Part shown: piece by piece, positions 1 through 64,000 of the stretch | Layout: each line of letters opens with the position of its first letter | How positions within the stretch are numbered: the first letter of the stretch is position 1 | Assembly (NCBI GenBank): GCA_029782355.1 | Contig: JAKOUY010000002.1 | Coordinates: 1 to 64,000 of the forward strand | Direction of reading: 5' to 3' | DNA from: Actinomycetes bacterium | GTDB taxonomy: Bacteria > Actinomycetota > Acidimicrobiia > Acidimicrobiales > Ilumatobacteraceae | DNA: 64,000 nt | Made by a program: the position numbers and the translations under genes | The notes under the pieces: generated by a model | Databases searched by the model: none | What the model was told of the DNA's origin: nothing | The model's input: the letters and a program-made list of their open reading frames with translations, nothing else

Positions 1-200
1 CCACTTCCCCAACGAGCAAGCCGCGATGAAAGTGCTCTACCTCATCGCGATCGCTCGCCAGAAGAACCGGGAGAACATGACCGGCCGCATCGCCGGCTGG
101 AAGCAAATCCTCAACACCCTCACCGTCCACTACGGTGAGCGCATCGAGGCCGTCAACCAATGACCATCACGACCGTTTACACAAACGATCTGACAGACCC
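1..200 (+). mobile_element. Right end of an IS256-family insertion sequence
   Basis: The window opens inside an insertion sequence. It holds the last codons of an IS256-type transposase (stop at 161-163), followed by a terminal sequence at about 173-200 whose reverse complement starts GGGTCTGTCAG and contains TTTGTGTAAA, the sort of tip expected of IS256 relatives. Homology to a different protein, a serine recombinase, begins just after about 200, so the element appears to sit inside that gene. The left end and the target duplication lie outside the window or cannot be confirmed here. The exact right boundary is inferred. Confidence 0.7.
2..163 (+). CDS. IS256-family transposase, C-terminal fragment
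   Basis: Only the last 53 residues are in the window; the 5' part is cut off by the window edge. The visible sequence contains EQAAMKVLYLIAIARQKN and ends with a tryptophan-containing helix (GWKQILNTL) and HYGERIEAVNQ. This matches the C-terminal pattern of mutator/IS256 DDE transposases (leucine-rich helix, a basic stretch, then W followed by a final F/Y-x-x-R helix). The DDE catalytic residues would lie upstream and cannot be checked. The stop codon is followed by the presumed terminal inverted repeat, as expected for a 3' end of such an element. Confidence 0.75.
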   Translation, partial: HFPNEQAAMKVLYLIAIARQKNRENMTGRIAGWKQILNTLTVHYGERIEAVNQ

Positions 201-1123
201 TTCGCGGCCTGGTCGGTTCCCGGCCGGTCGGATGACCGACGGCAAGCTCTCCGTGTTGCTGCGCAACCGCTATTACCTGGGCATCGTGACGTACAAGGGT
301 GACGAGTACTCGGGACGGCACGAGCCGCTGGTGGACCAGGAAACGTTCGACCGCTGCCAGGAGATCTTGGATGCGAAGCGCACCTCGGCCGAACGGCAAC
401 GGGTGTGGCACCACTACCTCAAGGGCAGCCTGTGGTGCGGCGCCTGCCACCGCCGAGGCCGCGAGAGCCGAATGATTCTGCAAAGAGCCCAAGGCAAAGG
501 CGGCGTCTACTTCTACTTTTTCTGCCGCGGCAGGCAGGACCACGTCTGCGATGAGCCATTCCTGCAAGTCGGTGTCGTCGAGCAGGCCGTGATCGACCAT
601 TACCAGCAGGTCAGCTTCGAGGACTGGTTCGTGCAAGACTTCCGGTCGCAGGTCATCGAAATCATGGACGACGATCAGCACAGCACGACGCTGCTTCGAC
701 GGCAGCTCAATGCCCAGCTGGCCAAGCTCGATGTTCAGGAGTCCAACCTGATCGACCTCGCCGCGGGTACGCCATCAGCCAAGCAGAAGGTGCGCAGCCG
801 TCTCCTCGACATCGACCTTCACCGGCAACGTTTGCGAGACGAGCTCGCCGGGTTGAACTCCGACATCCAAGTCGGAGCAGAGCTGATCAACTTCATCCTC
901 GACCTGCTCGCCAAGCCATCAGGGCTGTACGGGAAGCTGACGGACTCTGGACGACGCCAACTCAACCAGGCAGTGTTCAACAAGATCTACATCCACCGCC
1001 ATCACGTCGTGGCCGACGACATCAACGAACCGTTCCGGCAAATCATGCACATGGAACGCGAAGCAAGACGGCTCGGCCGCGAGGACTGCCGTCGGCGAAT
1101 GAGCCATGAAGCCCCGGAAACAG
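201..1123 (+). pseudogene. Serine recombinase, C-terminal remnant (split by IS256)
   Basis: The frame encodes the end of the 'recombinase' domain (LLRNRYYLGIVTYKG, then HEPLVDQETFDRCQEIL), a zinc beta-ribbon with CGAC and later cysteines, and a long charged coiled-coil-like C-terminus. These are the features of large serine recombinases downstream of the catalytic domain. The N-terminal catalytic domain is missing; the frame begins in the IS256 end. The same frame has no stop codon until 1734, so it reads through the antisense of tRNA-Pro and of the receiver gene. That suggests the native 3' end is also lost or displaced. It is probably a non-functional remnant of an integrated element next to the tRNA. 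The end coordinate is approximate and is set at the hairpin. Confidence 0.75.
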
Positions 1124-1169
1124 AAACTCCCGGCTCGCCGTCCAGTGAGGACGGGCAAGCCGGGAGTTT
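1124..1169 (-). terminator. Strong hairpin downstream of tRNA-Pro
   Basis: Arms at 1124-1143 and 1149-1169 pair over about 20 bp (AAACTCCCGGCT on each side, with small mismatches deeper in the stem) around a 5-nt loop. Read on the minus strand it lies just after the 3' end of tRNA-Pro, and TTTCTGTTT spans the end of the stem and the bases after it. It therefore looks like the intrinsic terminator of the receiver/tRNA-Pro region. It could also stop transcription coming from the recombinase side. Confidence 0.6.
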
Positions 1170-1183
1170 GAGTAAGGCTTCTC

Positions 1184-1261
1184 TGGTCGGGGTGGGGAGA
1201 TTTGAACTCCCGGCCTCCACGTCCCGAACGTGGCGCGCTAACCAAGCTGCGCTACACCCCG
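1184..1261 (-). tRNA. tRNA-Pro (anticodon CGG), CCA encoded
   Basis: On the minus strand the sequence folds as a cloverleaf. The acceptor stem is CGGGGTG paired with CACCCCG. The anticodon arm is CCACG-TTCGGGA-CGTGG with anticodon CGG, reading proline codon CCG. The T arm contains GTTCAAATC. The discriminator is A at 1187, and CCA is encoded at 1186-1184. It lies 17 bp downstream of the receiver gene, on the same strand. The serine recombinase remnant ends against its 3' side. Confidence 0.95.
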
Positions 1262-1278
1262 ATTGGTGCCAGGCGATG

Positions 1279-1701
1279 CTACCCGGCGGTGGCGGCAATC
1301 GCCTCGGCGGAATCGTCCGCCGCGGCCGGCGGGTTGACGATCTCGTCGACGACGCGGTGCAGCGTCAGCGGGTTGAGCGGCTTCACCAGCCAGCCGTCGG
1401 CGCCACTGCGCTTGGCCAGATGGACGTCCGCGGCCCGGTCGAGCAGCATCAGCACCGGCACGTGTGCCAGCGCGCCGACACTCTCGTCCAGCCGGAGAGC
1501 CATGGCGATCGCCATCCCGCCCATCGAGCCGACCTGCAGGTCGAGCACGGCGATGTCGGGCGGGCGGGCAGCGACCACCGTGGACACGGCCCGACCGTCG
1601 CCGACGACCGTGAACGACACGTCCGGGCCGGCCAGGGCCGCCGTGACCTCGTTGACCACGTAGTCGGCGTCGGTGGCAAGCAGCACGTGCACGCCCGGCA
1701 C
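1279..1701 (-). CDS. Stand-alone response-regulator receiver domain
   Basis: The 140-residue protein is a single CheY-like receiver domain with no output domain. Acidic residues D11 and D13 follow the first beta strand, D54 in IAVLDLQ is the likely phosphoacceptor, and K107 lies in GWLVKPL. The usual Thr/Ser after strand 4 appears to be replaced (PVLMLLD), so phosphorylation-driven switching may be atypical. The start is GTG at 1701, one base after the stop of the second ArsA-type ATPase, so it is probably the last protein gene of that operon. No histidine kinase is adjacent. The domain call is solid; its role is unknown. Confidence 0.8.
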   Translation of the reverse strand: MPGVHVLLATDADYVVNEVTAALAGPDVSFTVVGDGRAVSTVVAARPPDIAVLDLQVGSMGGMAIAMALRLDESVGALAHVPVLMLLDRAADVHLAKRSGADGWLVKPLNPLTLHRVVDEIVNPPAAADDSAEAIAATAG

Positions 1702-1702
1702 G

Positions 1703-2770
1703 CTATCCGGTGGCCTCGAACAGGTGGAACCTGATCGCCTCCAGCGAGGCCATGTCGTGCACGTCGTGGGCCAGGAGCGGCACCCAGGTGGCAGCGTCGG
1801 CCAGCCGCCCGAGGGCCTTGCGGATGTTGTCCCGCTCGTGGCCGGCCATGGTGTTCAGGCGGACGAGGTTGTCGTACGACGCTCGACCCGCGGCGGCGCG
1901 CGGAACGGTGTCGGGCGGATCGCCGAAGCTCGGCGTGCTGCGGTTGACGACCAGCGCGCTGACCCGCACGTGATAGTCCGACAACCGGCTGGCGAAGAAG
2001 GCGGCCTCGGCCACCGCGTCGGCGCGCGGCGACGCCACCAGGACGAACCGGGTCACACCGGCATCGCGGACCAGGCTGTTGACCTCGTCGGCTCGGGAGC
2101 GGAACCCGGTCTCCATCCCTTGGAATGCCTGGAAGAAGGCGATGGCGTCGGCCAGCACCTCCCCGCCGACGGCCTTGCCGATCGATCGCAGGATCGGCTG
2201 GGTGGCCAGGTTGAGCACCCGGAACCCGCGCCGGGCGGGCAGCATCAGCACCTTGAACAGCGGGTGGTCGAGGAACCGGGTCAGGGTGCTGGGTGCGGCG
2301 AGGAAGTCGAGCGCGTTGCGCGACGGTGGGGTGTCGACGACCACCAGGTCGAAGCGGGGGTCGTGGTGCAGGGCGTGCAACCGCTCCGCCGCCATGAACT
2401 CCTGCGTGCCGCTCAGCGTGCTGGCCACGTTGCGGTAGAAGGGATTGGCCAGGATCCGCTCGGCCTGCAGGTCGTCGGCCGCGTACTTCAGCACCAATCC
2501 GTCGAAGGTGGTGCTGGCATCCAGCATCAGTGCCCACAGCTCCCCGGCACCCTCGGCATCGAGGCGAACGGGGTCGTTGCCCAGGGCGCCCGGAACGCCG
2601 AGCGCATCGGCCAGTCGCCGAGCCGGATCGATGGTCATCACCACCGCCCGGCGTCCGTGCTGGGCAGCCTGCAGGGCGATGGCCGCGGCAGTCGTGGTCT
2701 TGCCCACGCCGCCGGAGCCACAGCAGATCAGCACCTCGGCGCGGTCCAGCGTGTCGGCGAGGGCGCTCAC
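1703..2770 (-). CDS. ArsA/GET3-type ATPase, second of a pair
   Basis: This 355-residue P-loop ATPase has the deviant Walker A of the ArsA/MinD class near the N-terminus (GSGGVGKTT) and a switch-like DTPPSRNALDFL at about residue 140. It is close in layout to the downstream partner of the mycobacterial pair Rv3679-Rv3680. Known relatives are cytosolic ATPases linked to anion export or membrane-protein targeting; the substrate here cannot be read from sequence. The GTG start overlaps the stop of the first ATPase by 4 bp (GTGA), so the two are translationally coupled and probably form a heterodimer. No arsB or arsR genes are near, which argues against arsenic resistance. Confidence 0.82.
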   Translation of the reverse strand: MSALADTLDRAEVLICCGSGGVGKTTTAAAIALQAAQHGRRAVVMTIDPARRLADALGVPGALGNDPVRLDAEGAGELWALMLDASTTFDGLVLKYAADDLQAERILANPFYRNVASTLSGTQEFMAAERLHALHHDPRFDLVVVDTPPSRNALDFLAAPSTLTRFLDHPLFKVLMLPARRGFRVLNLATQPILRSIGKAVGGEVLADAIAFFQAFQGMETGFRSRADEVNSLVRDAGVTRFVLVASPRADAVAEAAFFASRLSDYHVRVSALVVNRSTPSFGDPPDTVPRAAAGRASYDNLVRLNTMAGHERDNIRKALGRLADAATWVPLLAHDVHDMASLEAIRFHLFEATG

Positions 2771-3627
2771 CGGCCGCCCACGATCGCCGCCGCCAACCGG
2801 TCGACCTCGGCCGCGTCCAGCGTCGCCCCGTCCACCAGCGGAACCGTCAGATGCGTGCCGCCCCACGACTCGTCCAGTGCCCGGGCCTGGGCGGCGTGCA
2901 TCGCCCGGCGGGCGTTGGTGAACACCGCCGCCCGAGCCATGGCCGACCCGCCCCCGCCGGCCTGCTCGTCGAGCTTGGTTCCGAGATCCACGGCATTCAC
3001 CACCATCGGCCCGAGGCGCACGCCCACCCGATCGCGCAGGGCCGCCGCGGTCTCCAGCGCCTCGGCGATGGGCGTGGCCTCCGGCAGGGTCACGAGGCAG
3101 GCCTGGCAGCGCTGATGGTCGGCCAGCATGTCGGCCACCTCCTCGGCCTGAGTGCGGATCGGCCCACCGCGCACCGCGGCCTGCAGGCTGGCCGGGGCGA
3201 GCAGCAGGGTGATGGCGTGCCCGGCCGCTGGGCCGTCCACCAGGATCACGTCGAAGTCCTCCGAGCGCTCCAACTGCTTGAGCTTGCCCAGCACGACGAT
3301 GTCGTCGATGCCCGGTGCGGCATTGGCGACCACGTCGATCACGCCGCTGGTGGCCAGACGCTTGGCCACGCGATGCAGCCCGTGGGTCTCCAGATACTCG
3401 GCCAGGGCAGCCTTGGCACTGATCGACTCGGACGGCTGGTCCGGGAGCAGATCGGCCAGGGTCGGCTTGCCGTCGAGGTCGACCGCCAGCACACGCATCC
3501 CGGCACGGAATGCGGCTCGCGCCAAAACGGCCGTTACCGTGGTTTTCCCGACCCCGCCCTTGCCGGCAACCACGACCAGCCGGGTGGACGACAAGAACTG
3601 CAGTGGATGGACGCGCTTCGGAGGCAC
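2767..3627 (-). CDS. ArsA/GET3-type ATPase, first of a pair
   Basis: Up to 286 residues with the deviant Walker A GKGGVGKTT at about residue 22, DLDGKPT following, and DGPAAGH as the second catalytic loop. It is the first gene of the ATPase-ATPase-receiver operon. The GTG at 3627 lies 2 bp from the opposing nfeD start and has no Shine-Dalgarno in front of it, so translation may be leaderless or begin a few codons later at a TTG or CTG before the first beta strand. The paired arrangement is conserved in actinobacteria. Function is inferred as membrane-protein or envelope related only from the family. Confidence 0.8.
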   Translation of the reverse strand: MPPKRVHPLQFLSSTRLVVVAGKGGVGKTTVTAVLARAAFRAGMRVLAVDLDGKPTLADLLPDQPSESISAKAALAEYLETHGLHRVAKRLATSGVIDVVANAAPGIDDIVVLGKLKQLERSEDFDVILVDGPAAGHAITLLLAPASLQAAVRGGPIRTQAEEVADMLADHQRCQACLVTLPEATPIAEALETAAALRDRVGVRLGPMVVNAVDLGTKLDEQAGGGGSAMARAAVFTNARRAMHAAQARALDESWGGTHLTVPLVDGATLDAAEVDRLAAAIVGGR

Positions 3628-3629
3628 TC

Positions 3630-5081
3630 GTGCGCAGACTAGCGATCACCCTCATTTTCGGCTCGTTGCTGAGCCTTGCCGGGTGGCAGCGCGCCGCGGC
3701 CGAGAACACCTCGCCCCCGACGACGCCCGCCGGCGCCACCGCCCCGGCCCCGGCCGGTGCGGCGGCCACCGACCCCGACCTGGCGCCGGTGGACGTCATG
3801 CAGGTCTCCGGGCTGTTCGACGAGATCATCGTCGACAACATCGAGCAGGCCATCACCCGCACCGAGGGCAACGGGTCCCAGGCCCTGATCCTCCAGCTCA
3901 ACACCCGCGGCGCGGTGGTGTCCGACGCCCGGATGAGCAAGCTGTTCGAGCGCATCGCCACCGCCACGGTCCCGGTTGCCGTGTGGGTCGGTCCGGCCCG
4001 CTCGGCCACCGCCTACGGCACGCCCGCCCAGCTCTTCGCCGTGGCCGACGCCACCGCGATGGTGCCCGGCAGCCGCCTCGGCCACGCCGGCCCGATGCTG
4101 AGCGTGCTGGGCCGACCACTGTCGTTCGGCGCTGCCGGCAACACCCTGACCAACGGCTCGATGTCGTTCAAGGAGGCCCGCGCCGCCGGGATCTTGAAGG
4201 TCACCACCACCGACGAGGGCGTCCCGACGTTGCGCAGCATGGTGCTGGCCATCGACGGCCTCCACGCCAAGGGCCGGGTCCTGACCACGACGACGCCGGG
4301 CGTCAGCACGTCCGGCGCGGCCGAGGCCACCAGCACCCTGGTCCGGTTCAGCCGCCTCGGCCTCGCCGATCAGCTGATGCACACCGTCGCCAGTCCGGCG
4401 ATGGCCTACCTGCTGTTCGTCATCGGCCTGTGCCTGCTCGTGTTCGAGTTCTTCACCGCCGGCGTCGGCATCGCCGGGGTCATCGGCGCCATCTGCACCA
4501 TCCTCGGCTGCTACGGCTTGGCGGCCCTGCCCACCCGCGGCTGGGCCATCGGCCTGCTGCTGGTGGCGATCCTGGCCTTCGCCGTCGACACCCAGGTGGG
4601 CATCCCCCGGTTCTGGACCGCGGTCGGCCTGGTCCTGTTCGTCCCCGCCAGCGTCCTGCTCTACCGCTCGCTGCCCGGCGCCAATCTGCGCCTGCCGTGG
4701 CTGACGCTGGTCGTCGGGGTGCTCGGCGTGCTGTTCACCTTCGTGGTCGGCATGCCCTCGATGGTCCGCACCCGCTTCGCCACGCCCACGATCGGCCGGG
4801 AGTGGATGATCGGGCAGCTCGGCACTGCCGCCGCGGCCATCGACCCCACCGGCACGGCCGAGGTGAGCGGCGCCACCTGGCGGGCACGCACCAACCGGGC
4901 CACCCCCATCGCCGCCGGGGAGTCGCTGCGCGTGGTGGGCATCGATGGGGTCACCCTCGACGTCGAGCCCGAGCAGGGCGGAGCCCGCGACTACCGCGAG
5001 CGCCGCGCCAAGCACGCCGACCAGCCGGCGGACCACGAGGCCGACCCGGCCGCCGACCCGGCCGCGCCGGCGTCCAGCTGA
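3630..5081 (+). CDS. NfeD-family membrane protein with ClpP-like domain
   Basis: The 483-residue protein starts with a signal sequence (RRLAITLIFGSLLSLAGW), followed by a Pro/Ala linker and a ClpP-class serine protease-like domain at about 55-240, with LQLNTRGAVVSDARM and GPARSATAYG where the family has its active-site loops. Four or five membrane segments follow at about 265-385, then a C-terminal NfeD OB-fold (GTAEVSGATWRARTN, VVGIDGVTLDVEP). This is the long NfeD form that acts with stomatin/SPFH proteins in membrane quality control. The GTG start is supported by GGAGG at 3620-3624 with 5-nt spacing. No SPFH gene is adjacent. The protease motif is divergent, so activity is uncertain. Confidence 0.82.
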   Translation: MRRLAITLIFGSLLSLAGWQRAAAENTSPPTTPAGATAPAPAGAAATDPDLAPVDVMQVSGLFDEIIVDNIEQAITRTEGNGSQALILQLNTRGAVVSDARMSKLFERIATATVPVAVWVGPARSATAYGTPAQLFAVADATAMVPGSRLGHAGPMLSVLGRPLSFGAAGNTLTNGSMSFKEARAAGILKVTTTDEGVPTLRSMVLAIDGLHAKGRVLTTTTPGVSTSGAAEATSTLVRFSRLGLADQLMHTVASPAMAYLLFVIGLCLLVFEFFTAGVGIAGVIGAICTILGCYGLAALPTRGWAIGLLLVAILAFAVDTQVGIPRFWTAVGLVLFVPASVLLYRSLPGANLRLPWLTLVVGVLGVLFTFVVGMPSMVRTRFATPTIGREWMIGQLGTAAAAIDPTGTAEVSGATWRARTNRATPIAAGESLRVVGIDGVTLDVEPEQGGARDYRERRAKHADQPADHEADPAADPAAPASS

Positions 5082-5085
5082 TTCG

Positions 5086-6807
5086 TCAGCCGGCCGCCGG
5101 CAGGCGCGGTCCGGCGATGCGCACATCGCCGCGCCGGCGAGTGATGCCGCGGGCATCGAGCTCGTTCACCAGCGGGAGGGCGAACTTGCGCGACATGCCC
5201 AGGGCGTCGCGCAGCTCGGCCACCGTGAAGCCGTCGGGCGAGCGGGCCAGGAGCGCGGCGGAGGCCCGGGCGGCGATGTCCAGGGCCTCGCCGTGGAAGA
5301 CGATGCCATCACGCTCGAACAGCACCTTGCGGCGGATCAGTTCACGCAGCACGGCACGATCGGCACCTGCCGGCTCGGGTGGCGTCACCCCACCGGCGCG
5401 CAACTGGTCGATGAGCGGATGGTTGGCCAGCGGGTCGACCGCCCCGCGAGCCCGAACCCGGCCGTCGCGGACCTCGAGGCGCTCGAGGCGGGCCAGCACC
5501 ACTCGCTGACGCTCGTCGAGCAGGCCGATGTCGAGACCGAGCTCGCCGGCTGCCTCGACCCGCTGGGCCACGGCCTGCTCGGTGGCGGCGAGCGCCGCCG
5601 GGTCGACCACCCATCCCGCCAGCGTGGGCGACACCTCCGCCCCCGTCCAGGCGGCCAAGTCCTCGGCCCGGACCCAGCCGCGCTCGGCGACCAGCGTGGC
5701 CGCGGTGCCGTCGGGGCGGGCCTTCGACGCCGGCCGAACCGGTGCCACATCGAGGAGCACCCCACCGCCCACGGTCTCGGAGCGGCCCGACTCGCGCAGC
5801 ACGAAGCGATCGCCGACTCGCAGGGCCAGCGGCACCGCCAGATGGATGCGCACCAGTCCTCGGCCACCGGGCTCGATGGCGGCATCGCCCAGCACGCGCA
5901 CCCGGACCGGGAACTCGCCGCTGCCGGCATACCCGACGTAGGCACCCCGCCGGGTCAGCGGGTGGTCGAGCTCGCCGAGCACCGCCAGGCTGGCGTCGAC
6001 CCGCCGCGTCGGGCGCCACTGACCGGCCACCACCAGGGCGTCGCCGCGCCGAACGTCGGCGTGCTCGACCCCCACCAGGTTGACGGCCACACGATGCCCC
6101 GGCCCGACCGTGGCCAGGCCGACGCCGTGGGACTGCAACGCCCGGATCCGCACCGACCGGCCGGCGGGGAGCAGGTCGAGGCTCTGGTCGACCTGCAGCG
6201 AGCCTCCCGTCAACGTCCCGGTGACCACGGTTCCGCTGCCGCGGGCGGCGAAGACCCGGTCGATCCACAGCCGCGGCCGGCCGCCGTCGACGCTGGGCGG
6301 GGTGGTGGCCAGCAGCGCTCCCAGGGCGCTGCGCAACTCGTCGAGTCCGGCCCCGCTCACGGTGCTGACCGGCACCACCGCGGCCCCCTCGAGGAACGAG
6401 CCGGCCACCCGGTCGGCGATGTCCATCGCCTGCAACTCGGCCCACTCCTCGTCGACCAGGTCGACCTTGGTCATGGCGATCACCCCGCGACGGACGCCCA
6501 ACAACTCGAGGATCCGCAGGTGCTCTTCGCTCTGGGGCTTCCAGCCCTCGGTGGCGGCGACCACGAACAGGCAGGCCTCGACCGCTCCGACCCCGGCGAT
6601 CATGTTGCGCAGGAAGCGCACGTGACCCGGCACGTCCACCAGGCTGAGCTCGTGTCCGGTGGGCAGCGTGGTGTGGGCGAAGCCGAGATCGATCGTCACG
6701 CCGCGCCGCTTCTCCTCCTCGAAGCGATCCGGGTCGGTGCCGGTGAGGGCCAGGACCAGCGAGGACTTGCCGTGGTCGACGTGTCCGGCGGTGCTGACGA
6801 CCGTCAC
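5086..6807 (-). CDS. selB: Selenocysteine-specific elongation factor SelB
   Basis: The 573-residue GTPase has G1 AGHVDHGKSSL at the N-terminus, the switch RRGVTIDLGFA, G3 DVPGH and G4 TKVD, then EF-Tu-like beta-barrel domains and a C-terminal half of winged-helix type. SelB delivers Sec-tRNA to UGA codons marked by a SECIS element. Its GTG start overlaps the selA stop by 4 bp (GTGA), so the two are one transcript. The stop lies only 4 bp from the convergent nfeD stop. No selD and no tRNA-Sec are visible in the window. Confidence 0.92.
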   Translation of the reverse strand: MTVVSTAGHVDHGKSSLVLALTGTDPDRFEEEKRRGVTIDLGFAHTTLPTGHELSLVDVPGHVRFLRNMIAGVGAVEACLFVVAATEGWKPQSEEHLRILELLGVRRGVIAMTKVDLVDEEWAELQAMDIADRVAGSFLEGAAVVPVSTVSGAGLDELRSALGALLATTPPSVDGGRPRLWIDRVFAARGSGTVVTGTLTGGSLQVDQSLDLLPAGRSVRIRALQSHGVGLATVGPGHRVAVNLVGVEHADVRRGDALVVAGQWRPTRRVDASLAVLGELDHPLTRRGAYVGYAGSGEFPVRVRVLGDAAIEPGGRGLVRIHLAVPLALRVGDRFVLRESGRSETVGGGVLLDVAPVRPASKARPDGTAATLVAERGWVRAEDLAAWTGAEVSPTLAGWVVDPAALAATEQAVAQRVEAAGELGLDIGLLDERQRVVLARLERLEVRDGRVRARGAVDPLANHPLIDQLRAGGVTPPEPAGADRAVLRELIRRKVLFERDGIVFHGEALDIAARASAALLARSPDGFTVAELRDALGMSRKFALPLVNELDARGITRRRGDVRIAGPRLPAAG

Positions 6808-8090
6808 GCCAGCACCCGACGGATGGCCTCGGCCAGGGCGGCGTCGTCCGCCGGGTCGACGCTGCGCAGGTCGGCCATCGTGGCCTGCTGGATCCGGCGG
6901 GCGACGACCGGCCGGTCGAGTCGGCGGAGCGCGGTGGTCACGTCGCCGTCCAGGCGGACGCCGGCCGACGGGATCACCGCGCCGGGTGCTGACCCGGCCC
7001 CGGGGATCGCCTCGGTGTCCACGACCGTGCCGGCGCCGACGGCGTCGACCAGCGCGCCAGCGCGGCTGCGGAGCGCGTCGAGTGGTGCGCCGGCCATCCG
7101 CCAGAAGGGCAGATCCCGAGCAACGGACCGACCGAGGTACGCCAGGGCCACCTGTTGAAGGGCAGCGATCACGTGCCCGCCGGGGCGCAGCGCCCGAGCC
7201 AGCGGATGGCGGGCGCAGGCCTCCACGAGGTCGGCGCGCCCGGCGACGATGCCGGCCTGCGGACCGCCGAGCAGCTTGTCGCCGCTGAAGGTCACCAGCG
7301 CCGCGCCGGCGGCCAGGGTCTGGCGCACCGCCGGCTCACCGGCCAGCCAGGCGGGCGGCGGACCGTCCAGCCACGGGCAGTTGGCGTCGATCAGCCCGCT
7401 GCCCACGTCGACCACCACCGGCACCGGCAAGGTGGCCAGCTCGGCGACCGTGGTCGCCTCGACGAACCCCTCGACCCGGTAGTTGCTCGGGTGGACCTTG
7501 AGCGTCAGCGCGACCGCTGCCCCGGCCCGATCGATGGCCGCGGCGTAGTCGGCGAGACGGGTGCGATTGGTGGTGCCGACGTCGACCAGCGCCGCCCCCG
7601 ACTGGGCGACGACCTCGGGCACCCGGAACCCGCCGCCGATCTCCACGCTCTCGCCACGACTGACCAGCACCTGCCGGCCCCCGGCGAGGGCGGCCACGGC
7701 CAGCAGCACCGCCGCGGCGTTGTTGTTGACCACGATCGCCGACTCGGCACCGCACAGGGCAGCCAGCAGGGCACCGATTCCCCGCTGACGCGAACCACGC
7801 TCGCCGGTCTCCAGGTCGAACTCCAGGTTGGTGGGGGTTGCGGCCAGGTCGAGGCCGAGCGGGGCGCGTCCGAGGTTGGTGTGGGCCAGCACCCCGGAGG
7901 CGTTGATCACCGGCAGCAGCAGGCCACGGCGCCACTGCCGGCCGGCGGCCAGCACCTCGGCCTCCGTCCGCCACCCGTCGGCGATGGCCCGCCGGGCGAT
8001 GTCCACCCCGGCGGCGTGGGGCAGGCCGAGCGTCGCGGCCAGCCCGTGGGCCAGGCGGTCGACGCTGGGCGGGCGGCTCGGCTGGTCCAT
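6804..8090 (-). CDS. selA: L-seryl-tRNA(Sec) selenium transferase SelA
   Basis: The 428-residue PLP enzyme converts seryl-tRNA(Sec) to selenocysteyl-tRNA(Sec) using selenophosphate. Recognisable landmarks are INASGVLAHTNLGRAPL near residue 60, VVNNNAAAVLLA, and the PLP-lysine loop FSGDKLLGGPQAG at about residue 270. Length is a little below the E. coli enzyme. The ATG at 8088-8090 was chosen because the SelA N-terminal domain begins here and dut starts divergently 24 bp away. It is followed by selB with a 4-bp overlap. Confidence 0.92.
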   Translation of the reverse strand: MDQPSRPPSVDRLAHGLAATLGLPHAAGVDIARRAIADGWRTEAEVLAAGRQWRRGLLLPVINASGVLAHTNLGRAPLGLDLAATPTNLEFDLETGERGSRQRGIGALLAALCGAESAIVVNNNAAAVLLAVAALAGGRQVLVSRGESVEIGGGFRVPEVVAQSGAALVDVGTTNRTRLADYAAAIDRAGAAVALTLKVHPSNYRVEGFVEATTVAELATLPVPVVVDVGSGLIDANCPWLDGPPPAWLAGEPAVRQTLAAGAALVTFSGDKLLGGPQAGIVAGRADLVEACARHPLARALRPGGHVIAALQQVALAYLGRSVARDLPFWRMAGAPLDALRSRAGALVDAVGAGTVVDTEAIPGAGSAPGAVIPSAGVRLDGDVTTALRRLDRPVVARRIQQATMADLRSVDPADDAALAEAIRRVLA

Positions 8091-8114
8091 TCCACCCGAG
8101 CGTAGAGTGCGCCC

Positions 8115-8606
8115 ATGCCTGTGCCGACGCCCGACCAGGCCGGCAATCGGTCGAACACCGACCGCACCGAACTCGGTGTGGCCATCGTGCGGCTCGACCC
8201 CGACCTGCCGCTGCCCGGCTACGCCCACCCGGGCGATGCCGGCCTCGACCTGCGCGCCCGGATCGACGTGTCCGTCGCCCCCGGCGGCGGGCGCGAGCTG
8301 GTGCCCACCGGGATCGCCGTCGCCATCCCGCCCGGTCATGCCGGGTTCGTCCTGCCGCGCAGCGGCAACGCCCTGCACCACGGGGTCACGCTCGTGAACA
8401 CCCCCGGCCTGATCGACGCCGCCTACCGCGGCGAGATCAAGGTGGTGCTGCTGAACACCGATCCACATCGTCCCTTCGAGGTCCGCCGCGGCGACCGCAT
8501 CGCCCAGCTCGTCGTCCAGCGCGTCGAGCAGGTCGTCTGGCACGTGGTCGAGGCGCTCGACGGCGAGGACCGCGGTGGCGGCTTCGGCCACACCGGCCGC
8601 ACCTGA
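8115..8606 (+). CDS. dut: dUTP diphosphatase
   Basis: The 163-residue protein shows the five dUTPase motifs in order: [36 protein letters not shown] and RGGGFGHTG. It hydrolyses dUTP to dUMP and PPi as a trimer, keeping uracil out of DNA. Motif 2 has PRSGNA where PRSGLA is more usual, and motif 5 is slightly compact. The gene is divergent from selA with a 24-bp gap. The 97-bp convergent gap that follows contains the perfect 14-bp palindrome CGGTGGCGCCACCG at 8673-8686, of unknown role. Confidence 0.93.
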
Positions 8607-8703
8607 ACGCCACCAGCGCCCAGTCCCGGCACCATCCGCGCATCGCCACGCCGCCTGCGCCCCCGCCCCGGCCGGTGGCGCCACCGTCCTGCTGGGAGGG
8701 CGG

Positions 8704-9552
8704 TCAGCCGACGAGGGTGGCGGGGCGGGCGGCGGCGACGGGCCGGGCCGCGGTGACCCGGCCGAGGAACTCGCCGAGCACCCGGTTGAACGTGCTGGCG
8801 TGCTCGATCATGAACCCGTGGGCGGCGCCGGAGATGACCACCAGCTCGGACCCGGGGATCAGCTCGTGCATCTCCTCGCTGTCGGCGCGCGGCGTGAGGA
8901 TGTCCTGGTTGCCGACCATGATCAAGGTCGGGACGCGCACCTCGCGGAGGTGCTCGGCCTGGTCGTCGTTGACCGAGTTGATCGCCCGTACCTGGGCGGC
9001 GAAGGCGTGCGGCACCCGACCCATGGCCAGCGGTCCCAGCCAGCCGATGGTCGGCCACAGCCGGCGGAACGAGCGAGGCCCGATGACCCAGCGAGCCGCG
9101 TGGTGAGCCATCTCCCCCATGCCCTTGCTCATCGCCAGATCGGCCCACGACTGCAGCAACTCCTCGCGCCACGGCACCTGCCGGCACGCCGAGCAGGCCA
9201 GCGTCATCGAGGCCACGCGGTCGCGGTGGCGCAGGTAGAGCAGCTGGGTGATCGCTCCACCCATCGAAGCCCCGACCACGTGGGCCTGCTCGACCCCACA
9301 GGCGTCCAACACGGCCGCCGCGTCGTCGGCCATCTGCTCGAGGGTGTAGTGGCCGAACGGCTTGTCGCTGCGTCCGGCGCCACGGTTGTCGAAGGAGATC
9401 ACCCGGTAGCGCAGGAGCAGCGGGGCGACTTGGGCGATCCACCCGTTCTTGTCGGCGCCCAGACCCTGCACGAGCAGGACGACCGGACGGCTGTGCCGAC
9501 CCATGTCGGCGTAGTGCAGGCGGATCCCGTCGGTGGAGACGGCGTAGGGCAT
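8704..9552 (-). CDS. Alpha/beta hydrolase
   Basis: The 282-residue protein has the alpha/beta-hydrolase fold: an oxyanion-region loop VQGLGADKNGW, nucleophile elbow GASMGG (Ser at about residue 95), acid in VGNQDILTP and histidine in AAHGFMIEH. It resembles enol-lactonase/esterase-type enzymes, but the substrate cannot be assigned. It is the last gene of a three-gene operon with the acyltransferase (TGATG overlap) and the epimerase upstream, which suggests a lipid or envelope substrate. The C-terminal Ala/Pro tail is not conserved in type. Confidence 0.85.
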   Translation of the reverse strand: MPYAVSTDGIRLHYADMGRHSRPVVLLVQGLGADKNGWIAQVAPLLLRYRVISFDNRGAGRSDKPFGHYTLEQMADDAAAVLDACGVEQAHVVGASMGGAITQLLYLRHRDRVASMTLACSACRQVPWREELLQSWADLAMSKGMGEMAHHAARWVIGPRSFRRLWPTIGWLGPLAMGRVPHAFAAQVRAINSVNDDQAEHLREVRVPTLIMVGNQDILTPRADSEEMHELIPGSELVVISGAAHGFMIEHASTFNRVLGEFLGRVTAARPVAAARPATLVG

Positions 9553-10220
9553 CAGAACCCCCCGAACGAATCGAGCAGCCGCTGGATGTGCCGCTGCGCG
9601 GCGTCGGCCAGTTCGACCTCGGCCAGCGGGCCCTGCCGCTTGGTGGTCGGGCGCATCGGCGGGCCGATCTCCACCCGGGCGTAGCGCCGCAGCCGGCTGG
9701 TGAGGGTGGCGACGGGCAGGATTGGCACCCCTTGGAGGACCGCCGGTTGCACCAGGCGATGGTCGAGCGGGCCGGCGTGACGGGTGTGGTCCTCGGCGGC
9801 GCTGACGATGACCAGCTCGCCATGGGCCAGCGCGCCGCGGACCTCGTCGGGGCGGGCGAGGATGCCGCCGAGCCGGCGCAGCAGCGGCCCGCCCGGGGCG
9901 ATGTCCGGCCGGCCGGCGAAGCGCACCGGGCGCTCGGCGGCGCGTGACAGCGCCAGCGACGCCATGAGGGGCGAGAACGAGGTCGGCCGATCGTTGACCA
10001 GCAGGAGGGCGCCCTTGCGCGCCGGCAGATGGTGCAGCCCGCCCACGGCGACGTTCCAGCGCAACCGGGCCAGCGGACCGAGGAGGTCGATCAGCCGCTG
10101 ATCGCGCCCCCAGTCGTCGACCATGAACGGGGCGATGAGCGGGCGGACCGGGCGGGTGACCACGGCGGCCGCGGCCTCCGCGGCGCGCTGCGGGAGTCGA
10201 ACCACTTGGGCGACCATCAC
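9552..10220 (-). CDS. PlsC-like acyltransferase homologue with altered HX4D motif
   Basis: The 222-residue protein has the architecture of 1-acylglycerol-3-phosphate O-acyltransferases: a hydrophobic N-terminal region, GALLLVNDRPTSFSPLM, then a glycine/arginine-rich block and a VPILPVATL strand. At the place of the catalytic HX4D the sequence reads N-D-R-P-T-S-F-S, so both His and Asp seem replaced (D77 and S82). It may be inactive, or may use another mechanism. Gene order epimerase-acyltransferase resembles mycobacterial Rv0501-Rv0502. The start could be GTG 10220 (GTGA overlap with the epimerase stop) or ATG 10217 (TGATG). Confidence 0.7.
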   Translation of the reverse strand: MMVAQVVRLPQRAAEAAAAVVTRPVRPLIAPFMVDDWGRDQRLIDLLGPLARLRWNVAVGGLHHLPARKGALLLVNDRPTSFSPLMASLALSRAAERPVRFAGRPDIAPGGPLLRRLGGILARPDEVRGALAHGELVIVSAAEDHTRHAGPLDHRLVQPAVLQGVPILPVATLTSRLRRYARVEIGPPMRPTTKRQGPLAEVELADAAQRHIQRLLDSFGGF

Positions 10221-11191
10221 GCCACGCTCCGTTCTCCGTTGACCAGCCGGACCACGCTCTCCCAGGCATACAGCCGGTCGACGACCTCCGGGGTCGAGCG
10301 TTCTGGGACGACCCCGAGCGCCTCGGGCAGCAGCAGGTCATCGGCCAGCCGGCCACGGTGCATCATCTCCAGCACGTGATCGGGCACCGGTGCACCGGCC
10401 AGGTGAGCCAGGCGGCGGGCGATGACCCACTCCGGGCCGATCAGCGGCACCGGCAGGCGACGGCCGCGGCGGGCGGCCTGGTACGTGGTGATGGCCCCCG
10501 GGGCGACGACGTTGACCGGGCCGTCGTACTGCCGGGCAGCGGCGGCGACGAAGGCCCGGGCCGCGTCACGGTCCTGGACGACGGCGAAGGGCGAGTCGGC
10601 CAGGGCGCTGAACGGGACGAACGGCATGCGCAGCAGCCGACCGAGCGGGCTGGGCACGTGCGGGCCGAGGACGGTCGCCAGGCGCAGCTTGGCGACGGAC
10701 AGCTTGACCCGGTTGCCCACCGCCCGAGCGGTCTCCTCGATGTCGGCCAGCATCTCGCCGTACTCCGAGGACGGGTCGAGCCGCGCCGTCTCCGACGGCC
10801 GGGTCGGCGCATGGTGGTGGCGACCGTAGACCTCGATGCCGCTGCGGATCACCAAGGCCTCCATCGCCGGGCACTCGGCGGCGGCGCCGACGATGGCCGT
10901 GGTGGCGTCGTGGGTGAAGCGCCGGGCGATGGCGTGACCGGCCCGGGCGTCGGGCTCCCATACGGCCAGGTGGATCATGACGTGCGGGTTGAACTTGGTG
11001 ACCTCGTCGACGATGCGCGGTCGGTTCTTCGGGTCGATCAGGTGGAACTGGGCCCGGCGCAATCGCCGCCTCGGTGGGTCCACGTCGATGCCCATCAGGG
11101 AACCGACCCACGACTCTTCCTCGAGCAGGCTGGCGGTCAGCGAGCCGAGCTCGCCCCCCATGCCGCTCACGAGCACTCGCCGTCCGGCCAT
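10217..11191 (-). CDS. NAD-dependent epimerase/dehydratase (extended SDR)
   Basis: The 324-residue protein has an N-terminal Rossmann fold with VLVSGMGGELGS, a slightly altered GxxGxxG, and an acidic residue after the second strand (GIDVDPP). Around residue 150 the tyrosine-lysine pair is not canonical (SSEYGEMLAD), so catalysis may differ from GalE-type enzymes. The mycobacterial counterpart by context is annotated galE2-like. It is the promoter-proximal gene of the epimerase-acyltransferase-hydrolase operon. A sugar-nucleotide or polyketide-like substrate is possible; none can be named. Confidence 0.78.
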   Translation of the reverse strand: MAGRRVLVSGMGGELGSLTASLLEEESWVGSLMGIDVDPPRRRLRRAQFHLIDPKNRPRIVDEVTKFNPHVMIHLAVWEPDARAGHAIARRFTHDATTAIVGAAAECPAMEALVIRSGIEVYGRHHHAPTRPSETARLDPSSEYGEMLADIEETARAVGNRVKLSVAKLRLATVLGPHVPSPLGRLLRMPFVPFSALADSPFAVVQDRDAARAFVAAAARQYDGPVNVVAPGAITTYQAARRGRRLPVPLIGPEWVIARRLAHLAGAPVPDHVLEMMHRGRLADDLLLPEALGVVPERSTPEVVDRLYAWESVVRLVNGERSVA

Positions 11192-11212
11192 CAGTGCTCA
11201 GGTTACTCGCAG

Positions 11213-11863
11213 TTAACTTGCCGGGACCGTACCGAACCGCACGTACACCTCGGCCGACAGCGTCACCAGACCACCGCTGACGTCCATCGCCGCCTCGGGA
11301 GCCGCCACCTTCATCCGCGCCCCGTAGGACATCGCCGCGTCGTGGTCGGCGGACCCCGGCGCGGTGACGATCGGATCGTCGCTGACCAGCTCGACGTGGC
11401 CGAGACGCAGCCCGAGGGCGTCGGCGTAGGCCTCCGCCCGATCGCGCGCCGCCCGGGCGGCGTCGGCCAGCAACTCGCGGCGCGCCGGGTTGTCGGCGTC
11501 GACCAGCCAGGTCAGGTTGCGCACGCTGGCCTGGCACGAACCGACCGCGTCACGCAGCAGCGGTCCGATGGCGTCGAGGTTCTGCAACGTCGCCGCCACG
11601 CCGCTGGTGGCCCGGTAGCCCACGCTGACCTGGGACTCCTTGCGCCACTCGAACTCCTCGGCCACGTTGACGCCCTCGGTGACCCACTGGTCGCGAGGCA
11701 CGTCGAGCGCGGCGAGCAGCTCGGCCAGCTTCTCCGAACGCTGGGCCACGGCGTCCAGCGCCGACGGTGCGTCCTTGGCGAGTTGGGTCAGCCCGAGGGA
11801 GACGACGACGCGATCGGGTTGCACGGGGCGCGAGGCGCTGCCGCGCACGGTGATGGTTGCCAT
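11213..11863 (-). CDS. SIMPL (DUF541) domain protein
   Basis: The 216-residue protein begins ITVRGSASRPVQPDRVVVSLG, the usual opening of SIMPL/DUF541 proteins, followed by a long helix and a beta-rich C-terminal half ending in VTLSAEVYVRFGT. There is no convincing signal peptide, unlike many secreted family members. Family function is poorly defined (oxidative stress and kinase-associated proteins are known members). The ATG at 11861-11863 has no strong Shine-Dalgarno. It ends with TAA, a rare stop codon in this window. Confidence 0.78.
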   Translation of the reverse strand: MATITVRGSASRPVQPDRVVVSLGLTQLAKDAPSALDAVAQRSEKLAELLAALDVPRDQWVTEGVNVAEEFEWRKESQVSVGYRATSGVAATLQNLDAIGPLLRDAVGSCQASVRNLTWLVDADNPARRELLADAARAARDRAEAYADALGLRLGHVELVSDDPIVTAPGSADHDAAMSYGARMKVAAPEAAMDVSGGLVTLSAEVYVRFGTVPAS

Positions 11864-11905
11864 GGGCGGCGAGTGTACGGCGGGCGTTGGCGCCGCACCG
11901 GGCGG

Positions 11906-12778
11906 TCAGCCCAGTCCGCGGGCGTCCTGCTTGAGCGCCGTGTCGACGGTGAGCGCGGCGGCCACCACCAAGGCGTTGAGCGGCTGCGGCAAGGCCCGGT
12001 GGATCTGGACGACGTAGTTGTCGGCCGTGGTGAACATGGTCTTGGCGAAGCCCTCGAAGGTCTTGGTGATCCGGGCCACCTCCTGCCCGGCGGCGTCCTG
12101 GATGTTGAAGTTCCAAGCTCGCCAGTTCTCGGCGTGGATCGAGCCGACCGGCTGACCGTTGGCCTCCAGCGTGAAGTGGATCTTGCCGAACACGTTGTCC
12201 TGGACGATCCGGCCGATCTCCTGGTCGTTGCCGTCGGTGACCACGACCTTGCTCTTCACCAACTTCGCCGGACGGACCAGGCGAAGGGCGACCCGCCCAG
12301 CTCGGTCGGTGATCTCCAGCTTGTGGGTCATGTACTGGTCGAGACTGGAGACCAGGCGGAGGACCTTCTTCGCCGCGCTCTGCCCGACCTGGTTCACGGC
12401 GGCGATCTGCTGGCCGTGCTGATCGAACACCGAGTACTGGTTGTTCAACTCGATCAGCTTGGCCTTCTGGTTGACCACCAGGATCGGCTCGGTGAAGATC
12501 GTCCCGCCGCCCTGGAAGCCGGCCTCGCCGATGTTGGCGCTGCGGTATCGCCGGCCGCGCTCGTCGCCGTGGATCTGCTCGCGGATCCGGTTCGGATCAC
12601 CCTCGTTGCCGATCACCATGGCGCGGTCGAGGGCATCCATGCCCGAGGCCGGCTGGACCGGATCGGTGCCCTGGATCCCTCGGTCGCTGACGTGGTCGGT
12701 CCAGTTGGCACCGTCCCAGTAGCGGTGCTCGTGGCGACCGGTGGGGTCGGGATGCCAGGCAGGTGGGTGGGCGCTCAT
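11906..12778 (-). CDS. DUF2510 / phospholipid scramblase-like (LURP-one) protein
   Basis: The 290-residue protein opens with a DUF2510 motif (AWHPDPTGRHEHRYWDGANWT). A beta-rich module from about residue 90 to 260 follows, with FTEPILVVNQKAKLIELNNQ, then repeated strands such as MTHKLEITDRAGRVALRLV. This is the tubby/LURP-one/scramblase-like barrel seen in many actinobacterial DUF2510 proteins. A short hydrophobic helix (LNALVVAAALTV) lies near the C-terminus and could anchor it in the membrane. Function is unknown. The upstream neighbour is the pseudophosphatase-like gene 36 bp away on the same strand, so they may be cotranscribed. Confidence 0.75.
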   Translation of the reverse strand: MSAHPPAWHPDPTGRHEHRYWDGANWTDHVSDRGIQGTDPVQPASGMDALDRAMVIGNEGDPNRIREQIHGDERGRRYRSANIGEAGFQGGGTIFTEPILVVNQKAKLIELNNQYSVFDQHGQQIAAVNQVGQSAAKKVLRLVSSLDQYMTHKLEITDRAGRVALRLVRPAKLVKSKVVVTDGNDQEIGRIVQDNVFGKIHFTLEANGQPVGSIHAENWRAWNFNIQDAAGQEVARITKTFEGFAKTMFTTADNYVVQIHRALPQPLNALVVAAALTVDTALKQDARGLG

Positions 12779-12814
12779 GCCCGCAGTCTACGAAGACCGC
12801 TGGCGGGCGGTTCC

Positions 12815-13324
12815 CTAGCGCAGCTCGTGGACCGTCAGGATCAGTTGGCGGGCGAAGGGATCGAGCTGTCGCTGGGCGATGCGTTCGGTGATGGTGATGG
12901 CCTGCGACGGATCGTCGACCAGGCCGCTCCAGCGGATGTAGCCACCCATGATCCCGATCAGCCGGTCGTCGACGTTCTCGTTGTGGACGATCACCTTGGT
13001 ACTGGACTCGAGCAGATCGTTCAGCTCGCCGTAGAACGAGCGCAGCCACTGGCCGGTGTCGCCCACCCCGGTGAACGGGCGGTGGAGGAACGGCAGGTTC
13101 AACTCCTCGTAGTTGTGCAGGTTGTGCGGCGCCGGGATGATCGAGATCAGGCAACCGAACCCGTTCTCGCGCAGCCAGATGATCTCCTCCTGGCGGCGGA
13201 CCCGCCGGTGGTTCTCGCCGTACCCGCCGGGTCGCTCGCAGACCGCGAGCTTGTCCTTGAGGATCCAGGTGAAGTTCCGCGGGGTAATTCCCAGCGCCCA
13301 TTTGCCACGCAGCCTCGGCGGCAT
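12815..13324 (-). CDS. Dual-specificity-phosphatase-like protein lacking the catalytic Cys
   Basis: The 169-residue protein looks like a DSP/PTP-fold domain: NFTWILKDKLAVCERPGG at the N-terminus, EIIWLRENGFGCLISI, then a P-loop position that reads VIVHNENVDDRLIG. The spacing is exactly H-x-X5-R, but the nucleophilic Cys of HCX5R is Asn (N115, with H114 and R121 kept). It should therefore be catalytically dead and might bind phosphoproteins. I chose ATG 13324 because AGGAGG lies 8 bases upstream; the longer GTG reading (13363) has no such signal. The fold assignment is inferred from motif spacing. Confidence 0.65.
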   Translation of the reverse strand: MPPRLRGKWALGITPRNFTWILKDKLAVCERPGGYGENHRRVRRQEEIIWLRENGFGCLISIIPAPHNLHNYEELNLPFLHRPFTGVGDTGQWLRSFYGELNDLLESSTKVIVHNENVDDRLIGIMGGYIRWSGLVDDPSQAITITERIAQRQLDPFARQLILTVHELR

Positions 13325-13426
13325 CGCCCTGGCCTCCTTGCCGTCTCCCACCCTGTTCGTCACCAGGCTAACGGGCCGCCGCCGTGGGCAGCGCGGTCAT
13401 CCCGGCCTCCCCGCCGCCCCCACCCC

Positions 13427-13473
13427 AGGTGATCATCGATTGTCGGCATGGTGTCGACATTCAGTGATCACCT
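13427..13473. repeat. 47-bp imperfect palindrome at the tilS stop
   Basis: Perfect 9-bp outer arms (AGGTGATCA at 13427-13435 and TGATCACCT at 13465-13473) enclose inner arms TGTCG (13441-13445) and CGACA (13455-13459). The left arm lies in the gap between tilS and the pseudophosphatase gene, and the right arm overlaps the last codons of tilS. It could be a transcription terminator with a long loop, an operator with two half-sites, or a REP-like dispersed palindrome. There is no T-run. The rest of the gap (13325-13426) shows nothing recognisable. Confidence 0.6.
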
Positions 13474-14351
13474 CGGGGAGGGGGTGGGACCAGGCGGAGG
13501 CGGTGGTGGGAGCGGCGCACCTGGCGACCACCGCCGACGTCGCAGCCCGGGGCGGCGCCGGCGGCGACGGCCAGCACGCGTTCGATGGTGGCCGCGTCCG
13601 GCGGGTGCTCCCCGGTGAGCCAACGTCGAACGGCTCGGCGGGCCAGGGCGAGCGGCGCGCCACGCAGGGCCAGCGCGTCGGTCGGGTCGAGCGCCGCTGC
13701 GAGCTCGTCGAGCAGGGCGTGGTCGTCGCGCAGCAGGTCGGCCTGACGGGCCAGGATCGGCGCCGGGTCACGCCGGCCGATGTCGGCCAGCAGCGGCATC
13801 AGCTCCTGACGGATCCGGTTGCGGGTGAACCGCCGGTCACGATTGGAAGGATCGTCGACCACCGCCAGGCCCAGCGCCGCGCACAGGCCGGCGGTCTCCG
13901 TGCGGCGCAGGGCGAGGAGCGGCCGCCGCCACCCGGGCTGCATGGCCGACAAGCCGATCGCCGCGCCACGCGACAGGTTGAGCAGCACCGTCTCGGCCTG
14001 GTCGTCGAGGGTATGGCCGGTCAGCACGTCGGGCGGCAGGGCGGCATAGCGCGCTGCTCGGGCTCGGGCCTCGACGTTGCCGCCGGCGAACGGGCCGACG
14101 GTGACGGCGCGGAAGCGGGCGTCCAGGTCGGCGCAGGCGGCGCGCACCACCGCAGCCTCCTCGGCCGAACCGGGCCGCAGTTGATGGTCGACGTGCACGG
14201 CGGTCACCGCCAGCCCGGCGGCGGCGGCGAGCGCCAGCAGGGCCATGGAATCCGGACCCCCCGACACCGCGCAGGTCACCGCCGTGCCGGCCGGAGGGAA
14301 GGTGCACCGGGGCAGCAGGGCGGCCGCCGCCGGGTCGGGCCGCTCAGCCAC
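13461..14351 (-). CDS. tilS: tRNA(Ile)-lysidine synthetase
   Basis: The 296-residue protein carries the PP-loop SGGPDSMALLAL near residue 30, HVDHQLRPGS, TGHTLDDQAETVLLNL and RNRIRQELMPLL. These are the signatures of TilS, which converts C34 of tRNA-Ile(CAU) to lysidine so that AUA is read as isoleucine. It is a short form without the extra C-terminal domain of E. coli TilS, as is common in actinobacteria. The GTG start overlaps the 3' end of the DUF2342 gene by 8 bp, the same gene order as mycobacterial mesJ and its neighbour. Confidence 0.92.
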   Translation of the reverse strand: MAERPDPAAAALLPRCTFPPAGTAVTCAVSGGPDSMALLALAAAAGLAVTAVHVDHQLRPGSAEEAAVVRAACADLDARFRAVTVGPFAGGNVEARARAARYAALPPDVLTGHTLDDQAETVLLNLSRGAAIGLSAMQPGWRRPLLALRRTETAGLCAALGLAVVDDPSNRDRRFTRNRIRQELMPLLADIGRRDPAPILARQADLLRDDHALLDELAAALDPTDALALRGAPLALARRAVRRWLTGEHPPDAATIERVLAVAAGAAPGCDVGGGRQVRRSHHRLRLVPPPPRGDH

Positions 14352-15372
14352 CGGTGCGCGCCAACCAGCGCTGCGGGTCGCGGATCTCGTCCATGCTGGG
14401 CAGCTGGTCGGGCGACGCCCAGCAGCGGTCGACGGCGCGCTCGCCAGCGGCGGCCTCGATGGCGGCGATGAACCGCTCGCCGGCGGCGTACTGGTTGAGC
14501 TTGGCTTCGATGCCGAGCAGTTGCTGGACGGCGCGGGTGATCGGTGTCCCCCGCCGACGGCGGGCCTGGAGGATCCGCTCGAAGCGCGGGGCGTCGGCCA
14601 CCAGCGGCCCGGCGGCGCGAGTCATGACCACGTCGCCATGCCCCTCGAGCAAGGACATCAACCCGGCCACCTCGTTGATGACCGCTCGTTGCTGATCGCT
14701 GGCCACCACGCCGGCCAGGCCGTACTCGCGGAGCCGTTGACGTGAGCCGGCGGGATCGCGCACCGCGGCCACGGCCGCAGCGAGCATCGCCCGTGGGTCG
14801 GTGTCGGCCAGCGACAGGGTCCGGGCGACCAGATCGGTGAAGTGGGCGCGCATCCAGGGCACCCCGGTGAACTGCGCCCGGTGGGTCAGCTCGTGGATCA
14901 GCACCCACGTCCGGAACGGCGCCGGGTCGAAGCCGAAGCGGCGCTCCAGGCCGGCGATGTTCGGGCCCACCAGGTAGACGGCATCGGAGGCCGGGTCGTC
15001 GTGGCCGACGAGCAGGTCGTACTGACCGAGGACCCGACCGCTCATCCAGCCGATCAGCCCGCCGACCTCGACCGCGGTGACCCGGCTGGTGATCTGGCGG
15101 CCGAGCCGGCCGATCGTCGACTCGGCCCGCTCCAGCAACGGAGCCAGCAGGTGGCGGAACCCGGCCAGGTTGGCCGAGATCCAGGCCGAACGATCGACGA
15201 CGGCGAAGCTCGCCGGTCCGGACCGCGAGCGCAGACCGGTGGTCGCCTCGATGCGGTCCTCGATCTCCGGGAGCGACGCTGCCAGGGCCGGGACCTCGGT
15301 CACCGCGGGCTGCGGGGCTCGCGCCGCCACGGCGTTGGCCACTCGCTCGGCCAGTGGCCAGTCGATCAGCAC
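14344..15372 (-). CDS. DUF2342 zinc-dependent metalloprotease-like protein
   Basis: The 342-residue protein has the HEXXH zinc motif HELTHRAQF at about residue 165, preceded by LVGPNIAGLERRFGFDP, the usual landmark of the DUF2342 (Zincin_2) family found throughout actinobacteria next to tilS. A further glutamate in LMSLLEGHGDVVM at about 240 is a likely third zinc ligand. No signal peptide is visible, so it is probably cytoplasmic. The biological substrate is unknown; some relatives are labelled 'coenzyme F420 biosynthesis associated', which is not supported by anything else in this window. Confidence 0.85.
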   Translation of the reverse strand: MLIDWPLAERVANAVAARAPQPAVTEVPALAASLPEIEDRIEATTGLRSRSGPASFAVVDRSAWISANLAGFRHLLAPLLERAESTIGRLGRQITSRVTAVEVGGLIGWMSGRVLGQYDLLVGHDDPASDAVYLVGPNIAGLERRFGFDPAPFRTWVLIHELTHRAQFTGVPWMRAHFTDLVARTLSLADTDPRAMLAAAVAAVRDPAGSRQRLREYGLAGVVASDQQRAVINEVAGLMSLLEGHGDVVMTRAAGPLVADAPRFERILQARRRRGTPITRAVQQLLGIEAKLNQYAAGERFIAAIEAAAGERAVDRCWASPDQLPSMDEIRDPQRWLARTGG

Positions 15373-15397
15373 GGCGGTACCGGCCCCCGCCGGGCGG

Positions 15398-15538
15398 TCA
15401 CTCCGACTTCTGGCGGCGGTTCGGGTACTGCGGACCGACGACCTTGCGGACGTACCCGACGACGAGCTGCACGACCGCCAACAGGGCCACCAGGAACAGG
15501 AGGAATCCGATCCAGTAGTGCCAGATGTAGGCGAGCAT
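15398..15538 (-). CDS. 46-residue single-pass membrane protein
   Basis: This is a short reading frame of 46 codons plus stop. Starting from ATG 15538, the protein has an aromatic N-terminus (MLAYIWHYWIG), one strongly hydrophobic helix of about 22 residues, and a basic polar tail (RKVVGPQYPNRRQKSE). It lies between rsrA and the DUF2342 gene, in the same direction, with gaps of 57 and 25 bp. The codon choice and clean hydrophobic/basic layout support a real gene. No good Shine-Dalgarno is visible. Family unknown. Confidence 0.6.
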   Translation of the reverse strand: MLAYIWHYWIGFLLFLVALLAVVQLVVGYVRKVVGPQYPNRRQKSE

Positions 15539-15595
15539 GGCGGCCAGCGTAGCGATCGGCGCCGCGGCCGGGCGATTCTGCAGCGGGGTGACGGT

Positions 15596-15847
15596 TCAGC
15601 CGATACGCCCGTCGCCGTCGAGGTCGTCGTCGAGGCACCGCTCGATGCGGGCGACCAATCCGGCCGGCAGCTCGTCGTTGCGGCACTTCTCGCGGATCAC
15701 CAGCTTCAGCTCGGCGTGGAAGTCGTAGGCCTGCAAGCAGTCCAGGCACCCACCCAGGTGGCCCTCGATCGAGTGCCGGGCGGCCTCGGACAGCTCGTCG
15801 TCCAAGAAGGTGTGCAGCTCGCGCAGCGTCTCGTTGCAATCAGCCAT
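15596..15847 (-). CDS. rsrA: Zinc-binding anti-sigma factor, RsrA/RshA type
   Basis: The 83-residue protein has the ZAS motif HX3CX2C (H30, C34, C37: HLGGCLDC) after an N-terminal helix with Cys4. It matches RsrA of Streptomyces and RshA of mycobacteria, which hold SigR/SigH inactive until disulphide stress oxidises the cysteines and releases zinc. Its ATG lies inside the 3' end of sigR (8-bp overlap), the standard arrangement. The partner sigma gene immediately upstream makes the assignment firm. Confidence 0.88.
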
Positions 15848-16463
15848 GCGACCCGTCCTGACTGTGGTCTTGACTCCCGACCGCCGATGGCTCCGGCGCG
15901 GGCACCTCGGGCAGGATCAGTCCCCGCTCGACGCCGACGTGGAACAACCGCTGCTGCATCGCCTTTCTTCCCCGGTGGAGCCGGGACATGACGGTGCCGA
16001 TGGGAATGTCGAGGATCTCGGCGATCTCCTTGTAGGAGAACCCCTCGACGTCGGCCAGGAGCACGGGCATGCGGAAGGAGTCCGGCACGGCCTCCAGCGC
16101 GGCCTTCACCTCGTCATCGGTGAACAGGTCGAACAGCGTGTCCTCGGCGCTGCGCGTCGACGGATCGAGGCGAGCGAGGCTGCGGTACAGGTACAGATCC
16201 GGCGTGTCGCCCAGCTCGACCTCCTGCACCCGGCGCTGCGCAGCCCGGTAGCGGTTGATGTAGGTGTTGGTCAGGATCCGGTACAGCCAGGCACGCAGGT
16301 TCGACCCGGCTTCGAAGGTGTGGAAGCTGCGGTAGGCGCGCAGGAACGTCTCCTGCAACAGATCCTCGGCGTCGGCCGGGCGGTGGGTCAGGCGCAGCGC
16401 CGCGCTGTACAGCTGCGGGGCGAAGGCCATGGCCTGGTCGGCGAAGTCGGCACGGTCGGCCAT
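15840..16463 (-). CDS. sigR: ECF RNA polymerase sigma factor, SigR/SigH type
   Basis: The 207-residue sigma factor has region 2 ([17 protein letters not shown], then [19 protein letters not shown]) and region 4 ([20 protein letters not shown], then [15 protein letters not shown]). With the HX3CX2C anti-sigma gene overlapping its 3' end, this is the thiol-oxidative-stress sigma factor that in relatives controls thioredoxin and mycothiol genes from GGAAT...GTT promoters. I chose ATG 16461-16463 as the start because conserved region 2 begins soon after. The BI-1 gene ends 34 bp upstream on the same strand, so sigR may be read from that operon as well as from its own promoter. Confidence 0.9.
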
Positions 16464-16497
16464 CGGCCGTACGGTACCCGGCGCCGGCCGGGCCCGG

Positions 16498-17313
16498 TCA
16501 GCGGCGGCTCTGCAGCTTGGCGAACAGGCGCAGCAGCTCGAGGTACAGCCACACCAGGGTGACCAGCAGACCGAGGGCGGCGAACCACTCCATGCCCTTG
16601 GGCAGCTGGCGAGCCGCGCCACGCTCGATGACGTCGAAGTTCAGCGCCAGGTTGAATGCCGCCAGCCCGGCAGCCAGGAAGCTGAAGGCGATGCCGAAGC
16701 CGCTGGACGAACTGAGGAAGGAGACCCCGTGGCCGGTCACCAGGTGCAGCACCAGCGACACGAGGTAGAAGACCATCAGCCCGACGGTGGCGCCGATGAC
16801 GATCCGCCGGAACCGGTCGGTCACCTTGATGACCCGCGACCGGTAGAGGACGAGCATCACGCCGAACACGGCGACGGTGGCGCCCAGGGCCTGGACGACG
16901 ACGCCGTGATAGGCGGTCTCGTAGGCCTTGGAGATGACGCCGAGGAAGAACCCCTCGGCCACGGCGTAGACCGGGGCGAGGAACTTGGCCCACATCGGGC
17001 GGAAGCTGCTGGCGATGACGCAGGCGAAGCCGACCAGCATGCCGACCAGGGCCAGGGCAGGGAAGCCGCGCACCTCACCGGTGGAGTCCGGACCGGCCAT
17101 CCAGCCGCCGACTGCGGCCCCCAGCAGCAGTACGAGCAGCACGCCCGTGGCCGAGGCGGTGCCCGCCACGGTCATCACCCGCGGGTCCCAGGCGCTGACC
17201 GGCCCGTCGGTGATGGGCGGGATGGGTGTGGCCCGGGTGGACGGGTCGGGCGCGCCCCAGCCGGCGCGTCCGGCGCGCTCCAGCGTGGCGTCGTTGAGGA
17301 TCGGGTTGGACAT
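16498..17313 (-). CDS. Bax inhibitor-1 / YccA family membrane protein
   Basis: The 271-residue protein has a polar N-terminus ([13 protein letters not shown]) followed by seven hydrophobic helices, including [20 protein letters not shown] and a C-terminal [20 protein letters not shown]. This is the BI-1/YccA (TMBIM) architecture with the characteristic opening of the actinobacterial members. Family members act as membrane pH- or calcium-responsive channels or protease modulators. The ATG at 17311-17313 follows GGAGGT with good spacing. The gene is first in line before sigR and divergent from the Hsp70-like gene; the 108-bp gap probably holds both promoters. Confidence 0.85.
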
Positions 17314-17421
17314 GTTGACCACCTCCAAGGCGGCGAACCACTCGCGTTCCGGAGACGTTATCGAGTCGGGCAGTCGTCCAGTACGCGATGATGAACGCTC
17401 GCACGTTCGGGAGGGCATGGT

Positions 17422-19503
17422 TTGGGCTACCAGTTGGGTGTCGATCTCGGCACCACGTTCACGGCTGCGGCCATCGGCCGCGCCGGCCGGGTCGAGGCCT
17501 GTTCGCTCGGATCGGCCAGCCCGGTCGTGCCGTCGGTGGTCCTGCTGCGCGCCGACGGTGAGGTGCTGGTGGGCGAGCCGGCCGTGCGCCGCGGGGCCGC
17601 CGAGCCGGCACGCGTCGCTCGCGAGTTCAAGCGCCGGCTCGGCGACCCGACCCCCCTCGTGCTCGGCGGGGTGCCCTACGGCGCCGAAGCGCTGATGGGA
17701 CACGTGCTGCGCTGGGTGGTCGGTGTGGTCGCGGCTCGCGAGGGGACGCCCGCCGACCGCGTCGTGCTGACCCACCCGGCCAACTTCGGGCCGTACAAGC
17801 TGGACATGATGGCCGAGGTCGCCCGCCTGGCCGGCGTCCCGCTCGACCGCCTGGCGCTCATCTCCGAGCCGCAGGCCGCAGCCCTGTCCTACGCCGGGCG
17901 GGCCCGGGTCGAGCCCGGCGAGATCGTCGCCGTCTACGACTTCGGCGGCGGCACCTTCGACGCCGCGCTGGTGCGACGCACGGCCGACGGGTTCGGACTG
18001 ATCGGCCGACCCGAGGGCATGGAGCGCTTCGGCGGGATCGACATCGACGCTGCCGTGCTGGCGTTCCTCGACGACCGCCTCGACGGCCGGCTGGGGGCGC
18101 TCGATCCCGACGACCCGGCGGTGGCCACGGCGTTCGCCCGCCTGCGCGAGGACTGCCGCGACGCCAAGGAAGCCCTGTCCAGCGACACCGACACAGTGGT
18201 CGACGTCGTCGCTCCCGGCATCCAGCAGCAGGTGCGGATCACCCGTGCCGACCTCGACGGGATGATCCGCCCCCGGCTGGCCGAGACCGTGGACGCCATG
18301 CGCCGGGCGGTCAGCTCGGCCGGATTGTCGATGGACGAGGTCTCCCGGGTGCTGCTCGTCGGCGGGTCGTCGCAGATCCCGCTCGTGGCCGAAGCGGTGC
18401 GCACCGCCACCGGCCGGCCGGTGGCCATCGACGCCCACCCGAAGTTCTCGGTCTGCCTCGGGGCCGCGGCATACCAGTTGGCGGCTGCCAACCTGGCCGT
18501 GCCGCCGACCCCGCCGGGCCCGATGGCCACGCCCGGACGCGTCGCCGATGTGGTCCCGCCGGCCGTCCCGGCCACCGTGCCGGTGAACCCCGCCGTGCCG
18601 GCGACCCCCACCGCGCCGGCGACCCCCGGTGCGGCAGCGACCCACGATGCGCCGGCACCGGCCGGCAACCGGCCGGGCGGGCGGCCCCCGCTGCGCGCCG
18701 GCACCGTCGTGGCCATCGGCGTCGCCCTGGCCGCGCTGGTGGGCCTCGGCTCGTACCTCGCCCTGCGGTCGGACTCCCCGGGGGCGACACCTCCGGCGCC
18801 GACGGCGCCGACCACCCCGAGCAGCACACCGGCGACGACCCCCGCCACCACCCCGGCCACCACCCCGGCCACCACACCCGCCACGACACCGGCCACCACA
18901 CCCGCCACGACCGCCGGTCCGGACATCACCCCGGCGCAGGCCGAGGCGGCGCTGCTCACCCAGGCCGACCTCGGCGGTGACTTCCAACCCGACATCATCT
19001 CCGACAGCGGAGCCGACCTGTGTGGCCAGGTGTTCCAGGAGCAGCCGTTCCTGCGCAAGGAGAGCGCCTTCGCCAGCCAGCCGAACACGGCCGACGCGGT
19101 CGGCATCAGCCACCTGGTCGAGGTCTTCCGCACCGCGGCCGATGCCAAGTCGTTGATCGACCAGCAGATCGCCGTGATCAACAACCAGTGCAACGGCTTC
19201 GTGCTGACCATCAGCGGTCAGCAGTTCGACACGCAAGCCTTGGCGGTGGACGCCGCCCCGCTGCTCAAGGTGCTGCCACCGGCCTGCACCCAGGCGGCCA
19301 TGGTCCAGGTCCAGCTGACCTCCAAGCAGAACGCGGCCCTCCACCTGACCCAGCAGATCATGCTGGCCCGGTGCGGGAACGTGACCTCGTCGATCAGCGT
19401 CATGGCCCCCTCGACCACCATCCCGGCTCGAGCGCTCCCGGCGCAGACCCAGGCCGTGGCGGCCACCTTGGCCCGCGTCGCCGCCCTCCCACTGCGCACC
19501 TGA
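17422..19503 (+). CDS. Membrane-anchored Hsp70-like protein with extracytoplasmic domain
   Basis: The 693-residue protein has an N-terminal Hsp70/actin-type ATPase (LGVDLGTTFTAAAIG, then VYDFGGGTFDAALVRR, later LLVGGSSQIPLV) up to about residue 350. It lacks the normal substrate-binding domain. Instead comes a Pro/Ala/Thr linker, one transmembrane helix at about 427-448, seven PATT repeats, and a 190-residue outside domain with four or so cysteines (e.g. ADLCGQVF, NNQCNGF). The outside domain is loosely like PknH-type sensor domains. The start is TTG at 17422 with GGAGGG 6 bases before it. It probably couples an external signal to a cytoplasmic ATPase; the sigma gene follows 119 bp downstream. 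Confidence 0.82.
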   Translation: MGYQLGVDLGTTFTAAAIGRAGRVEACSLGSASPVVPSVVLLRADGEVLVGEPAVRRGAAEPARVAREFKRRLGDPTPLVLGGVPYGAEALMGHVLRWVVGVVAAREGTPADRVVLTHPANFGPYKLDMMAEVARLAGVPLDRLALISEPQAAALSYAGRARVEPGEIVAVYDFGGGTFDAALVRRTADGFGLIGRPEGMERFGGIDIDAAVLAFLDDRLDGRLGALDPDDPAVATAFARLREDCRDAKEALSSDTDTVVDVVAPGIQQQVRITRADLDGMIRPRLAETVDAMRRAVSSAGLSMDEVSRVLLVGGSSQIPLVAEAVRTATGRPVAIDAHPKFSVCLGAAAYQLAAANLAVPPTPPGPMATPGRVADVVPPAVPATVPVNPAVPATPTAPATPGAAATHDAPAPAGNRPGGRPPLRAGTVVAIGVALAALVGLGSYLALRSDSPGATPPAPTAPTTPSSTPATTPATTPATTPATTPATTPATTPATTAGPDITPAQAEAALLTQADLGGDFQPDIISDSGADLCGQVFQEQPFLRKESAFASQPNTADAVGISHLVEVFRTAADAKSLIDQQIAVINNQCNGFVLTISGQQFDTQALAVDAAPLLKVLPPACTQAAMVQVQLTSKQNAALHLTQQIMLARCGNVTSSISVMAPSTTIPARALPAQTQAVAATLARVAALPLRT
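18829..18912 (+). repeat. Seven 12-bp tandem repeats encoding PATT
   Basis: Seven consecutive 12-bp units of the type CCSGCCACSACM lie in frame within the Hsp70-like gene and encode Pro-Ala-Thr-Thr repeats just outside the predicted membrane helix. The third-base differences between units show it is not newly expanded. A Thr/Pro-rich stalk of this kind is often a spacer through the cell wall and may be glycosylated. Copy number could vary between strains. Confidence 0.85.
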
Positions 19504-19622
19504 GCAGCCCGCTCGCGGCACCGCCTGCCAGGTGTGTGACGGTTGACTCGCTCGGTATCCTTCCCCCACGCGGCGCACGGAACCGGCCCCGGTCCCCGGC
19601 GCCTGAGCGAGGGAGGTTGGCC

Positions 19623-20561
19623 TTGGCCAAGGATCGCGTCGAACGTGACGAGGAAGATCTGGTTCGCCTGTACCTCACCGACATCGGTCAGTACATGCTG
19701 CTCACCAAGGACGACGAGGTCCGCCTGGCCAAGCAGATCGAGGCCGGGAAGTCGGCCCTCGGCGAGCTCGAAGCGCTCGGCAAGGACGCCACGGCCACCA
19801 AGAAGCGCGAGTTGCGCCGGGCAGCCAAGGACGGCGAGGACGCCGAGCGGGCATTCGTCCAGTCCAACCTGCGACTGGTGGTCTCGATCGCCAAGAAGTA
19901 CCAGGCCAGCGGGCTGCCCCTGCTCGACCTGATCCAGGAGGGCAACCTCGGCCTGATGCACGCGGTCGAGAAGTTCGACTGGCGCAAGGGGTTCAAGTTC
20001 TCCACCTATGCCACGTGGTGGATTCGCCAGGCGATCACTCGCGGCATCGCCAACACCGGCCGCACGATCCGCCTGCCGGTCCATGCCGGGGACACCCTGG
20101 CCCGCCTGCAGAAGGCCCGCAGCCGCCTGGAGCTGAAGCTCGGGCGGCCCGCCACCCTGGCCGAGCTGGCCAAGGAAGTGGAGATGCCCGAGGACAAGGT
20201 TACCGAGGCGCTGCGCTTCGCCGCCGAGCCGCTGTCGCTCAGCGAGCCGCTGCGCGAGGACGGCGACGCCGAGCTGGGCGACGTGGTCGAGGACCGCTCC
20301 GCCGAGTCACCGTTCGAGGTCGCCGCCACCGCCCTGCTGCCCGAGGAGATCAGCCGCCTGCTGGCCCCGCTCGACGAGCGCGAGCGGGAGATCCTCAAGC
20401 TGCGCTTCGGGTTGGACCGTGGCGAGCCGCGCACGCTGGAGGAGGTCGGCGAGCACTTCAACCTCACCCGCGAGCGGATCCGCCAGATCGAGGCCCGGGC
20501 GATGAGCAAGCTCCGCCACCCGTCCAGCGACACCGGCGCCCGCGACCTGCTCGCCGTCTGA
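19623..20561 (+). CDS. Sigma-70 family sigma factor, primary-like (group 1/2)
   Basis: The 312-residue protein has region 1.2 (DLVRLYLTDIGQYMLL), the full region 2 (NLRLVVSIAKKYQASGL, FKFSTYATWWIRQAI), region 3, and region 4 with REREILKLRFGL and LTRERIRQIEARAMSKLRH. It lacks a long region 1.1, so it resembles SigB or another HrdB-like group 2 factor more than the main housekeeping factor; a true distinction would need the rest of the genome. Translation starts at TTG 19623, six bases after GGGAGG. The 119-bp leader contains TTGACT (19542) without a well spaced -10, so I do not call a promoter. Confidence 0.88.
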   Translation: MAKDRVERDEEDLVRLYLTDIGQYMLLTKDDEVRLAKQIEAGKSALGELEALGKDATATKKRELRRAAKDGEDAERAFVQSNLRLVVSIAKKYQASGLPLLDLIQEGNLGLMHAVEKFDWRKGFKFSTYATWWIRQAITRGIANTGRTIRLPVHAGDTLARLQKARSRLELKLGRPATLAELAKEVEMPEDKVTEALRFAAEPLSLSEPLREDGDAELGDVVEDRSAESPFEVAATALLPEEISRLLAPLDEREREILKLRFGLDRGEPRTLEEVGEHFNLTRERIRQIEARAMSKLRHPSSDTGARDLLAV

Positions 20562-20574
20562 CACGACGCCAGCG

Positions 20575-21579
20575 GTGGCCAGCTACGTCGAGCCGAGCTA
20601 CCAGCGCGACACCCGCTACCTGACGGCGCGGATCACGGCCGACGGTCGCGACGGGTGGCCGGTGACGGCCGGCCGATACCGGCTGGTGGTGGCCCGAGCC
20701 TGCCCGTGGGCGACCCGCACGATCATCGTCCGCCGCCTGCTCGGGTTGGAGTCGGCCCTGTCCCTCGGCGTGTGCGGGCCGACCCACGACGCCGACTCGT
20801 GGACCTTCGATCTCGACCCTGGCGGGGTCGACCCGGTGCTGGGCATCCCGCTGTTGAAGGACGCCTACGAGCGAGCTCAGCCGGGGTACCCCCGCGGCAT
20901 CACCGTGCCGGCAATCGTCGACGTGGCCAGCGGGGCGGTGGTCACCAACGACTTCGCCCAGATCACGCTGGACTTCAGCACCGAGTGGAGCGCCTGGCAC
21001 CGGCCGGGCGCGCCGCAGCTGTATCCGGAGGATCGGCGCGCCGAGATCGACGCCATCAACCAGGTCGTCTACGCCGACGTCAACAACGGTGTCTACCGCT
21101 GCGGGTTCGCCGGCACGCAGGACGCGTACGAGGGTGCCTACCACCGTCTGTTCGACCGGCTCGATTGGTTGAGCGAGCGCCTCGCCCGCCAGCGCTTCCT
21201 GGTCGGGGACACGATCACCGAGGCCGACGTCCGGCTGTGGGTCACGCTCGTGCGCTTCGACCCCGTGTACCACGGACACTTCAAGTGCAATCGGCACCAG
21301 CTCAGCGCGATGCCGGTGCTGTGGGCCTACGCCCGCGACCTGTACCAGACGCCGGGATTCGGGGACGTCACCGACTTCGCCCAGATCAAGTCGCACTACT
21401 ACGAGGTCCACCGCGACGTGAACCCGACGGGCATCGTCCCCCTCGGACCGGATCTCTCCGGGTGGGACGAACCGCACGGTCGCGAGGCGCTCGGCGGGCG
21501 CCCGTTCGGCGACGGCACGCCACCGGACCCGCTGCCGGGCGTGGTACCCGGTCGGGCCGGTGAGGCCCCGGCCGGCTGA
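20575..21579 (+). CDS. Xi-class glutathione S-transferase-like reductase (YqjG/ECM4 type)
   Basis: The 334-residue protein has the catalytic motif ACPWATR near residue 42, typical of xi-class GSTs that reduce glutathionyl-(hydro)quinones, and the C-terminal helical domain with NQVVYADVNNGVYRCGFA, LFDRLDWLSERLA and DVRLWVTLVRFDPVYHGHFKCN. Actinobacteria normally lack glutathione, so mycothiol or another thiol is the probable cofactor here. The GTG start is 13 bp after the sigma gene stop, which suggests cotranscription. It ends 3 bp from the convergent lipoprotein gene. Confidence 0.88.
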   Translation: MASYVEPSYQRDTRYLTARITADGRDGWPVTAGRYRLVVARACPWATRTIIVRRLLGLESALSLGVCGPTHDADSWTFDLDPGGVDPVLGIPLLKDAYERAQPGYPRGITVPAIVDVASGAVVTNDFAQITLDFSTEWSAWHRPGAPQLYPEDRRAEIDAINQVVYADVNNGVYRCGFAGTQDAYEGAYHRLFDRLDWLSERLARQRFLVGDTITEADVRLWVTLVRFDPVYHGHFKCNRHQLSAMPVLWAYARDLYQTPGFGDVTDFAQIKSHYYEVHRDVNPTGIVPLGPDLSGWDEPHGREALGGRPFGDGTPPDPLPGVVPGRAGEAPAG

Positions 21580-21582
21580 CGA

Positions 21583-22095
21583 TCAGCTGCCCGGTTGCGG
21601 AGCCGGGCAGTTGGCGTTCAGGTACTCGTCGAGCTTCTGGCCGGCCCGGTTCAGCACCGTGTCCTCGGTCATCGCCTGCAGCACGACGGTGTTCGTCGAG
21701 GCCTGGTCGTCATGGGCGGTGCGCAGCAGATCGAAGAACCGCGTGGCCGCGTCCGTCGCCGCGGTCACCTCGCCCTTCACGGCGGCCGGGGCCGCATCGA
21801 CCAGCTGCGGGATCAGTTGCTCGAGCTTCGCGGAGGCCGCCTCGATGGCCTTGCTGTCGATCGGCCTGGCGTCGAGCGCGGCGCCGACGGCCCGTGCGGC
21901 GTCGCGGTACCGCACGGTCAGCGCGCAGAACGCGTGCGCCTCGGGGGAGGCCGTGGCCGACGACCGTGAGCCGACCGACGCCGTGGTGCCGGTCGACGGC
22001 GACGTCGTCGGGGTGGTCGCCGTCTCGCCGCCGCAGGCGGCCAGCGTCATCCCGAGGACCGTGCTCGCGGCCAGCACACGGGGAACGGCACGCAC
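21583..22095 (-). CDS. Putative lipoprotein, helical
   Basis: The protein (about 170 residues from GTG 22095) has a basic N-terminus, a hydrophobic stretch and the lipobox LAACGG, then a Thr/Ser-rich spacer and a mostly helical domain (FCALTVRYRDAARAVGAAL, then VLNRAGQKLDEYLNANC). It should be exported and lipid-anchored. A longer reading to 22137 would place non-signal residues before the signal peptide, so I prefer the internal GTG. Family not recognised. It lies downstream of the dynamin-like pair, 67 bp away, same strand. Confidence 0.68.
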   Translation of the reverse strand: MRAVPRVLAASTVLGMTLAACGGETATTPTTSPSTGTTASVGSRSSATASPEAHAFCALTVRYRDAARAVGAALDARPIDSKAIEAASAKLEQLIPQLVDAAPAAVKGEVTAATDAATRFFDLLRTAHDDQASTNTVVLQAMTEDTVLNRAGQKLDEYLNANCPAPQPGS

Positions 22096-22162
22096 CGCGG
22101 TCAGGTTACCGAGCGGGTCGGGAACGAGCCCGGGCACCGCCGCTCACGTGGCCCCGTCGAGG

Positions 22163-23809
22163 TCAGCGACCGATCAGCTCGTGCACCCGATCGGTCAGGC
22201 GGGACATCGCCGCCAGCTCGTCGCCCAGCGGACCGAGGACCCGCTGGTCGGCCACCCGGGCGATCGCCGCGGTCATCCGCCGGCGAGCCTCGCGGGCCCG
22301 CCTCCTGGCCGACCCGGCCGACGCCCAGCGGGCGAGCGCGGCGATCAGGAGCCCCAGGCCGGCACCGCCGATGGCCAGCAGGGTGGGCAGCGGGACGGCC
22401 CCGACGTGCACGGTGGGCAGCGTGGGCAACTGGAACCAGGCGACCACACCGATGACCAGGAGCCACAGCAGGCCGACGACCATCGCCACCGTGGCCAGGC
22501 GCTGGGCCCATCCGGCGAGGCCCCACCAGCGCGGCCGGTGCTCGGGGAGCTCGGTCGAGCCCACCGCCCGATCGAGGGCATCGGTCAGGTCGGCGCGGCC
22601 GGCCCGGGCGAGGTCGGCGAGGCGCTGTTGCCAGGCCACCGGCAACCCGTCGCCGAGCTGCTCGACCACTCGGCGGACGGCGTTGTCGACCTGCGCCGTC
22701 GCCATCGGTCCGGGCGCGCCGAGACCGGTCCGCGGCACCACGGCTGGTCCGGTGACCCGCGCGCTGCCGGGACGGCCGCCGGTCCGGCCGAGCCCGAGGC
22801 GGCGCAGTGGATCCGGCTTCAACCGTCCGACCCACCGGGTGGGAGGCCAGCCGGCTACCTGGGAGCTGATCCGGCGGTGGTGGGCGGCCACCGCGTCGGC
22901 CACCGCATCCACCCCGGCAGCGCCGGACAGGGCCTCGACCAGTTGCTGGCGGGCGTCGGAGCTGACCGGCCGGGGGGTGACCGGGCCGACAGAGGCGGCC
23001 AGCTGCTGGCCCAGCCAGTCGAGATCGGCGTCGAGCCGGGCGACCGCGGCACGGTGCTCCTGCACCCGTGCGGCCAGCTCACGGCGCAGGGCGTCGTGCC
23101 CCTCACCGGTGCGCGCCGATGCGGCCAGGACGCGCACACCGGCCGCACCCTCGGTCATGCCGCCGTCGGCCAGCAAGCGGCGGAGGTCGGCCATCGCCGC
23201 ATCGCGCTGCCCGGCCGGCAACGTGTCGATCTGGTTCATGACCACGACGGTGACCGCGGCGTGGTTGGCCAGGCCGCGCAGGTAGCCCTGGTGCAGAGCG
23301 GCATCGGCGTACTTCTGCGGATCGACCACCCAGCAGAACACGTCGACCACCTGGGCCAAGCGGTCGACCTCGGCACGATGGGCGGCCTGGATCGAGTCGT
23401 GGTCCGGCAGGTCGAGCAGCACCAGCCCGGCCATCGGCGGATCGACCACCACCTGGCGAGCGGGGACGTTCAACCAGTCGAGCAGCTCCCCGGCGGTGTC
23501 GTCGCCGGCAGCGGCGACGAAGACCAGCGCCTGGGCCACCGAGGTGGTCGGCCGGCGCACCCCGACCTGGGCGATGTCCCGCCCGGCCAGCGCGTTGAAG
23601 GTCGACGACTTGCCGCTCCCGGTGGCACCGGCCAGGGCGACGACGGTGAACGCCGACCCGTGGCCCAGCCGATCGCGTGCCCGCTGGCCGAGCTCGGCGG
23701 TCTGGCGGCCGAGGTCGGTGGGCAGGCGGTCGGCGCCCAACTGCTCGATCTCGGTCAGCGTCGCCAGGCGCCGCTGGAGGTGATCGAGGGCCGTGTCCTG
23801 GCGGCTCAT
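22163..23809 (-). CDS. Dynamin-like GTPase, second of a pair, membrane-spanning
   Basis: The 548-residue protein has a GTPase domain with G1 GATGSGKSSTFNAL at about residue 60, G3-like LLDLPDHDS and G4 MNQID, then a helical middle region. Two adjacent hydrophobic helices follow at about 440-490 (MVVGLLWLLVIGVVAWF and a second before ALARWAS), ending with a helical tail. This is the plan of bacterial dynamin-related or YeeP/Era-like membrane GTPases. Its ATG overlaps the stop of the partner GTPase by 4 bp. Such pairs act together in membrane remodelling (Streptomyces DynA/DynB, mycobacterial IniA/IniC); which process is involved here is unknown. Confidence 0.78.
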   Translation of the reverse strand: MSRQDTALDHLQRRLATLTEIEQLGADRLPTDLGRQTAELGQRARDRLGHGSAFTVVALAGATGSGKSSTFNALAGRDIAQVGVRRPTTSVAQALVFVAAAGDDTAGELLDWLNVPARQVVVDPPMAGLVLLDLPDHDSIQAAHRAEVDRLAQVVDVFCWVVDPQKYADAALHQGYLRGLANHAAVTVVVMNQIDTLPAGQRDAAMADLRRLLADGGMTEGAAGVRVLAASARTGEGHDALRRELAARVQEHRAAVARLDADLDWLGQQLAASVGPVTPRPVSSDARQQLVEALSGAAGVDAVADAVAAHHRRISSQVAGWPPTRWVGRLKPDPLRRLGLGRTGGRPGSARVTGPAVVPRTGLGAPGPMATAQVDNAVRRVVEQLGDGLPVAWQQRLADLARAGRADLTDALDRAVGSTELPEHRPRWWGLAGWAQRLATVAMVVGLLWLLVIGVVAWFQLPTLPTVHVGAVPLPTLLAIGGAGLGLLIAALARWASAGSARRRAREARRRMTAAIARVADQRVLGPLGDELAAMSRLTDRVHELIGR

Positions 23810-25527
23810 CGGGTCACCCCGTCGCGCAGCGCGTTGGACAGCCAGCGCAGCCGCCCACCGGCGTCGGCGTTGCCCGGCCGGGCGTCGACGACCTCGTGGT
23901 AGCGGGCCGCTTCGGCGTCGAGCAGGGCGGCGATGCGCGTCTGCAGATCCTCCCGGGCGTTGGCCGCGATGGTCCGCACGGCCTGGTCGCCGAGCAGGGC
24001 TTCGAGCAACTTGTGGCCGACCGCCGAACTGCCGCCGGCGATGGCGACCTCGGCGCCGGTCAGCCCACCGGTGTGGGCGAACACGCCGACCATGGTCACC
24101 AGGGCGACGCCGTTGACGCCGTAGGACAACGCCTTGGCGGCGTTGCGCTTGCCGGCACCTTCGCGCCGCAGGGTCTCCAGCAACTCGCCCTGCCAGTCGC
24201 GCACCAGCCGTTCGACCCGCTGGCCGAGGTCGGCGCTGGGACGGGCCAGGTCGGTCCGTTGCAACTGGCCGACCAGTGCCTGACCGGCGGGCACCGAGCG
24301 CCACTGCGACACCACCTCGTCGACGGCACGGGCGATCTCCTCGCCCACCAGTACCTCGACCCCGCTGGTGACGGCCCCCTCGAACTGCGTCGTGTTCGTC
24401 GCTCGCCCGTGCAGGGCGGCACCGATCCGGTCACGGACCCGGCCGATGCGCGACTGCAGCTGGTGGAGCAGTTCGCCGGTGCCGATGAGCTCGTGCCACC
24501 GAGCCAGCACCTCGCCGCGCATCACGTCGCCGTTGGCCACCGCCTGACCGATGCGCGCCGCTGCTCGGGCGAAGGATTCGTCGGCCCGGTCGGCCAGCCA
24601 GGAGCGCATCGCCACCTGGTGGTCGACCTGCGCGGCGACCGCCTCGACTCGCTGGGTCAGGTCGCCGACGGTCCCGACCAGGGCTCGGCGGACGATCTCG
24701 GTGCGGGCCTGCTGATCGCTGACCAGCGCGCCGAGCCAGGAGCGCAGCGGACCGACGACGGTGTCGGGCAGCAGGCCCTCGGCGGTCAGGGGCTGCTCGT
24801 CGATGGCGAACACCGGGGCGCCACCGAGGTCCTCTCGGCCCAGCATCTCGGTGAGGTGGGCGGCGATGTCCCCGGCCGCGCCGGGCGGGACCCGGTTGAG
24901 CACCAGGGCGATGGCCACGCCACGCTGGCGGGCCCGGCGCAAGAACTCCCAGGGCACGGCATCGGCGTAGCGGGCCGCAGTGGTGACGAACACCCACAGG
25001 TCGGCCGCGTCCAGCAGCTGGGCGGCCAGCTGGCGATTGGCGTCGACCACCGAGTCGAAGTCGGGGGCGTCGATCACGGCAAGATCGGCGGGCAGCGTGG
25101 TCGACTCGACCAGCTCGATCTGGGTGTGCCCGGTGGGGGTCCCGCCACGCACCCGAGCCAGGCCGGGCAAGATCCGGGTGGTCTCGAACCAACGCGTCGC
25201 CGACGGGTGGTGGACCAGGATCGGAGCGCGGGTCGTCGGCCGCAGAACCCCAGCCCGGGTCACCACCCGACCCATCAGGGTGTTCACCAAGGTTGACTTA
25301 CCCGCTCCGGTCGAACCACCGACGACCGCCAGCACGGGTGCGTCCACGTCGCGCAGCCGCGGCAGGACGTAGTCGTCGAGCTGATGGACCGCCTGGTCAC
25401 GCATCGCCCGGGCCTCGCCGGCTCCCGGCGACTCGAGCTGCAGCGACGCGTCGACCAGGGCGCCACGGAGCTGCTCGGCCAGCATCACCAAGCTCTGGGG
25501 ATCGATGGGTGCGTCGCCGATGTCCAC
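23806..25527 (-). CDS. Dynamin-like GTPase, first of a pair
   Basis: About 573 residues with G1 GGSTGAGKSTLVNTL, G3-like VIDAPDFDS, G4-like VLNRV, a long helical region, and a hydrophobic hairpin near residue 490 (GVNGVALVTMVGVFAH, then a Gly-rich helix) that could dip into the membrane. It is the promoter-proximal partner of the second GTPase. The start is uncertain: GTG 25527 gives a compact N-terminus, GTG 25554 is possible, and no ideal Shine-Dalgarno is present. Pairing through a 4-bp overlap suggests a heteromeric complex. Confidence 0.76.
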   Translation of the reverse strand: MDIGDAPIDPQSLVMLAEQLRGALVDASLQLESPGAGEARAMRDQAVHQLDDYVLPRLRDVDAPVLAVVGGSTGAGKSTLVNTLMGRVVTRAGVLRPTTRAPILVHHPSATRWFETTRILPGLARVRGGTPTGHTQIELVESTTLPADLAVIDAPDFDSVVDANRQLAAQLLDAADLWVFVTTAARYADAVPWEFLRRARQRGVAIALVLNRVPPGAAGDIAAHLTEMLGREDLGGAPVFAIDEQPLTAEGLLPDTVVGPLRSWLGALVSDQQARTEIVRRALVGTVGDLTQRVEAVAAQVDHQVAMRSWLADRADESFARAAARIGQAVANGDVMRGEVLARWHELIGTGELLHQLQSRIGRVRDRIGAALHGRATNTTQFEGAVTSGVEVLVGEEIARAVDEVVSQWRSVPAGQALVGQLQRTDLARPSADLGQRVERLVRDWQGELLETLRREGAGKRNAAKALSYGVNGVALVTMVGVFAHTGGLTGAEVAIAGGSSAVGHKLLEALLGDQAVRTIAANAREDLQTRIAALLDAEAARYHEVVDARPGNADAGGRLRWLSNALRDGVTR

Positions 25528-25570
25528 GAGCGTAGAGACTTCCCCCGGGTTCACCGAGCCACACCCTGCC

Positions 25571-26233
25571 TCAGGTCGAACGAGCTGACCCAGGGACGTG
25601 CCCGGCAATGCCGTCGAGCAGGCAATCGAGGGCGAACTGGAAGCGCTGCTCGGCATCTCCCTGGTAGAGCTGACCGGCCAGCCGGACGGACGTCGGGTAC
25701 TCGGCGGGATCCAACAGGCGGTAGGCGCTGCGCCAGCGTTCGTACGTCTGGCGGCGGGCGTCGGGCGGTTCGGCGGCCAGGGCGGCGTCGATCGCCGCCG
25801 ACCCGACGGTCAGCTCGATGAGCGCGTGGTAGGCCATCGTGGCTGCCTTCGGCTTCAGGCCGGCGGCACGCAGCTCGACGAGCAACCGCTCGGTGAGGTC
25901 GAACTCGTTGCGGTTGAGCGGCGGCCCGCTGCGGACCAGCTCGGCCAATCGCGGATTCCCGACGTGGGCGGCCCGCAGCCGCCGGCAGATCTCCACGACG
26001 GTCGCTCGCCAGTCGGACGCGGGCGGGGGCAGGTCGACGGTGACGGCCGACAGGATCCGATCGCTGACGGCGCGCATCAACGCGTCCTTGTCACGGAAGT
26101 GGCGATAGAAGGCGGTCGGGTCGACCCCGAGCACCTCGCCCAGCTGGGCCAGGGTGATGTCGTCGGTCGACTCGGTCAGCAGGGTCGCCGCAGCCTCGAC
26201 GATCAACTCGCGGGTCAGCCGGGCGCGGGCCAC
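25571..26233 (-). CDS. TetR-family transcriptional regulator
   Basis: The 220-residue protein has the TetR N-terminal HTH (LTRELIVEAAATLL, LAQLGEVLGVDPTAFYRHFRDKDALMRAV) and a C-terminal helical ligand-binding domain of the TetR_C type. It begins with GTG 4 bp after the acyl-CoA dehydrogenase stop, so the two are cotranscribed. It is the natural candidate to bind the 21-bp palindrome in front of the acyl-CoA dehydrogenase and thereby control both its own operon and the divergent hydrolase operon. The ligand is unknown, possibly an acyl-CoA. Confidence 0.88.
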   Translation of the reverse strand: MARARLTRELIVEAAATLLTESTDDITLAQLGEVLGVDPTAFYRHFRDKDALMRAVSDRILSAVTVDLPPPASDWRATVVEICRRLRAAHVGNPRLAELVRSGPPLNRNEFDLTERLLVELRAAGLKPKAATMAYHALIELTVGSAAIDAALAAEPPDARRQTYERWRSAYRLLDPAEYPTSVRLAGQLYQGDAEQRFQFALDCLLDGIAGHVPGSARST

Positions 26234-26237
26234 GACG

Positions 26238-27428
26238 TCAGCCGTCGACCTCGGGATACAGGCGCGCTCGGCCGAGACGCTCGATGCACACCTCGGCACT
26301 CCACGGCAGCATCGTGCTGCCCAGCCGGGCGTCGCGGTACATCCGCTCGAGTGGCAGCGACTTCTGCATCGACTGGCCACCGCACACCCGGATGGCCTTG
26401 GAGGCCACCGCCGCGGCGTTCTCCATGACCGTGACCGCCGCCGCCCATCCGGTGACCAGCTGCTCCTCGGTGGGGTCGACCACGGCCGTGTCGATGGCCC
26501 GGTACATCAGGGCCCGGGACTGCTGGTGGAGCAACTGCATCTCCGCCCACCCGGCCTGCTTGACCGGGTTGTCCCGCCGTGCCCCGGTGGTCATGCCAGG
26601 GAGTTCACCACGGAGGTAGGCCGCGGTCACGTCGAGGATCCCGCCGGTCAGGCCGAGGTACGAGGGGGCCAGCGAGAGGAACATCCACGGGTAGCGCAGC
26701 GCGGCCTGGTTGTACATCCCGGGCGGCATCCACTCGTTGGCGTGCGGCACGAAGGCGTCGGTCATCAGCAGCGTGCGCGACACCGTGCCGCGCATGCCCA
26801 GCGGATCCCAGTCGTCGACGATCTGCACGCCGTCGGCGTCGGCCGGCACGCCGAGGAGCCGGATCTCGTCCTCGCCGGGCACCTGGCAGGTCACGTTGTA
26901 GTAGTCCGCCGACCCGGACAGCGAGGCGAAGATCTTCCGGCCGGTCACCAGCCAGCCGCCCTCGACGGGCACCGCTCGGGTGAGCACGCCGGCCGTGGCG
27001 CCCGGGGCGACGCCCTCGCTGAACGGCTGGCTGTGGATCTTGCCGTCCTCCACCACCTGGCGGTACATCTCCGCCCGGGTGGCCTCGTGGTGCTCGCGCT
27101 GGGCGGGGGTCATGTCGAGGTGGTCGGCGATCTCCCCGCACCACAGCATCGTGGCGTTGTGCATGTTGAAGGTCAGCGCCGTCGCCCCGCAGTACCGACC
27201 GACCTCCTCGCTGACCCGGATGTAGTCGGCGTAGGTCGCCCCGGCACCGCCGTAGCCCGCCGGGACGGTGGCGCACAGCACCCCGTTGGTCCGGAAGTCG
27301 GCGAAGTTCTCCGTCGGGAAGCTGGCTTCCAGGTCGGTGCGAACGGCCCGCGCCGCGATGGTCGGGCCCATCGCCCGGACCGTGGCCACCAGTCGGTCGC
27401 GGACGGACAGTGCTGTGTCGCTGGTCAC
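26238..27428 (-). CDS. Acyl-CoA dehydrogenase family protein
   Basis: The 396-residue flavoprotein has the acyl-CoA dehydrogenase layout: helical N-terminal domain (VPAGYGGAGATYADYIRV), middle beta domain (GGWLVTGRKIFASLSGSADYY) and C-terminal helical bundle with RVCGGQSMQKSLPLERMYRDAR. It should oxidise an acyl-CoA, or hydroxylate in the manner of class D monooxygenase relatives. It is transcribed with TetR and divergently from the hydrolase-dioxygenase-permease genes. GTG 27428 is close to a predicted transcription start, so the mRNA may be nearly leaderless. Confidence 0.88.
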   Translation of the reverse strand: MTSDTALSVRDRLVATVRAMGPTIAARAVRTDLEASFPTENFADFRTNGVLCATVPAGYGGAGATYADYIRVSEEVGRYCGATALTFNMHNATMLWCGEIADHLDMTPAQREHHEATRAEMYRQVVEDGKIHSQPFSEGVAPGATAGVLTRAVPVEGGWLVTGRKIFASLSGSADYYNVTCQVPGEDEIRLLGVPADADGVQIVDDWDPLGMRGTVSRTLLMTDAFVPHANEWMPPGMYNQAALRYPWMFLSLAPSYLGLTGGILDVTAAYLRGELPGMTTGARRDNPVKQAGWAEMQLLHQQSRALMYRAIDTAVVDPTEEQLVTGWAAAVTVMENAAAVASKAIRVCGGQSMQKSLPLERMYRDARLGSTMLPWSAEVCIERLGRARLYPEVDG

Positions 27429-27436
27429 GGCTGCAC

Positions 27437-27465
27437 ACTCTGCGACGCGTCCGGCGAATTGTCAA
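27437..27465 (-). promoter_or_regulatory. Promoter for acyl-CoA dehydrogenase/TetR operon
   Basis: Read on the minus strand, a perfect -35 TTGACA (27465-27460) is followed after 17 nt by CAGAGT (27442-27437), a weak -10 that keeps the conserved A2 and T6. Initiation would fall about at 27430-27428, on or next to the GTG start codon, implying leaderless or near-leaderless translation. The -35 is one arm of the palindrome at 27458-27478. Confidence 0.55.
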
Positions 27466-27478
27466 TGTCGTTGACAAT
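27458..27478. promoter_or_regulatory. 21-bp palindromic operator shared by divergent promoters
   Basis: ATTGTCAA and TTGACAAT form perfect 8-bp arms around the 5-nt spacer TGTCG. Each arm contains a consensus -35 TTGACA directed outwards, one for each divergent operon. A repressor bound here would cover both -35 boxes at once. TetR encoded 1.2 kb away in the leftward operon is the obvious candidate; binding itself is inferred. Confidence 0.8.
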
Positions 27479-27499
27479 GAGCCGGACATGACTTACCCT
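27471..27499 (+). promoter_or_regulatory. Promoter for hydrolase/dioxygenase-like operon
   Basis: TTGACA (27471-27476), a 17-nt spacer and TACCCT (27494-27499) form a good sigma-70 promoter. The expected start point is about 27506-27508, at the GTG start codon of the hydrolase gene. There is no room for a Shine-Dalgarno, so the first gene is probably translated from a leaderless mRNA. Confidence 0.62.
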
Positions 27500-27507
27500 C
27501 GCCCGCT

Positions 27508-28311
27508 GTGTCGCCGGTCACAGACGCCAGCGCAGGAGGCTTCGCCTGGCGCGAGGCCGGTCACGGCCCGGCGTTGCTCCTGCTGCACGGACTCGGCGGG
27601 TCACGCCTGGCGTGGGAGGACCAGCTGGCCGGGCTCTCCGCCCAGCACCGCGTCGCCGCATGGGATCTGCCCGGCTACGGCGACTCCGACCCGCTGGACG
27701 AACCGACCACCTTCGCCGCCCTGGCCGCCGCCGTCGGGCGGTGGGCCGACACCCTCGGCGAGGAGCACGTCCACCTCTGCGGGATCTCCATGGGCGGGAT
27801 GATCGCCCAGTACGCCGCCGCGGCGATGCCCCACCGGGTCCGCTCGCTGACGCTGCTGTCGACCAGCCCGAAGTTCGGCCTCGACGGGACCGACCCGGAC
27901 GAGTGGCGAGCACGCCGGCTGGCCCCGCTGGACGCTGGACGGCAGCCCAGCGAGTTCGCCGAGGACGTGCTGTCCAGCATCGCCGGCCCGGCACTCGGTG
28001 CCGAGGCGTTCGCCCAGCAGGTGGCGGCGATGCGCCGGATCAGCGCCGAGGGGCTGCGCCGGAGCGTCGAATGCCTGGTGCATCACGACAGCCGGGCGAT
28101 CCTCGGCCAGATCGTCTGCCCGACCGTGATCCTGGTCGGCGAGCTCGACCAGGAGACCCCACCGGCGTACAGCGAAGCCATCCACCACGGCATCGCCGGC
28201 AGCTCGATGCACATCGTCCCGGGCGCCGGCCACCTCCTCAGCGCCGAGGCCCCGGACGCGGTCAACGCCACCATCCTGGCCCTGCTGGCCACGGTCGAGG
28301 GGGCCCGCTGA
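27508..28311 (+). CDS. Alpha/beta hydrolase, enol-lactonase-like
   Basis: The 267-residue protein has LLLLHGLGGSRLAWEDQ (oxyanion loop), AWDLPGYGDSD, nucleophile elbow CGISMGGMIAQ (Ser near residue 93), acid in VGELDQETP and histidine in PGAGHLLSAEAPD. It is most like 3-oxoadipate enol-lactonase/MhpC-type hydrolases used in aromatic breakdown. The GTG start lies at the predicted transcription start. Its TGA overlaps the ATG of the next gene by one base, so the two work in the same pathway or at least share translation. Confidence 0.85.
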   Translation: MSPVTDASAGGFAWREAGHGPALLLLHGLGGSRLAWEDQLAGLSAQHRVAAWDLPGYGDSDPLDEPTTFAALAAAVGRWADTLGEEHVHLCGISMGGMIAQYAAAAMPHRVRSLTLLSTSPKFGLDGTDPDEWRARRLAPLDAGRQPSEFAEDVLSSIAGPALGAEAFAQQVAAMRRISAEGLRRSVECLVHHDSRAILGQIVCPTVILVGELDQETPPAYSEAIHHGIAGSSMHIVPGAGHLLSAEAPDAVNATILALLATVEGAR

Positions 28312-29351
28312 TGAGCACCGAGTGGCGCTACGTGCGGGCCTTCGCCCAGCAGTTCGCCCGCTGCGGGCTGCACGCCGGCGAGTCGGTGGTGCTGCTCAGC
28401 GAGACCCAGAGCCGCGCCGCCGTGGTCGAGACCGCCCGGTTGGCGGCGCAGTCCAGCGGGGCGGCGGTCGTCGAGGTGGTCATGGCCACCCCGGCGAGCG
28501 TCCACCCGGTGCCCATCCGCAGCACCGGGGCCAGCCAGGCCATCGCCGCCAACCGCTCGGTGATCGCCGCCCTGCGCGCCGCCGACCTGGTGCTCGACTG
28601 CACGGTCGAGGGCCTGCTGCACTCCCCCGAGCTCGGCGAGATCCTGGCCGGCGGGTGCCGGGTGTTGATGATCAGCAACGAGCACCTCGACACCTACGAC
28701 CGGCTGCCGTGGGACGACGACCTGCCGCGCCGGGTGGACCTCGCCCACGAGCGCCTGCGCCACGCCCGGACCATGCACGTCACCAGCGCGGCCGGGACCG
28801 ACCTGACCGTCCAACTGGCTGGGGCGTTCACCGCCGGATCCACCGGGCTCACCGCCGGACCGGGATCGATCGCCCACTGGCCGGGTGGCCTCGTGCTGGC
28901 GTTTCCCGCGGCGCACTCGGTCAACGGGACCCTCGTCCTGTCCCCAGGCGACGTCAACCTGACCTTCGGTCGCTACCTCGAGTCCACCGTGCGCCTGACG
29001 GTGGCGGACGACTACGTGGTGGCGATCGATGGCGACGGCGTCGACGCCGAACTGACCCGCACCTATCTGTCGGCGTTCGATGCCGACGCCCTCGCAACCA
29101 GCCACGTCGGCTGGGGCATGAACCCGGCAGCCCGCTGGGACGTGCTGACGATGTACGACCGGCGCGAGCTGTGGGGTACGGAGGTCCGGGCGTTCGCCGG
29201 CAACTTCCTGTACTCCACCGGCGCCAACGAGACCGCCGGGCGGTTCACCGCCGGGCATGTTGACCTGCCGATGCGCCACTGCACCGTGACGCTCGACGGA
29301 ACCCCGGTCGTCGCCGACGGCCGGCTCATCGCCGACTTGGCCGGGCCGTAG
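28311..29351 (+). CDS. M29-aminopeptidase-like / 2,5-dihydroxypyridine dioxygenase-like protein
   Basis: The 346-residue protein resembles the family that joins thermophilic M29 aminopeptidases and NicX-type 2,5-dihydroxypyridine 5,6-dioxygenase. It has an N-terminal Rossmann-like half (GESVVLLSETQSRAAVVE), TMHVTSAAGTDLTVQL in the middle, and the metal-ligand region LATSHVGWGMNP with GNFLYSTGANE and MRHCTVTLDG near the end. The neighbourhood (lactonase-like hydrolase, permease, aminotransferase) favours ring cleavage or another catabolic role over peptide hydrolysis, but the choice is not settled by sequence reading. Confidence 0.65.
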   Translation: MSTEWRYVRAFAQQFARCGLHAGESVVLLSETQSRAAVVETARLAAQSSGAAVVEVVMATPASVHPVPIRSTGASQAIAANRSVIAALRAADLVLDCTVEGLLHSPELGEILAGGCRVLMISNEHLDTYDRLPWDDDLPRRVDLAHERLRHARTMHVTSAAGTDLTVQLAGAFTAGSTGLTAGPGSIAHWPGGLVLAFPAAHSVNGTLVLSPGDVNLTFGRYLESTVRLTVADDYVVAIDGDGVDAELTRTYLSAFDADALATSHVGWGMNPAARWDVLTMYDRRELWGTEVRAFAGNFLYSTGANETAGRFTAGHVDLPMRHCTVTLDGTPVVADGRLIADLAGP

Positions 29352-29390
29352 TGCCACACTGAGCGGCACCACATCCAGATTGGGGGATCC

Positions 29391-30821
29391 ATGGAAGGTG
29401 CGGATACCGACGCGGTACGCCTCGGGAACAAACAGCTAGGGACGATCGATTGCGTCGCCCAGTCACTGGCCGTCGGCCCGGTGTTCAGCGCCGTGCTGCT
29501 CGGCGCAGTGCTGGCCATCCTCTCGGCCGGTGACGGTCCGTGGGCGCTGATCATCACGCTGGTCGGCATGCTGGGCATCGGCTGGACGGTCAGCGAGTTC
29601 GCCAAGCGTTACAGCGGATCGGGCACGGTGTACGAGTTCATCGCCCACTCCGCCGGCAAGCGGATCGCCGTCCTCGCCGCGGGGGCCTACTACTTCGCCG
29701 TCTTCGCCCTGTCGGCGGTGGCCATCCCCATCGTCGGGGGCATCCTCATGCACCACTTCGCCCAGAACCACTGGGGGTTCGACTGGCCGTGGTGGCTGTG
29801 GTCGCTGATCGTCATCGCCGCGATCTTCGTGATCAACACGATCGGCGTCCAGGTGTCGGTGCGCACGCAGCTGGCCATCATCGTCGCCTCGATCCTGCCG
29901 CTGATGATCCTGGCCATCGCCGTGTTCGCCGACGGCGGGCCGGATCAGGCCAACTCGTTCGACTTCACCAAGGTCTTCCCCAACCCGTCGCTGTTCAAGG
30001 GGTTGCTGTTCGCCATCCTGCTCTACGTCGGCTTCGAGCTGTCGGCGGCGCTCGGGGAGGAGACCGCTAACCCGAAGCGCTCGATCCCGCGAGCGGTGCT
30101 GGCCACGCTCGGCATCGTCACCGTCATCTACCTCGTCACGCAGGTCATGCTCAACGTGGGCGCCCGGGCCGACACCGGGCCGGACTTCGGCAACATGGCC
30201 AACCACTACGTCGGCCACTGGCTGCAGCTGTGGATCGAGGTCGGCCTGATCCTCGATGTGCTGGCCGTGGGCATCGGCTTCTGCCTGGCCGGGGCACGCG
30301 GGGTGTTCACGCTCTCTCGTGACGGGCTGCTGCCGGCCTGGTTCGGCAAGACCAGCAGCCGCGAGCAGCCCCAGAGCGGCAACGTCACCGTGGCCGTCGT
30401 CGGGGTCATCTGCGTGCTGATCGCCCTGGCCAAGTACGGCACCAAGGCGACCCTGCCGCCCGAGCAGTTCCCGTTCCCCGACGACGCCTTCCAGGCCTTC
30501 CTGGTGTGCTCGACCATCGGCGGGTTCATCATCTGCATCATCTACGCCCTGCTGTGCCTGGGTGCGTTGAAGAGCTTCGCCACGCGCCGGCCGATCGACC
30601 TGCTCGCCGCGGTCGTCGGGCTCGGGTTCGCCGGCCTCGGCGTGGCCGCCCAGTTCATCGACGGCACCGCTCCGGTGGGTGACGCAAAGTGGGGCATCTG
30701 GATCTCGCTCATCGCCCTCGCCGTGCTCGTCGTGTGGGCGGTGACCGCCCGCCAGCGTGCCGTGGACAACGTCGGGCGGCACACCGTGCACCACGGCCAC
30801 GAGGTCCCGCACCCGGCCTGA
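29391..30821 (+). CDS. APC-superfamily amino acid/amine permease
   Basis: The 476-residue protein has about 12 hydrophobic helices and the APC opening GTIDCVAQSLAVGPVFSAVLLG. The canonical region YVGFELSAALGEETANPKRSIPRAV (given in part) corresponds to the helix 6 area with GEE-x-x-NP, and GFCLAGARGVFTLSRDGLLP follows. It imports an amino acid or amine by proton symport. It lies 39 bp after the dioxygenase-like gene and just before a PLP aminotransferase, which suggests uptake of an amine that is then deaminated. The C-terminal tail is histidine-rich (VGRHTVHHGHEVPH). Confidence 0.87.
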   Translation: MEGADTDAVRLGNKQLGTIDCVAQSLAVGPVFSAVLLGAVLAILSAGDGPWALIITLVGMLGIGWTVSEFAKRYSGSGTVYEFIAHSAGKRIAVLAAGAYYFAVFALSAVAIPIVGGILMHHFAQNHWGFDWPWWLWSLIVIAAIFVINTIGVQVSVRTQLAIIVASILPLMILAIAVFADGGPDQANSFDFTKVFPNPSLFKGLLFAILLYVGFELSAALGEETANPKRSIPRAVLATLGIVTVIYLVTQVMLNVGARADTGPDFGNMANHYVGHWLQLWIEVGLILDVLAVGIGFCLAGARGVFTLSRDGLLPAWFGKTSSREQPQSGNVTVAVVGVICVLIALAKYGTKATLPPEQFPFPDDAFQAFLVCSTIGGFIICIIYALLCLGALKSFATRRPIDLLAAVVGLGFAGLGVAAQFIDGTAPVGDAKWGIWISLIALAVLVVWAVTARQRAVDNVGRHTVHHGHEVPHPA

Positions 30822-30829
30822 TCCCGCTC

Positions 30830-30868
30830 GGCCCACCCCCTCCCTGCCCGGCGGCGAGGGGGTGGGCC
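30830..30868 (+). terminator. GC-rich hairpin after the permease gene
   Basis: GGCCCACCCCCTC (30830-30842) pairs perfectly with GAGGGGGTGGGCC (30856-30868) over 13 bp with a 13-nt loop, 9 bp after the permease stop. There is no T-run, which is normal for putative terminators in actinobacteria. It may separate the permease operon from the aminotransferase gene or only attenuate read-through. Confidence 0.6.
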
Positions 30869-30892
30869 GGCGAGGCTGGCAGACTCGCACGC

Positions 30893-32128
30893 GTGCTCGA
30901 CGCCTCGCGCTACACGCTCGCCCCCGGCGGGGATCACCCGCCGGTGATCGTCGGCGGGCAGGGCGTCTACCTGTACACCGACGACGGCCGGCGGATCCTC
31001 GACGGGTGTGCCGGCGCCATCGTCGGCAACATCGGCTGGGGCCGGCCCGAACCGGCCGCGGCAGCACAGCAGGCCATGGCCGAGGGTGGATACGTGGTCC
31101 CGATCTGGGCCACCCGGCACCGATTGGATCTCATCGAGCGGCTGACCGAGCGATGGCTGCCAGAGGGGTTCGACCGGGTCTTCCTGACCAGCGGCGGCAG
31201 CGAGAGCACCGACTCGGCGATGCGCCTGGCGCGCACCTACCAGCTGGCGATGGGGCGCCCGGAGCGGTGGAAGATCGTCGGCCGCCATCCCAGCTTCCAC
31301 GGCATGACCCTCGGCACCATCGCCGTGGCCAGCCACGCCGGACGCCGCGCCGGGTTCGAGCCGATGCTCGTCGACTTCCCCAAGGTCCCCTGGGACGACC
31401 CGGCCGCCGTGGTCGAGGTCATCGAGCGGGAGGACCCCGGCACGATCGCCGGGTTCCTCGCCGAGCCGATCATCGGCGCCGCCGGCGCCTGCCTGTCGGC
31501 CTCCGACGAGTACTGGGAGACGGTCACCGACCTGTGCCGGCGCCACGACATCGTGCTGATGGCCGACGAGGTGATGTGCGGGTACGGACGGACCGGGACG
31601 ACCTGGGGCCACCAGCACACGCCGATGGAGCCGGACGTCATCGTCGGCGGCAAGGGTCTGGGCGGCGGGTACGTGCCCATGGGCGCGGTGGCCGCCTCGC
31701 GGCGGATCACCGATGCCCTCGGCTCCCGCCAGCTGATGTTCTTCACCTTCTGCGGGGCGGATGCGGCGTGCGCGGCATCGTCGGTGGTGCTGGACATCCT
31801 CGAGTCCGAGCAGTTGGTCGAGCGAGCGGCGACGCTCGGCACCCGCCTCGGTGCGGCCCTGCGAGCCGAGCTCGGCAACCACTCGCTGGTGGCCGACGTC
31901 CGCGGCCGGGGCATGTTCTACGGCGTCGAGCTCCGCTGCCCCGCCGCTGCGGTGGTGGCCGAGACGTTGCGCCGCGACCTGTTCGTCTATCCCGCCGGGA
32001 CGGGAGCCGACCCGGTGCCCCAGGCGGTCATGGTCGCACCGCCGTTCGTGGTCGACGAGGCCGAGCTCGACGACATCGTCAGCCGGTTGGGCGACGCCCT
32101 CGACGAGATCGCAGCTCGGCGCCCATGA
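30893..32128 (+). CDS. Class III PLP-dependent aminotransferase
   Basis: The 411-residue enzyme has the class III layout: LYTDDGRRILDGCAGAIVGNIG at the N-terminus, SGGSESTDSAMRLAR, FLAEPIIGAAGACL, MADEVMCGYGRTGT and the PLP lysine in VGGKGLGGGYVPMG. It transfers the amino group of an omega-amino acid or amine to a keto acid. The GTG at 30893 is chosen because homology starts at once and a hairpin lies just upstream. Its stop overlaps the ATG of the FAD reductase (ATGA), pointing to a joint pathway. Confidence 0.87.
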   Translation: MLDASRYTLAPGGDHPPVIVGGQGVYLYTDDGRRILDGCAGAIVGNIGWGRPEPAAAAQQAMAEGGYVVPIWATRHRLDLIERLTERWLPEGFDRVFLTSGGSESTDSAMRLARTYQLAMGRPERWKIVGRHPSFHGMTLGTIAVASHAGRRAGFEPMLVDFPKVPWDDPAAVVEVIEREDPGTIAGFLAEPIIGAAGACLSASDEYWETVTDLCRRHDIVLMADEVMCGYGRTGTTWGHQHTPMEPDVIVGGKGLGGGYVPMGAVAASRRITDALGSRQLMFFTFCGADAACAASSVVLDILESEQLVERAATLGTRLGAALRAELGNHSLVADVRGRGMFYGVELRCPAAAVVAETLRRDLFVYPAGTGADPVPQAVMVAPPFVVDEAELDDIVSRLGDALDEIAARRP

Positions 32129-33339
32129 CGGCGACGGATCGGCTGGTCGTCGTCGGCGCCTCGTTGGCCGGGTTGCGCGCCTGCGAGACGGCACGCAGCC
32201 GCGGGTTCGCCGGCCCGATCACCCTGGTCGGCGCCGAGACCGGAGCGCCCTACGACCGGCCGCCGCTCAGCAAGAAGCTGCTGGCCGGCGAGTGGGACGC
32301 CGAGCGCATCCGTCTGCGCAAGAGCGACGAGCTGGCCGCTCTCGACCTGGAGCTGCGCGCCGGGGTCCGGGCCGTGGAGCTCGACACCCGAGCAGCCCGG
32401 CTGACGCTGGACGACGGCACGACGCTCCCCTACGACGGCCTGGTCATCGCCACCGGCGCCGAGCCACGACGCCTGCCCGGTCAGCCCGATCTCGACGGGG
32501 TGGTCGAGCTGCGCACCCTGGCCGATTCGCTGGCTCTGCGCGGCCGGCTCCGGCCCGGGCATCGCCTGACGGTGATCGGCGCCGGGTTCATCGGGTTGGA
32601 GGTGGCCGCGACCGCCACCCAGGCCGGCTGCCGGGTGACGGTGCTGGAAGGCGCGCCCGCCCCGATGATCCGTGGACTCGGGCCGGCACTGGGGCAGGCG
32701 GTGGCCACCGTGCACCCGCGCCACGGCGTCGATCTGCGCTGCGGGGTCGCCGTCGACGGCATCGAGGGGTCGTCCGGCGTGGTGCGCGCCGTGCGCCTGG
32801 CCGACGGCCAGCGGGTCGAGTCGGACACCGTGCTGGTGGCCATCGGGGTCCGCCCGAGCATCGACTGGCTGGCAACGAGCGGGCTGGCGCTGGGCGACGG
32901 CGTGGTCTGCGATGCCACCCTGCGAACGTCGGCGGAGCGGGTCTTCGCCGCCGGGGACTGCGCCCGCTGGGACCACGAGCTGTTCGGCGAGGAGATGCGC
33001 GTCGAGCACTGGACCAACGCCGCCGAGCAGGGCGCGGCCGCCGCGGCCAACCTGCTGGGGACCCTGGCCGGTGAGCCGGCCGAGCCGTACCGCGCCGTGC
33101 CCTTCTTCTGGAGCGACCAGTTCGAGCGGCGCATCCAGTTCGTCGGCCGGGCCCACGGTGACGACGAGATCCGGGTGATCGCCGGAGACCTCGACGGTGA
33201 CTTCGCCGCCCTGTACGGATACGGCGGACGGTTGCGTGGCGTGCTGGGGGTCAACCTGCCCAAGGTGGTCATGCCCTACCGGCGGCTGCTCGCCGAGCGG
33301 GTCTCGTGGGCCGATGCGCTGCGCCACGCCGACGCCTAA
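32125..33339 (+). CDS. FAD-dependent NAD(P)H:ferredoxin reductase-type oxidoreductase
   Basis: The 404-residue protein has the FAD-binding LVVVGASLAGLRACE, APYDRPPLSKKLL, the NAD-binding VIGAGFIGLEVAA near residue 150 and VFAAGDCARW. This is the plan of the reductase component of Rieske oxygenases and cytochrome P450 systems (BphA4/PdR type), with the C-terminal reductase domain around FFWSDQFERRIQF. No ferredoxin, oxygenase or P450 gene is adjacent, so its electron acceptor must be encoded elsewhere. ATGA overlap with the aminotransferase. Confidence 0.88.
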   Translation: MTATDRLVVVGASLAGLRACETARSRGFAGPITLVGAETGAPYDRPPLSKKLLAGEWDAERIRLRKSDELAALDLELRAGVRAVELDTRAARLTLDDGTTLPYDGLVIATGAEPRRLPGQPDLDGVVELRTLADSLALRGRLRPGHRLTVIGAGFIGLEVAATATQAGCRVTVLEGAPAPMIRGLGPALGQAVATVHPRHGVDLRCGVAVDGIEGSSGVVRAVRLADGQRVESDTVLVAIGVRPSIDWLATSGLALGDGVVCDATLRTSAERVFAAGDCARWDHELFGEEMRVEHWTNAAEQGAAAAANLLGTLAGEPAEPYRAVPFFWSDQFERRIQFVGRAHGDDEIRVIAGDLDGDFAALYGYGGRLRGVLGVNLPKVVMPYRRLLAERVSWADALRHADA

Positions 33340-33348
33340 GGTGCGCTC

Positions 33349-33537
33349 ATGGCCTACTGGTACAACGTGATCACCAAGCAGATCGAGTCCGATCCGCACC
33401 CGAGCCCGGCGGCCGATCTGCTCGGACCGTACGAGACCGAGGAGGCGGCGCGCGGCGCCATCGATGCTGCGCATGCCCGCTCGGAGGCCTACGACGAGCA
33501 GTGGACGGACGACGACGAGTCCGACGCCGACGACTGA
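33349..33537 (+). CDS. Small conserved actinobacterial-type protein (WYN-start, acidic tail)
   Basis: The 62-residue protein starts MAYWYNVITKQIE, contains LLGPYETEEAARGAI (a SPOR-like beta-alpha element) and ends in a run of Asp/Glu. Short proteins with this opening and the LGPY-T-EEA motif are common in actinobacteria and are often labelled SPOR-like or wrongly 'methionine aminopeptidase'. The acidic tail and small size suggest a binding or regulatory partner. It lies 9 bp after the FAD reductase and is probably cotranscribed. The function is unknown. Confidence 0.72.
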   Translation: MAYWYNVITKQIESDPHPSPAADLLGPYETEEAARGAIDAAHARSEAYDEQWTDDDESDADD

Positions 33538-33611
33538 CCGCGAGCGCGGCGCGCTCCGCAGCGCCACGCACCGGACCGCGGGGCCGAGGGGCGGCGCCTA
33601 GGCTCGACGGC

Positions 33612-34841
33612 ATGTCCCATCTGTCCAACGTGTGGTTCTCGGTCACCGACCTGCGGGTCGCCAGCGGCCAGGGGTGCTGGGTCACCACCACGGACGGCGA
33701 GCGCTACCTCGACTTCGCCGCCGGCATCGCCGTCAACTCGACCGGCCACGCCCACCCGGACGTCAGCGCGGCGATCGCCGCCCAGGCCCAACGGTTCCTC
33801 CACGCCCAGGTCAACGTGTACCGCCACGACCTGCTCGACCCGCTGGCCGACCTGCTCGACGAGATCACCCCGGAGTCGATCGACACGTTCTTCTTCGCCA
33901 ACTCCGGGGCGGAGATCACCGAGGCCGCCATCAAGCTGGCCAAGCAGGCCACTCGCCGCCCGCACGTCATCGTCTTCTCCGGCAGCTTCCACGGTCGGAC
34001 CCACCTCGGCATGGCGATGACCACGTCGAAGACCGGGTACCGCGCCGGGCACGCCCCGCTCCCCGCCGGCGTCTTCGTCGCCCCGTACCCCGACCCGCTG
34101 GCGGCGGACCACGACGCAGCCGTGGCCGGTGCGCTCGCCGGGCTGGATCACGTGCTCAAGTCGCTCACCGCACCCGACGAAACGGCCGCCATGATCCTCG
34201 AACCGGTACTGGGCGAGGGTGGCTACGTGCCCGCACCGCAGGCCTTCCTCGAGGGTGTGGTCGAGCGCTGCCGGCGGTACGGCATCCTGTTCGTCGCCGA
34301 CGAGGTGCAGAGCGGCGCCGGGCGCACCGGGCGGATGTGGGCGGTGGAGCACTACGGCGTGCAACCGGACGTGATCTGCATGGCCAAGGGCATCGCCAGC
34401 GGCTTCCCCTTCGCCGCGCTGGGCACCCGCCGGGAGCTGGACGACCGGTGGCCGACGGGCAGCCACGGTGGCACCTACGGCGGCAACCCGATGGGCTGCG
34501 CCGCGGCGATCGCCACCATCGGGGTGCTCCGCTCGCCCGGCTTCCTCGACAACGTCGTGGCCCGCGGCCGCCAGCTCACCGATGGGCTGCGCCGGTTGCA
34601 GGCCGAGCACGACACCATCGTCCAGGTGCGCGGCCCGGGTCTGATGGTTGGCACCGAGCTGGGTGATGCCGGCCGGGTGGCCGCCGTCCAACGCCATTGC
34701 CTGGAACACGGCCGGCTGATCCTCATGAACGCCGGCACCTACGGGACGTGCCTGCGCTGGATGCCACCCCTGGTGGTCGACGAGGCGGAGATCGCCCACG
34801 CCCTGGGCGCGTTCGAAGCGGCGCTCAAAGCCACGGCCTGA
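33612..34841 (+). CDS. Class III aminotransferase, 4-aminobutyrate aminotransferase-like
   Basis: The 409-residue enzyme has GERYLDFAAGIAVNSTGHAHP, FFANSGAEITEAAIKLAK, SGSFHGRTHLGMAMT, LEPVLGEGGYVPAP, FVADEVQSGAGRTGRMW and the PLP-lysine loop MAKGIASGFPFAALG. It is close to GabT or acetylornithine/GABA-type enzymes, and distinct from the first aminotransferase 1.5 kb upstream. No succinate-semialdehyde dehydrogenase (gabD) is adjacent, so the substrate is open. The MarR gene starts 4 bp after its stop. Confidence 0.87.
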   Translation: MSHLSNVWFSVTDLRVASGQGCWVTTTDGERYLDFAAGIAVNSTGHAHPDVSAAIAAQAQRFLHAQVNVYRHDLLDPLADLLDEITPESIDTFFFANSGAEITEAAIKLAKQATRRPHVIVFSGSFHGRTHLGMAMTTSKTGYRAGHAPLPAGVFVAPYPDPLAADHDAAVAGALAGLDHVLKSLTAPDETAAMILEPVLGEGGYVPAPQAFLEGVVERCRRYGILFVADEVQSGAGRTGRMWAVEHYGVQPDVICMAKGIASGFPFAALGTRRELDDRWPTGSHGGTYGGNPMGCAAAIATIGVLRSPGFLDNVVARGRQLTDGLRRLQAEHDTIVQVRGPGLMVGTELGDAGRVAAVQRHCLEHGRLILMNAGTYGTCLRWMPPLVVDEAEIAHALGAFEAALKATA

Positions 34842-34845
34842 CCCG

Positions 34846-35292
34846 ATGCCCCGACTCGACGCCGAACGCGTCGCCCTGTGGCGGACGTGGTCGCGCACCG
34901 CGGCGGAGGTGCAGCGTCGGGTCGATCACGACCTGCGCCGGGAGACCGGCGTTCCCCTGGCCTGGTTCGACGTTCTCGTCGCCCTCGCCGCCGCCGGCGG
35001 ATCACGCCGCGTCCACGAGCTGTGCGAGGAGCTGGTCGAGGTGCCGTCGAGCCTGTCCCGGCGGCTCGATCGGATGGAGGCCGAGCGGCTGGTCGGGCGC
35101 TCGGCCGGTCGCACGGGTGACGGGCGGGCGGTGGTGATCACCCTGACCGCACGCGGCCGGCAGCTGTGGCGCAGCGCCCTGGTGCACTATCGGCGGGCCG
35201 TGCAGGAGCACTTCGCCACGGTGCTGACCGACACCGACATCGCCGCGTTGCACCGCGTCCTGGGCAAGCTGCCAACCGATCGCCGTCGCTGA
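34846..35292 (+). CDS. MarR-family transcriptional regulator
   Basis: The 148-residue protein has the MarR winged helix: WFDVLVALAAAGGSRRVHELCEELVEVPSSLSRRL (recognition helix region, shown in part as VPSSLSRRLDRMEAERLV) and the wing GDGRAVVITLTARGRQL. It is directly coupled to the aminotransferase gene and most likely responds to a small aromatic or amine ligand. Its operator is not evident; the 74-bp gap before the aminotransferase gene shows no clear inverted repeat. Confidence 0.87.
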   Translation: MPRLDAERVALWRTWSRTAAEVQRRVDHDLRRETGVPLAWFDVLVALAAAGGSRRVHELCEELVEVPSSLSRRLDRMEAERLVGRSAGRTGDGRAVVITLTARGRQLWRSALVHYRRAVQEHFATVLTDTDIAALHRVLGKLPTDRRR

Positions 35293-35361
35293 TTGCCCGC
35301 CGTCATCGGCAGAGGCGTCAGCGCCACACCGCCGCCCGGAGCACCAGCGTGGCCGACCCGA

Positions 35362-37167
35362 TCAGGCGTACATCGCCTCGATCTCGTCGGCGTAGCGGGC
35401 CGTCACGCCACGCCGCTTGAGCTTCGATGTCGGCGTCAGCACGTCACTGTCCGGCAGCCACTCCTCGCCGAGCAGGGTGAAGCGTTTGATCTGCTCGACC
35501 GTGGCGAACTGCCGGTTGACCTGATCGACACCTGCCTGCACCTCGGCCACCACCTCCGGGTCGGTGGCCAACTCGGTGGGTGACGCTCCCGTCCGGCCGT
35601 GTGCCGTCGCCCACACGGCAGCCGCGTCGGGGTCGAGGACCAGGAGCGCGCTGACGAACTTGCGGTTGTCACCGATGGCCACCGCCTGGCCGACGAGTGG
35701 GATCGAGCGCAGCGCCGACTCGAGGTTGGCCGGGCTGATGTTCTTGCCGCCCGAGGTGATGATCAGCTCCTTCTTGCGGTCGACGATGCGGAAGTAGCCG
35801 TGCTCGTCGACTTCACCGACGTCGCCGCTGTGCAGCCAGCCGTCGACGATGGTCTCGGCCGTCTTGTCCGGCTGCTTGAGGTACCCCTGGAAGACGACCC
35901 CGCCGCGGCAGACGATCTCGCCGTCGTCGGCGATGCGCACCTCCACACCCGGGATGGCCTGGCCGATCCGGCCGGGGATGTTGGCGTTCGGACTCCACGT
36001 CATCGGCCCGGACGATTCGCTCATCCCGTAGATCTCGGTGAGCGGGATGCCGACGGCGTTGAACCACTCGAGCACCGGCTGCTGGATGGGCGCCGCCCCG
36101 CTGACCCCGAGACGCAGCTCGTCGAGGCCGACGAGGCGGCGGACCTGGCCGAAGGCGGCCTCGTCGAGCATCTGCCAGGTGCGGCGCTGCTCATCGGTCG
36201 CCGTGCCGTCGCGCTCGGCTCGGCGGATGGCCAGTGCCGCGCTGACGGCCTGGTCGAACTGCTGGCGGCGGGCCGGATCGGCGGCGAGGGCCGCGCCGAC
36301 GGCGCTGTGGATCTTCTCCCACACTCGGGGGACGCCGAACAGGATCTGCGGGCGGGCGGCGACCAGGAACCGGCTCAGCTCGTTGACGTCGGGACAGCAG
36401 TGCACGGTGTAGCCGAGGATCATCGGCTGGTACAGGCCCATCATCCGCTCGGCGATGTGTGCCATGGGCAGGTAGCTGACGGTGCGCAGCCCGGCATAGT
36501 GCTCGAAGTCGATGCATCGGCGCAGCGATTCGACCGTGAACACCACGTTGAACTGGCTGATCATCACGCCCTTCGGCGGACCGGTGGTGCCGCTGGTGTA
36601 GATCAGCGTGGCGATGTCGTCGGGATCGCCGGCGACGGCCAGCTCGTCGAGGTCCAGCGAACCGTGGGTGTCGAGCTCCTCGGCGCGACGCACGTCGTGC
36701 CCGGCGCCGCCCGGATCGCCGACGACGAACACCGTCGTCAACCGGGGCAGCTCCGGGCGGGCCGCCTGCATCCGCTCCAGGAGGGGCCCGGACTCGACCA
36801 CGGCGAGCTCGGCCTCGGCATGGTCGGCCAGGTATTGGATCTCCTCCGGCGATGACGAGTTGTAGATCGACACGGGGGTGGCCCGCAGGAACTGCGTGGC
36901 GATGTCCAGCCAGTGGAACTCGGGCCGGTTGCGCATCATCAACACGACCCGCTGACCGGGGCGGACTCCGGCGGCGCGTAACCCGGCGGCCGTCCGGGCG
37001 ACCTGCTCGGCCAGTTGGCGGTAGGACCATTCACGCCAGCTGCCGTCGGCCTCCATGGCGCGTAGGGCGATCACGTCGCCGTGCTCGGCCACCGTGCGCA
37101 GGAACTGCATGGGCGCGGTGAGCCCGGCGACCAGGGCGTGCATGGCGGTGGTGGTGTCGTCGGTCAC
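35362..37167 (-). CDS. Long-chain fatty-acid-CoA ligase (FadD15-like)
   Basis: The 601-residue adenylate-forming enzyme has LIYTSGTTGPPKGV, EIYGMSESSGPMT, GWLHSGDVGEVDEHGYF and DRKKELIITSGGKNISP, the core motifs of the ANL superfamily. The length and the C-terminal insert with LTPTSKLKRRGVTARY place it with bubblegum/FadD15-type long-chain acyl-CoA synthetases. It activates a fatty acid with ATP and CoA. It is divergent from the thiolase gene; the 70-bp gap between them must hold both promoters. GTG 37167 is chosen because the conserved domain starts about 20 residues in. Confidence 0.88.
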   Translation of the reverse strand: MTDDTTTAMHALVAGLTAPMQFLRTVAEHGDVIALRAMEADGSWREWSYRQLAEQVARTAAGLRAAGVRPGQRVVLMMRNRPEFHWLDIATQFLRATPVSIYNSSSPEEIQYLADHAEAELAVVESGPLLERMQAARPELPRLTTVFVVGDPGGAGHDVRRAEELDTHGSLDLDELAVAGDPDDIATLIYTSGTTGPPKGVMISQFNVVFTVESLRRCIDFEHYAGLRTVSYLPMAHIAERMMGLYQPMILGYTVHCCPDVNELSRFLVAARPQILFGVPRVWEKIHSAVGAALAADPARRQQFDQAVSAALAIRRAERDGTATDEQRRTWQMLDEAAFGQVRRLVGLDELRLGVSGAAPIQQPVLEWFNAVGIPLTEIYGMSESSGPMTWSPNANIPGRIGQAIPGVEVRIADDGEIVCRGGVVFQGYLKQPDKTAETIVDGWLHSGDVGEVDEHGYFRIVDRKKELIITSGGKNISPANLESALRSIPLVGQAVAIGDNRKFVSALLVLDPDAAAVWATAHGRTGASPTELATDPEVVAEVQAGVDQVNRQFATVEQIKRFTLLGEEWLPDSDVLTPTSKLKRRGVTARYADEIEAMYA

Positions 37168-37237
37168 AGCTCCAGTGTCGCGCGCACGCTCCCGCCCCGA
37201 TGCCGCTGCGGCACGAACGACGCAGCAGACTCTCCGC

Positions 37238-38407
37238 ATGGAGACCGCAGTCATCGTCGAAGCGGTGCGCACCCCGCTGGGGCGGCGCAACGGCATGTTG
37301 CAGGAGTGGCACCCCGTCGACCTCGCCGCTGAGACCCTCAACGCACTGGTCGCCCGGTCGGGCATCGACCCGGGCATCGTCGACGACGTGATCATGGGAT
37401 GCGTCATGCAGGTCGGTGAGCAGGCCGTCAACGTGGGGCGCAACGCCGTGCTGGCAGCCGGCTGGCCGGAGTCGGTGCCGGCGACGACCATCGATCGGCA
37501 ATGCGGGTCGAGCCAGCAGGCCGCCCACTTCGCCGCCCAGGGCGTCATCGCCGGGGCCTACGACGTGGTCGTCGCCGCTGGAGTCGAGGTGATGACCCGC
37601 GTCCCGATGGGTGCGTCGATGCTCGACGGCAAGTTCGGCTTCCCCTTCGGACCGCGACTCGGCGCCCGGTACGCTCCGGAGGGCGGGCTCGTTCCCCAGG
37701 GCATCTCCGCCGAGCTGATCGCCGACGCCTGGGATCTGACCCGAGAGCAGCTCGACGCCTTCGGACTGCGCTCCCAGGAGCTCGCCGCCCAGGCCACCCG
37801 CGAGGGTCGGTTCGAGCGCGAGATCGTGCCCGTGCGCGGGACCGGCGGCGACCTGGTCGGCCGGGACGAAGGCCTGCGCGAGACCACGGCGGCGTCGCTG
37901 GCGGCGCTCAAGCCGTCGTTCCGCACCGACGAGCAAGGCGGCCGGGTGACCGCCGGCAACTCCTCGCAGATCACCGACGGCTCGGCCGCGGTGCTGATCA
38001 TGAGCGAGCGCAAGGCCACGGCGCTGGGCCTCACGCCGCGGGCCCGGTTCGTCGACTTCGCCCTGGCCGGGGAGAACCCACGCCTGATGCTGACCGCCCC
38101 GATCCCCGCCACCCGCCGGGTGCTGGAGCGGGCCAAGCTGGCCCTCGAGGACATCGACGTGGTCGAGATCAACGAGGCCTTCGCCTCGGTGGTGCTGGCG
38201 TGGGAGCGGGAGTTGCACCCGGACATGAGCCGGGTCAATCCCAACGGCGGGGCCATCGCCCTCGGCCATCCGCTGGGCTGCAGCGGCGCCCGCCTGCTGA
38301 CCACGCTGCTCCACGAGCTGGAGCGGACCCGTGGCCGGTACGGGTTGCAGACCATGTGCGAGGGCGGCGGGATGGCCAACGCCCTGGTGATCGAGCGGCT
38401 CGGCTGA
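37238..38407 (+). CDS. Acetyl-CoA C-acyltransferase (thiolase)
   Basis: The 389-residue protein has the three thiolase signatures: catalytic Cys89 in DRQCGSSQQA, NPNGGAIALGHPLGCSGAR with the active-site histidine, and CEGGGMANALV near the C-terminus. It opens with AVIVEAVRTPLGRRNG, the normal thiolase II start. It cleaves 3-ketoacyl-CoA, or condenses acetyl-CoA. Placed head-to-head with an acyl-CoA ligase and 10 kb from an acyl-CoA dehydrogenase, it probably serves beta-oxidation of the products of the catabolic region. Confidence 0.92.
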   Translation: METAVIVEAVRTPLGRRNGMLQEWHPVDLAAETLNALVARSGIDPGIVDDVIMGCVMQVGEQAVNVGRNAVLAAGWPESVPATTIDRQCGSSQQAAHFAAQGVIAGAYDVVVAAGVEVMTRVPMGASMLDGKFGFPFGPRLGARYAPEGGLVPQGISAELIADAWDLTREQLDAFGLRSQELAAQATREGRFEREIVPVRGTGGDLVGRDEGLRETTAASLAALKPSFRTDEQGGRVTAGNSSQITDGSAAVLIMSERKATALGLTPRARFVDFALAGENPRLMLTAPIPATRRVLERAKLALEDIDVVEINEAFASVVLAWERELHPDMSRVNPNGGAIALGHPLGCSGARLLTTLLHELERTRGRYGLQTMCEGGGMANALVIERLG

Positions 38408-38459
38408 TCGTCCCGATCGTGCCGGCGGCGGGGACGTCGGCGGTCGATACGCTCAGCCC

Positions 38460-38726
38460 ATGCCCGCCCTGTCGACCGTGCTGTGGGTGGCCGTCGGCAT
38501 CCTCTTCGGCATCGTCCTGTGGAAAACCGGGATCGGCCTGATCCGCAGCCTGACCACCCCGATGCCGGAGCCGCCGCCCCCCGGTGAACTGCGCAAGGTG
38601 ACCGTTCGGTACCGCTGCGGGGTCTGCGGGCTGGAGATCAAGACGCTGATGGCCCCCGACGAGGATCCCCCGCCCCCCAAGCACTGCCTGGAGGACATGG
38701 ACGTCGTCGCCCCGCTCTACGACTGA
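38460..38726 (+). CDS. Small membrane-anchored zinc-ribbon-like protein
   Basis: The 88-residue protein has one N-terminal membrane helix (VLWVAVGILFGIVLW), a Pro-rich linker and a C-terminal part with RYRCGVCGLEIKT and KHCLEDM, which may bind metal through CX2C and a later Cys. The topology puts the cysteine part inside or outside depending on orientation, which is unclear. The family is not recognised with a function. It converges on crgA with an 79-bp gap that contains the inverted DnaA boxes. Confidence 0.65.
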   Translation: MPALSTVLWVAVGILFGIVLWKTGIGLIRSLTTPMPEPPPPGELRKVTVRYRCGVCGLEIKTLMAPDEDPPPPKHCLEDMDVVAPLYD

Positions 38727-38735
38727 GTGGTGCGG

Positions 38736-38758
38736 TTATCCACAGATTCTGTGGACAA
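38736..38758. promoter_or_regulatory. Inverted pair of DnaA-box-like sequences
   Basis: TTATCCACA (38736-38744) is a perfect DnaA-box consensus, and TGTGGACAA (38750-38758) is the actinobacterial box TTGTCCACA on the other strand, separated by 5 nt. They lie in the gap between two convergent genes, next to crgA, which in mycobacteria is only about 10 kb from oriC. Two boxes alone do not make an origin, and dnaA and dnaN are not in the window. The symmetry also makes a short hairpin, so a terminator role is an alternative. Confidence 0.55.
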
Positions 38759-38805
38759 GGTGGGGAGAATCACACCCGTGTAACTTGGGCCCCTGCCGGC
38801 GCCCG

Positions 38806-39171
38806 TCAATGCCACTTGGTGGCCGTGAACAACCCGCCCAGCAGCAGCACCAGCCCGGCGAGGACCGGCCAGTTGCTGTCCTGCCAGACGATGTAGCGCA
38901 GCAGGATCAGCACCACGCCGAGGCCGAGGAGCACCGCCATCAGGATCGGCACCCAGCTCGGGCTCTCGTAGACGTCCCGCGGGGTCGGCGGGGTGTAGCG
39001 CGACGATGCCCCGATCCCGCCGGCCGAGTGCGTGGCATCGTGCTCGGACCGCCCGGTGGTGGTCCGGCTGGCCAGGGTCGCCTCGCGGTGGGCGCTGGGG
39101 AGGAGCTGACCCGGCTGCGTGCCCTTGGGGGTCACCCGCCCGCCGGTGGTCTTGCGCTTCGGAGGAGCCAC
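38806..39171 (-). CDS. crgA: Cell division protein CrgA
   Basis: The 121-residue protein has a basic, Ser/Thr-rich cytoplasmic N-terminus, then [18 protein letters not shown] and two membrane helices ([23 protein letters not shown] and [18 protein letters not shown], given in part). This is the CrgA signature: a small two-pass protein that binds FtsZ, FtsI/FtsQ and CwsA and moderates septation. Its position divergent from pabA/trpG and close to the pknB cluster matches mycobacteria exactly. The N-terminal extension is longer than in mycobacteria. Confidence 0.88.
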
Positions 39172-39236
39172 GGCGCACGAGTGTAGGCGTCGGCAATGGG
39201 TTCGACACGATGCCTCCGCTCACGCCAGGCTGTGGC

Positions 39237-39824
39237 ATGGCCCGGATCCTGGTGCTGGACAGCTACGACAGCTTCGTCTACAACCTGGTGCAGTACCTCG
39301 GCGAGCTGGGCGCCGAGCCGGTGGTGGTCCGCAACGACCAGCTGACGGTGGAGGACGCCGTGGCGCTGCAGCCGGACGGCGTGCTGCTGTCGCCCGGCCC
39401 GGGCCGCCCGGAGGACGCCGGCATCCTCTGCCCGGCGATCCCGGCGTTCGCCCAGCGGGGCACCCCACTGCTCGGGGTGTGCCTCGGGCACCAGGCGATC
39501 GGCCACGTCTACGGTGCCCGAGTCGTGGGCGCCCCGGCGTTGATGCACGGGAAGACCTCGCCCGTCACTCACTCCGGTCTCGGGGTGTTCGCCGGCCTGC
39601 CGTCGCCCCTGACGGCGACGCGCTACCACAGCCTGGTGATCGACCCGGTCACCGTGCCCGATTGCCTGGAGGTCACGGCAACGGCCGACGGGGTCGTGAT
39701 GGGCGTGCGCCACCGCTCGCTGGCGGTCGAGGGCGTGCAGTTCCATCCCGAGAGCATCCTGACCGACGCCGGTCACCACTTGCTCGGCACCTTCCTGGAG
39801 CGCTGCACCCCCGTAACCGCCTGA
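39237..39824 (+). CDS. Glutamine amidotransferase, anthranilate/aminodeoxychorismate synthase component II
   Basis: The 195-residue protein has [33 protein letters not shown], the nucleophile in [12 protein letters not shown] (Cys at about residue 79) and [13 protein letters not shown] with the catalytic His. It supplies ammonia from glutamine to TrpE or PabB. The mycobacterial gene in this place is annotated both trpG and pabA, and sequence alone does not tell which partner is used; no trpE or pabB is near. ATG 39237 gives the normal N-terminus; an in-frame ATG at 39210 is less likely. Confidence 0.9.
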
Positions 39825-39853
39825 TCGGGCCGGCCCCGACCGGATCCGGACGC

Positions 39854-41854
<2,001 letters not shown>

Positions 41855-41933
41855 CGGATGGTTCGCAGGCCGGCGGTCACGTGGGTCGCGCCCGCAGAAG
41901 CGCTGGTCAAGGCTAGCGAACGTGGCCGAGGGT

Positions 41934-43418
41934 TCATCCGCGACCGTCCGTGGCGAAGAGATAGTCGAGGACCTTCTTGGCGATCGGGCCGCACAGGGTG
42001 CCACCGGTGGACTCGCTGACGTCGTCGCCGGGGCCGCCCTTCAGCATGCAGGCGATGGCGTAGCGCGGCGCCTCGGCCGGGGCAAAGCCGACGATCCAGG
42101 CGTTGGAGCGCTGCGGCCCCTTGGTGCTCAGCTGCGCCGTGCCGGTCTTGGCCGCCGCCTGGATGCCCCCGGCCAGCTGCATCTTCTTGCCGGTCCCGGT
42201 GTTGACCACGCCGATCATCAGCTGGGTCATCTGCTGGGCGACGTTGGTGCTGATCGGTCGCTTCCACGGCGAGGGCGAGGTCTTGGTGAGCACCGTGCCG
42301 TCGTGGGCCAGCGTCTCGTCGACGATGTACGGCTTCATCATCACCCCGCCGTTGGCCACGGTGGAGGCGACCAGTGCCATGTGCAGCGGGAGCATGGCGT
42401 CGTTGCCCTGGCCGAAGCCGCCGATGGCCAGCAGCGGCAGGGTCCTGGAGAACTTGGCGGCGTCCTGGCCGAAGCGGCTGGCGGCCGGGGAGGGCAGGTC
42501 GTAGGGGATCTGCTCGTCGACGCCCCACGCCTTGACACCCTGGGTCATGCCCAGCGGGCCGACGGCGAGGGCGGTCTGGGCGAAGGGAATGTTGCAGCTC
42601 TTGGCGAAGACCTCCGGCAGCGTGCCACCGCAGTTGTGGCCCTTGAAGTTCTGGATCGGATTGGTGGTCTGCGGCGGCAGCCAGCTGTTGGTCACCGGGA
42701 AGGTCTGATCCATCCGCAGCACGCCGGATTGCAGGGCGATGCTGGTGGTGATGATCTTGAACGACGAGCCCGGCATGTAGTTCTCCTGGTAGGTGCGGTC
42801 CAGGAGCGGGTCGGTGGGCTGGGCCTGCAGGAAGCGCAGGGCCGCCTCGGACTTGCGGGTGTTGTGCACGACGATCAGGTTCGGGTCGTAGGCCGGGCTG
42901 CTGTACGCCGCCAGCACCGCGCCGGTCCGTGGGTTGACGACCACGATCGAGCCGGTGCGCTGACCGAGGGCCTGGGCGACCACCTTCTGCAGGTCGGCGC
43001 GCACGGTGAGCTTGACCGAGCCGGAGTTGTCACCCTTGAACAGATCGGTGACCGACTGCAGGTCCTGGGCGGGCGTGTCGCCCATGAGCACCTTGTTGAA
43101 CGACTGCTCGAGCTGGGTCGAACCGAAGTTCAAGGTGTAGTAGCCGGTGATGTTCCCGAACAGGGTGCCGAGCGGGTAGCGCCGCTGGAACTTGAAGTTG
43201 TCGCCCGGCGAGGTGGGCACGCTGTCGGCGATGACCACCCCATCGGCGGTGACGATCGGGCCGCGCGGCCGGTTGAAGTCGCGGATCGACTGCCGGTTGT
43301 TGCGCGGGTCGGCGGCATAGCGGCCCTGGCGAGCCACCTGGATCACGTTGAGCTGGACGAAGAGCACGACGAAGCACACCAGCAGGGCGAGGGCCAGCTT
43401 GCGGATCCGGCTGTTCAC
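41934..43418 (-). CDS. pbpA: Penicillin-binding protein PbpA (class B transpeptidase)
   Basis: The 494-residue protein has one N-terminal membrane helix (LALALLVCFVVLFVQLNV), a dimerisation region and a transpeptidase domain with SXXK in MPGSSFKI, SXN in AKSCNIPFAQ and KTGT in AAKTGTAQL. It cross-links peptidoglycan together with the SEDS glycosyltransferase encoded by the gene before it. The GTG start overlaps the rodA stop by 4 bp; a longer frame to 43457 would lie inside rodA and is rejected. 79 bp separate it from pknB. Confidence 0.93.
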   Translation of the reverse strand: MNSRIRKLALALLVCFVVLFVQLNVIQVARQGRYAADPRNNRQSIRDFNRPRGPIVTADGVVIADSVPTSPGDNFKFQRRYPLGTLFGNITGYYTLNFGSTQLEQSFNKVLMGDTPAQDLQSVTDLFKGDNSGSVKLTVRADLQKVVAQALGQRTGSIVVVNPRTGAVLAAYSSPAYDPNLIVVHNTRKSEAALRFLQAQPTDPLLDRTYQENYMPGSSFKIITTSIALQSGVLRMDQTFPVTNSWLPPQTTNPIQNFKGHNCGGTLPEVFAKSCNIPFAQTALAVGPLGMTQGVKAWGVDEQIPYDLPSPAASRFGQDAAKFSRTLPLLAIGGFGQGNDAMLPLHMALVASTVANGGVMMKPYIVDETLAHDGTVLTKTSPSPWKRPISTNVAQQMTQLMIGVVNTGTGKKMQLAGGIQAAAKTGTAQLSTKGPQRSNAWIVGFAPAEAPRYAIACMLKGGPGDDVSESTGGTLCGPIAKKVLDYLFATDGRG

Positions 43419-44803
43419 TGGCGGCCCGCCCAGGTCTGGTCGTTGCGCTTGCGCCACGCGGTGAACCGCTCGCCCACGGTCAAGGTGTCGGGCGTCTCGC
43501 CCAGCCGCCGGGCCGTGGAGTCGCTGATCCGGACCAGCAGGGCCAGCAGCACGTAGTTGCCGAGCAGGCTGGACCCGCCGTAGCCGACGAACGGCAGGGC
43601 CACGCCGGTGAGTGGGACCACCCGGGTCACCCCGCCGATGATGATGAACGCCTGGATGCCGATGATGGTGGTCAGGCCGGTGGCCAGCAGCTTCTCGAAC
43701 GGCCGCTCGGCGCGGGTGGCGATGCGCAGGCCGGCGCCGATCATCAGCAGGAAGGCGATCAACAGGGCAGTGGCTCCCAGCAGGCCGAGCTCCTCACCGA
43801 TGGCGGCGAAGATGAAGTCGTTCTTCGCTTCGGGGATCTTGTTGGGCGTGCCGAGGCCGAGGCCGCGCCCGCCGACCCCACCGTCGGCCATGGCGAAGAT
43901 GGCCTGCACCGGCTGGAACCCACGTCCTCCGGTCTCCGGTCCGTAGCGCGACCATGGGTCGAGCCACAGGGCGACGCGTAGCTGGACGTGGCTGAACAGT
44001 CGCCAGGCCACGTAGGCCGCGGCGGCGAAGCTGAGCACCCCGATGACGAGATAGGAGGCCCGCTCGGTGGCCACCCAGACGACCACGACGAAGAGCGTGA
44101 AGAACAGCAGCGACGACCCGAGGTCCTTCTCGGCCACCATGACCACCACGGCGAAGGCCCACGCGGCCAGGATCGGCAGCAGGTAGCGAGGCTCGGGCAG
44201 GCGCAACGGGCCGACCTTCCAGGTGCTGGCCGAGATCAGCTCGCGGCGCTCGGCCAGGTAGCCGGCGAAGAACAGGGCCAAGGCGATCTTGGCGAACTCG
44301 CCGGGTTGGAAGTTGACCCCGCCGACGTACACGCCGATGCGCGCCCCGTTGTTCAGCGCGCCGACGCCGGGCACCAGTGGCATGAGCAGCAGGGCGATGC
44401 CGATCAACAGGAAGGTCCACTTGTAGCGGGCCAGGTCGGACGCCCGCTGGACGACCAGCAGGGTCAGCACGTAGGCGGCGACGGCGATGAACGTCCAGGT
44501 GGTCTGCAGCGCGGCGAGGCGGTCGTTGAGCCGGGCGATCATCACGTAACCGATGCCGTTCAAGAGCGCCGCCAGCGGCAGCAGCGTGCCGTCGGCACCG
44601 CGGGCCAGGAAGCGGTTGGCCACGTGGGTCAGCACGAGGATGCCGACGATGGCGATCAGGAAGGCGACCAGCCGAGGCGGCAGCACGGCGTTCTTGCCCA
44701 GGGCCGCCAGGGTGTACGCCGCGCCGGTGACGATCGCGGCCATCAGCGCCAGACCGAGCTCGGTGTTCCTCCGGGCGGTGGCGACGGTGCGCGGGCGGGT
44801 CAT
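43415..44803 (-). CDS. rodA: SEDS-family glycosyltransferase RodA/FtsW
   Basis: The 462-residue protein has 11 or 12 membrane helices and the SEDS motifs NNGARIGVYVGGVNFQPGEFAK, AEKDLGSSLL, and near the end PLTGVALPFVGYGGSSLL. It polymerises lipid II into glycan strands and works with its cognate class B PBP, here PbpA in the next gene with a 4-bp overlap. The order pstP-rodA-pbpA-pknB identifies it as the RodA of the mycobacterial cluster; the last residues (ERFTAWRKRNDQTW) form a short basic cytoplasmic tail. Confidence 0.92.
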   Translation of the reverse strand: MTRPRTVATARRNTELGLALMAAIVTGAAYTLAALGKNAVLPPRLVAFLIAIVGILVLTHVANRFLARGADGTLLPLAALLNGIGYVMIARLNDRLAALQTTWTFIAVAAYVLTLLVVQRASDLARYKWTFLLIGIALLLMPLVPGVGALNNGARIGVYVGGVNFQPGEFAKIALALFFAGYLAERRELISASTWKVGPLRLPEPRYLLPILAAWAFAVVVMVAEKDLGSSLLFFTLFVVVVWVATERASYLVIGVLSFAAAAYVAWRLFSHVQLRVALWLDPWSRYGPETGGRGFQPVQAIFAMADGGVGGRGLGLGTPNKIPEAKNDFIFAAIGEELGLLGATALLIAFLLMIGAGLRIATRAERPFEKLLATGLTTIIGIQAFIIIGGVTRVVPLTGVALPFVGYGGSSLLGNYVLLALLVRISDSTARRLGETPDTLTVGERFTAWRKRNDQTWAGRQ

Positions 44804-44816
44804 GGTCGGTCGGCGG

Positions 44817-46187
44817 TCAGGGCGACGAGGCGTTGGTCGGCGGGAACCCGGCGGGCGCCACGGTGGTGGAGGTGGTGCTGGTGCTGGTGGTCGAGGAGGT
44901 CGAGGTGGTGGGTGGCACGGTGGTGCTCGTCGTCGTGGTCGTGGTGGTCGGTGGGGTGTCGCCGTGGCGCAGCGCCACCAGGCCGAGCACCGTAGCCACC
45001 GTGGCGATCGTGGCGATCGCGAGCCAGAACAGGAACCGGCCGGGAGTCATGAACTGGCGGGGCGACGCCGCCACGGCTGCGGGCGAGGTGGCGGCCGCGA
45101 CCACGCCGGGCTCGTCGGCCGGGCCGTCCTCCAGCCAGGTCGGGGCGTGCAGATCGATGGGCGGCTCGTGGTCGTAGTCCGGCGCGGCCTGGCCCTCGAG
45201 CACGTCGACGACGAGCACGGTGATGTTGTCCCGCCCGCCGGCCCGGTTGGCCTCCTCGACCAGCGCCTCGGCACAGTCCTGGGGGTTCTCCACCGCGCTG
45301 GCGACCTCGGCGATGCGGGTGTCGTCGACCTCGTCCACCAGGCCGTCGCTGCAGACGATGAACCGGTCGGCCAGCACCAGTGGGACCACCCAGCTGTCGA
45401 CGCGCACCGTCGGGTCGATGCCGAGGGCCCGGGTGACGATGTTGCGCCGCGGGTGGGCGCGGGCCTCGTGCTCGGTGATGTGCCCGGTGGCCAGCAGCTC
45501 CTGGACGTAGCTGTGGTCGATGGTCATCCGCCGCAGGTGACCGTGGCGCAGCACGTAGGTCCGTGAGTCGCCGACGTTGACGATGGCCAGGCGGCCGCTG
45601 TACGGCCCGGGCGGCGGCTCGGTGGGGTCGATCACCGGCACCTGGTCGGTGTCGCCGGTGCCCGGGTACAGCACGACCAGCCCGGTGATGGTGGTGCCCA
45701 TGCCGCGCTGGTCGAGGTCGGCGTGGGCCTCGTGGAAGATCGAGGCGTTGGCTTCGATGGTGGCGGCGACGACCACACCGATGCTGGAGGCCCCGTCGGA
45801 CAGGCGGTCCTCCAGCACGGTGACGGCGATCTCGCTGGCCACCTCGCCGGCGGCGTGACCGCCCATGCCGTCGGCGACGACGAACAGGTTGGGGGTGACG
45901 GCGAAGTTGTCCTCGTTCTCCGGTCGGGTGCGCCCGGTGTGGCTGGCCGCCCCCCAGCGCAGCGCCGGCGGGTCCGAGCGACGCCGGGTCGGGGCCGTGG
46001 CCGGTATCGGCCGGGTGGGGTCGAGGTCCGGGTCGCGCTGGCCCGCGTCGGCGCCCGGCTGGATCCGGCCGTCCCCGTTCAGGGAGCCGCTGCGGCGACC
46101 GTCGCCGTCGCGGCGCGCCTCATCGTGGTGGGCGTCGCCGTCCGGGGCGGTGCCGCCCGGTCGTGCCGGGCCGTCGGTCACGTCCAT
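44817..46187 (-). CDS. pstP: PP2C-type Ser/Thr protein phosphatase PstP
   Basis: The 456-residue protein has a PP2C domain at about 78-325 with RPENEDNFAV, VVADGMGGHAAGE, NVGDSRTYVLRHG, IVCSDGLVDEVDD and GRDNITVLVVD, which carry the metal-binding aspartates. A membrane helix lies at about 382-404. Unlike mycobacterial PstP it has an acidic/basic N-terminal extension of about 75 residues, and its outside part is only a Thr/Ser-rich tail of about 50 residues. It reverses PknB phosphorylation. TGATG overlap with fhaB. Confidence 0.93.
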   Translation of the reverse strand: MDVTDGPARPGGTAPDGDAHHDEARRDGDGRRSGSLNGDGRIQPGADAGQRDPDLDPTRPIPATAPTRRRSDPPALRWGAASHTGRTRPENEDNFAVTPNLFVVADGMGGHAAGEVASEIAVTVLEDRLSDGASSIGVVVAATIEANASIFHEAHADLDQRGMGTTITGLVVLYPGTGDTDQVPVIDPTEPPPGPYSGRLAIVNVGDSRTYVLRHGHLRRMTIDHSYVQELLATGHITEHEARAHPRRNIVTRALGIDPTVRVDSWVVPLVLADRFIVCSDGLVDEVDDTRIAEVASAVENPQDCAEALVEEANRAGGRDNITVLVVDVLEGQAAPDYDHEPPIDLHAPTWLEDGPADEPGVVAAATSPAAVAASPRQFMTPGRFLFWLAIATIATVATVLGLVALRHGDTPPTTTTTTTSTTVPPTTSTSSTTSTSTTSTTVAPAGFPPTNASSP

Positions 46188-46744
46188 CAGTCGGCCTCGA
46201 AGACGGTCTGCCCGACCTGCAGGCTGTCGCCGCGGTCGAGCACGGTGATCTCGGCGATGCGCCGGCCGTTGACGAAGGTGCCGTTGGTGGAGCCCATGTC
46301 CTCGACGCGCACGTGGCCGTCGAGCCGGAACACCCGGGCGTGCAGGCCGCTGGCGAAGGTGTCCGAGGCCAGCGAGATGATGCAGGTGTCGTTGCGCCCG
46401 ATGGTCAGCTCGCGGTCGACGGCGAACTCGGCGCCCTTGTGCTCCTTGGGCGACACGATGACCAGCTTGTTGGCGATGCCGCCCTTGCCGCGGCGGACCT
46501 TGATCCGCCCTGACGAGCCGGCCGGCACGGGCGCGCCGGCGGTGACGTCGACGGGCGCGACGGTGCGCGGCATCGACTTGGCCAACGGCGCGGGGGTGCC
46601 GGTGTTGTGCTGGAACGGGCTGCGCTTGGGCTGGCGGACCTCGCTCCACACCGCCCACAGGACGCGGGCGAAGAACAGGTACAACAGTGCCAGCAGGGCG
46701 TACTTCAGGACACCCAGCAGATCCTCGGTGGCGCCGAGGATCAC
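46187..46744 (-). CDS. fhaB: FHA-domain protein FhaB (FipA)
   Basis: The 185-residue protein has an N-terminal membrane helix (VLKYALLALLYLFFARVLW), a basic linker and a C-terminal FHA domain with LTIGRNDTCIISLA, SGLHARVFRLDG and DMGSTNGTFVNGRRI. FHA domains bind phosphothreonine; the mycobacterial FhaB links PknA/B signalling to the divisome. The GTG start overlaps the fhaA stop by 4 bp (GTGA), and its stop overlaps pstP. Confidence 0.92.
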   Translation of the reverse strand: MILGATEDLLGVLKYALLALLYLFFARVLWAVWSEVRQPKRSPFQHNTGTPAPLAKSMPRTVAPVDVTAGAPVPAGSSGRIKVRRGKGGIANKLVIVSPKEHKGAEFAVDRELTIGRNDTCIISLASDTFASGLHARVFRLDGHVRVEDMGSTNGTFVNGRRIAEITVLDRGDSLQVGQTVFEAD

Positions 46745-47403
46745 AGGGCCTCGAAGCGCATGTGGGTGCTGCCCACGCTGAGGATGTCGCCGTCGTTCAG
46801 CGGCTGGTCCGCCTGCAGGCGGATGCCGTTGACCATGGTGCCGTTGGTCGAACCGAGGTCGCGGGCGACGAACCCGGTGCCCGAGGCGCGCACCTCGGTG
46901 TGCTTGCGGCTGACGTTCGGGTCGGCCAGGGCGACGTCGCACTCCGGCAGGCGGCCGATGACGATCACCGGTCGGTCGAGGGCGATGCGCTGGCCGGACG
47001 GCAGGATCAACGAGCCGACGCCCGCCACGCCCACGCCCTCGCGCATCCGCGAGGTGACGTCGAAGCGCCCGGGCTTGTGCTCCGGGTCGGTCTCCAGGTC
47101 GACGGCGACCGGACCCATGAAGTGGTAGCCCTCGGCGCGGGCGTACTCGCGCACGCTCTCGGCCAGCTCGGTGCGCAGGGCCTCCTGGATGTCGGCGAAC
47201 GCCGCGGCGTCCTTCTCGCTCAGCCGGATGGTGAACTCGTTGGGGACGATGCGCCGGCCCTTGACGTCGACGCTGCGGTGATCGTCCATCTCGCGCAGAA
47301 GCCGCCGGCCGAGCTCGACCGGGCGGATGCCGGAACGTGATCCACGGGAAAACACGCCCTCGACCATACGCTCCAGACCGCGCTCGAACCCCTGCAATCC
47401 CAT
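46741..47403 (-). CDS. fhaA: DUF3662-FHA protein FhaA, short form
   Basis: The 220-residue protein has a DUF3662 domain (GFERGLERMVEGVFSRG, VELGRRLLREMDDHRS, VPNEFTIRLSEKD) and a C-terminal FHA domain (VIVIGRLPECDVAL, NVSRKHTEVRA, DLGSTNGTMVNG). In mycobacteria FhaA binds phosphorylated PknB/MviN and is much longer because of a repetitive linker; here the two domains are joined directly. ATG 47403 is the first codon that gives the conserved N-terminus; the longer frame to 47625 is repetitive non-coding DNA. It is the first gene of the wall-signalling operon. Confidence 0.92.
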   Translation of the reverse strand: MGLQGFERGLERMVEGVFSRGSRSGIRPVELGRRLLREMDDHRSVDVKGRRIVPNEFTIRLSEKDAAAFADIQEALRTELAESVREYARAEGYHFMGPVAVDLETDPEHKPGRFDVTSRMREGVGVAGVGSLILPSGQRIALDRPVIVIGRLPECDVALADPNVSRKHTEVRASGTGFVARDLGSTNGTMVNGIRLQADQPLNDGDILSVGSTHMRFEAL

Positions 47404-47475
47404 CCCGCCCAGGGTAGTAGCGCCACCCCATCCCCGTCCGCCAGCCCACCCCGCGAGCGAGATCGCCACCCAGGC

Positions 47476-47551
47476 CCGGCCGCCAGCCCGCCGCCTCAGC
47501 GGGCCGCCAGCCGGCCGCCAGCCCGCCGTCAGCCGGCCGCCAGCCCGCCGC
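47476..47551. repeat. GC-rich tandem repeats upstream of fhaA
   Basis: A unit AGCCGGCCGCCAGCCCGCCG recurs at about 47509 and 47531 with a 22-bp period, and a related copy lies at about 47476. It sits in the gene-free stretch 47404-47865 upstream of fhaA. Apart from these repeats and the two-copy 90-bp repeat further right, I see no gene in that stretch; the fhaA promoter must lie within it. Confidence 0.65.
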
Positions 47552-47591
47552 TGCACTCCGCCCCCGCCCCCGACGCCCCGTGACCCCTCCC

Positions 47592-47681
47592 GAGCCCATG
47601 GGCGCGGAAACTCCCGCTCTTGCACGTTTGCGCCCCCACGTGAGCGGAATCATGCACGGCACACGTCAACTTGGCCGCGCG
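47592..47681. repeat. Two-copy ~90-bp repeat, copy 1
   Basis: A block starting near CCCATGGGCGCGGA and ending near TTGGCCGCGCG is matched without any gap by a second copy exactly 153 bp to the right (about 81% identical over the 86 bases I aligned). Both contain TGCACGT, CCCACGTG and ATCATGCAC. Neither copy lies in a recognisable gene. Confidence 0.75.
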
Positions 47682-47744
47682 ACCGAGCGACCTCCCGAGC
47701 CGTTGCCCGACTCACGTCCTCGCCGCCCCCTGCTGCGCCGCCCC

Positions 47745-47834
47745 GATCCCATGGGCGCGGAGAGTCTCGCTCATGCACGTCTGCGCTCCCACGTGCGCTG
47801 GATCATGCACCGCAGATGCCAGGTTGGCCGCACG
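47745..47834. repeat. Two-copy ~90-bp repeat, copy 2
   Basis: This is the second copy of the block at 47592-47681, offset by exactly 153 bp with substitutions only. It lies about 30 bp before tRNA-Leu. A conserved element of unknown role, possibly a dispersed intergenic repeat or the tRNA-Leu promoter region and its duplicate. Confidence 0.75.
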
Positions 47835-47865
47835 TCGAGCGTGAGGTAGCTTGTGCCTTCCACTC

Positions 47866-47948
47866 GGGCGAGTGGCGGAATGGCAGACGCGCTGGCTTCA
47901 GGTGCCAGTGTTCGCAAGGACGTGGGGGTTCAAGTCCCCCCTCGCCCA
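47866..47948 (+). tRNA. tRNA-Leu (anticodon CAG)
   Basis: Acceptor stem GGGCGAG pairs with CTCGCCC (47941-47947), discriminator A at 47948. The anticodon arm CTGGC-TTCAGGT-GCCAG has anticodon CAG for leucine codon CUG. A long variable arm (GTGTTCGCAAGGACGT region) marks it as a type II tRNA, and the T arm carries GGGTTCAAGTCCC. CCA is not encoded (CAA follows). A leucine tRNA at this spot upstream of fhaA is also found in mycobacteria (leuT). Confidence 0.96.
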
Positions 47949-48030
47949 CAACAGGGAACCTGCTTGGCGCGAGTTCGTAGTGTCCGGATGAGCAGGCCAC
48001 GGGCGTCCGGGAACATGGCGAGCGGGCTCG

Positions 48031-49137
48031 TCACTGCAGAACCCAGAACTTCCATCCGGGTGGTGGCATCGGTAGGTCGGGCGAAGGTGTCCAACCCGGA
48101 GGCGGCTCCCAGCCCTCGGGGACGTTCCAGCCGCGGGGCGGGTTGAACCGCACCGTTGGTCTCGGCGGGATGGAGACCGCGGCCATGGACATGGCGGCGA
48201 TCGGCGGAGCGAGCGCCACTCCGGGTGCTCCAGCGGGCAGGCTCGCCAACCACTCTGAAGTGAGTTCGTGCGAGCGCATCACGAACAAGGTCACCTCTGC
48301 CTTGAGTCGGTTGCCCTGCACGAGAGCCCGCACCACGGCGAGATGACCAGACGCTCCAAGGTGACGGACGACGGGGAGCAGTTCGCTGCTCATCTTCGGC
48401 GTCAGCTGCCCGACGCGCCGGTCATCGATGCGAACCTCGATCAGTTCGGGTCGCGACTTCTTGGTCTCGTCGATGAAGGCGTGGAGCGTCGCATGGACCC
48501 ACGTCTCCCCTTCGGGCCGCACGTGCGGTGCGATGGCATCGAGGTGGTGCTCCTCGCCGAGCACCTGGATAGCAGACCCCTGCGGAATGACGACGTGAGC
48601 TGTGGTCGGAGGGCGATTGACCGGCACACAGAGATGTGGTTCGGCGAGGCAGATCGAGGCTCGGCAGTGGAAGACCGTCTGGTGGCGTTCGTGGTCGTTC
48701 CGGTCGTACACCGTTTCGATCCACTCCGACGCGCGCAGACTGCACAGCACTTGAGCGCGAAAGGCCGAGACCTCGAGGTGCTGGAGCAACGCCTGGTAGT
48801 TGGGCGCGACGTCCCGCGGCAGGTAGCCGATGTGGACGCCCCTCACGACCACCGCAACCGCCTGACGATCGTGCGGATTGCTCGGCTCCCGAACCAGGTC
48901 AGCCTCACACTCGAGTCGGGCGTCGTTCGGCAGCATCCGGGGGAACAGGGCACGGATCGCCTCCGTTCGGTACGAGACGCCGACGACTTCCTGATTGGGC
49001 CAGTCGTTTCGACGCCACAGGAGGAACGGTCTCGCCATCGATGGCGGCGGAACCGACCCGAGCGAAGCTGACGACGAGGGAACGGCCTCCGTTTGGGGAG
49101 CTCCCTGCGGTGAGCGAAGTCGTTCGAAGAGCCCCAT
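48031..49137 (-). CDS. HIRAN-domain protein with PxGW-repeat tail
   Basis: The 368-residue protein starts MGLFERLRSP, has a HIRAN-like domain at about 50-120 (VVGVSYRTEAIRALFP, then PSNPHDRQAVAVVVRGVHIGYLP), a middle region with a second similar beta module (VRIDDRRVGQLTPKMSSEL), and a tail with four GW motifs (PPRGWNVPEGW, PPPGW twice). HIRAN domains bind 3' DNA ends in HLTF-type helicases; no helicase part exists here. ATG 49137 follows AAGGAGGG with ideal spacing. The gene is clearly less GC-rich than its neighbours and converges on tRNA-Leu, which suggests acquisition by transfer. Confidence 0.72.
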   Translation of the reverse strand: MGLFERLRSPQGAPQTEAVPSSSASLGSVPPPSMARPFLLWRRNDWPNQEVVGVSYRTEAIRALFPRMLPNDARLECEADLVREPSNPHDRQAVAVVVRGVHIGYLPRDVAPNYQALLQHLEVSAFRAQVLCSLRASEWIETVYDRNDHERHQTVFHCRASICLAEPHLCVPVNRPPTTAHVVIPQGSAIQVLGEEHHLDAIAPHVRPEGETWVHATLHAFIDETKKSRPELIEVRIDDRRVGQLTPKMSSELLPVVRHLGASGHLAVVRALVQGNRLKAEVTLFVMRSHELTSEWLASLPAGAPGVALAPPIAAMSMAAVSIPPRPTVRFNPPRGWNVPEGWEPPPGWTPSPDLPMPPPGWKFWVLQ

Positions 49138-49303
49138 CGTCTCCCTCCTTGCTCCCGCGTTGTCGGCCGGAGCTACTCGCAGTCTCTCACGTCCTCGGCC
49201 CGACTCGCTCCTGACGCACCCACACCAGTCGTGAGGCGTCCGATGCTGCTCAGCCAGTCGGGCGTCGGCGGTGCGGGGTGCCCGAACCGGTACGGTCGGA
49301 CGG

Positions 49304-49924
49304 GTGAACGCGAACCGGTGGCTGGCGATGGTGGAGGGCAACCCCGGGCACTCGGCGTGGTACATCGAGCGGTTCCGGGCGATGGCGGCCGCCGGCAACG
49401 ATCTCGACGGAGAGGCCCGGATGGTCGATGCCATGGTGCCCCGCCACGCCCGGATCCTCGACGCCGGGTGCGGTCCCGGGCGGGTCGGCGGCCGGCTGGC
49501 CGAGCTGGGCCACACGGTGGTCGGGGTGGACATCGACCCGGCACTGATTGCCGCCGCCGAGCACGACCATCCCGGCCCGACCTGGCTGGTGGGCGACCTG
49601 GCCGAGTTCGACCTGGTGGAGCACGGCATCACCCAGCCGTTCGACGTGATCGTCTCGGCCGGCAACGTGATGACCTTTCTCGACCCGGCGACCAACGCCC
49701 TCGTGCTGCAGCGGCTCGCCGCCCACCTGGCCGACGACGGTCGGCTCGTCGTCGGCTTCGGCGCCGGGCGCGGCTACGCCTTCGACGACTTCTTCGCCGA
49801 CGCCGCGTCCGCCGGCCTGATCGCCCACGTCCGCCTGTCGACGTGGGACCTGCGGCCGTTCACCGAGCAGTCCGACTTCCTGGTCGCGGTGCTCGGGCCG
49901 GCCAGCACCGAGGCCACGCCGTGA
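49304..49924 (+). CDS. Class I SAM-dependent methyltransferase
   Basis: The 206-residue protein has the SAM-binding motif ILDAGCGPGRVGGRLAELG near residue 55, the acidic VVGVDIDPALIAAAE, and DVIVSAGNVMTFLDP as motif II/III. The substrate is unknown. The GTG at 49304 gives NANRWLAMVEGNPGHSAWYI, a normal N-terminus. Its stop overlaps the GTG of the DUF1971 cupin gene by 4 bp, an arrangement that recalls tehB-like methyltransferase/DUF1971 fusions linked with tellurite response, although such a role is only a suggestion. Confidence 0.85.
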   Translation: MNANRWLAMVEGNPGHSAWYIERFRAMAAAGNDLDGEARMVDAMVPRHARILDAGCGPGRVGGRLAELGHTVVGVDIDPALIAAAEHDHPGPTWLVGDLAEFDLVEHGITQPFDVIVSAGNVMTFLDPATNALVLQRLAAHLADDGRLVVGFGAGRGYAFDDFFADAASAGLIAHVRLSTWDLRPFTEQSDFLVAVLGPASTEATP

Positions 49925-50286
49925 GCGGCGAGCGCGATCGACTCCCGGACAGGCTCGAACTGGTCCGCACCACCGAGACCTTCGACCAGCACACCGCCCC
50001 TGCCGGGCTCCGCCGCGCCCACCGGGTGGCGGCCGGCGTGTGGGCTCGTCTCGTCGTGCACACCGGCGAGGTCCGCTTCGTGTTCGAGGACGACACCGAC
50101 CGGCCCCGAACCGTCGGTGCCGGGCAACACGTGGTCATCCCCCCGCAGCGACCGCATCACGTCGAGTTCCCCGGACCAGCGACCCTGGCGATCGAGTTCT
50201 ACCGGCCGCCGGCGAACGAACCCGGCCCGGTACCCGGGCAGGAGAGCACCGGGCTGACCGGCGGCGACCCGGTTCCCGACCACTGA
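49921..50286 (+). CDS. DUF1971-like cupin protein
   Basis: The 121-residue protein has FDQHTAPAGLRRAHRVAAGVWARLVVHTGEVRF and PPQRPHHVEFPGPATLAIEFYR (given in parts: RRAHRVAAGVW, PPQRPHHVEFPG). This is the small single-domain cupin of the DUF1971 family, sometimes fused to TehB methyltransferases. Here it is a separate gene but overlaps the methyltransferase by 4 bp. No clear metal-binding His trio can be assigned with certainty. Function unknown. Confidence 0.75.
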   Translation: MSGERDRLPDRLELVRTTETFDQHTAPAGLRRAHRVAAGVWARLVVHTGEVRFVFEDDTDRPRTVGAGQHVVIPPQRPHHVEFPGPATLAIEFYRPPANEPGPVPGQESTGLTGGDPVPDH

Positions 50287-50341
50287 TCGACTCAGCCGCC
50301 CGAGTCGCAGTCGTACCGGCCGCGCCGGGCGTCCATCGGGC

Positions 50342-51463
50342 TCAGCCGCCCGGATAGCGGTCCAGCCAGGTCCGCACTCGGGCATCGATCGGCTCCCACT
50401 CGCCGCCGACCCCCTCGCCGTAGAAGGCATCGACCAGATCATCGGCCACGCGGGTGATCACACCAGCCAGCTCCAAGCCGTCCAGCCACGGAGGAGGGAT
50501 CGATGCCGCGCCATGGATCACCCCGAGCAGGTTGCCGGCGATCGCTGCGGTCGAGTCGGTGTCGCCGGAGTGGTTGGCCGCCAGCGTCACGCCATCGAGC
50601 GGCCCGTCGGCCACCAGGGCGCAGAGCACGGCGATCGCCAGGGCCTCCTCGCCCACCCACGCCCCACCCAGCGACTCGATGGTCGCCACGCTCGGTCGGC
50701 CGGCCGACGCCACCTCCCGGGCCCGGGCCACGGCGGCCAGCGTCTCGGCGTGGCCGGAATACCCACGCAGCTGCTCGGTCGCCGTGTCGAGGGCGCCGTC
50801 CAGCGTGGCGCCGGCGAACAGCTCGGCCACCGCCGACGCCAGGAACCCGGCCGGCAGGTAGCCACTGGGGTGGCCGTGGGTCAGGGCCCCGGCCTCGGCC
50901 CCCAGGCGGAACGGGTCGATGGCCGTGGTCAGCCCGACCGGAGCGGTGCGCATGACCCCGCCGCAGCCCTTGGAGTCGTTGATCGGCTCGTCGATGGTGC
51001 CGGTCCGCCCGCTGCGCAACGCCGACAGGCAGGTGTTGCCCGGCGCCCGCCGCGACCACAGTTCGGGCACCGACATCAACCAGCCCTCGGGACCCCGCGG
51101 TGGCGCTGCCTGCCCCGGTCCGGCCCGGTCCTGGGTGGTCAGCCATCGCCAGTAGGACCGCTGGATCATCGACGGCACGTGGACGATGCCGCGGTGTCGG
51201 GCGCGGACCAGCGCCCGAATCAGACCCTCGGCGGTGAACAGGGTCATCTGCGTGTCGTCCGTGATCGCCCCGCGTCGCCCGTAGGCCGGCTCGAAGCCGG
51301 TCACGCCCAGCGGCCCGAACCGTCGGCGGATCTCCGCCCAATCCATGAACTCGACCGGCGCACCGAGCGCATCACCGATGGCGCCGAGCAGCAGACACCC
51401 GCGAGCCCGATCACGACGCACGTCCAAGCTCGTCGAGTCCCCGGCTGCCTCCTCCTCGCTCAC
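50342..51463 (-). CDS. ADP-ribosylglycohydrolase (DraG/ARH family)
   Basis: The 373-residue protein has GCLLLGAIGDALGAPVEF near residue 22, the metal-binding ITDDTQMTLF, SKGCGGVMRTAPVGL, and HSGDTDSTAAIAGNLLG near the C-terminus with two more metal ligands. These are the dimagnesium ADP-ribosylhydrolase motifs. It would remove ADP-ribose from proteins or hydrolyse related compounds. No ADP-ribosyltransferase is adjacent. GTG 51463 was chosen to include the acidic N-terminus; a start nearer to the conserved domain is possible. Confidence 0.88.
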   Translation of the reverse strand: MSEEEAAGDSTSLDVRRDRARGCLLLGAIGDALGAPVEFMDWAEIRRRFGPLGVTGFEPAYGRRGAITDDTQMTLFTAEGLIRALVRARHRGIVHVPSMIQRSYWRWLTTQDRAGPGQAAPPRGPEGWLMSVPELWSRRAPGNTCLSALRSGRTGTIDEPINDSKGCGGVMRTAPVGLTTAIDPFRLGAEAGALTHGHPSGYLPAGFLASAVAELFAGATLDGALDTATEQLRGYSGHAETLAAVARAREVASAGRPSVATIESLGGAWVGEEALAIAVLCALVADGPLDGVTLAANHSGDTDSTAAIAGNLLGVIHGAASIPPPWLDGLELAGVITRVADDLVDAFYGEGVGGEWEPIDARVRTWLDRYPGG

Positions 51464-51503
51464 CGGGCCATCCTGCCAGCACGGTGCGGGGAGCACTCCA
51501 CCG

Positions 51504-51557
51504 CCGTTCTGGGGAGGGAGAGAGGGCGACGTGCGCTTCTGTCCCTCCACAGAACGG
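51504..51557. promoter_or_regulatory. 16-bp-arm hairpin between the glycohydrolase and phosphoketolase genes
   Basis: CCGTTCTGGGGAGGGA (51504-51519) and TCCCTCCACAGAACGG (51542-51557) pair with one mismatch around a 22-nt loop. The element lies upstream of both divergent genes. It could be an operator, a transcription block protecting each promoter, or a 5' leader structure of phosphoketolase mRNA. Confidence 0.6.
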
Positions 51558-51577
51558 GGCGGGGGCGGTTGGGAACC

Positions 51578-51591
51578 CGAGTGTTCACTCG
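51578..51591. promoter_or_regulatory. 14-bp perfect palindrome upstream of phosphoketolase
   Basis: CGAGTG-TT-CACTCG is a perfect inverted repeat 52 bp before the phosphoketolase start codon, a usual place for an operator. No regulator gene is adjacent, so the binding protein is unknown. Confidence 0.5.
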
Positions 51592-51643
51592 TTGGACGTG
51601 CGGCGGACCTGGGCGCGATGCCCACCACCGGTACCGTGACACC

Positions 51644-54061
51644 ATGACGGACGACCCGACGACCGGCACTCCCGCGCTCACCGACACGGATCTGGCACTC
51701 GACCTCGAGTGGTGGGCGGCGGCCAACTACCTGACGGTCGGGCAGATCTACCTGCAGGACAACCCGCTGCTGACCGAGCCGCTGCGCCCGGAGCACATCA
51801 AGCCCCGCCTGCTCGGCCACTGGGGCACCAGCCCCGGTCTGTCGATGATCTACACCGCGCTGAACCGGATCATCCGCCAGACCGGCGACGACTGGCTGTA
51901 CATCACCGGGCCGGGCCACGGCGGACCGGCACTGGTGGCCACCGGCTGGCTGGAGGGCACCTATTCGGAGATCTACCCGCACGTCACCCCTGACGGCGAG
52001 GGCCTGCGCACCCTGTTCCGCCAGTTCTCCAGCCCCGGCGGGGTCCCCAGCCACGTCAGCGTGCAGACGCCCGGCAGCATCCACGAGGGCGGCGAACTGG
52101 GCTACGCCCTGATCCACGCCGGCGGAGCGGCCTTCGACCACCCCGACCTGCTGGTCGCCTGCGTCATCGGCGACGGCGAGGCCGAGACCGGCCCGCTGGC
52201 CGCGTCGTGGCGGCTACCCAACTTCCTCAACCCGCGCCGCGACGGCGCGGTCGTGCCGATCCTGCACCTCAACGGCTACAAGATCGCCGGCCCGACCGTC
52301 ATGGGTCGCAGCACCGACGAGGACATCGCCGGCTACCTGCGCGGCCAGGGGTGGGAGCCGATCTTCGTCGAGGGCGACGACCCAGCTGCCGTCTACCGCA
52401 ACCTGTACGCCGCGCTGCACCGCTGCCGCGCCGGCGTCCGCGCCCTGCAGGCCGCGGCCCGCGCCGACCTGGCCACACCGAGCCCCCACCAGCGCGACAC
52501 CTGGCCGGCCATCGTCCTGCGCACCCCGAAGGGCTGGACCGGACCGACGGTGGTCGACGGGGTGCAGATCGCGGGGACCAACCTGGCCCACCAGGTGCCG
52601 CTGTCGGGCGTCAAGGACAACCCCGAGCACCTGCGCATGCTGGAGGACTGGCTGCGCTCCTATCACCCCGAGCGGGTCTTCACCGCCGACGGCGCGCTGC
52701 GCCCGGACCTCGCCGCCCTGGCACCGCAGGGCAACCAGCGCATGTCGGCGTCGCCGTACGCCAACGGTGGCCGGCTGCGCACCCCGCTGCCACTCCCCGA
52801 GCTGGCCCCCTACGAGGTTCCGATCACCGCCCGTGGCGCCGTCTGGCACGAGAACACCCACCCGATGGGCGAACTGCTCCGCGACCTCTACGCGGCCACC
52901 ACCTCACGCGACGGCGGCGGCACCTTCCGGCTGTTCTGCCCGGACGAGACCGCCAGCAACCGGCTGCAATCGGTGTTCGAGGTCACCGACCGCTGCCTGC
53001 TGGCCCCCTCGACCCCCACCGACGCCAAGATCGGCCCCGACGGGCGGGTCATGGAAGTGCTCTCCGAGCACCTCTGCCAGGGCTGGCTGGAGGGCTACAC
53101 GCTCACCGGCCGCCACGGCGTGTTCGCCACCTACGAGGCCTTCGCCATGGTGTCGGCGTCGATGGCCGTGCAGCACACCAAGTGGTTGCACCACGCCCAG
53201 ACCCTGCCGTGGCGGGCCCCGGTGTCCTCGCTGAACGTGCTGCTCACCTCGACCTGCTGGCGCAACGACCACAACGGCTTCTCCCACCAGGGACCCGGAC
53301 TGATCGACGCCATCGTCCCGCTCAACCCCGAAGTGGTCCGCATCTACCTGCCGCCCGACGCCAACTGCGGCCTGCAGATCATGCGCCACTGCCTGGACAG
53401 CACCGACCACGTCAACCTGATCGTCATCGACAAGCAGTCGCACCTCCAGTACCTGACGCTGGAGGAGGCCGCCACGCACTGCGCAGCGGGCGCCGCCGTG
53501 TGGGAGTGGGCCGGCACGGCGGCGCACGCCGAGGACCCCGACATCGTCCTGGCCTGTGCCGGCGACGTGCCCACGCAGGAGACCCTCGCCGCCGCCCAGC
53601 TGCTGCGCGACTACGTGCCGGAGCTGAAGACCCGGGTGATCAACGTCGTCGACCTGATGACCCTGGTCCCGGAGAACGACCACCCCCACGGCTTCCCCGA
53701 CTCGACCTTCGACGACCTGTTCACCACCCACGCCCACGTGATCTTCGCCTTCCACGGCTACCCCCGGGGGATCCACCAGCTGATCCACGGGCGGTCCAAC
53801 CCGGGACGCTTCCACGTCCGCGGCTTCAACGAGCGCGGCACCACGACGACCCCGTTCGACATGGTCGTGGTCAACCACATGAGCCGCTTCGACCTGGCCA
53901 AGCAGGCCATGCGGCGCAGCACCCGGCGGGTGCCCGGGTGGGACGTCCTCAACCGGTACTGCGACGCCCGGCTGGCCGAGCACCACTCGTACGTGCGCGA
54001 GCACCTGGCCGACATGCCGGACGTGGCCACCTGGACGTGGACTCCGCCGGCGGCCTCGTGA
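51644..54061 (+). CDS. xfp: Xylulose-5-phosphate/fructose-6-phosphate phosphoketolase
   Basis: The 805-residue TPP enzyme has YLQDNPLLTEPL, LGHWGTSPGLSMIY, GPGHGGPALVA, GDGEAETGPLAASW with the TPP/Mg motif, YANGGRL and the typical ending with RFDLAKQAMRR. It splits xylulose-5-P (and perhaps fructose-6-P) with phosphate into acetyl-phosphate and a triose or tetrose phosphate. Length is normal for the family. Its stop overlaps the acetate kinase start by 3 bp, so acetyl-phosphate is used directly to make ATP. Confidence 0.95.
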   Translation: MTDDPTTGTPALTDTDLALDLEWWAAANYLTVGQIYLQDNPLLTEPLRPEHIKPRLLGHWGTSPGLSMIYTALNRIIRQTGDDWLYITGPGHGGPALVATGWLEGTYSEIYPHVTPDGEGLRTLFRQFSSPGGVPSHVSVQTPGSIHEGGELGYALIHAGGAAFDHPDLLVACVIGDGEAETGPLAASWRLPNFLNPRRDGAVVPILHLNGYKIAGPTVMGRSTDEDIAGYLRGQGWEPIFVEGDDPAAVYRNLYAALHRCRAGVRALQAAARADLATPSPHQRDTWPAIVLRTPKGWTGPTVVDGVQIAGTNLAHQVPLSGVKDNPEHLRMLEDWLRSYHPERVFTADGALRPDLAALAPQGNQRMSASPYANGGRLRTPLPLPELAPYEVPITARGAVWHENTHPMGELLRDLYAATTSRDGGGTFRLFCPDETASNRLQSVFEVTDRCLLAPSTPTDAKIGPDGRVMEVLSEHLCQGWLEGYTLTGRHGVFATYEAFAMVSASMAVQHTKWLHHAQTLPWRAPVSSLNVLLTSTCWRNDHNGFSHQGPGLIDAIVPLNPEVVRIYLPPDANCGLQIMRHCLDSTDHVNLIVIDKQSHLQYLTLEEAATHCAAGAAVWEWAGTAAHAEDPDIVLACAGDVPTQETLAAAQLLRDYVPELKTRVINVVDLMTLVPENDHPHGFPDSTFDDLFTTHAHVIFAFHGYPRGIHQLIHGRSNPGRFHVRGFNERGTTTTPFDMVVVNHMSRFDLAKQAMRRSTRRVPGWDVLNRYCDARLAEHHSYVREHLADMPDVATWTWTPPAAS

Positions 54062-55278
54062 GCGATCTCACCCAGCACGCCGGCGACCCGGTGCTGGTGG
54101 TCAACGCCGGCTCGTCGTCGCTGAAGTACGAGCTGCTGGCTGCGGGCGACGGCACCCGGATGGCGCGTGGTGCCGTGGAGCGGATCGGCGAGGACGGCGG
54201 GGCGCAGGCCGAGGCCTGGCACGAGACGAGCCGGTCGCGCCACGAGACGAGTGACGCGTGCGCCGACCATCACGCCGCCATGGACATCGCCCTGCGGGCC
54301 TTCGCCACCCACGGACCGCGGCTGGAGCAGGCCGGGCTGGTGGGCGTGGTCCACCGGGTGGTCCACGGGGGCGATCGCTTCGTCGATCCGGTCGTGATCG
54401 ACCCGGACGTGCTGGCCGCGATCGAGGCGCTCGTCCCGCTGGCCCCGCTGCACAACCCGGCCAACCTCGACGGCATCCGCGCCGCCCAGGCGGCCCTGCC
54501 CGACCTGACCCACGTGGCCGTGTTCGACACCGCCTTCCACCACACCCTGCCGGCGGCGGCCAGCACCTTCGCCGTGCCCCGCCCGTGGCGCCAGCAGTGG
54601 GGGGTGCGCCGATACGGGTTCCACGGCCCGTCGCACGCCTACGTCGCCCGACGCACGGCGGCGCTGCTCGGCCGGGACCCCGCCGACTGCAAGCTCGTCG
54701 TGCTCCACCTGGGCAACGGGGCCAGCGCCTGCGCGGTCGACGGTGGGCGCAGCGTGGACACCTCGATGGGCCTCTCGCCGCTGGACGGCCTGGTCATGGG
54801 CACCCGCCCGGGCTGGCTCGACCCGGCCGTGGCCGGGCACCTGGCGCGCCTCGCCGGGATGTCGATCGACGAGTTCGACCACGCCCTGGCGCACGACTGC
54901 GGGCTGCAGGGACTCTGCGGGCACAACGACTTCCGGGCGGTGATGGACGCCTGCCGCGACGGCGACCCCGATGCCGACCTGGCCGTCGAGATCGTCGTCC
55001 ACCGGCTGGTCGGGGTGACCGGTGCCTACGCCGCCACGCTCGGCCGCCTCGATGCCATCGCCTTCACCGCCGGGATCGGCGAGCACGCCGCCGACCTGCG
55101 CGCCGCGGTGCTCGACCGCCTCGGCATCTTCGGCGTCGAGCTCGACGTCGCGGCCAACGCTGCGGCCAGCGGCGAGACCCGGATCACCACCACCAAGTCG
55201 GCCGTCGCCGCCTACGTGGTGCCCACGAACGAAGCCTGGGAGATGGCCCGCTCGGCACTCACCGTGCTGACCCGCTGA
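54058..55278 (+). CDS. ackA: Acetate kinase
   Basis: The 406-residue protein has VLVVNAGSSSLKYELL, VVHGGDRF, VFDTAFHHTLP, RYGFHGPSHAYV, LHLGNGASACAV, SMGLSPLDGLVMGTRPG and FTAGIGEHAADLR, all diagnostic of acetate kinase. With the upstream phosphoketolase it forms the usual two-gene route from pentose phosphate to acetate and ATP. The GTG start overlaps the phosphoketolase stop (GTGA). The last 20 bp overlap the 3' end of the convergent epoxide hydrolase gene. Confidence 0.95.
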   Translation: MSDLTQHAGDPVLVVNAGSSSLKYELLAAGDGTRMARGAVERIGEDGGAQAEAWHETSRSRHETSDACADHHAAMDIALRAFATHGPRLEQAGLVGVVHRVVHGGDRFVDPVVIDPDVLAAIEALVPLAPLHNPANLDGIRAAQAALPDLTHVAVFDTAFHHTLPAAASTFAVPRPWRQQWGVRRYGFHGPSHAYVARRTAALLGRDPADCKLVVLHLGNGASACAVDGGRSVDTSMGLSPLDGLVMGTRPGWLDPAVAGHLARLAGMSIDEFDHALAHDCGLQGLCGHNDFRAVMDACRDGDPDADLAVEIVVHRLVGVTGAYAATLGRLDAIAFTAGIGEHAADLRAAVLDRLGIFGVELDVAANAAASGETRITTTKSAVAAYVVPTNEAWEMARSALTVLTR

Positions 55279-56395
55279 GCTCCGGGTCGGCGAAGAAGGC
55301 GGTCACGTCGGCGGCGAACTCCGCCGGGGCCTCCATGGCTGCGAAGTGCCCGCCCCGCGCCGGGCTCGACCAGCGGACCACGCGATAGGCGGCCTCGACC
55401 CATGCATGCGGCGGGTAGTAGATCTCGCCGGGGAACTCGGCGACGCACGTCGGCACCTCGATGCGCGCCTGGGGCATGGCTGCGGTGCCGACCTGGCGCA
55501 TCTCCCAGTAGATCCGCAGCGACGAGGTGGCCGTGGCCGTGACCCAGTAGGCGGTGATGTTGTCGAGCAGGCGATCGGGGCGGAAGGCTGCGGCGATGTC
55601 GGCGTGACTCCACTCGCGGAACTTCTCGACGATCCACCCGGCCAGACCGGCCGGGGAGTCCTCCAGGGCGTAGCCGAGCGACTGCGGTCGGGTGCCCTGG
55701 ATCTCCTGGTACCCGACCCCGGTCCGGCGGAAGGTCTCGGCGGCGGCCAGCGAGGCACGATCAGCGTCGGTCAGCGCGGCTGCCGACCCACCGGCGGCGG
55801 CGGTGGCCTGCGTGGCCCGGGCGGTGACGAAGTTGAGGTGCAGCCCGATGACCCGGTCCGGGTGCAGGTCGGCCAGGTTGGAGGTGACGATCGAGCCCCA
55901 GTCGCCGCCCTGCAACCCGTAGCGCCGGTAGCCGAGCCGCGCCATCACCTCGGCCAGGGCGGCGGCGATGCGCCGCGGGTGCCAGCCCGGCTGGCTGGTC
56001 GGTCCGGAGAAGGTGAACCCCGGCAGCGACGGCGCCACCACGTGGAACCGTTCGCTCAGCGGGCCGAGGACGTCGAGGAACTCGAGGACCGAGCCGGGCC
56101 AGCCGTGCACCAGCAGCAGCGGGATGGCGTTGGGGTCGGCCGAGCGGGCGTGCAGCAGGTGGAACCGCTGCCCGTCGACCTCGGTCACCCACTGCTCGAC
56201 GGCGTTGAGCCGGGCCTCCGTGGCCCGCCAGTCGTAGCCATCCCGCCAGTGGTCGAGCAACGCCGCGAGGTAGCCACGCTCGGTGCCCTGGGCCCAGCCA
56301 ATGCCCTCGATCTGGTTCGGCAGCCGGGTGCGCGCTAGGCGCTCGCGGAGGTCGTCGAGCACGGCGTCGGCGACGTCGACACGGAACGGTTCCAT
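55259..56395 (-). CDS. Epoxide hydrolase (EHN-type alpha/beta hydrolase)
   Basis: The 378-residue protein has an N-terminal EHN domain (FRVDVADAVLDDLRERLA, ARLNAVEQW), the oxyanion motif LLVHGWPGSVLEF, nucleophile Asp in GLQGGDWGSIVTS, a cap region and the histidine in ARGGHFAAMEAP. It should open epoxides to diols by an ester intermediate. It overlaps ackA by 20 bp at the 3' end. It diverges from the molybdopterin oxidoreductase; the 109-bp gap between them holds the three-fold repeat described separately. Confidence 0.9.
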   Translation of the reverse strand: MEPFRVDVADAVLDDLRERLARTRLPNQIEGIGWAQGTERGYLAALLDHWRDGYDWRATEARLNAVEQWVTEVDGQRFHLLHARSADPNAIPLLLVHGWPGSVLEFLDVLGPLSERFHVVAPSLPGFTFSGPTSQPGWHPRRIAAALAEVMARLGYRRYGLQGGDWGSIVTSNLADLHPDRVIGLHLNFVTARATQATAAAGGSAAALTDADRASLAAAETFRRTGVGYQEIQGTRPQSLGYALEDSPAGLAGWIVEKFREWSHADIAAAFRPDRLLDNITAYWVTATATSSLRIYWEMRQVGTAAMPQARIEVPTCVAEFPGEIYYPPHAWVEAAYRVVRWSSPARGGHFAAMEAPAEFAADVTAFFADPELSGSAR

Positions 56396-56414
56396 CCCGG
56401 CATTGTGCTCGGCC

Positions 56415-56443
56415 TTGACGTCCGGCCGGCAGCCGGGCACACT
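56415..56443 (+). promoter_or_regulatory. Possible promoter of the molybdopterin oxidoreductase gene
   Basis: TTGACG (56415-56420) and CACACT (56438-56443) are separated by 17 nt. The -35 is one base off consensus; the -10 keeps A2, A4 and T6 only. Transcription would start at about 56450, inside the repeat array, so a protein bound to the repeats would block it. This is a weak prediction. Confidence 0.35.
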
Positions 56444-56494
56444 CCGTTCAACAAGCGAACGGTTCACCAAGCGAACGGAACGACGAGCGAACGG
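56444..56494. promoter_or_regulatory. Phased operator-like repeats upstream of the oxidoreductase gene
   Basis: AGCGAACGG occurs three times at 56454, 56470 and 56486, each exactly 16 bp apart, and CCGTTC at 56444-56449 forms an inverted repeat with the first copy (CCGTTC-7 nt-GAACGG). The array ends 10 bp before the start codon. It looks like a multi-site operator; the HxlR regulator encoded downstream in the same direction is the nearest candidate. Confidence 0.65.
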
Positions 56495-56504
56495 AGCGAG
56501 GGCG

Positions 56505-58796
56505 ATGGCCGACCGGGACTGGAAGCACACCGCCTGCATCCTCTGCGCAGCCAACTGCGGCATCGAGGTGGCCCTCGGCGAGGCGGCCGACTCCCGCCGG
56601 TTCGTGCGGATCCGCGGCGACAAGCACCATCCCGGCTCCCGGGGCTACACCTGCGAGAAGGGTCTGCGCCTCGACCACTACCAGAACGACGTCGGCCGGC
56701 TGACCAGCCCGATGCGCCGGCGGGCCGACGGCAGCTTCGAGGCCATCGACTGGGACACTGCCATCGCCGAGGTGGCGGCGCGCTTCGGCGAGATCATCGA
56801 TCGGCACGGCGGCGAGCGGATCCTGTTCTACGGCGGGGGCGGGCAGGGCAACCACCTGGGCGGTGGCTACGGCTCGGCGACCCGCGCCGCGCTCGGGATC
56901 CGCTACGTGTCCAACGCCCTGGCGCAGGAGAAGACCGGCGAGTTCTGGGTCGACGGGCAACTGTTCGGGCGCAGCCGGTGCCACACGACCGGCGACTACG
57001 AACGCGCCCAGGTGATGGTGTTCTGGGGGAAGAATCCCTGGCAGTCGCACGGCTTCCCCGAAGCACGGCGGGTGTTGAAGGCCGCCGCCGCCGATCCGTC
57101 ACGAACGGTCGTCGTGGTCGACCCGCGGCGCAGCGAGACCGCCGAGTTGGCCGACCTGCACCTGCGGCCCCGCCCGGGCGGCGACGCCTTCGTGCTGGCC
57201 GCACTAGTCAGCCTGGTCGCCGAGCGGTACTGCCAGCGGGCGTGGGTCGAGGCCCACTGCACCGGGGCCGACGAGATCCGCGCCGCGGTGGCCGGCATCG
57301 ACGTCGCCGAGTACTGCCGGCGCGGCGGGGTCGACGAGACCGACGTCCGCCGTCTCGCCGAGCTGATCGGCACCGCCACCGGTGGGGTGTCGATCTACGA
57401 GGACCTCGGCATCCAGATGGCCCCGCACTCCACCCTGAACAGCTACCTGGAGAAGCTGATCGTGGTGCTCACCGGCAACCTCGGCGTGCCCGGCGGGATG
57501 AACCTGCACAGCCGCTTCGCCTCGCTGGGCGGCGGTGGGAGCGGCGGCCGATCGGGTGCCGACGAGCCGCGAACGCCGGTGACGGGTCACCGCCTGGTCA
57601 CCGGCCTGGTGCCGTGCAACGTGATCCCCGACGAGATCCTCGGCGAGCACCCCGACCGGTTCCGGGCGCTGCTGGTGGAGAGCGGCAACCCGGCCCACTC
57701 CCTGGCCGACAGCCAGCGGATGCGGGCGGCGATCGAGGCCACCGAGCTGTGCGTGGTGATCGACGTGGCGATGACCGAGACCGCCCGCCTGGCCGACTAC
57801 GTGCTCCCCGCGGCATCGCAGTTCGAGAAGTGGGAGTGCACGTTCTTCAACCTGGAGTTCCCGCGCAACGTGTTCCACGCCCGCCGGCCGGTGCTCGACC
57901 CGCTGCCCGGCACGCTGCCCGAGGCGGAGATCCATGCCCGGCTGTGCCGGGCGCTCGGAGCCGTCACCGACGACGACCTGGCCCCGCTGCACCACGCCGC
58001 AGCGGGCGGTCCGGACGCCTATGCCGCGGCCCTGTTCGAGGCGGTCGTCGAGCGCCCGCAGCTCGGCAAGCTGCTGCCCGTGGTGCTCTACGAGACGCTC
58101 GGGCCGACGCTGCGCTGCGCCGACGGCACCGACGCGCAGCAGGCCTCGGCGCTGTGGGGATTGGCCCAGCTCTGCGCCGCGCAGTTCGGGCCGTCGATCC
58201 GCCGGGCCGGCATCGGCGGCGGCGTCGCCGACGAAGCCCTCGGTCAGGCCCTGTTCCAGGCGATCATCGACCACCCGGCCGGCGTGGTGTTCACCGTCGA
58301 CGACTACCCGGAGACCCTCCGCCGGGTGGAGCACGACGACGGGCGGATCCACCTGGCGATCCCGGTTCTGCTCGACGAGCTGCGCGCCCTGGCCGGTGAG
58401 CACCCGCCAGGGCCGGATGATGCGTTCCCGGTCGTGCTCTCGGCCGGCGAGCGGCGCTCGGGCACGGCGAACACGATCATGCGCGATCCGTCGTGGCGGC
58501 GGACCGACCCGCACGGAGCGCTGCGGGTCAGCCCGGCCGACGCGGCGCGCTACGGGTTGCGCGACGGCGGCCGAGCGCGGGTGATCACCCGGCGCGGCTC
58601 GGCGGTCGCCGTGGTGGAGGTCAACGAGGCGATGCGCGAGGGCCACGTCTCGCTGCCCAACGGCTACGGGCTGGGACCCACCGGTGACACGGTGGGCGTA
58701 GCCCCCAACGAGCTGACGGCCAGCGAGGACCGCGACTGGTTCGCCGGGACGCCGTTCCACAAGCACGTCCCGGCGCGCCTCGAACCGGTCGGCTGA
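56505..58796 (+). CDS. Molybdopterin-dependent oxidoreductase (formate dehydrogenase/nitrate reductase superfamily)
   Basis: The 763-residue protein opens with a [4Fe-4S] motif (CILCAANC with a fourth Cys in YTCEKGLRL), followed by DWDTAIAEVAARFGEII, MVFWGKNPWQSHG, VVVDPRRSETAELADLHL, LVESGNPAHSLAD and the C-terminal MopB domain with HVSLPNGYGLGP. Where Fdh-type enzymes have the Mo-ligand Cys or Sec, the sequence is NALAQEKTGEFWVDG with neither, and there is no in-frame TGA. No signal peptide, so it is cytoplasmic. No partner subunits are adjacent. The substrate is unknown. Confidence 0.87.
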   Translation: MADRDWKHTACILCAANCGIEVALGEAADSRRFVRIRGDKHHPGSRGYTCEKGLRLDHYQNDVGRLTSPMRRRADGSFEAIDWDTAIAEVAARFGEIIDRHGGERILFYGGGGQGNHLGGGYGSATRAALGIRYVSNALAQEKTGEFWVDGQLFGRSRCHTTGDYERAQVMVFWGKNPWQSHGFPEARRVLKAAAADPSRTVVVVDPRRSETAELADLHLRPRPGGDAFVLAALVSLVAERYCQRAWVEAHCTGADEIRAAVAGIDVAEYCRRGGVDETDVRRLAELIGTATGGVSIYEDLGIQMAPHSTLNSYLEKLIVVLTGNLGVPGGMNLHSRFASLGGGGSGGRSGADEPRTPVTGHRLVTGLVPCNVIPDEILGEHPDRFRALLVESGNPAHSLADSQRMRAAIEATELCVVIDVAMTETARLADYVLPAASQFEKWECTFFNLEFPRNVFHARRPVLDPLPGTLPEAEIHARLCRALGAVTDDDLAPLHHAAAGGPDAYAAALFEAVVERPQLGKLLPVVLYETLGPTLRCADGTDAQQASALWGLAQLCAAQFGPSIRRAGIGGGVADEALGQALFQAIIDHPAGVVFTVDDYPETLRRVEHDDGRIHLAIPVLLDELRALAGEHPPGPDDAFPVVLSAGERRSGTANTIMRDPSWRRTDPHGALRVSPADAARYGLRDGGRARVITRRGSAVAVVEVNEAMREGHVSLPNGYGLGPTGDTVGVAPNELTASEDRDWFAGTPFHKHVPARLEPVG

Positions 58797-58807
58797 GGCT
58801 CCCCGTC

Positions 58808-59257
58808 GTGCGCCGCACCCGCTTCGACCGGGCCCCGTGCCCCATCGCCCGCACGGCCGACCTGCTCGGCGACTGGTGGACCCCGCTGGTCCTGCGCTCC
58901 TTCTTCCAGGGCGCCCAACGCTTCGAGGAGATCCAGACCCAGCTGGCCATCCCCCGCGCCGTGCTGAGCCAGCGGCTGCGCCGGTTGACGGAGGACGGCC
59001 TGCTCGAACGCCAGCAGGCCGAGCACGCCCGGCCGAGCTATCACCTGACCGCCAAGGGCCGCGCCGCCTGGTCGGTGCTGGCGGCGATGTGGCAGTGGGG
59101 TGACGAGTGGCTGTGGCCCAGCGGGCAGCGGCCGTCGGTGGTGCTGCGTGATCGAGCCACCGGTGCGGTGGTCCGCCCGATCGTGGTCGACCAGGACAGC
59201 GGGCGGCGGATCGACGAACTCGACGTCACCATGTCGCGGCGGCGATCCGGCGAGTAG
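58808..59257 (+). CDS. HxlR-family transcriptional regulator
   Basis: The 149-residue protein has the HxlR pattern: CPIARTADLLGDWWTPLVLR with an N-terminal Cys, RFEEIQTQLAIPRAVLSQRL and LLERQQAEHARPSYHLTAKG as helix and wing. HxlR proteins often sense reactive electrophiles or aldehydes through the Cys. It starts with GTG 11 bp after the oxidoreductase stop, so it is probably cotranscribed and may control the repeats upstream of that gene. Confidence 0.88.
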   Translation: MRRTRFDRAPCPIARTADLLGDWWTPLVLRSFFQGAQRFEEIQTQLAIPRAVLSQRLRRLTEDGLLERQQAEHARPSYHLTAKGRAAWSVLAAMWQWGDEWLWPSGQRPSVVLRDRATGAVVRPIVVDQDSGRRIDELDVTMSRRRSGE

Positions 59258-59385
59258 CCGGGGACGCCGGAGCACGACGGTCAGCCGGGCGGCGACCGTC
59301 CCGTGCCGCGTCCGCCTCACGGGCGGGGCCACCTACACTGGGAGCCCGACCCGGGCGGGCCGGTGATGTGCGGGCGGGAGTGGCG

Positions 59386-59898
59386 ATGGACCCGATGAAC
59401 ACGCACCCCACTCCGGACCCCGGCGCGACGCGGCGCCGGCCGGCACCGGCGCGACCGGTCTTCGTGGCCGCCACCTGGCATCGCCACCAGCTCGTGACCT
59501 GGATCGGGCGAACCGTCGGGGCGCTGATCCTGCTGTACGTGGCGATGGTGCTGCTGGCCTTTCTCGGGGTCACCTGGATCCCGGCCGGGCGGCTCCCGCT
59601 GCTGCCGTCGAAGGCCGCCGTCCCGGCCATCACCCATGGGGCGACCGCCGTGGTGGCCATGCCGTCCGAGCAGCCGGCCGGTACCACGCCCCCGGATCCC
59701 GCTCCCCCGGCCAGCAGACCGAGCCCGACCACCGTTCCTCCTCCCTCGCCGACGACCCGCCCGAGCGCACCGGGACCGGCGTCGTCGACCGTCCCTCCGA
59801 GGACCACTCGGCCGGCGCATCCCACCCACCCATCCCGACCGACGCGCCCGACGCGCCCGACGCACCCGACGCACCCGACGCACCCGACGCGCCCGTGA
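59386..59898 (+). CDS. Small membrane protein with Pro/Thr-rich repeat tail
   Basis: The 170-residue protein has a Pro/Arg-rich N-terminus, one membrane helix (TVGALILLYVAMVLLAFLGV) and a long outside region of Pro/Thr/Ser ending in repeated HPT/RPT triplets. The ATG at 59386 follows GGGAG with 5-nt spacing; the GTG at 59368 is less likely. The last third is encoded by a 9-bp tandem repeat. The stop overlaps the start of the deacetylase-glycosyltransferase gene by 4 bp (GTGA), so the two are probably partners. Family not recognised. Confidence 0.65.
   Translation: MDPMNTHPTPDPGATRRRPAPARPVFVAATWHRHQLVTWIGRTVGALILLYVAMVLLAFLGVTWIPAGRLPLLPSKAAVPAITHGATAVVAMPSEQPAGTTPPDPAPPASRPSPTTVPPPSPTTRPSAPGPASSTVPPRTTRPAHPTHPSRPTRPTRPTHPTHPTHPTRP
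59840..59893 (+). repeat. Six 9-bp tandem repeats
   Basis: Six copies of CGACGCRCC run in frame and encode alternating Pro-Thr-Arg and Pro-Thr-His at the C-terminus of the small membrane protein. The array ends only one base before the GTG of the next gene (59895), so a change in copy number would alter the tail without shifting either frame. Confidence 0.85.
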
Positions 59899-62063
59899 AC
59901 GATCCGCACAGCCGGCCACCGGCGATCGGGCCCGACCGCGCGAACCGGCCCACCCGACCCGCCCTGTCCAACGGTCCGATCCGCCGGCCACGTGGCCACT
60001 GGTGGCTCACGGCTGCCATCGGCCTGGCCACCGTGCTGGCCCTGCTCGCCCACGGCTACGTCGACCAGCGCGTCGGCCGGCCGAGCACGACCTCGTCGAA
60101 CCGCTCGCCGAACGCCGGTCTGCGGACCTCCGGCGCGCTGCTCGACCTGCGCGGCCCGTCGCCGGTCTCCAACGTCACGACAGCGGGCACGCTGGCGTTG
60201 ACCTTCGACGACGGGCCCGACCCGGTGTGGACCCCGCAGATCCTCGACGTCCTGGCCCGCCACCAGGTGCGGGCGACGTTCTTCGTCGTCGGCTCCAAGG
60301 TGCTGGCCAACCCGGACGTGACCCGGGCCATCGTCGCCCACGGTCACCAGCTCGGCGTGCACACGCTGTCCCACGACGACCTCGCCTCCCTCCCCGGCTG
60401 GCAGCGCAACCTGCAGCTGTCGCTGACCGAGGCGGCGATCGCCGCGGTCACCGGGCTACGCCCGCTGGTGCTGCGCCCGCCGTACTCCTCGACCGCCGCG
60501 GCGGTCACCGTCGACGACTACCGGGCCGACCAGGCGGCCGCTCGCCTCGGGTACCTGATCGCCCTCAGCGACGTCGACAGCGAGGACTGGCGTCGCCCCG
60601 GCGTCGCCCGCATCGTGGCCAACGCCACACCCGCCAACGGTGCCGGTGGCATCGTGCTGTTCCACGACGGCGGCGGTGATCGGGCCCAGACCGTGGCCGC
60701 GCTGGATCAGTACCTCACGGCGATGACGGCACACGGCTACCGGTTCACCACCGTCGCCGAGCTGGGCGGGCTGAGCGTCGCCGCCACCCAGCCGGCGGCC
60801 GAACGAATGCTCCGCTGGCAGGGCCGGGCACTGCTGGCAACCGTCGCCGTCGGGTCGACGCTGGCGCGGGTCGGCTCGGTGCTCCTGCCGCTGCTCGGCG
60901 CGCTGACGCTGGCGCGCACCCTGCTGCTGGTGCTGTTCGCCTGGCGGCACCGCCGGCGCCCGGAGCGCCAGCGCGACGATCCCTCGTTCCGCCCCAGCGT
61001 GACCATCGTGGTCCCGGCGTACAACGAAGCCGCCGGCATCGGCCGCGCCGTCACCTCCCTGGCCGGCTGCCAGTACCCCGGGCTGCGCGTCGTGGTGGTC
61101 GACGACGGCTCCACCGACGACACCGCGGCGATCGTCGAATCGCTCGGCCTGGCCAACGTGACCCTGATCCGCCAGGCCAACCGCGGCAAACCGGCGGCGC
61201 TGAACACCGGCATCGCCCACGCCACCAGCGAACTCGTCGTCACCGTCGACGGCGACACGGTCTTCGATCCGGACACGGTCCGCTGGTTGGTGCAGCCCTT
61301 CGCCGACCCGAACGTCGGGGCAGTGTCCGGGAACACCAAGGTGGCCAACCGTCGCGGCCTGATCGGGCGCTGGCAGCACATCGAGTACGTGATGGGCTTC
61401 AACCTCGACCGGCGGATGTACGAGCTGGCCCGGTGCACGCCCACCGTGCCCGGCGCCATCGGCGCGTTCCGCCGCCAGGCCCTGACCGAGGTCGGCGGGG
61501 TCAGCGGCGACACCCTGGCCGAGGACACCGACCTGACCATGGCCATCGCCCGCGCCGGGTGGCACGTGGTCTACGAGGAGCGGGCCACGGCGTGGACCGA
61601 GGCCCCGTCGACGTTGCGCCAGCTGTGGCAGCAGCGCTACCGGTGGTCGTACGGGACGATGCAGTCGATGTGGAAGCACCGCGGCGCGCTGCGACCGTCG
61701 ACGCGCTCACCGATCGGGACCAGGGCCCTGCCCTACCTGACGCTGTTCCAGGTGGTCCTCCCGCTGCTGGCCCCGCTCATCGACCTGTTCGCCCTCTACG
61801 GCCTGCTGTTCCTCGACCGCGGCCCGGTGCTGGCCTTCTGGCTCGGGTTCCTGGTGGTGCAACTCGCCGTCTCGATCTACGCCTTCCGCCTCGACGGCGA
61901 ACGCCTCGGCCCGCTGTGGGCCCTGCCCCTGCAGCAGTTCGTCTACCGCCAGCTGATGTACCTGGTGGTCGTCCAATCGGTGGTCACCGCGCTGACCGGA
62001 GCCCGCCTGCCGTGGCACAAGCTGGAGCGCAGCGGCGACTTCTCGTCCGTCGGCGGCACCTGA
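59895..62063 (+). CDS. Polysaccharide deacetylase-glycosyltransferase family 2 fusion
   Basis: The 722-residue protein has an N-terminal membrane helix (35-55), then a NodB-type deacetylase (LTFDDGPDPVW, LGVHTLSHDDL with HX3H, LRPPYSS) at about 95-300. A membrane segment follows, then a GT2 processive synthase domain (VVVDDGSTDDT, VDGDTVFDPD, LAEDTDLTM, QQRYRWSYG) and four or so C-terminal helices. This order resembles a one-chain version of PgaB/IcaB plus PgaC/IcaA, so it may make and deacetylate a beta-linked N-acetylhexosamine polymer at the cell surface. It is translationally coupled to the small membrane protein. Confidence 0.9.
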   Translation: MNDPHSRPPAIGPDRANRPTRPALSNGPIRRPRGHWWLTAAIGLATVLALLAHGYVDQRVGRPSTTSSNRSPNAGLRTSGALLDLRGPSPVSNVTTAGTLALTFDDGPDPVWTPQILDVLARHQVRATFFVVGSKVLANPDVTRAIVAHGHQLGVHTLSHDDLASLPGWQRNLQLSLTEAAIAAVTGLRPLVLRPPYSSTAAAVTVDDYRADQAAARLGYLIALSDVDSEDWRRPGVARIVANATPANGAGGIVLFHDGGGDRAQTVAALDQYLTAMTAHGYRFTTVAELGGLSVAATQPAAERMLRWQGRALLATVAVGSTLARVGSVLLPLLGALTLARTLLLVLFAWRHRRRPERQRDDPSFRPSVTIVVPAYNEAAGIGRAVTSLAGCQYPGLRVVVVDDGSTDDTAAIVESLGLANVTLIRQANRGKPAALNTGIAHATSELVVTVDGDTVFDPDTVRWLVQPFADPNVGAVSGNTKVANRRGLIGRWQHIEYVMGFNLDRRMYELARCTPTVPGAIGAFRRQALTEVGGVSGDTLAEDTDLTMAIARAGWHVVYEERATAWTEAPSTLRQLWQQRYRWSYGTMQSMWKHRGALRPSTRSPIGTRALPYLTLFQVVLPLLAPLIDLFALYGLLFLDRGPVLAFWLGFLVVQLAVSIYAFRLDGERLGPLWALPLQQFVYRQLMYLVVVQSVVTALTGARLPWHKLERSGDFSSVGGT

Positions 62064-62094
62064 GGACCACGACCCACCCGCACGCGGGCCACGC

Positions 62095-62829
62095 TCAGCC
62101 GACGATCGCGTCGATCTCCCCGGGGACGATGCCGAGCCACTGCTGGGCCTCGTCGAGCGACATCGAGTGGCCGCCCGGCGCCGGCTTGACGGCCGATTCG
62201 ACCAGCACCGCGGCCGGCCCGTAGGCGGCAGCGTCGAACACCTCGACCCCGAGGGCCCGGCAGTACCGCTCGAGCATGTCCGAGGTGAACCGCTCGCGCA
62301 CCCGCCGAGCGGTGTAGGCCGCCGGCTCCTCGAAGCCCTGCTCGGTGCCGCTCTCCCCGAACTCCCACTTCGAGCCGGTGTAGGCCACGTACACGGTCCG
62401 GACGTAGTTGAGGAAGTCGGTGCGCAGCGGCCCGAACAGGTTGAACTGCACCGATCCGTGGCGCATCGGCCGGCCGCCCCGCCCGGCAATGTGCGGCGTG
62501 CAGGTGATGTCCAGCCCGGAGCACCCGAGCGCCTGGCTGAGATGGCCGATGGCGGTCTCGGCGTCGGTGCCGCGGATCCCGCAGTCGAAGTACGCCGTCC
62601 ACCGGCCCGACGTCGCCACCAACAGCTCTCGCGGGCGGACGCCGCCCACCAGCGGCGGGAGGCGAGCCAGCAGGTGGGCCAGGTCGCCCTCCATCGGGTG
62701 GCGGGCGATCGTGCCGTACAGGTCCCGGCGCCACGCGGCGAGGCCGTCGGCGGCGACGGCGAGGGGCACCTCGAGGAACCCGATCGTGCTGGTCGTCGGG
62801 GCGAACCGTTCGCTGAGCAGTGAGCGCAT
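62095..62829 (-). CDS. Probable immunity protein of the RHS toxin
   Basis: The 244-residue protein has no signal peptide or membrane helix. It contains PPLVGGVRPRELLVATSG, YFDCGIRGTDAETAI and GSVQFNLFGPLRTDFLNYVRTVYVAYTG. I do not recognise the family. Its position is what suggests the role: it starts 9 bp after the stop of the RHS toxin gene on the same strand, the standard place for a cognate immunity gene. It may be one of the larger Imm families that bind nuclease toxins. The region 62064-62094 that follows is a short convergent gap. Confidence 0.6.
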   Translation of the reverse strand: MRSLLSERFAPTTSTIGFLEVPLAVAADGLAAWRRDLYGTIARHPMEGDLAHLLARLPPLVGGVRPRELLVATSGRWTAYFDCGIRGTDAETAIGHLSQALGCSGLDITCTPHIAGRGGRPMRHGSVQFNLFGPLRTDFLNYVRTVYVAYTGSKWEFGESGTEQGFEEPAAYTARRVRERFTSDMLERYCRALGVEVFDAAAYGPAAVLVESAVKPAPGGHSMSLDEAQQWLGIVPGEIDAIVG

Positions 62830-62838
62830 TCGCCGTTC

Positions 62839-64000
62839 CTAGTTGACGGTGTGCAAGCGGACGTAACCATCCGGGTCGTTGTTCATCAGCCGGGTCTTGT
62901 GGCCGGGACCGCGTGTCGACGAGGTGGTATCCCACTCCTCGTAGACCCGCACGTTGCCCTTGGTCGTGTACTGCAGGTCCGGGCGGTTGACGCCGACCCG
63001 TTCGCCGTTGATGTTGACCTGCTGCTGGTTGACGCGGAAGTCCCGGGCACCCTGGGCGCGCAGCTCGATGATCCGGTCCTGCATCGCCTGGTTCTGGGTC
63101 GGGCTGTTGCTGATCGGGCGACGGAGGCGCAACGGATCGGGCGCCTCGGGGTTGACGTTGACGTCACGCGGCACCCGGCCGAGGGCGTAGCGGGCGCGGG
63201 TGAACGCCTCGCCGCCGAGGTGGGCGGCCCCGCCGATGGCCGTGCTGACGGCGAGCTCGCCGAGGTCGACATGGCCGGTGGTGACGTACTGGAAGCCGGC
63301 GTCGGTGCTTCCCGCGGCCAGGGCCGACACCCCGGTGCGGGTGGCCAGGTTCGAGGCCACCCCGATCGCCTTGGCGCCGGTGGCGAAGGCTGCGCCGGCA
63401 CCCGCTCCGACCCCGCCGAGGACGCCCCCGATGGCCACCCCGCGCGGCGAGAACGTCCCGGTGGCCAGGCCGATCCCGGCCGACGAACCGGCACCGATGA
63501 GGATGCCCATGCCGATCCCGGCGCCGACCGGCCCGGTGGCCACGACCAGGGCGACCCCGACGGCGACCACGCCGACCATCGCCAGGGTGCCCCACGGATC
63601 CTCCTTGATGGACTCCCAGGCCTTCTCGAAGGTGCCCATCTCGTTCTGGCGGTTCCACGCCTGGTACTCGGCGTCGCTGAGCGGGCGCAGCCCGGTGGGG
63701 TCGAGGTAGTCGACCGGGTCGAGCCAGGCGAAGGTGTACGCCGAGGCGGCGCCGGCGGTGCCGGCCACGGTGGGCAGCGGGTCGGGCGAGAGCCACTGGG
63801 TGCTGGCGGCGTCGTAGGCCCGGGCGGGGAACAGGCCGAGCTCACCGGCGAACAGCCCACCCCGCCACGGTGACAGCTCGGCGGTGGGCGGGTCGAGCGG
63901 CCGACCCCACGGATCGCGCCGGGCGCGGTGCTCGGTGCGGCCGTGCGCGCCGACGCGCCACACCTCCCCGAGCGCGTCACGGTGGATCTCGACCGGCTCG
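62839..64000 (-). CDS. RHS-repeat polymorphic toxin, C-terminal part (gene continues past window)
   Basis: The 386 visible residues begin in an RHS repeat (EIHRDALGEVWRV), pass the core end with ARAYDAASTQWLSPDPL and LDPVDYLDPTGLRPLSDAEY, then a glycine/alanine-rich hydrophobic pretoxin region. They end in a polar domain with NGERVGVNRPDLQYT and RVYEEWDTTSSTRGPGHKTRL. The last domain looks like a restriction-endonuclease-fold toxin (acidic residues in PDLQ and EEWD, then K), which is my inference. The N-terminal shell and the export signal lie outside the window. The immunity gene follows directly. Confidence 0.85.
   Translation of the reverse strand, partial: EPVEIHRDALGEVWRVGAHGRTEHRARRDPWGRPLDPPTAELSPWRGGLFAGELGLFPARAYDAASTQWLSPDPLPTVAGTAGAASAYTFAWLDPVDYLDPTGLRPLSDAEYQAWNRQNEMGTFEKAWESIKEDPWGTLAMVGVVAVGVALVVATGPVGAGIGMGILIGAGSSAGIGLATGTFSPRGVAIGGVLGGVGAGAGAAFATGAKAIGVASNLATRTGVSALAAGSTDAGFQYVTTGHVDLGELAVSTAIGGAAHLGGEAFTRARYALGRVPRDVNVNPEAPDPLRLRRPISNSPTQNQAMQDRIIELRAQGARDFRVNQQQVNINGERVGVNRPDLQYTTKGNVRVYEEWDTTSSTRGPGHKTRLMNNDPDGYVRLHTVN

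Follow-up and report, generated by a model that had tools for sequence, protein, structure and literature searches.

A Palindrome Carrying Both −35 Hexamers as a Predicted Bidirectional Operator-Promoter Between Divergent Operons of an Ilumatobacteraceae Genome

Introduction

How can two divergent operons be controlled together when only 79 nt separate their start codons? This question is raised by a locus in the window, a stretch of 64,000 nt from an Actinomycetes bacterium of the family Ilumatobacteraceae (assembly GCA_029782355.1, contig JAKOUY010000002.1), in which a minus-strand GTG at 27428 and a plus-strand GTG at 27508 lead in opposite directions and a palindrome stands mid-way between them. 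Bidirectional operators between divergent operons are familiar from bioA/bioBFCD and from tetR/tetA of Tn10, and divergent genes that share one operator are an established arrangement. What seems unusual here, judged from the sequences compared, is that the arms of the operator appear to serve as both −35 hexamers, that two leaderless-looking genes are involved, that the layout recurs in many species, and that it appears to grow by half-sites.

Two lines of earlier work touch on this design. The bidirectional bacterial promoters described in an excerpt of PMC10268837 show symmetry of the −10 element and start points that are mostly 18 bp apart. According to a portion of PMC3160421, leaderless genes are marked by the motif TAnnnT some 12 nt upstream of the start codon and account for more than 20% of genes in Actinobacteria.

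Genes on Either Side of the Palindrome

The left operon begins with an acyl-CoA-dehydrogenase-fold flavoprotein gene (ACAD; 26238-27428, minus strand; Pfam PF02771, PF02770, and PF08028), followed by a gene for a TetR-family regulator (25571-26233, minus strand). The latter carries both TetR_N (PF00440, E 4.2e-7) and TetR_C_1 (PF02909, E 1.3e-16), each beyond its curated cut-off, has linked orthologues in related loci, and is the predicted operator binder. Downstream of it, GTPase-like genes occupy 22163-25656 on the minus strand; the one at 23806-25656 matches Dynamin_N, and the other was judged by eye.

The right operon, on the plus strand, opens with an alpha/beta hydrolase gene (27508-28311; PF00561, E 1.9e-28), whose stop codon is overlapped by the ATG of a NicX-like dihydroxypyridine dioxygenase gene (28311-29351; PDB 7cn3, E 7.6e-52). 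On the same strand follow an APC-type amino-acid permease (29391-30821; PF13520), a class-III aminotransferase (30893-32128; PF00202, start codon inferred), a ferredoxin-NAD reductase-like flavoprotein (32125-33339; PF07992 and PF14759), and a second class-III aminotransferase (33612-34841; PF00202, start inferred), which is the possible end of the operon. Further along the window, the cluster at 39854-46658 resembles, from its translations read by eye, a PASTA-domain kinase, a penicillin-binding protein, an FtsW/RodA-like protein, and a PP2C phosphatase.

At a threshold of E 0.001, the only match of the NicX-like protein among solved structures was the 2,5-dihydroxypyridine 5,6-dioxygenase NicX, and the same threshold gave no match in Pfam and NCBIfam. 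This silence of both libraries on 28311-29351, despite the good alignment with NicX, may mean that they lack a model for the group. The four iron ligands of NicX (His265, Ser302, His318, and Asp320) are all identical in the alignment; the list of His, Ser, His, and Asp is that given in a part of PMC7910607. Like the NicX of nicotinic acid breakdown treated in that part, the protein retains the iron ligands together with a substrate-side Leu-His pair; unlike it, the NicX-like protein here has the ACAD-fold flavoprotein and the TetR as neighbors. Because these ligands occur alongside a permease, aminotransferases, and a ferredoxin-reductase-like protein, the right operon looks catabolic, probably for a pyridine-type ring. 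In L058 (6803-8308) and its relatives a glutamine-synthetase-like gene comes after the NicX-like gene, and the ORF group to which it belongs is present in 24 loci, though not in the window.

Anatomy of the Palindrome and Its Predicted Promoter Elements

The palindrome, ATTGTCAA-TGTCG-TTGACAAT (that is, ATTGTCAATGTCGTTGACAAT), lies at 27458-27478 and consists of perfect 8-bp arms around a 5-bp center. As a predicted operator it belongs to neither strand; it stands between the divergent genes and overlaps both predicted promoters, since an outward-facing TTGACA is contained in each arm. The rightward predicted −35 occupies 27471-27476 on the plus strand, and the leftward one occupies 27460-27465 on the minus strand, where it is read from 27465 to 27460. 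After a spacer of 17 nt in either direction come the predicted −10 hexamers, TACCCT to the right (27494-27499, plus strand) and CAGAGT to the left (27437-27442, minus strand). The GTG of the hydrolase gene (27508-27510, plus strand) and that of the ACAD gene (27426-27428, minus strand) each follow 8 nt past their −10, and 31 nt separate the last base of TTGACA from the GTG, left and right alike.

An earlier note on this DNA had proposed a consensus −35 in each arm with a −10-like hexamer at 17 nt on both sides, and this is borne out, with the qualification that both −10 hexamers agree with TATAAT at only 3/6 positions and that the weak left one lacks the first T. Its further statement, that both genes begin with GTG at or near the predicted start point, agrees with the 8-nt distances. 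Within the window each GTG is also the sole in-frame start between the arm and itself. As for the leaderless mark TAnnnT, the right TACCCT fits at 8 nt from the start, and the left CAGAGT, also at 8 nt, is without the first T. Since 8 nt follow the −10, transcription would perhaps begin 0-2 nt before the GTG, and "leaderless or nearly so" is therefore the accurate wording for these predicted starts. A strict sigma-70 scan of 25000-30000 returned no promoter, and the case for the predicted promoters leans on the related loci rather than on the hexamers of the window alone.

With up to 3 mismatches allowed, the palindrome is its own sole match in the window, and 100 shuffles gave 0 matches. Throughout the organism's own 3.79-Mb genome, the same tolerance yielded one further match, a 3-mismatch site on contig 19, so that the search for the palindrome elsewhere in the genome found it to be unique apart from that site. 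A reading of the palindrome as a hairpin or terminator was also considered and set aside: it lies upstream of both predicted starts, and a terminator scan found none.

Related Loci Used for Comparison

Scanning with the NicX-like protein turned up 37 loci, most of them from metagenome-assembled genomes titled as actinobacteria; the titles also include one Acidobacteria, two given only as uncultured bacterium, and six Bifidobacterium breve. Thirty-three loci were treated as divergent, namely 31 of these 37, the window itself, and L106 from genome G032, which belongs to the window's family. The divergent pair was defined by the ACAD and hydrolase genes, except in L045 and L050, where the NicX-like gene was tested on the right instead. 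The six scanned loci left aside comprise L046, L048, L049, and L069, which have no adjacent ACAD gene in the available DNA, L061, in which the hydrolase gene is cut off, and the co-directional L064.

Fourteen control loci (L064 and L109-L121), with 4.4 to 13 kb of DNA each, carry related enzyme genes arranged otherwise. Eight of them are co-directional with ACAD (L064, L109, L110, L111, L114, L115, L120, and L121), four have the hydrolase and NicX-like genes and no ACAD in the available DNA (L112, L113, L116, and L119), and two are divergent with NicX ahead of the hydrolase (L117 and L118). A NicX-like match was present in 40 genomes, the organism's own included; longer DNA was compared for 14 NicX loci, 13 of them being L109-L121, and the rest were covered with at most about 1.5 kb of flank.

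The 33 loci share descent, so the counts given below are not independent. When the ACAD proteins were grouped at 90% identity, 17 groups resulted, and the two-sided layout occurs in at least one member of 11 of them. In the ACAD tree the operator loci cluster together (support 0.74), with an outgroup that is not monophyletic and several weak inner nodes (0.28-0.73); the single-palindrome form appears in two main clades, and forms with separated arms are scattered among the single ones.

Conservation of the Operator and of Its Distance to the Starts

Of the 33 divergent intergenic regions, 31 match the operator core TGTCAACANNGTTGACA at no fewer than 13/15 positions, and in each of these 31 the score exceeds that of all 300 shuffles of the region's own DNA. 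The two lower scores belong to L051 (12/15) and L053 (11/15), which are no better than shuffles even though a TetR is present in both. The full-site consensus used was TTTGTCAACACNGTTGACAAA. The window has the center TGTCG against the consensus CACNG, scores 13/15, and contains no exact match to the core. Operators are found ahead of the hydrolase gene also in the four loci without an adjacent ACAD gene in the available DNA (L046, L048, L049, and L069), at 14/15 all the same; all four bear the title Bifidobacterium breve, perhaps through mislabelling.

Spacing is conserved along with sequence. All 33 loci have TTGAC 27-32 nt ahead of an in-frame start on their ACAD side; 24/33 have it there on the hydrolase side, and 24/33 on both. 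Resampled intergenic DNA put to the same test gave 1.6% per side and both sides in 0/9,900 cases, the control being a first-order resampling rather than an exact dinucleotide shuffle, with the same freedom of start codons for real and resampled DNA. A single palindrome carries both arms in 18 of the 33 loci, with −35 hexamers 5 bp apart and start codons 74-79 nt apart; the symmetric design on one palindrome that the earlier note saw in a single sequence is thus found in more than half of the divergent loci, the window among them. In a further 6/33 each start lies 28-31 nt from a TTGACA, with the arms wider apart, and the remaining 9/33 show this distance for the ACAD-side arm alone. To this last class belong L041-L043 (GGTCAACACTGTTGACT), where the palindrome is kept though its hydrolase-side arm is not at −35 distance. 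The class also includes the named strains among the loci, Kineosporia (L042 and L043) and Flexivirga caeni (L051).

With the −10 hexamer taken as the best of spacers 16-18, a choice that has no control of its own, the pattern xAnnnT was found on the hydrolase side in 24/24 two-sided loci and on the ACAD side in 27/33; in the other 6/33 ACAD sides the A is missing even at the best of the three spacings. The pattern stands 6-8 nt before the start in the relatives, many of which have the full TAnnnT, and in L055 an alternative start would lie at 9 nt. The nine loci that have no hydrolase-side arm show xAnnnT 6-8 nt before an in-frame start in 9/9 (no shuffled control), so that these starts, too, may lack a leader and have their −35 at another position.

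Beyond these loci, an exact match to the core was found in 2 of 395 genomes of the class. One is the module of G032, from the window's family; the window's own genome is without such a match. In the other genome the core occurs on two contigs and precedes the gene for a distant TetR (27% identity) with a similar recognition helix, VDATACYRHF compared with VDPTAFYRHF; this protein may be a related regulator that recognizes the same sequence. The two sites are L107:237-253 and L108:6364-6380, and in L107 a PAP2-like protein, judged by eye, comes next. A broader palindrome search of 199 relatives with up to 2 mismatches scored in 68/199 genomes, the organism's own included, and was dismissed as background, a reversed-pattern control scoring in many genomes too; among the matches listed for these relatives, all but that of the window have 1-2 mismatches.

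The Candidate Regulator

Of the 33 divergent loci, 22 have a linked TetR orthologue. In 13 it follows ACAD on the same strand, in one (L054) it is on the strand of the right operon, and in eight it sits past the right operon on the other strand. Seven of the 11 loci that have no TetR consist of DNA that ends early on at least one side (L037, L038, L041, L050, L057, L062, and L068). The other four (L045, L055, L056, and L059) have the operator, no TetR, and seemingly enough DNA, and they count against the link. Neither a TetR orthologue nor an operator (best 12/15) was found in the 4.4 to 13 kb of DNA of the 14 control loci, the absence of TetR being limited by the shortness of some of them (L109, 4.4 kb). 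Among ORF groups common to at least five loci, part of which were scanned for domains, no regulator besides TetR was recognized. Helix and operator can also be compared across loci: L051-L053 combine the helix residues VHPTA with a diverged operator, and L042 and L043 combine VHPTA with the common center. From the association of TetR and operator in gene neighborhoods we infer that the TetR is tied to the operator, its binding being a prediction.

Half-Site Arrays

Some intergenic regions contain more than one palindrome's worth of half-sites. Tandem half-sites at 12-bp steps lie between the divergent genes at L033:5071-5166 and L034:5066-5154, and three copies, again at 12-bp steps, are found at L040:5095-5136. 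The gap between the outward −35 hexamers, which is 5 bp in 18 loci, widens to 17 bp in L035 and L038, 18 in L037, 53 in L034, 65 in L033, and 228 in L065; all six of these loci have a TTGACA 28-31 nt from each start. Four of the six wider gaps equal 5 plus 12 multiplied by 1, 1, 4, and 5 (L035, L038, L034, and L033), and those of L037 (18) and L065 (228) are not exact. These cases represent few independent events, as the ACAD proteins of L033 and L034 are at least 95% identical and L035, L037, and L038 fall into one group at 90%.

One tentative reading, which we regard as possible though doubtful, is that the arrangement is a modular ruler, in which TetR half-sites would be added in 12-bp units and the end half-sites would always double as −35 hexamers, the shortest form offering a single polymerase berth with alternate firing. 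If true, repression and polymerase docking would take place on the same bases whatever the length of the array.

Proposed Mechanism and Alternative Explanations

The reading we favor, and consider likely, is that of a bidirectional operator-promoter, in line with the suggestion of the earlier note that one TetR dimer could shut both operons. A dimer of the TetR encoded at 25571-26233 would bind the 21-bp palindrome, although the protein could also act as two dimers rather than one. The arms of the palindrome would double as outward −35 hexamers, with transcripts starting at the GTG or within a base or two of it, and the bound repressor would mask both hexamers, so that the ACAD-tetR operon and the operon of the hydrolase and NicX-like genes would be off together. 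As tetR sits in the left operon, it would also repress itself. The site would be freed of its repressor by a compound of the pathway, which is probably a hydroxylated pyridine or derives from one. The free site would then fire left or right in turn, with one polymerase at once, because two polymerases would hardly fit together on −35 hexamers only 5 bp apart.

The promoters may be as described and yet be read by a regulator that is not linked, for example an unlinked protein of the GntR or MarR type. This is unlikely, though it would account for the operators of L045, L055, L056, and L059, which stand in seemingly long enough DNA with no linked TetR, and for the eight loci of 33 that have their TetR past the right operon on the other strand. 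It sits poorly with a linked TetR in 22/33 divergent loci against 0/14 in loci arranged otherwise, with the failure to recognize another regulator in the shared ORF groups (part scanned), and with the occurrence of this core in a further genome, where it precedes a distant TetR gene. Quite improbable is a related reading that accepts a true TetR operator and has the transcripts carry short leaders from further upstream, or leaves the predicted GTGs unused. The 8 nt between −10 and GTG in the window, compared with 6-7 in many relatives, would suit it; yet all 33 loci keep an in-frame start 28-31 nt away from their ACAD-side arm, and in the window, to the left and to the right, no other in-frame start lies between the arm and the GTG.

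The perfect TTGACA in each arm invites the thought that the palindrome is nothing other than two consensus −35 boxes back to back, its symmetry arising from two promoters and read by no protein. We hold this to be very improbable, since the conserved bases extend past the hexamers and the center is conserved as well, since L041-L043 keep the palindrome where no hydrolase-side arm is at −35 distance, and since the additional half-sites of L033, L034, and L040, which follow one another every 12 bp, have no evident promoter role. Finally, a chance palindrome accompanied by meaningless promoter-like hexamers could be imagined from the weak −10 elements and the empty strict promoter scan, but it is scarcely credible in the face of 0 matches in 100 shuffles, a core conserved in 31/33 divergent loci, and fixed distances to the starts.

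Comparison with Known Systems

The predicted bidirectional operator-promoter resembles bioA/bioBFCD and Tn10 tetR/tetA in having one operator region and apparently one repressor for both operons, with a regulator that may sit in one of the two units. It differs from them in that the −35 hexamers coincide with the palindrome arms, that neither start seems to have a leader, and that many species share the layout. With the −10-symmetric promoters, as presented in the excerpt of PMC10268837, it shares the principle that symmetry of sequence leads to divergent transcription from one site; compared with what that excerpt describes, the symmetry here surrounds the −35 hexamers, 74-79 nt lie between the start codons, and both transcripts code for proteins. 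As among the leaderless genes of Actinobacteria covered by portions of PMC3160421 and PMC3898074, where such genes are common in the phylum, a TAnnnT-type motif lies about 12 nt before the start, complete in many relatives and on the right of the palindrome in the window, and lacking the first T on the left. The surveys, in those portions, deal with single genes, whereas here two leaderless-looking genes share one operator.

Six sequence forms of the operator were not found in the literature searched. A literature search by title and opening of the abstract likewise produced nothing describing a leaderless layout with a −35 in both arms, and we make no claim of its absence from print.

Conclusions

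This analysis supplies a predicted operator motif and a predicted regulator for a recurrent actinobacterial gene set, which appears to encode an uncharacterized route for opening a pyridine-type ring. It also offers a compact example from nature of how recognition by the repressor, recognition of the −35, and the choice of start codon would be brought together in one sequence of about 80 bp, along with natural variants in which the promoters are further apart, often by 12-bp steps. With such a system, polymerase competition and the selection of leaderless starts would become directly testable.
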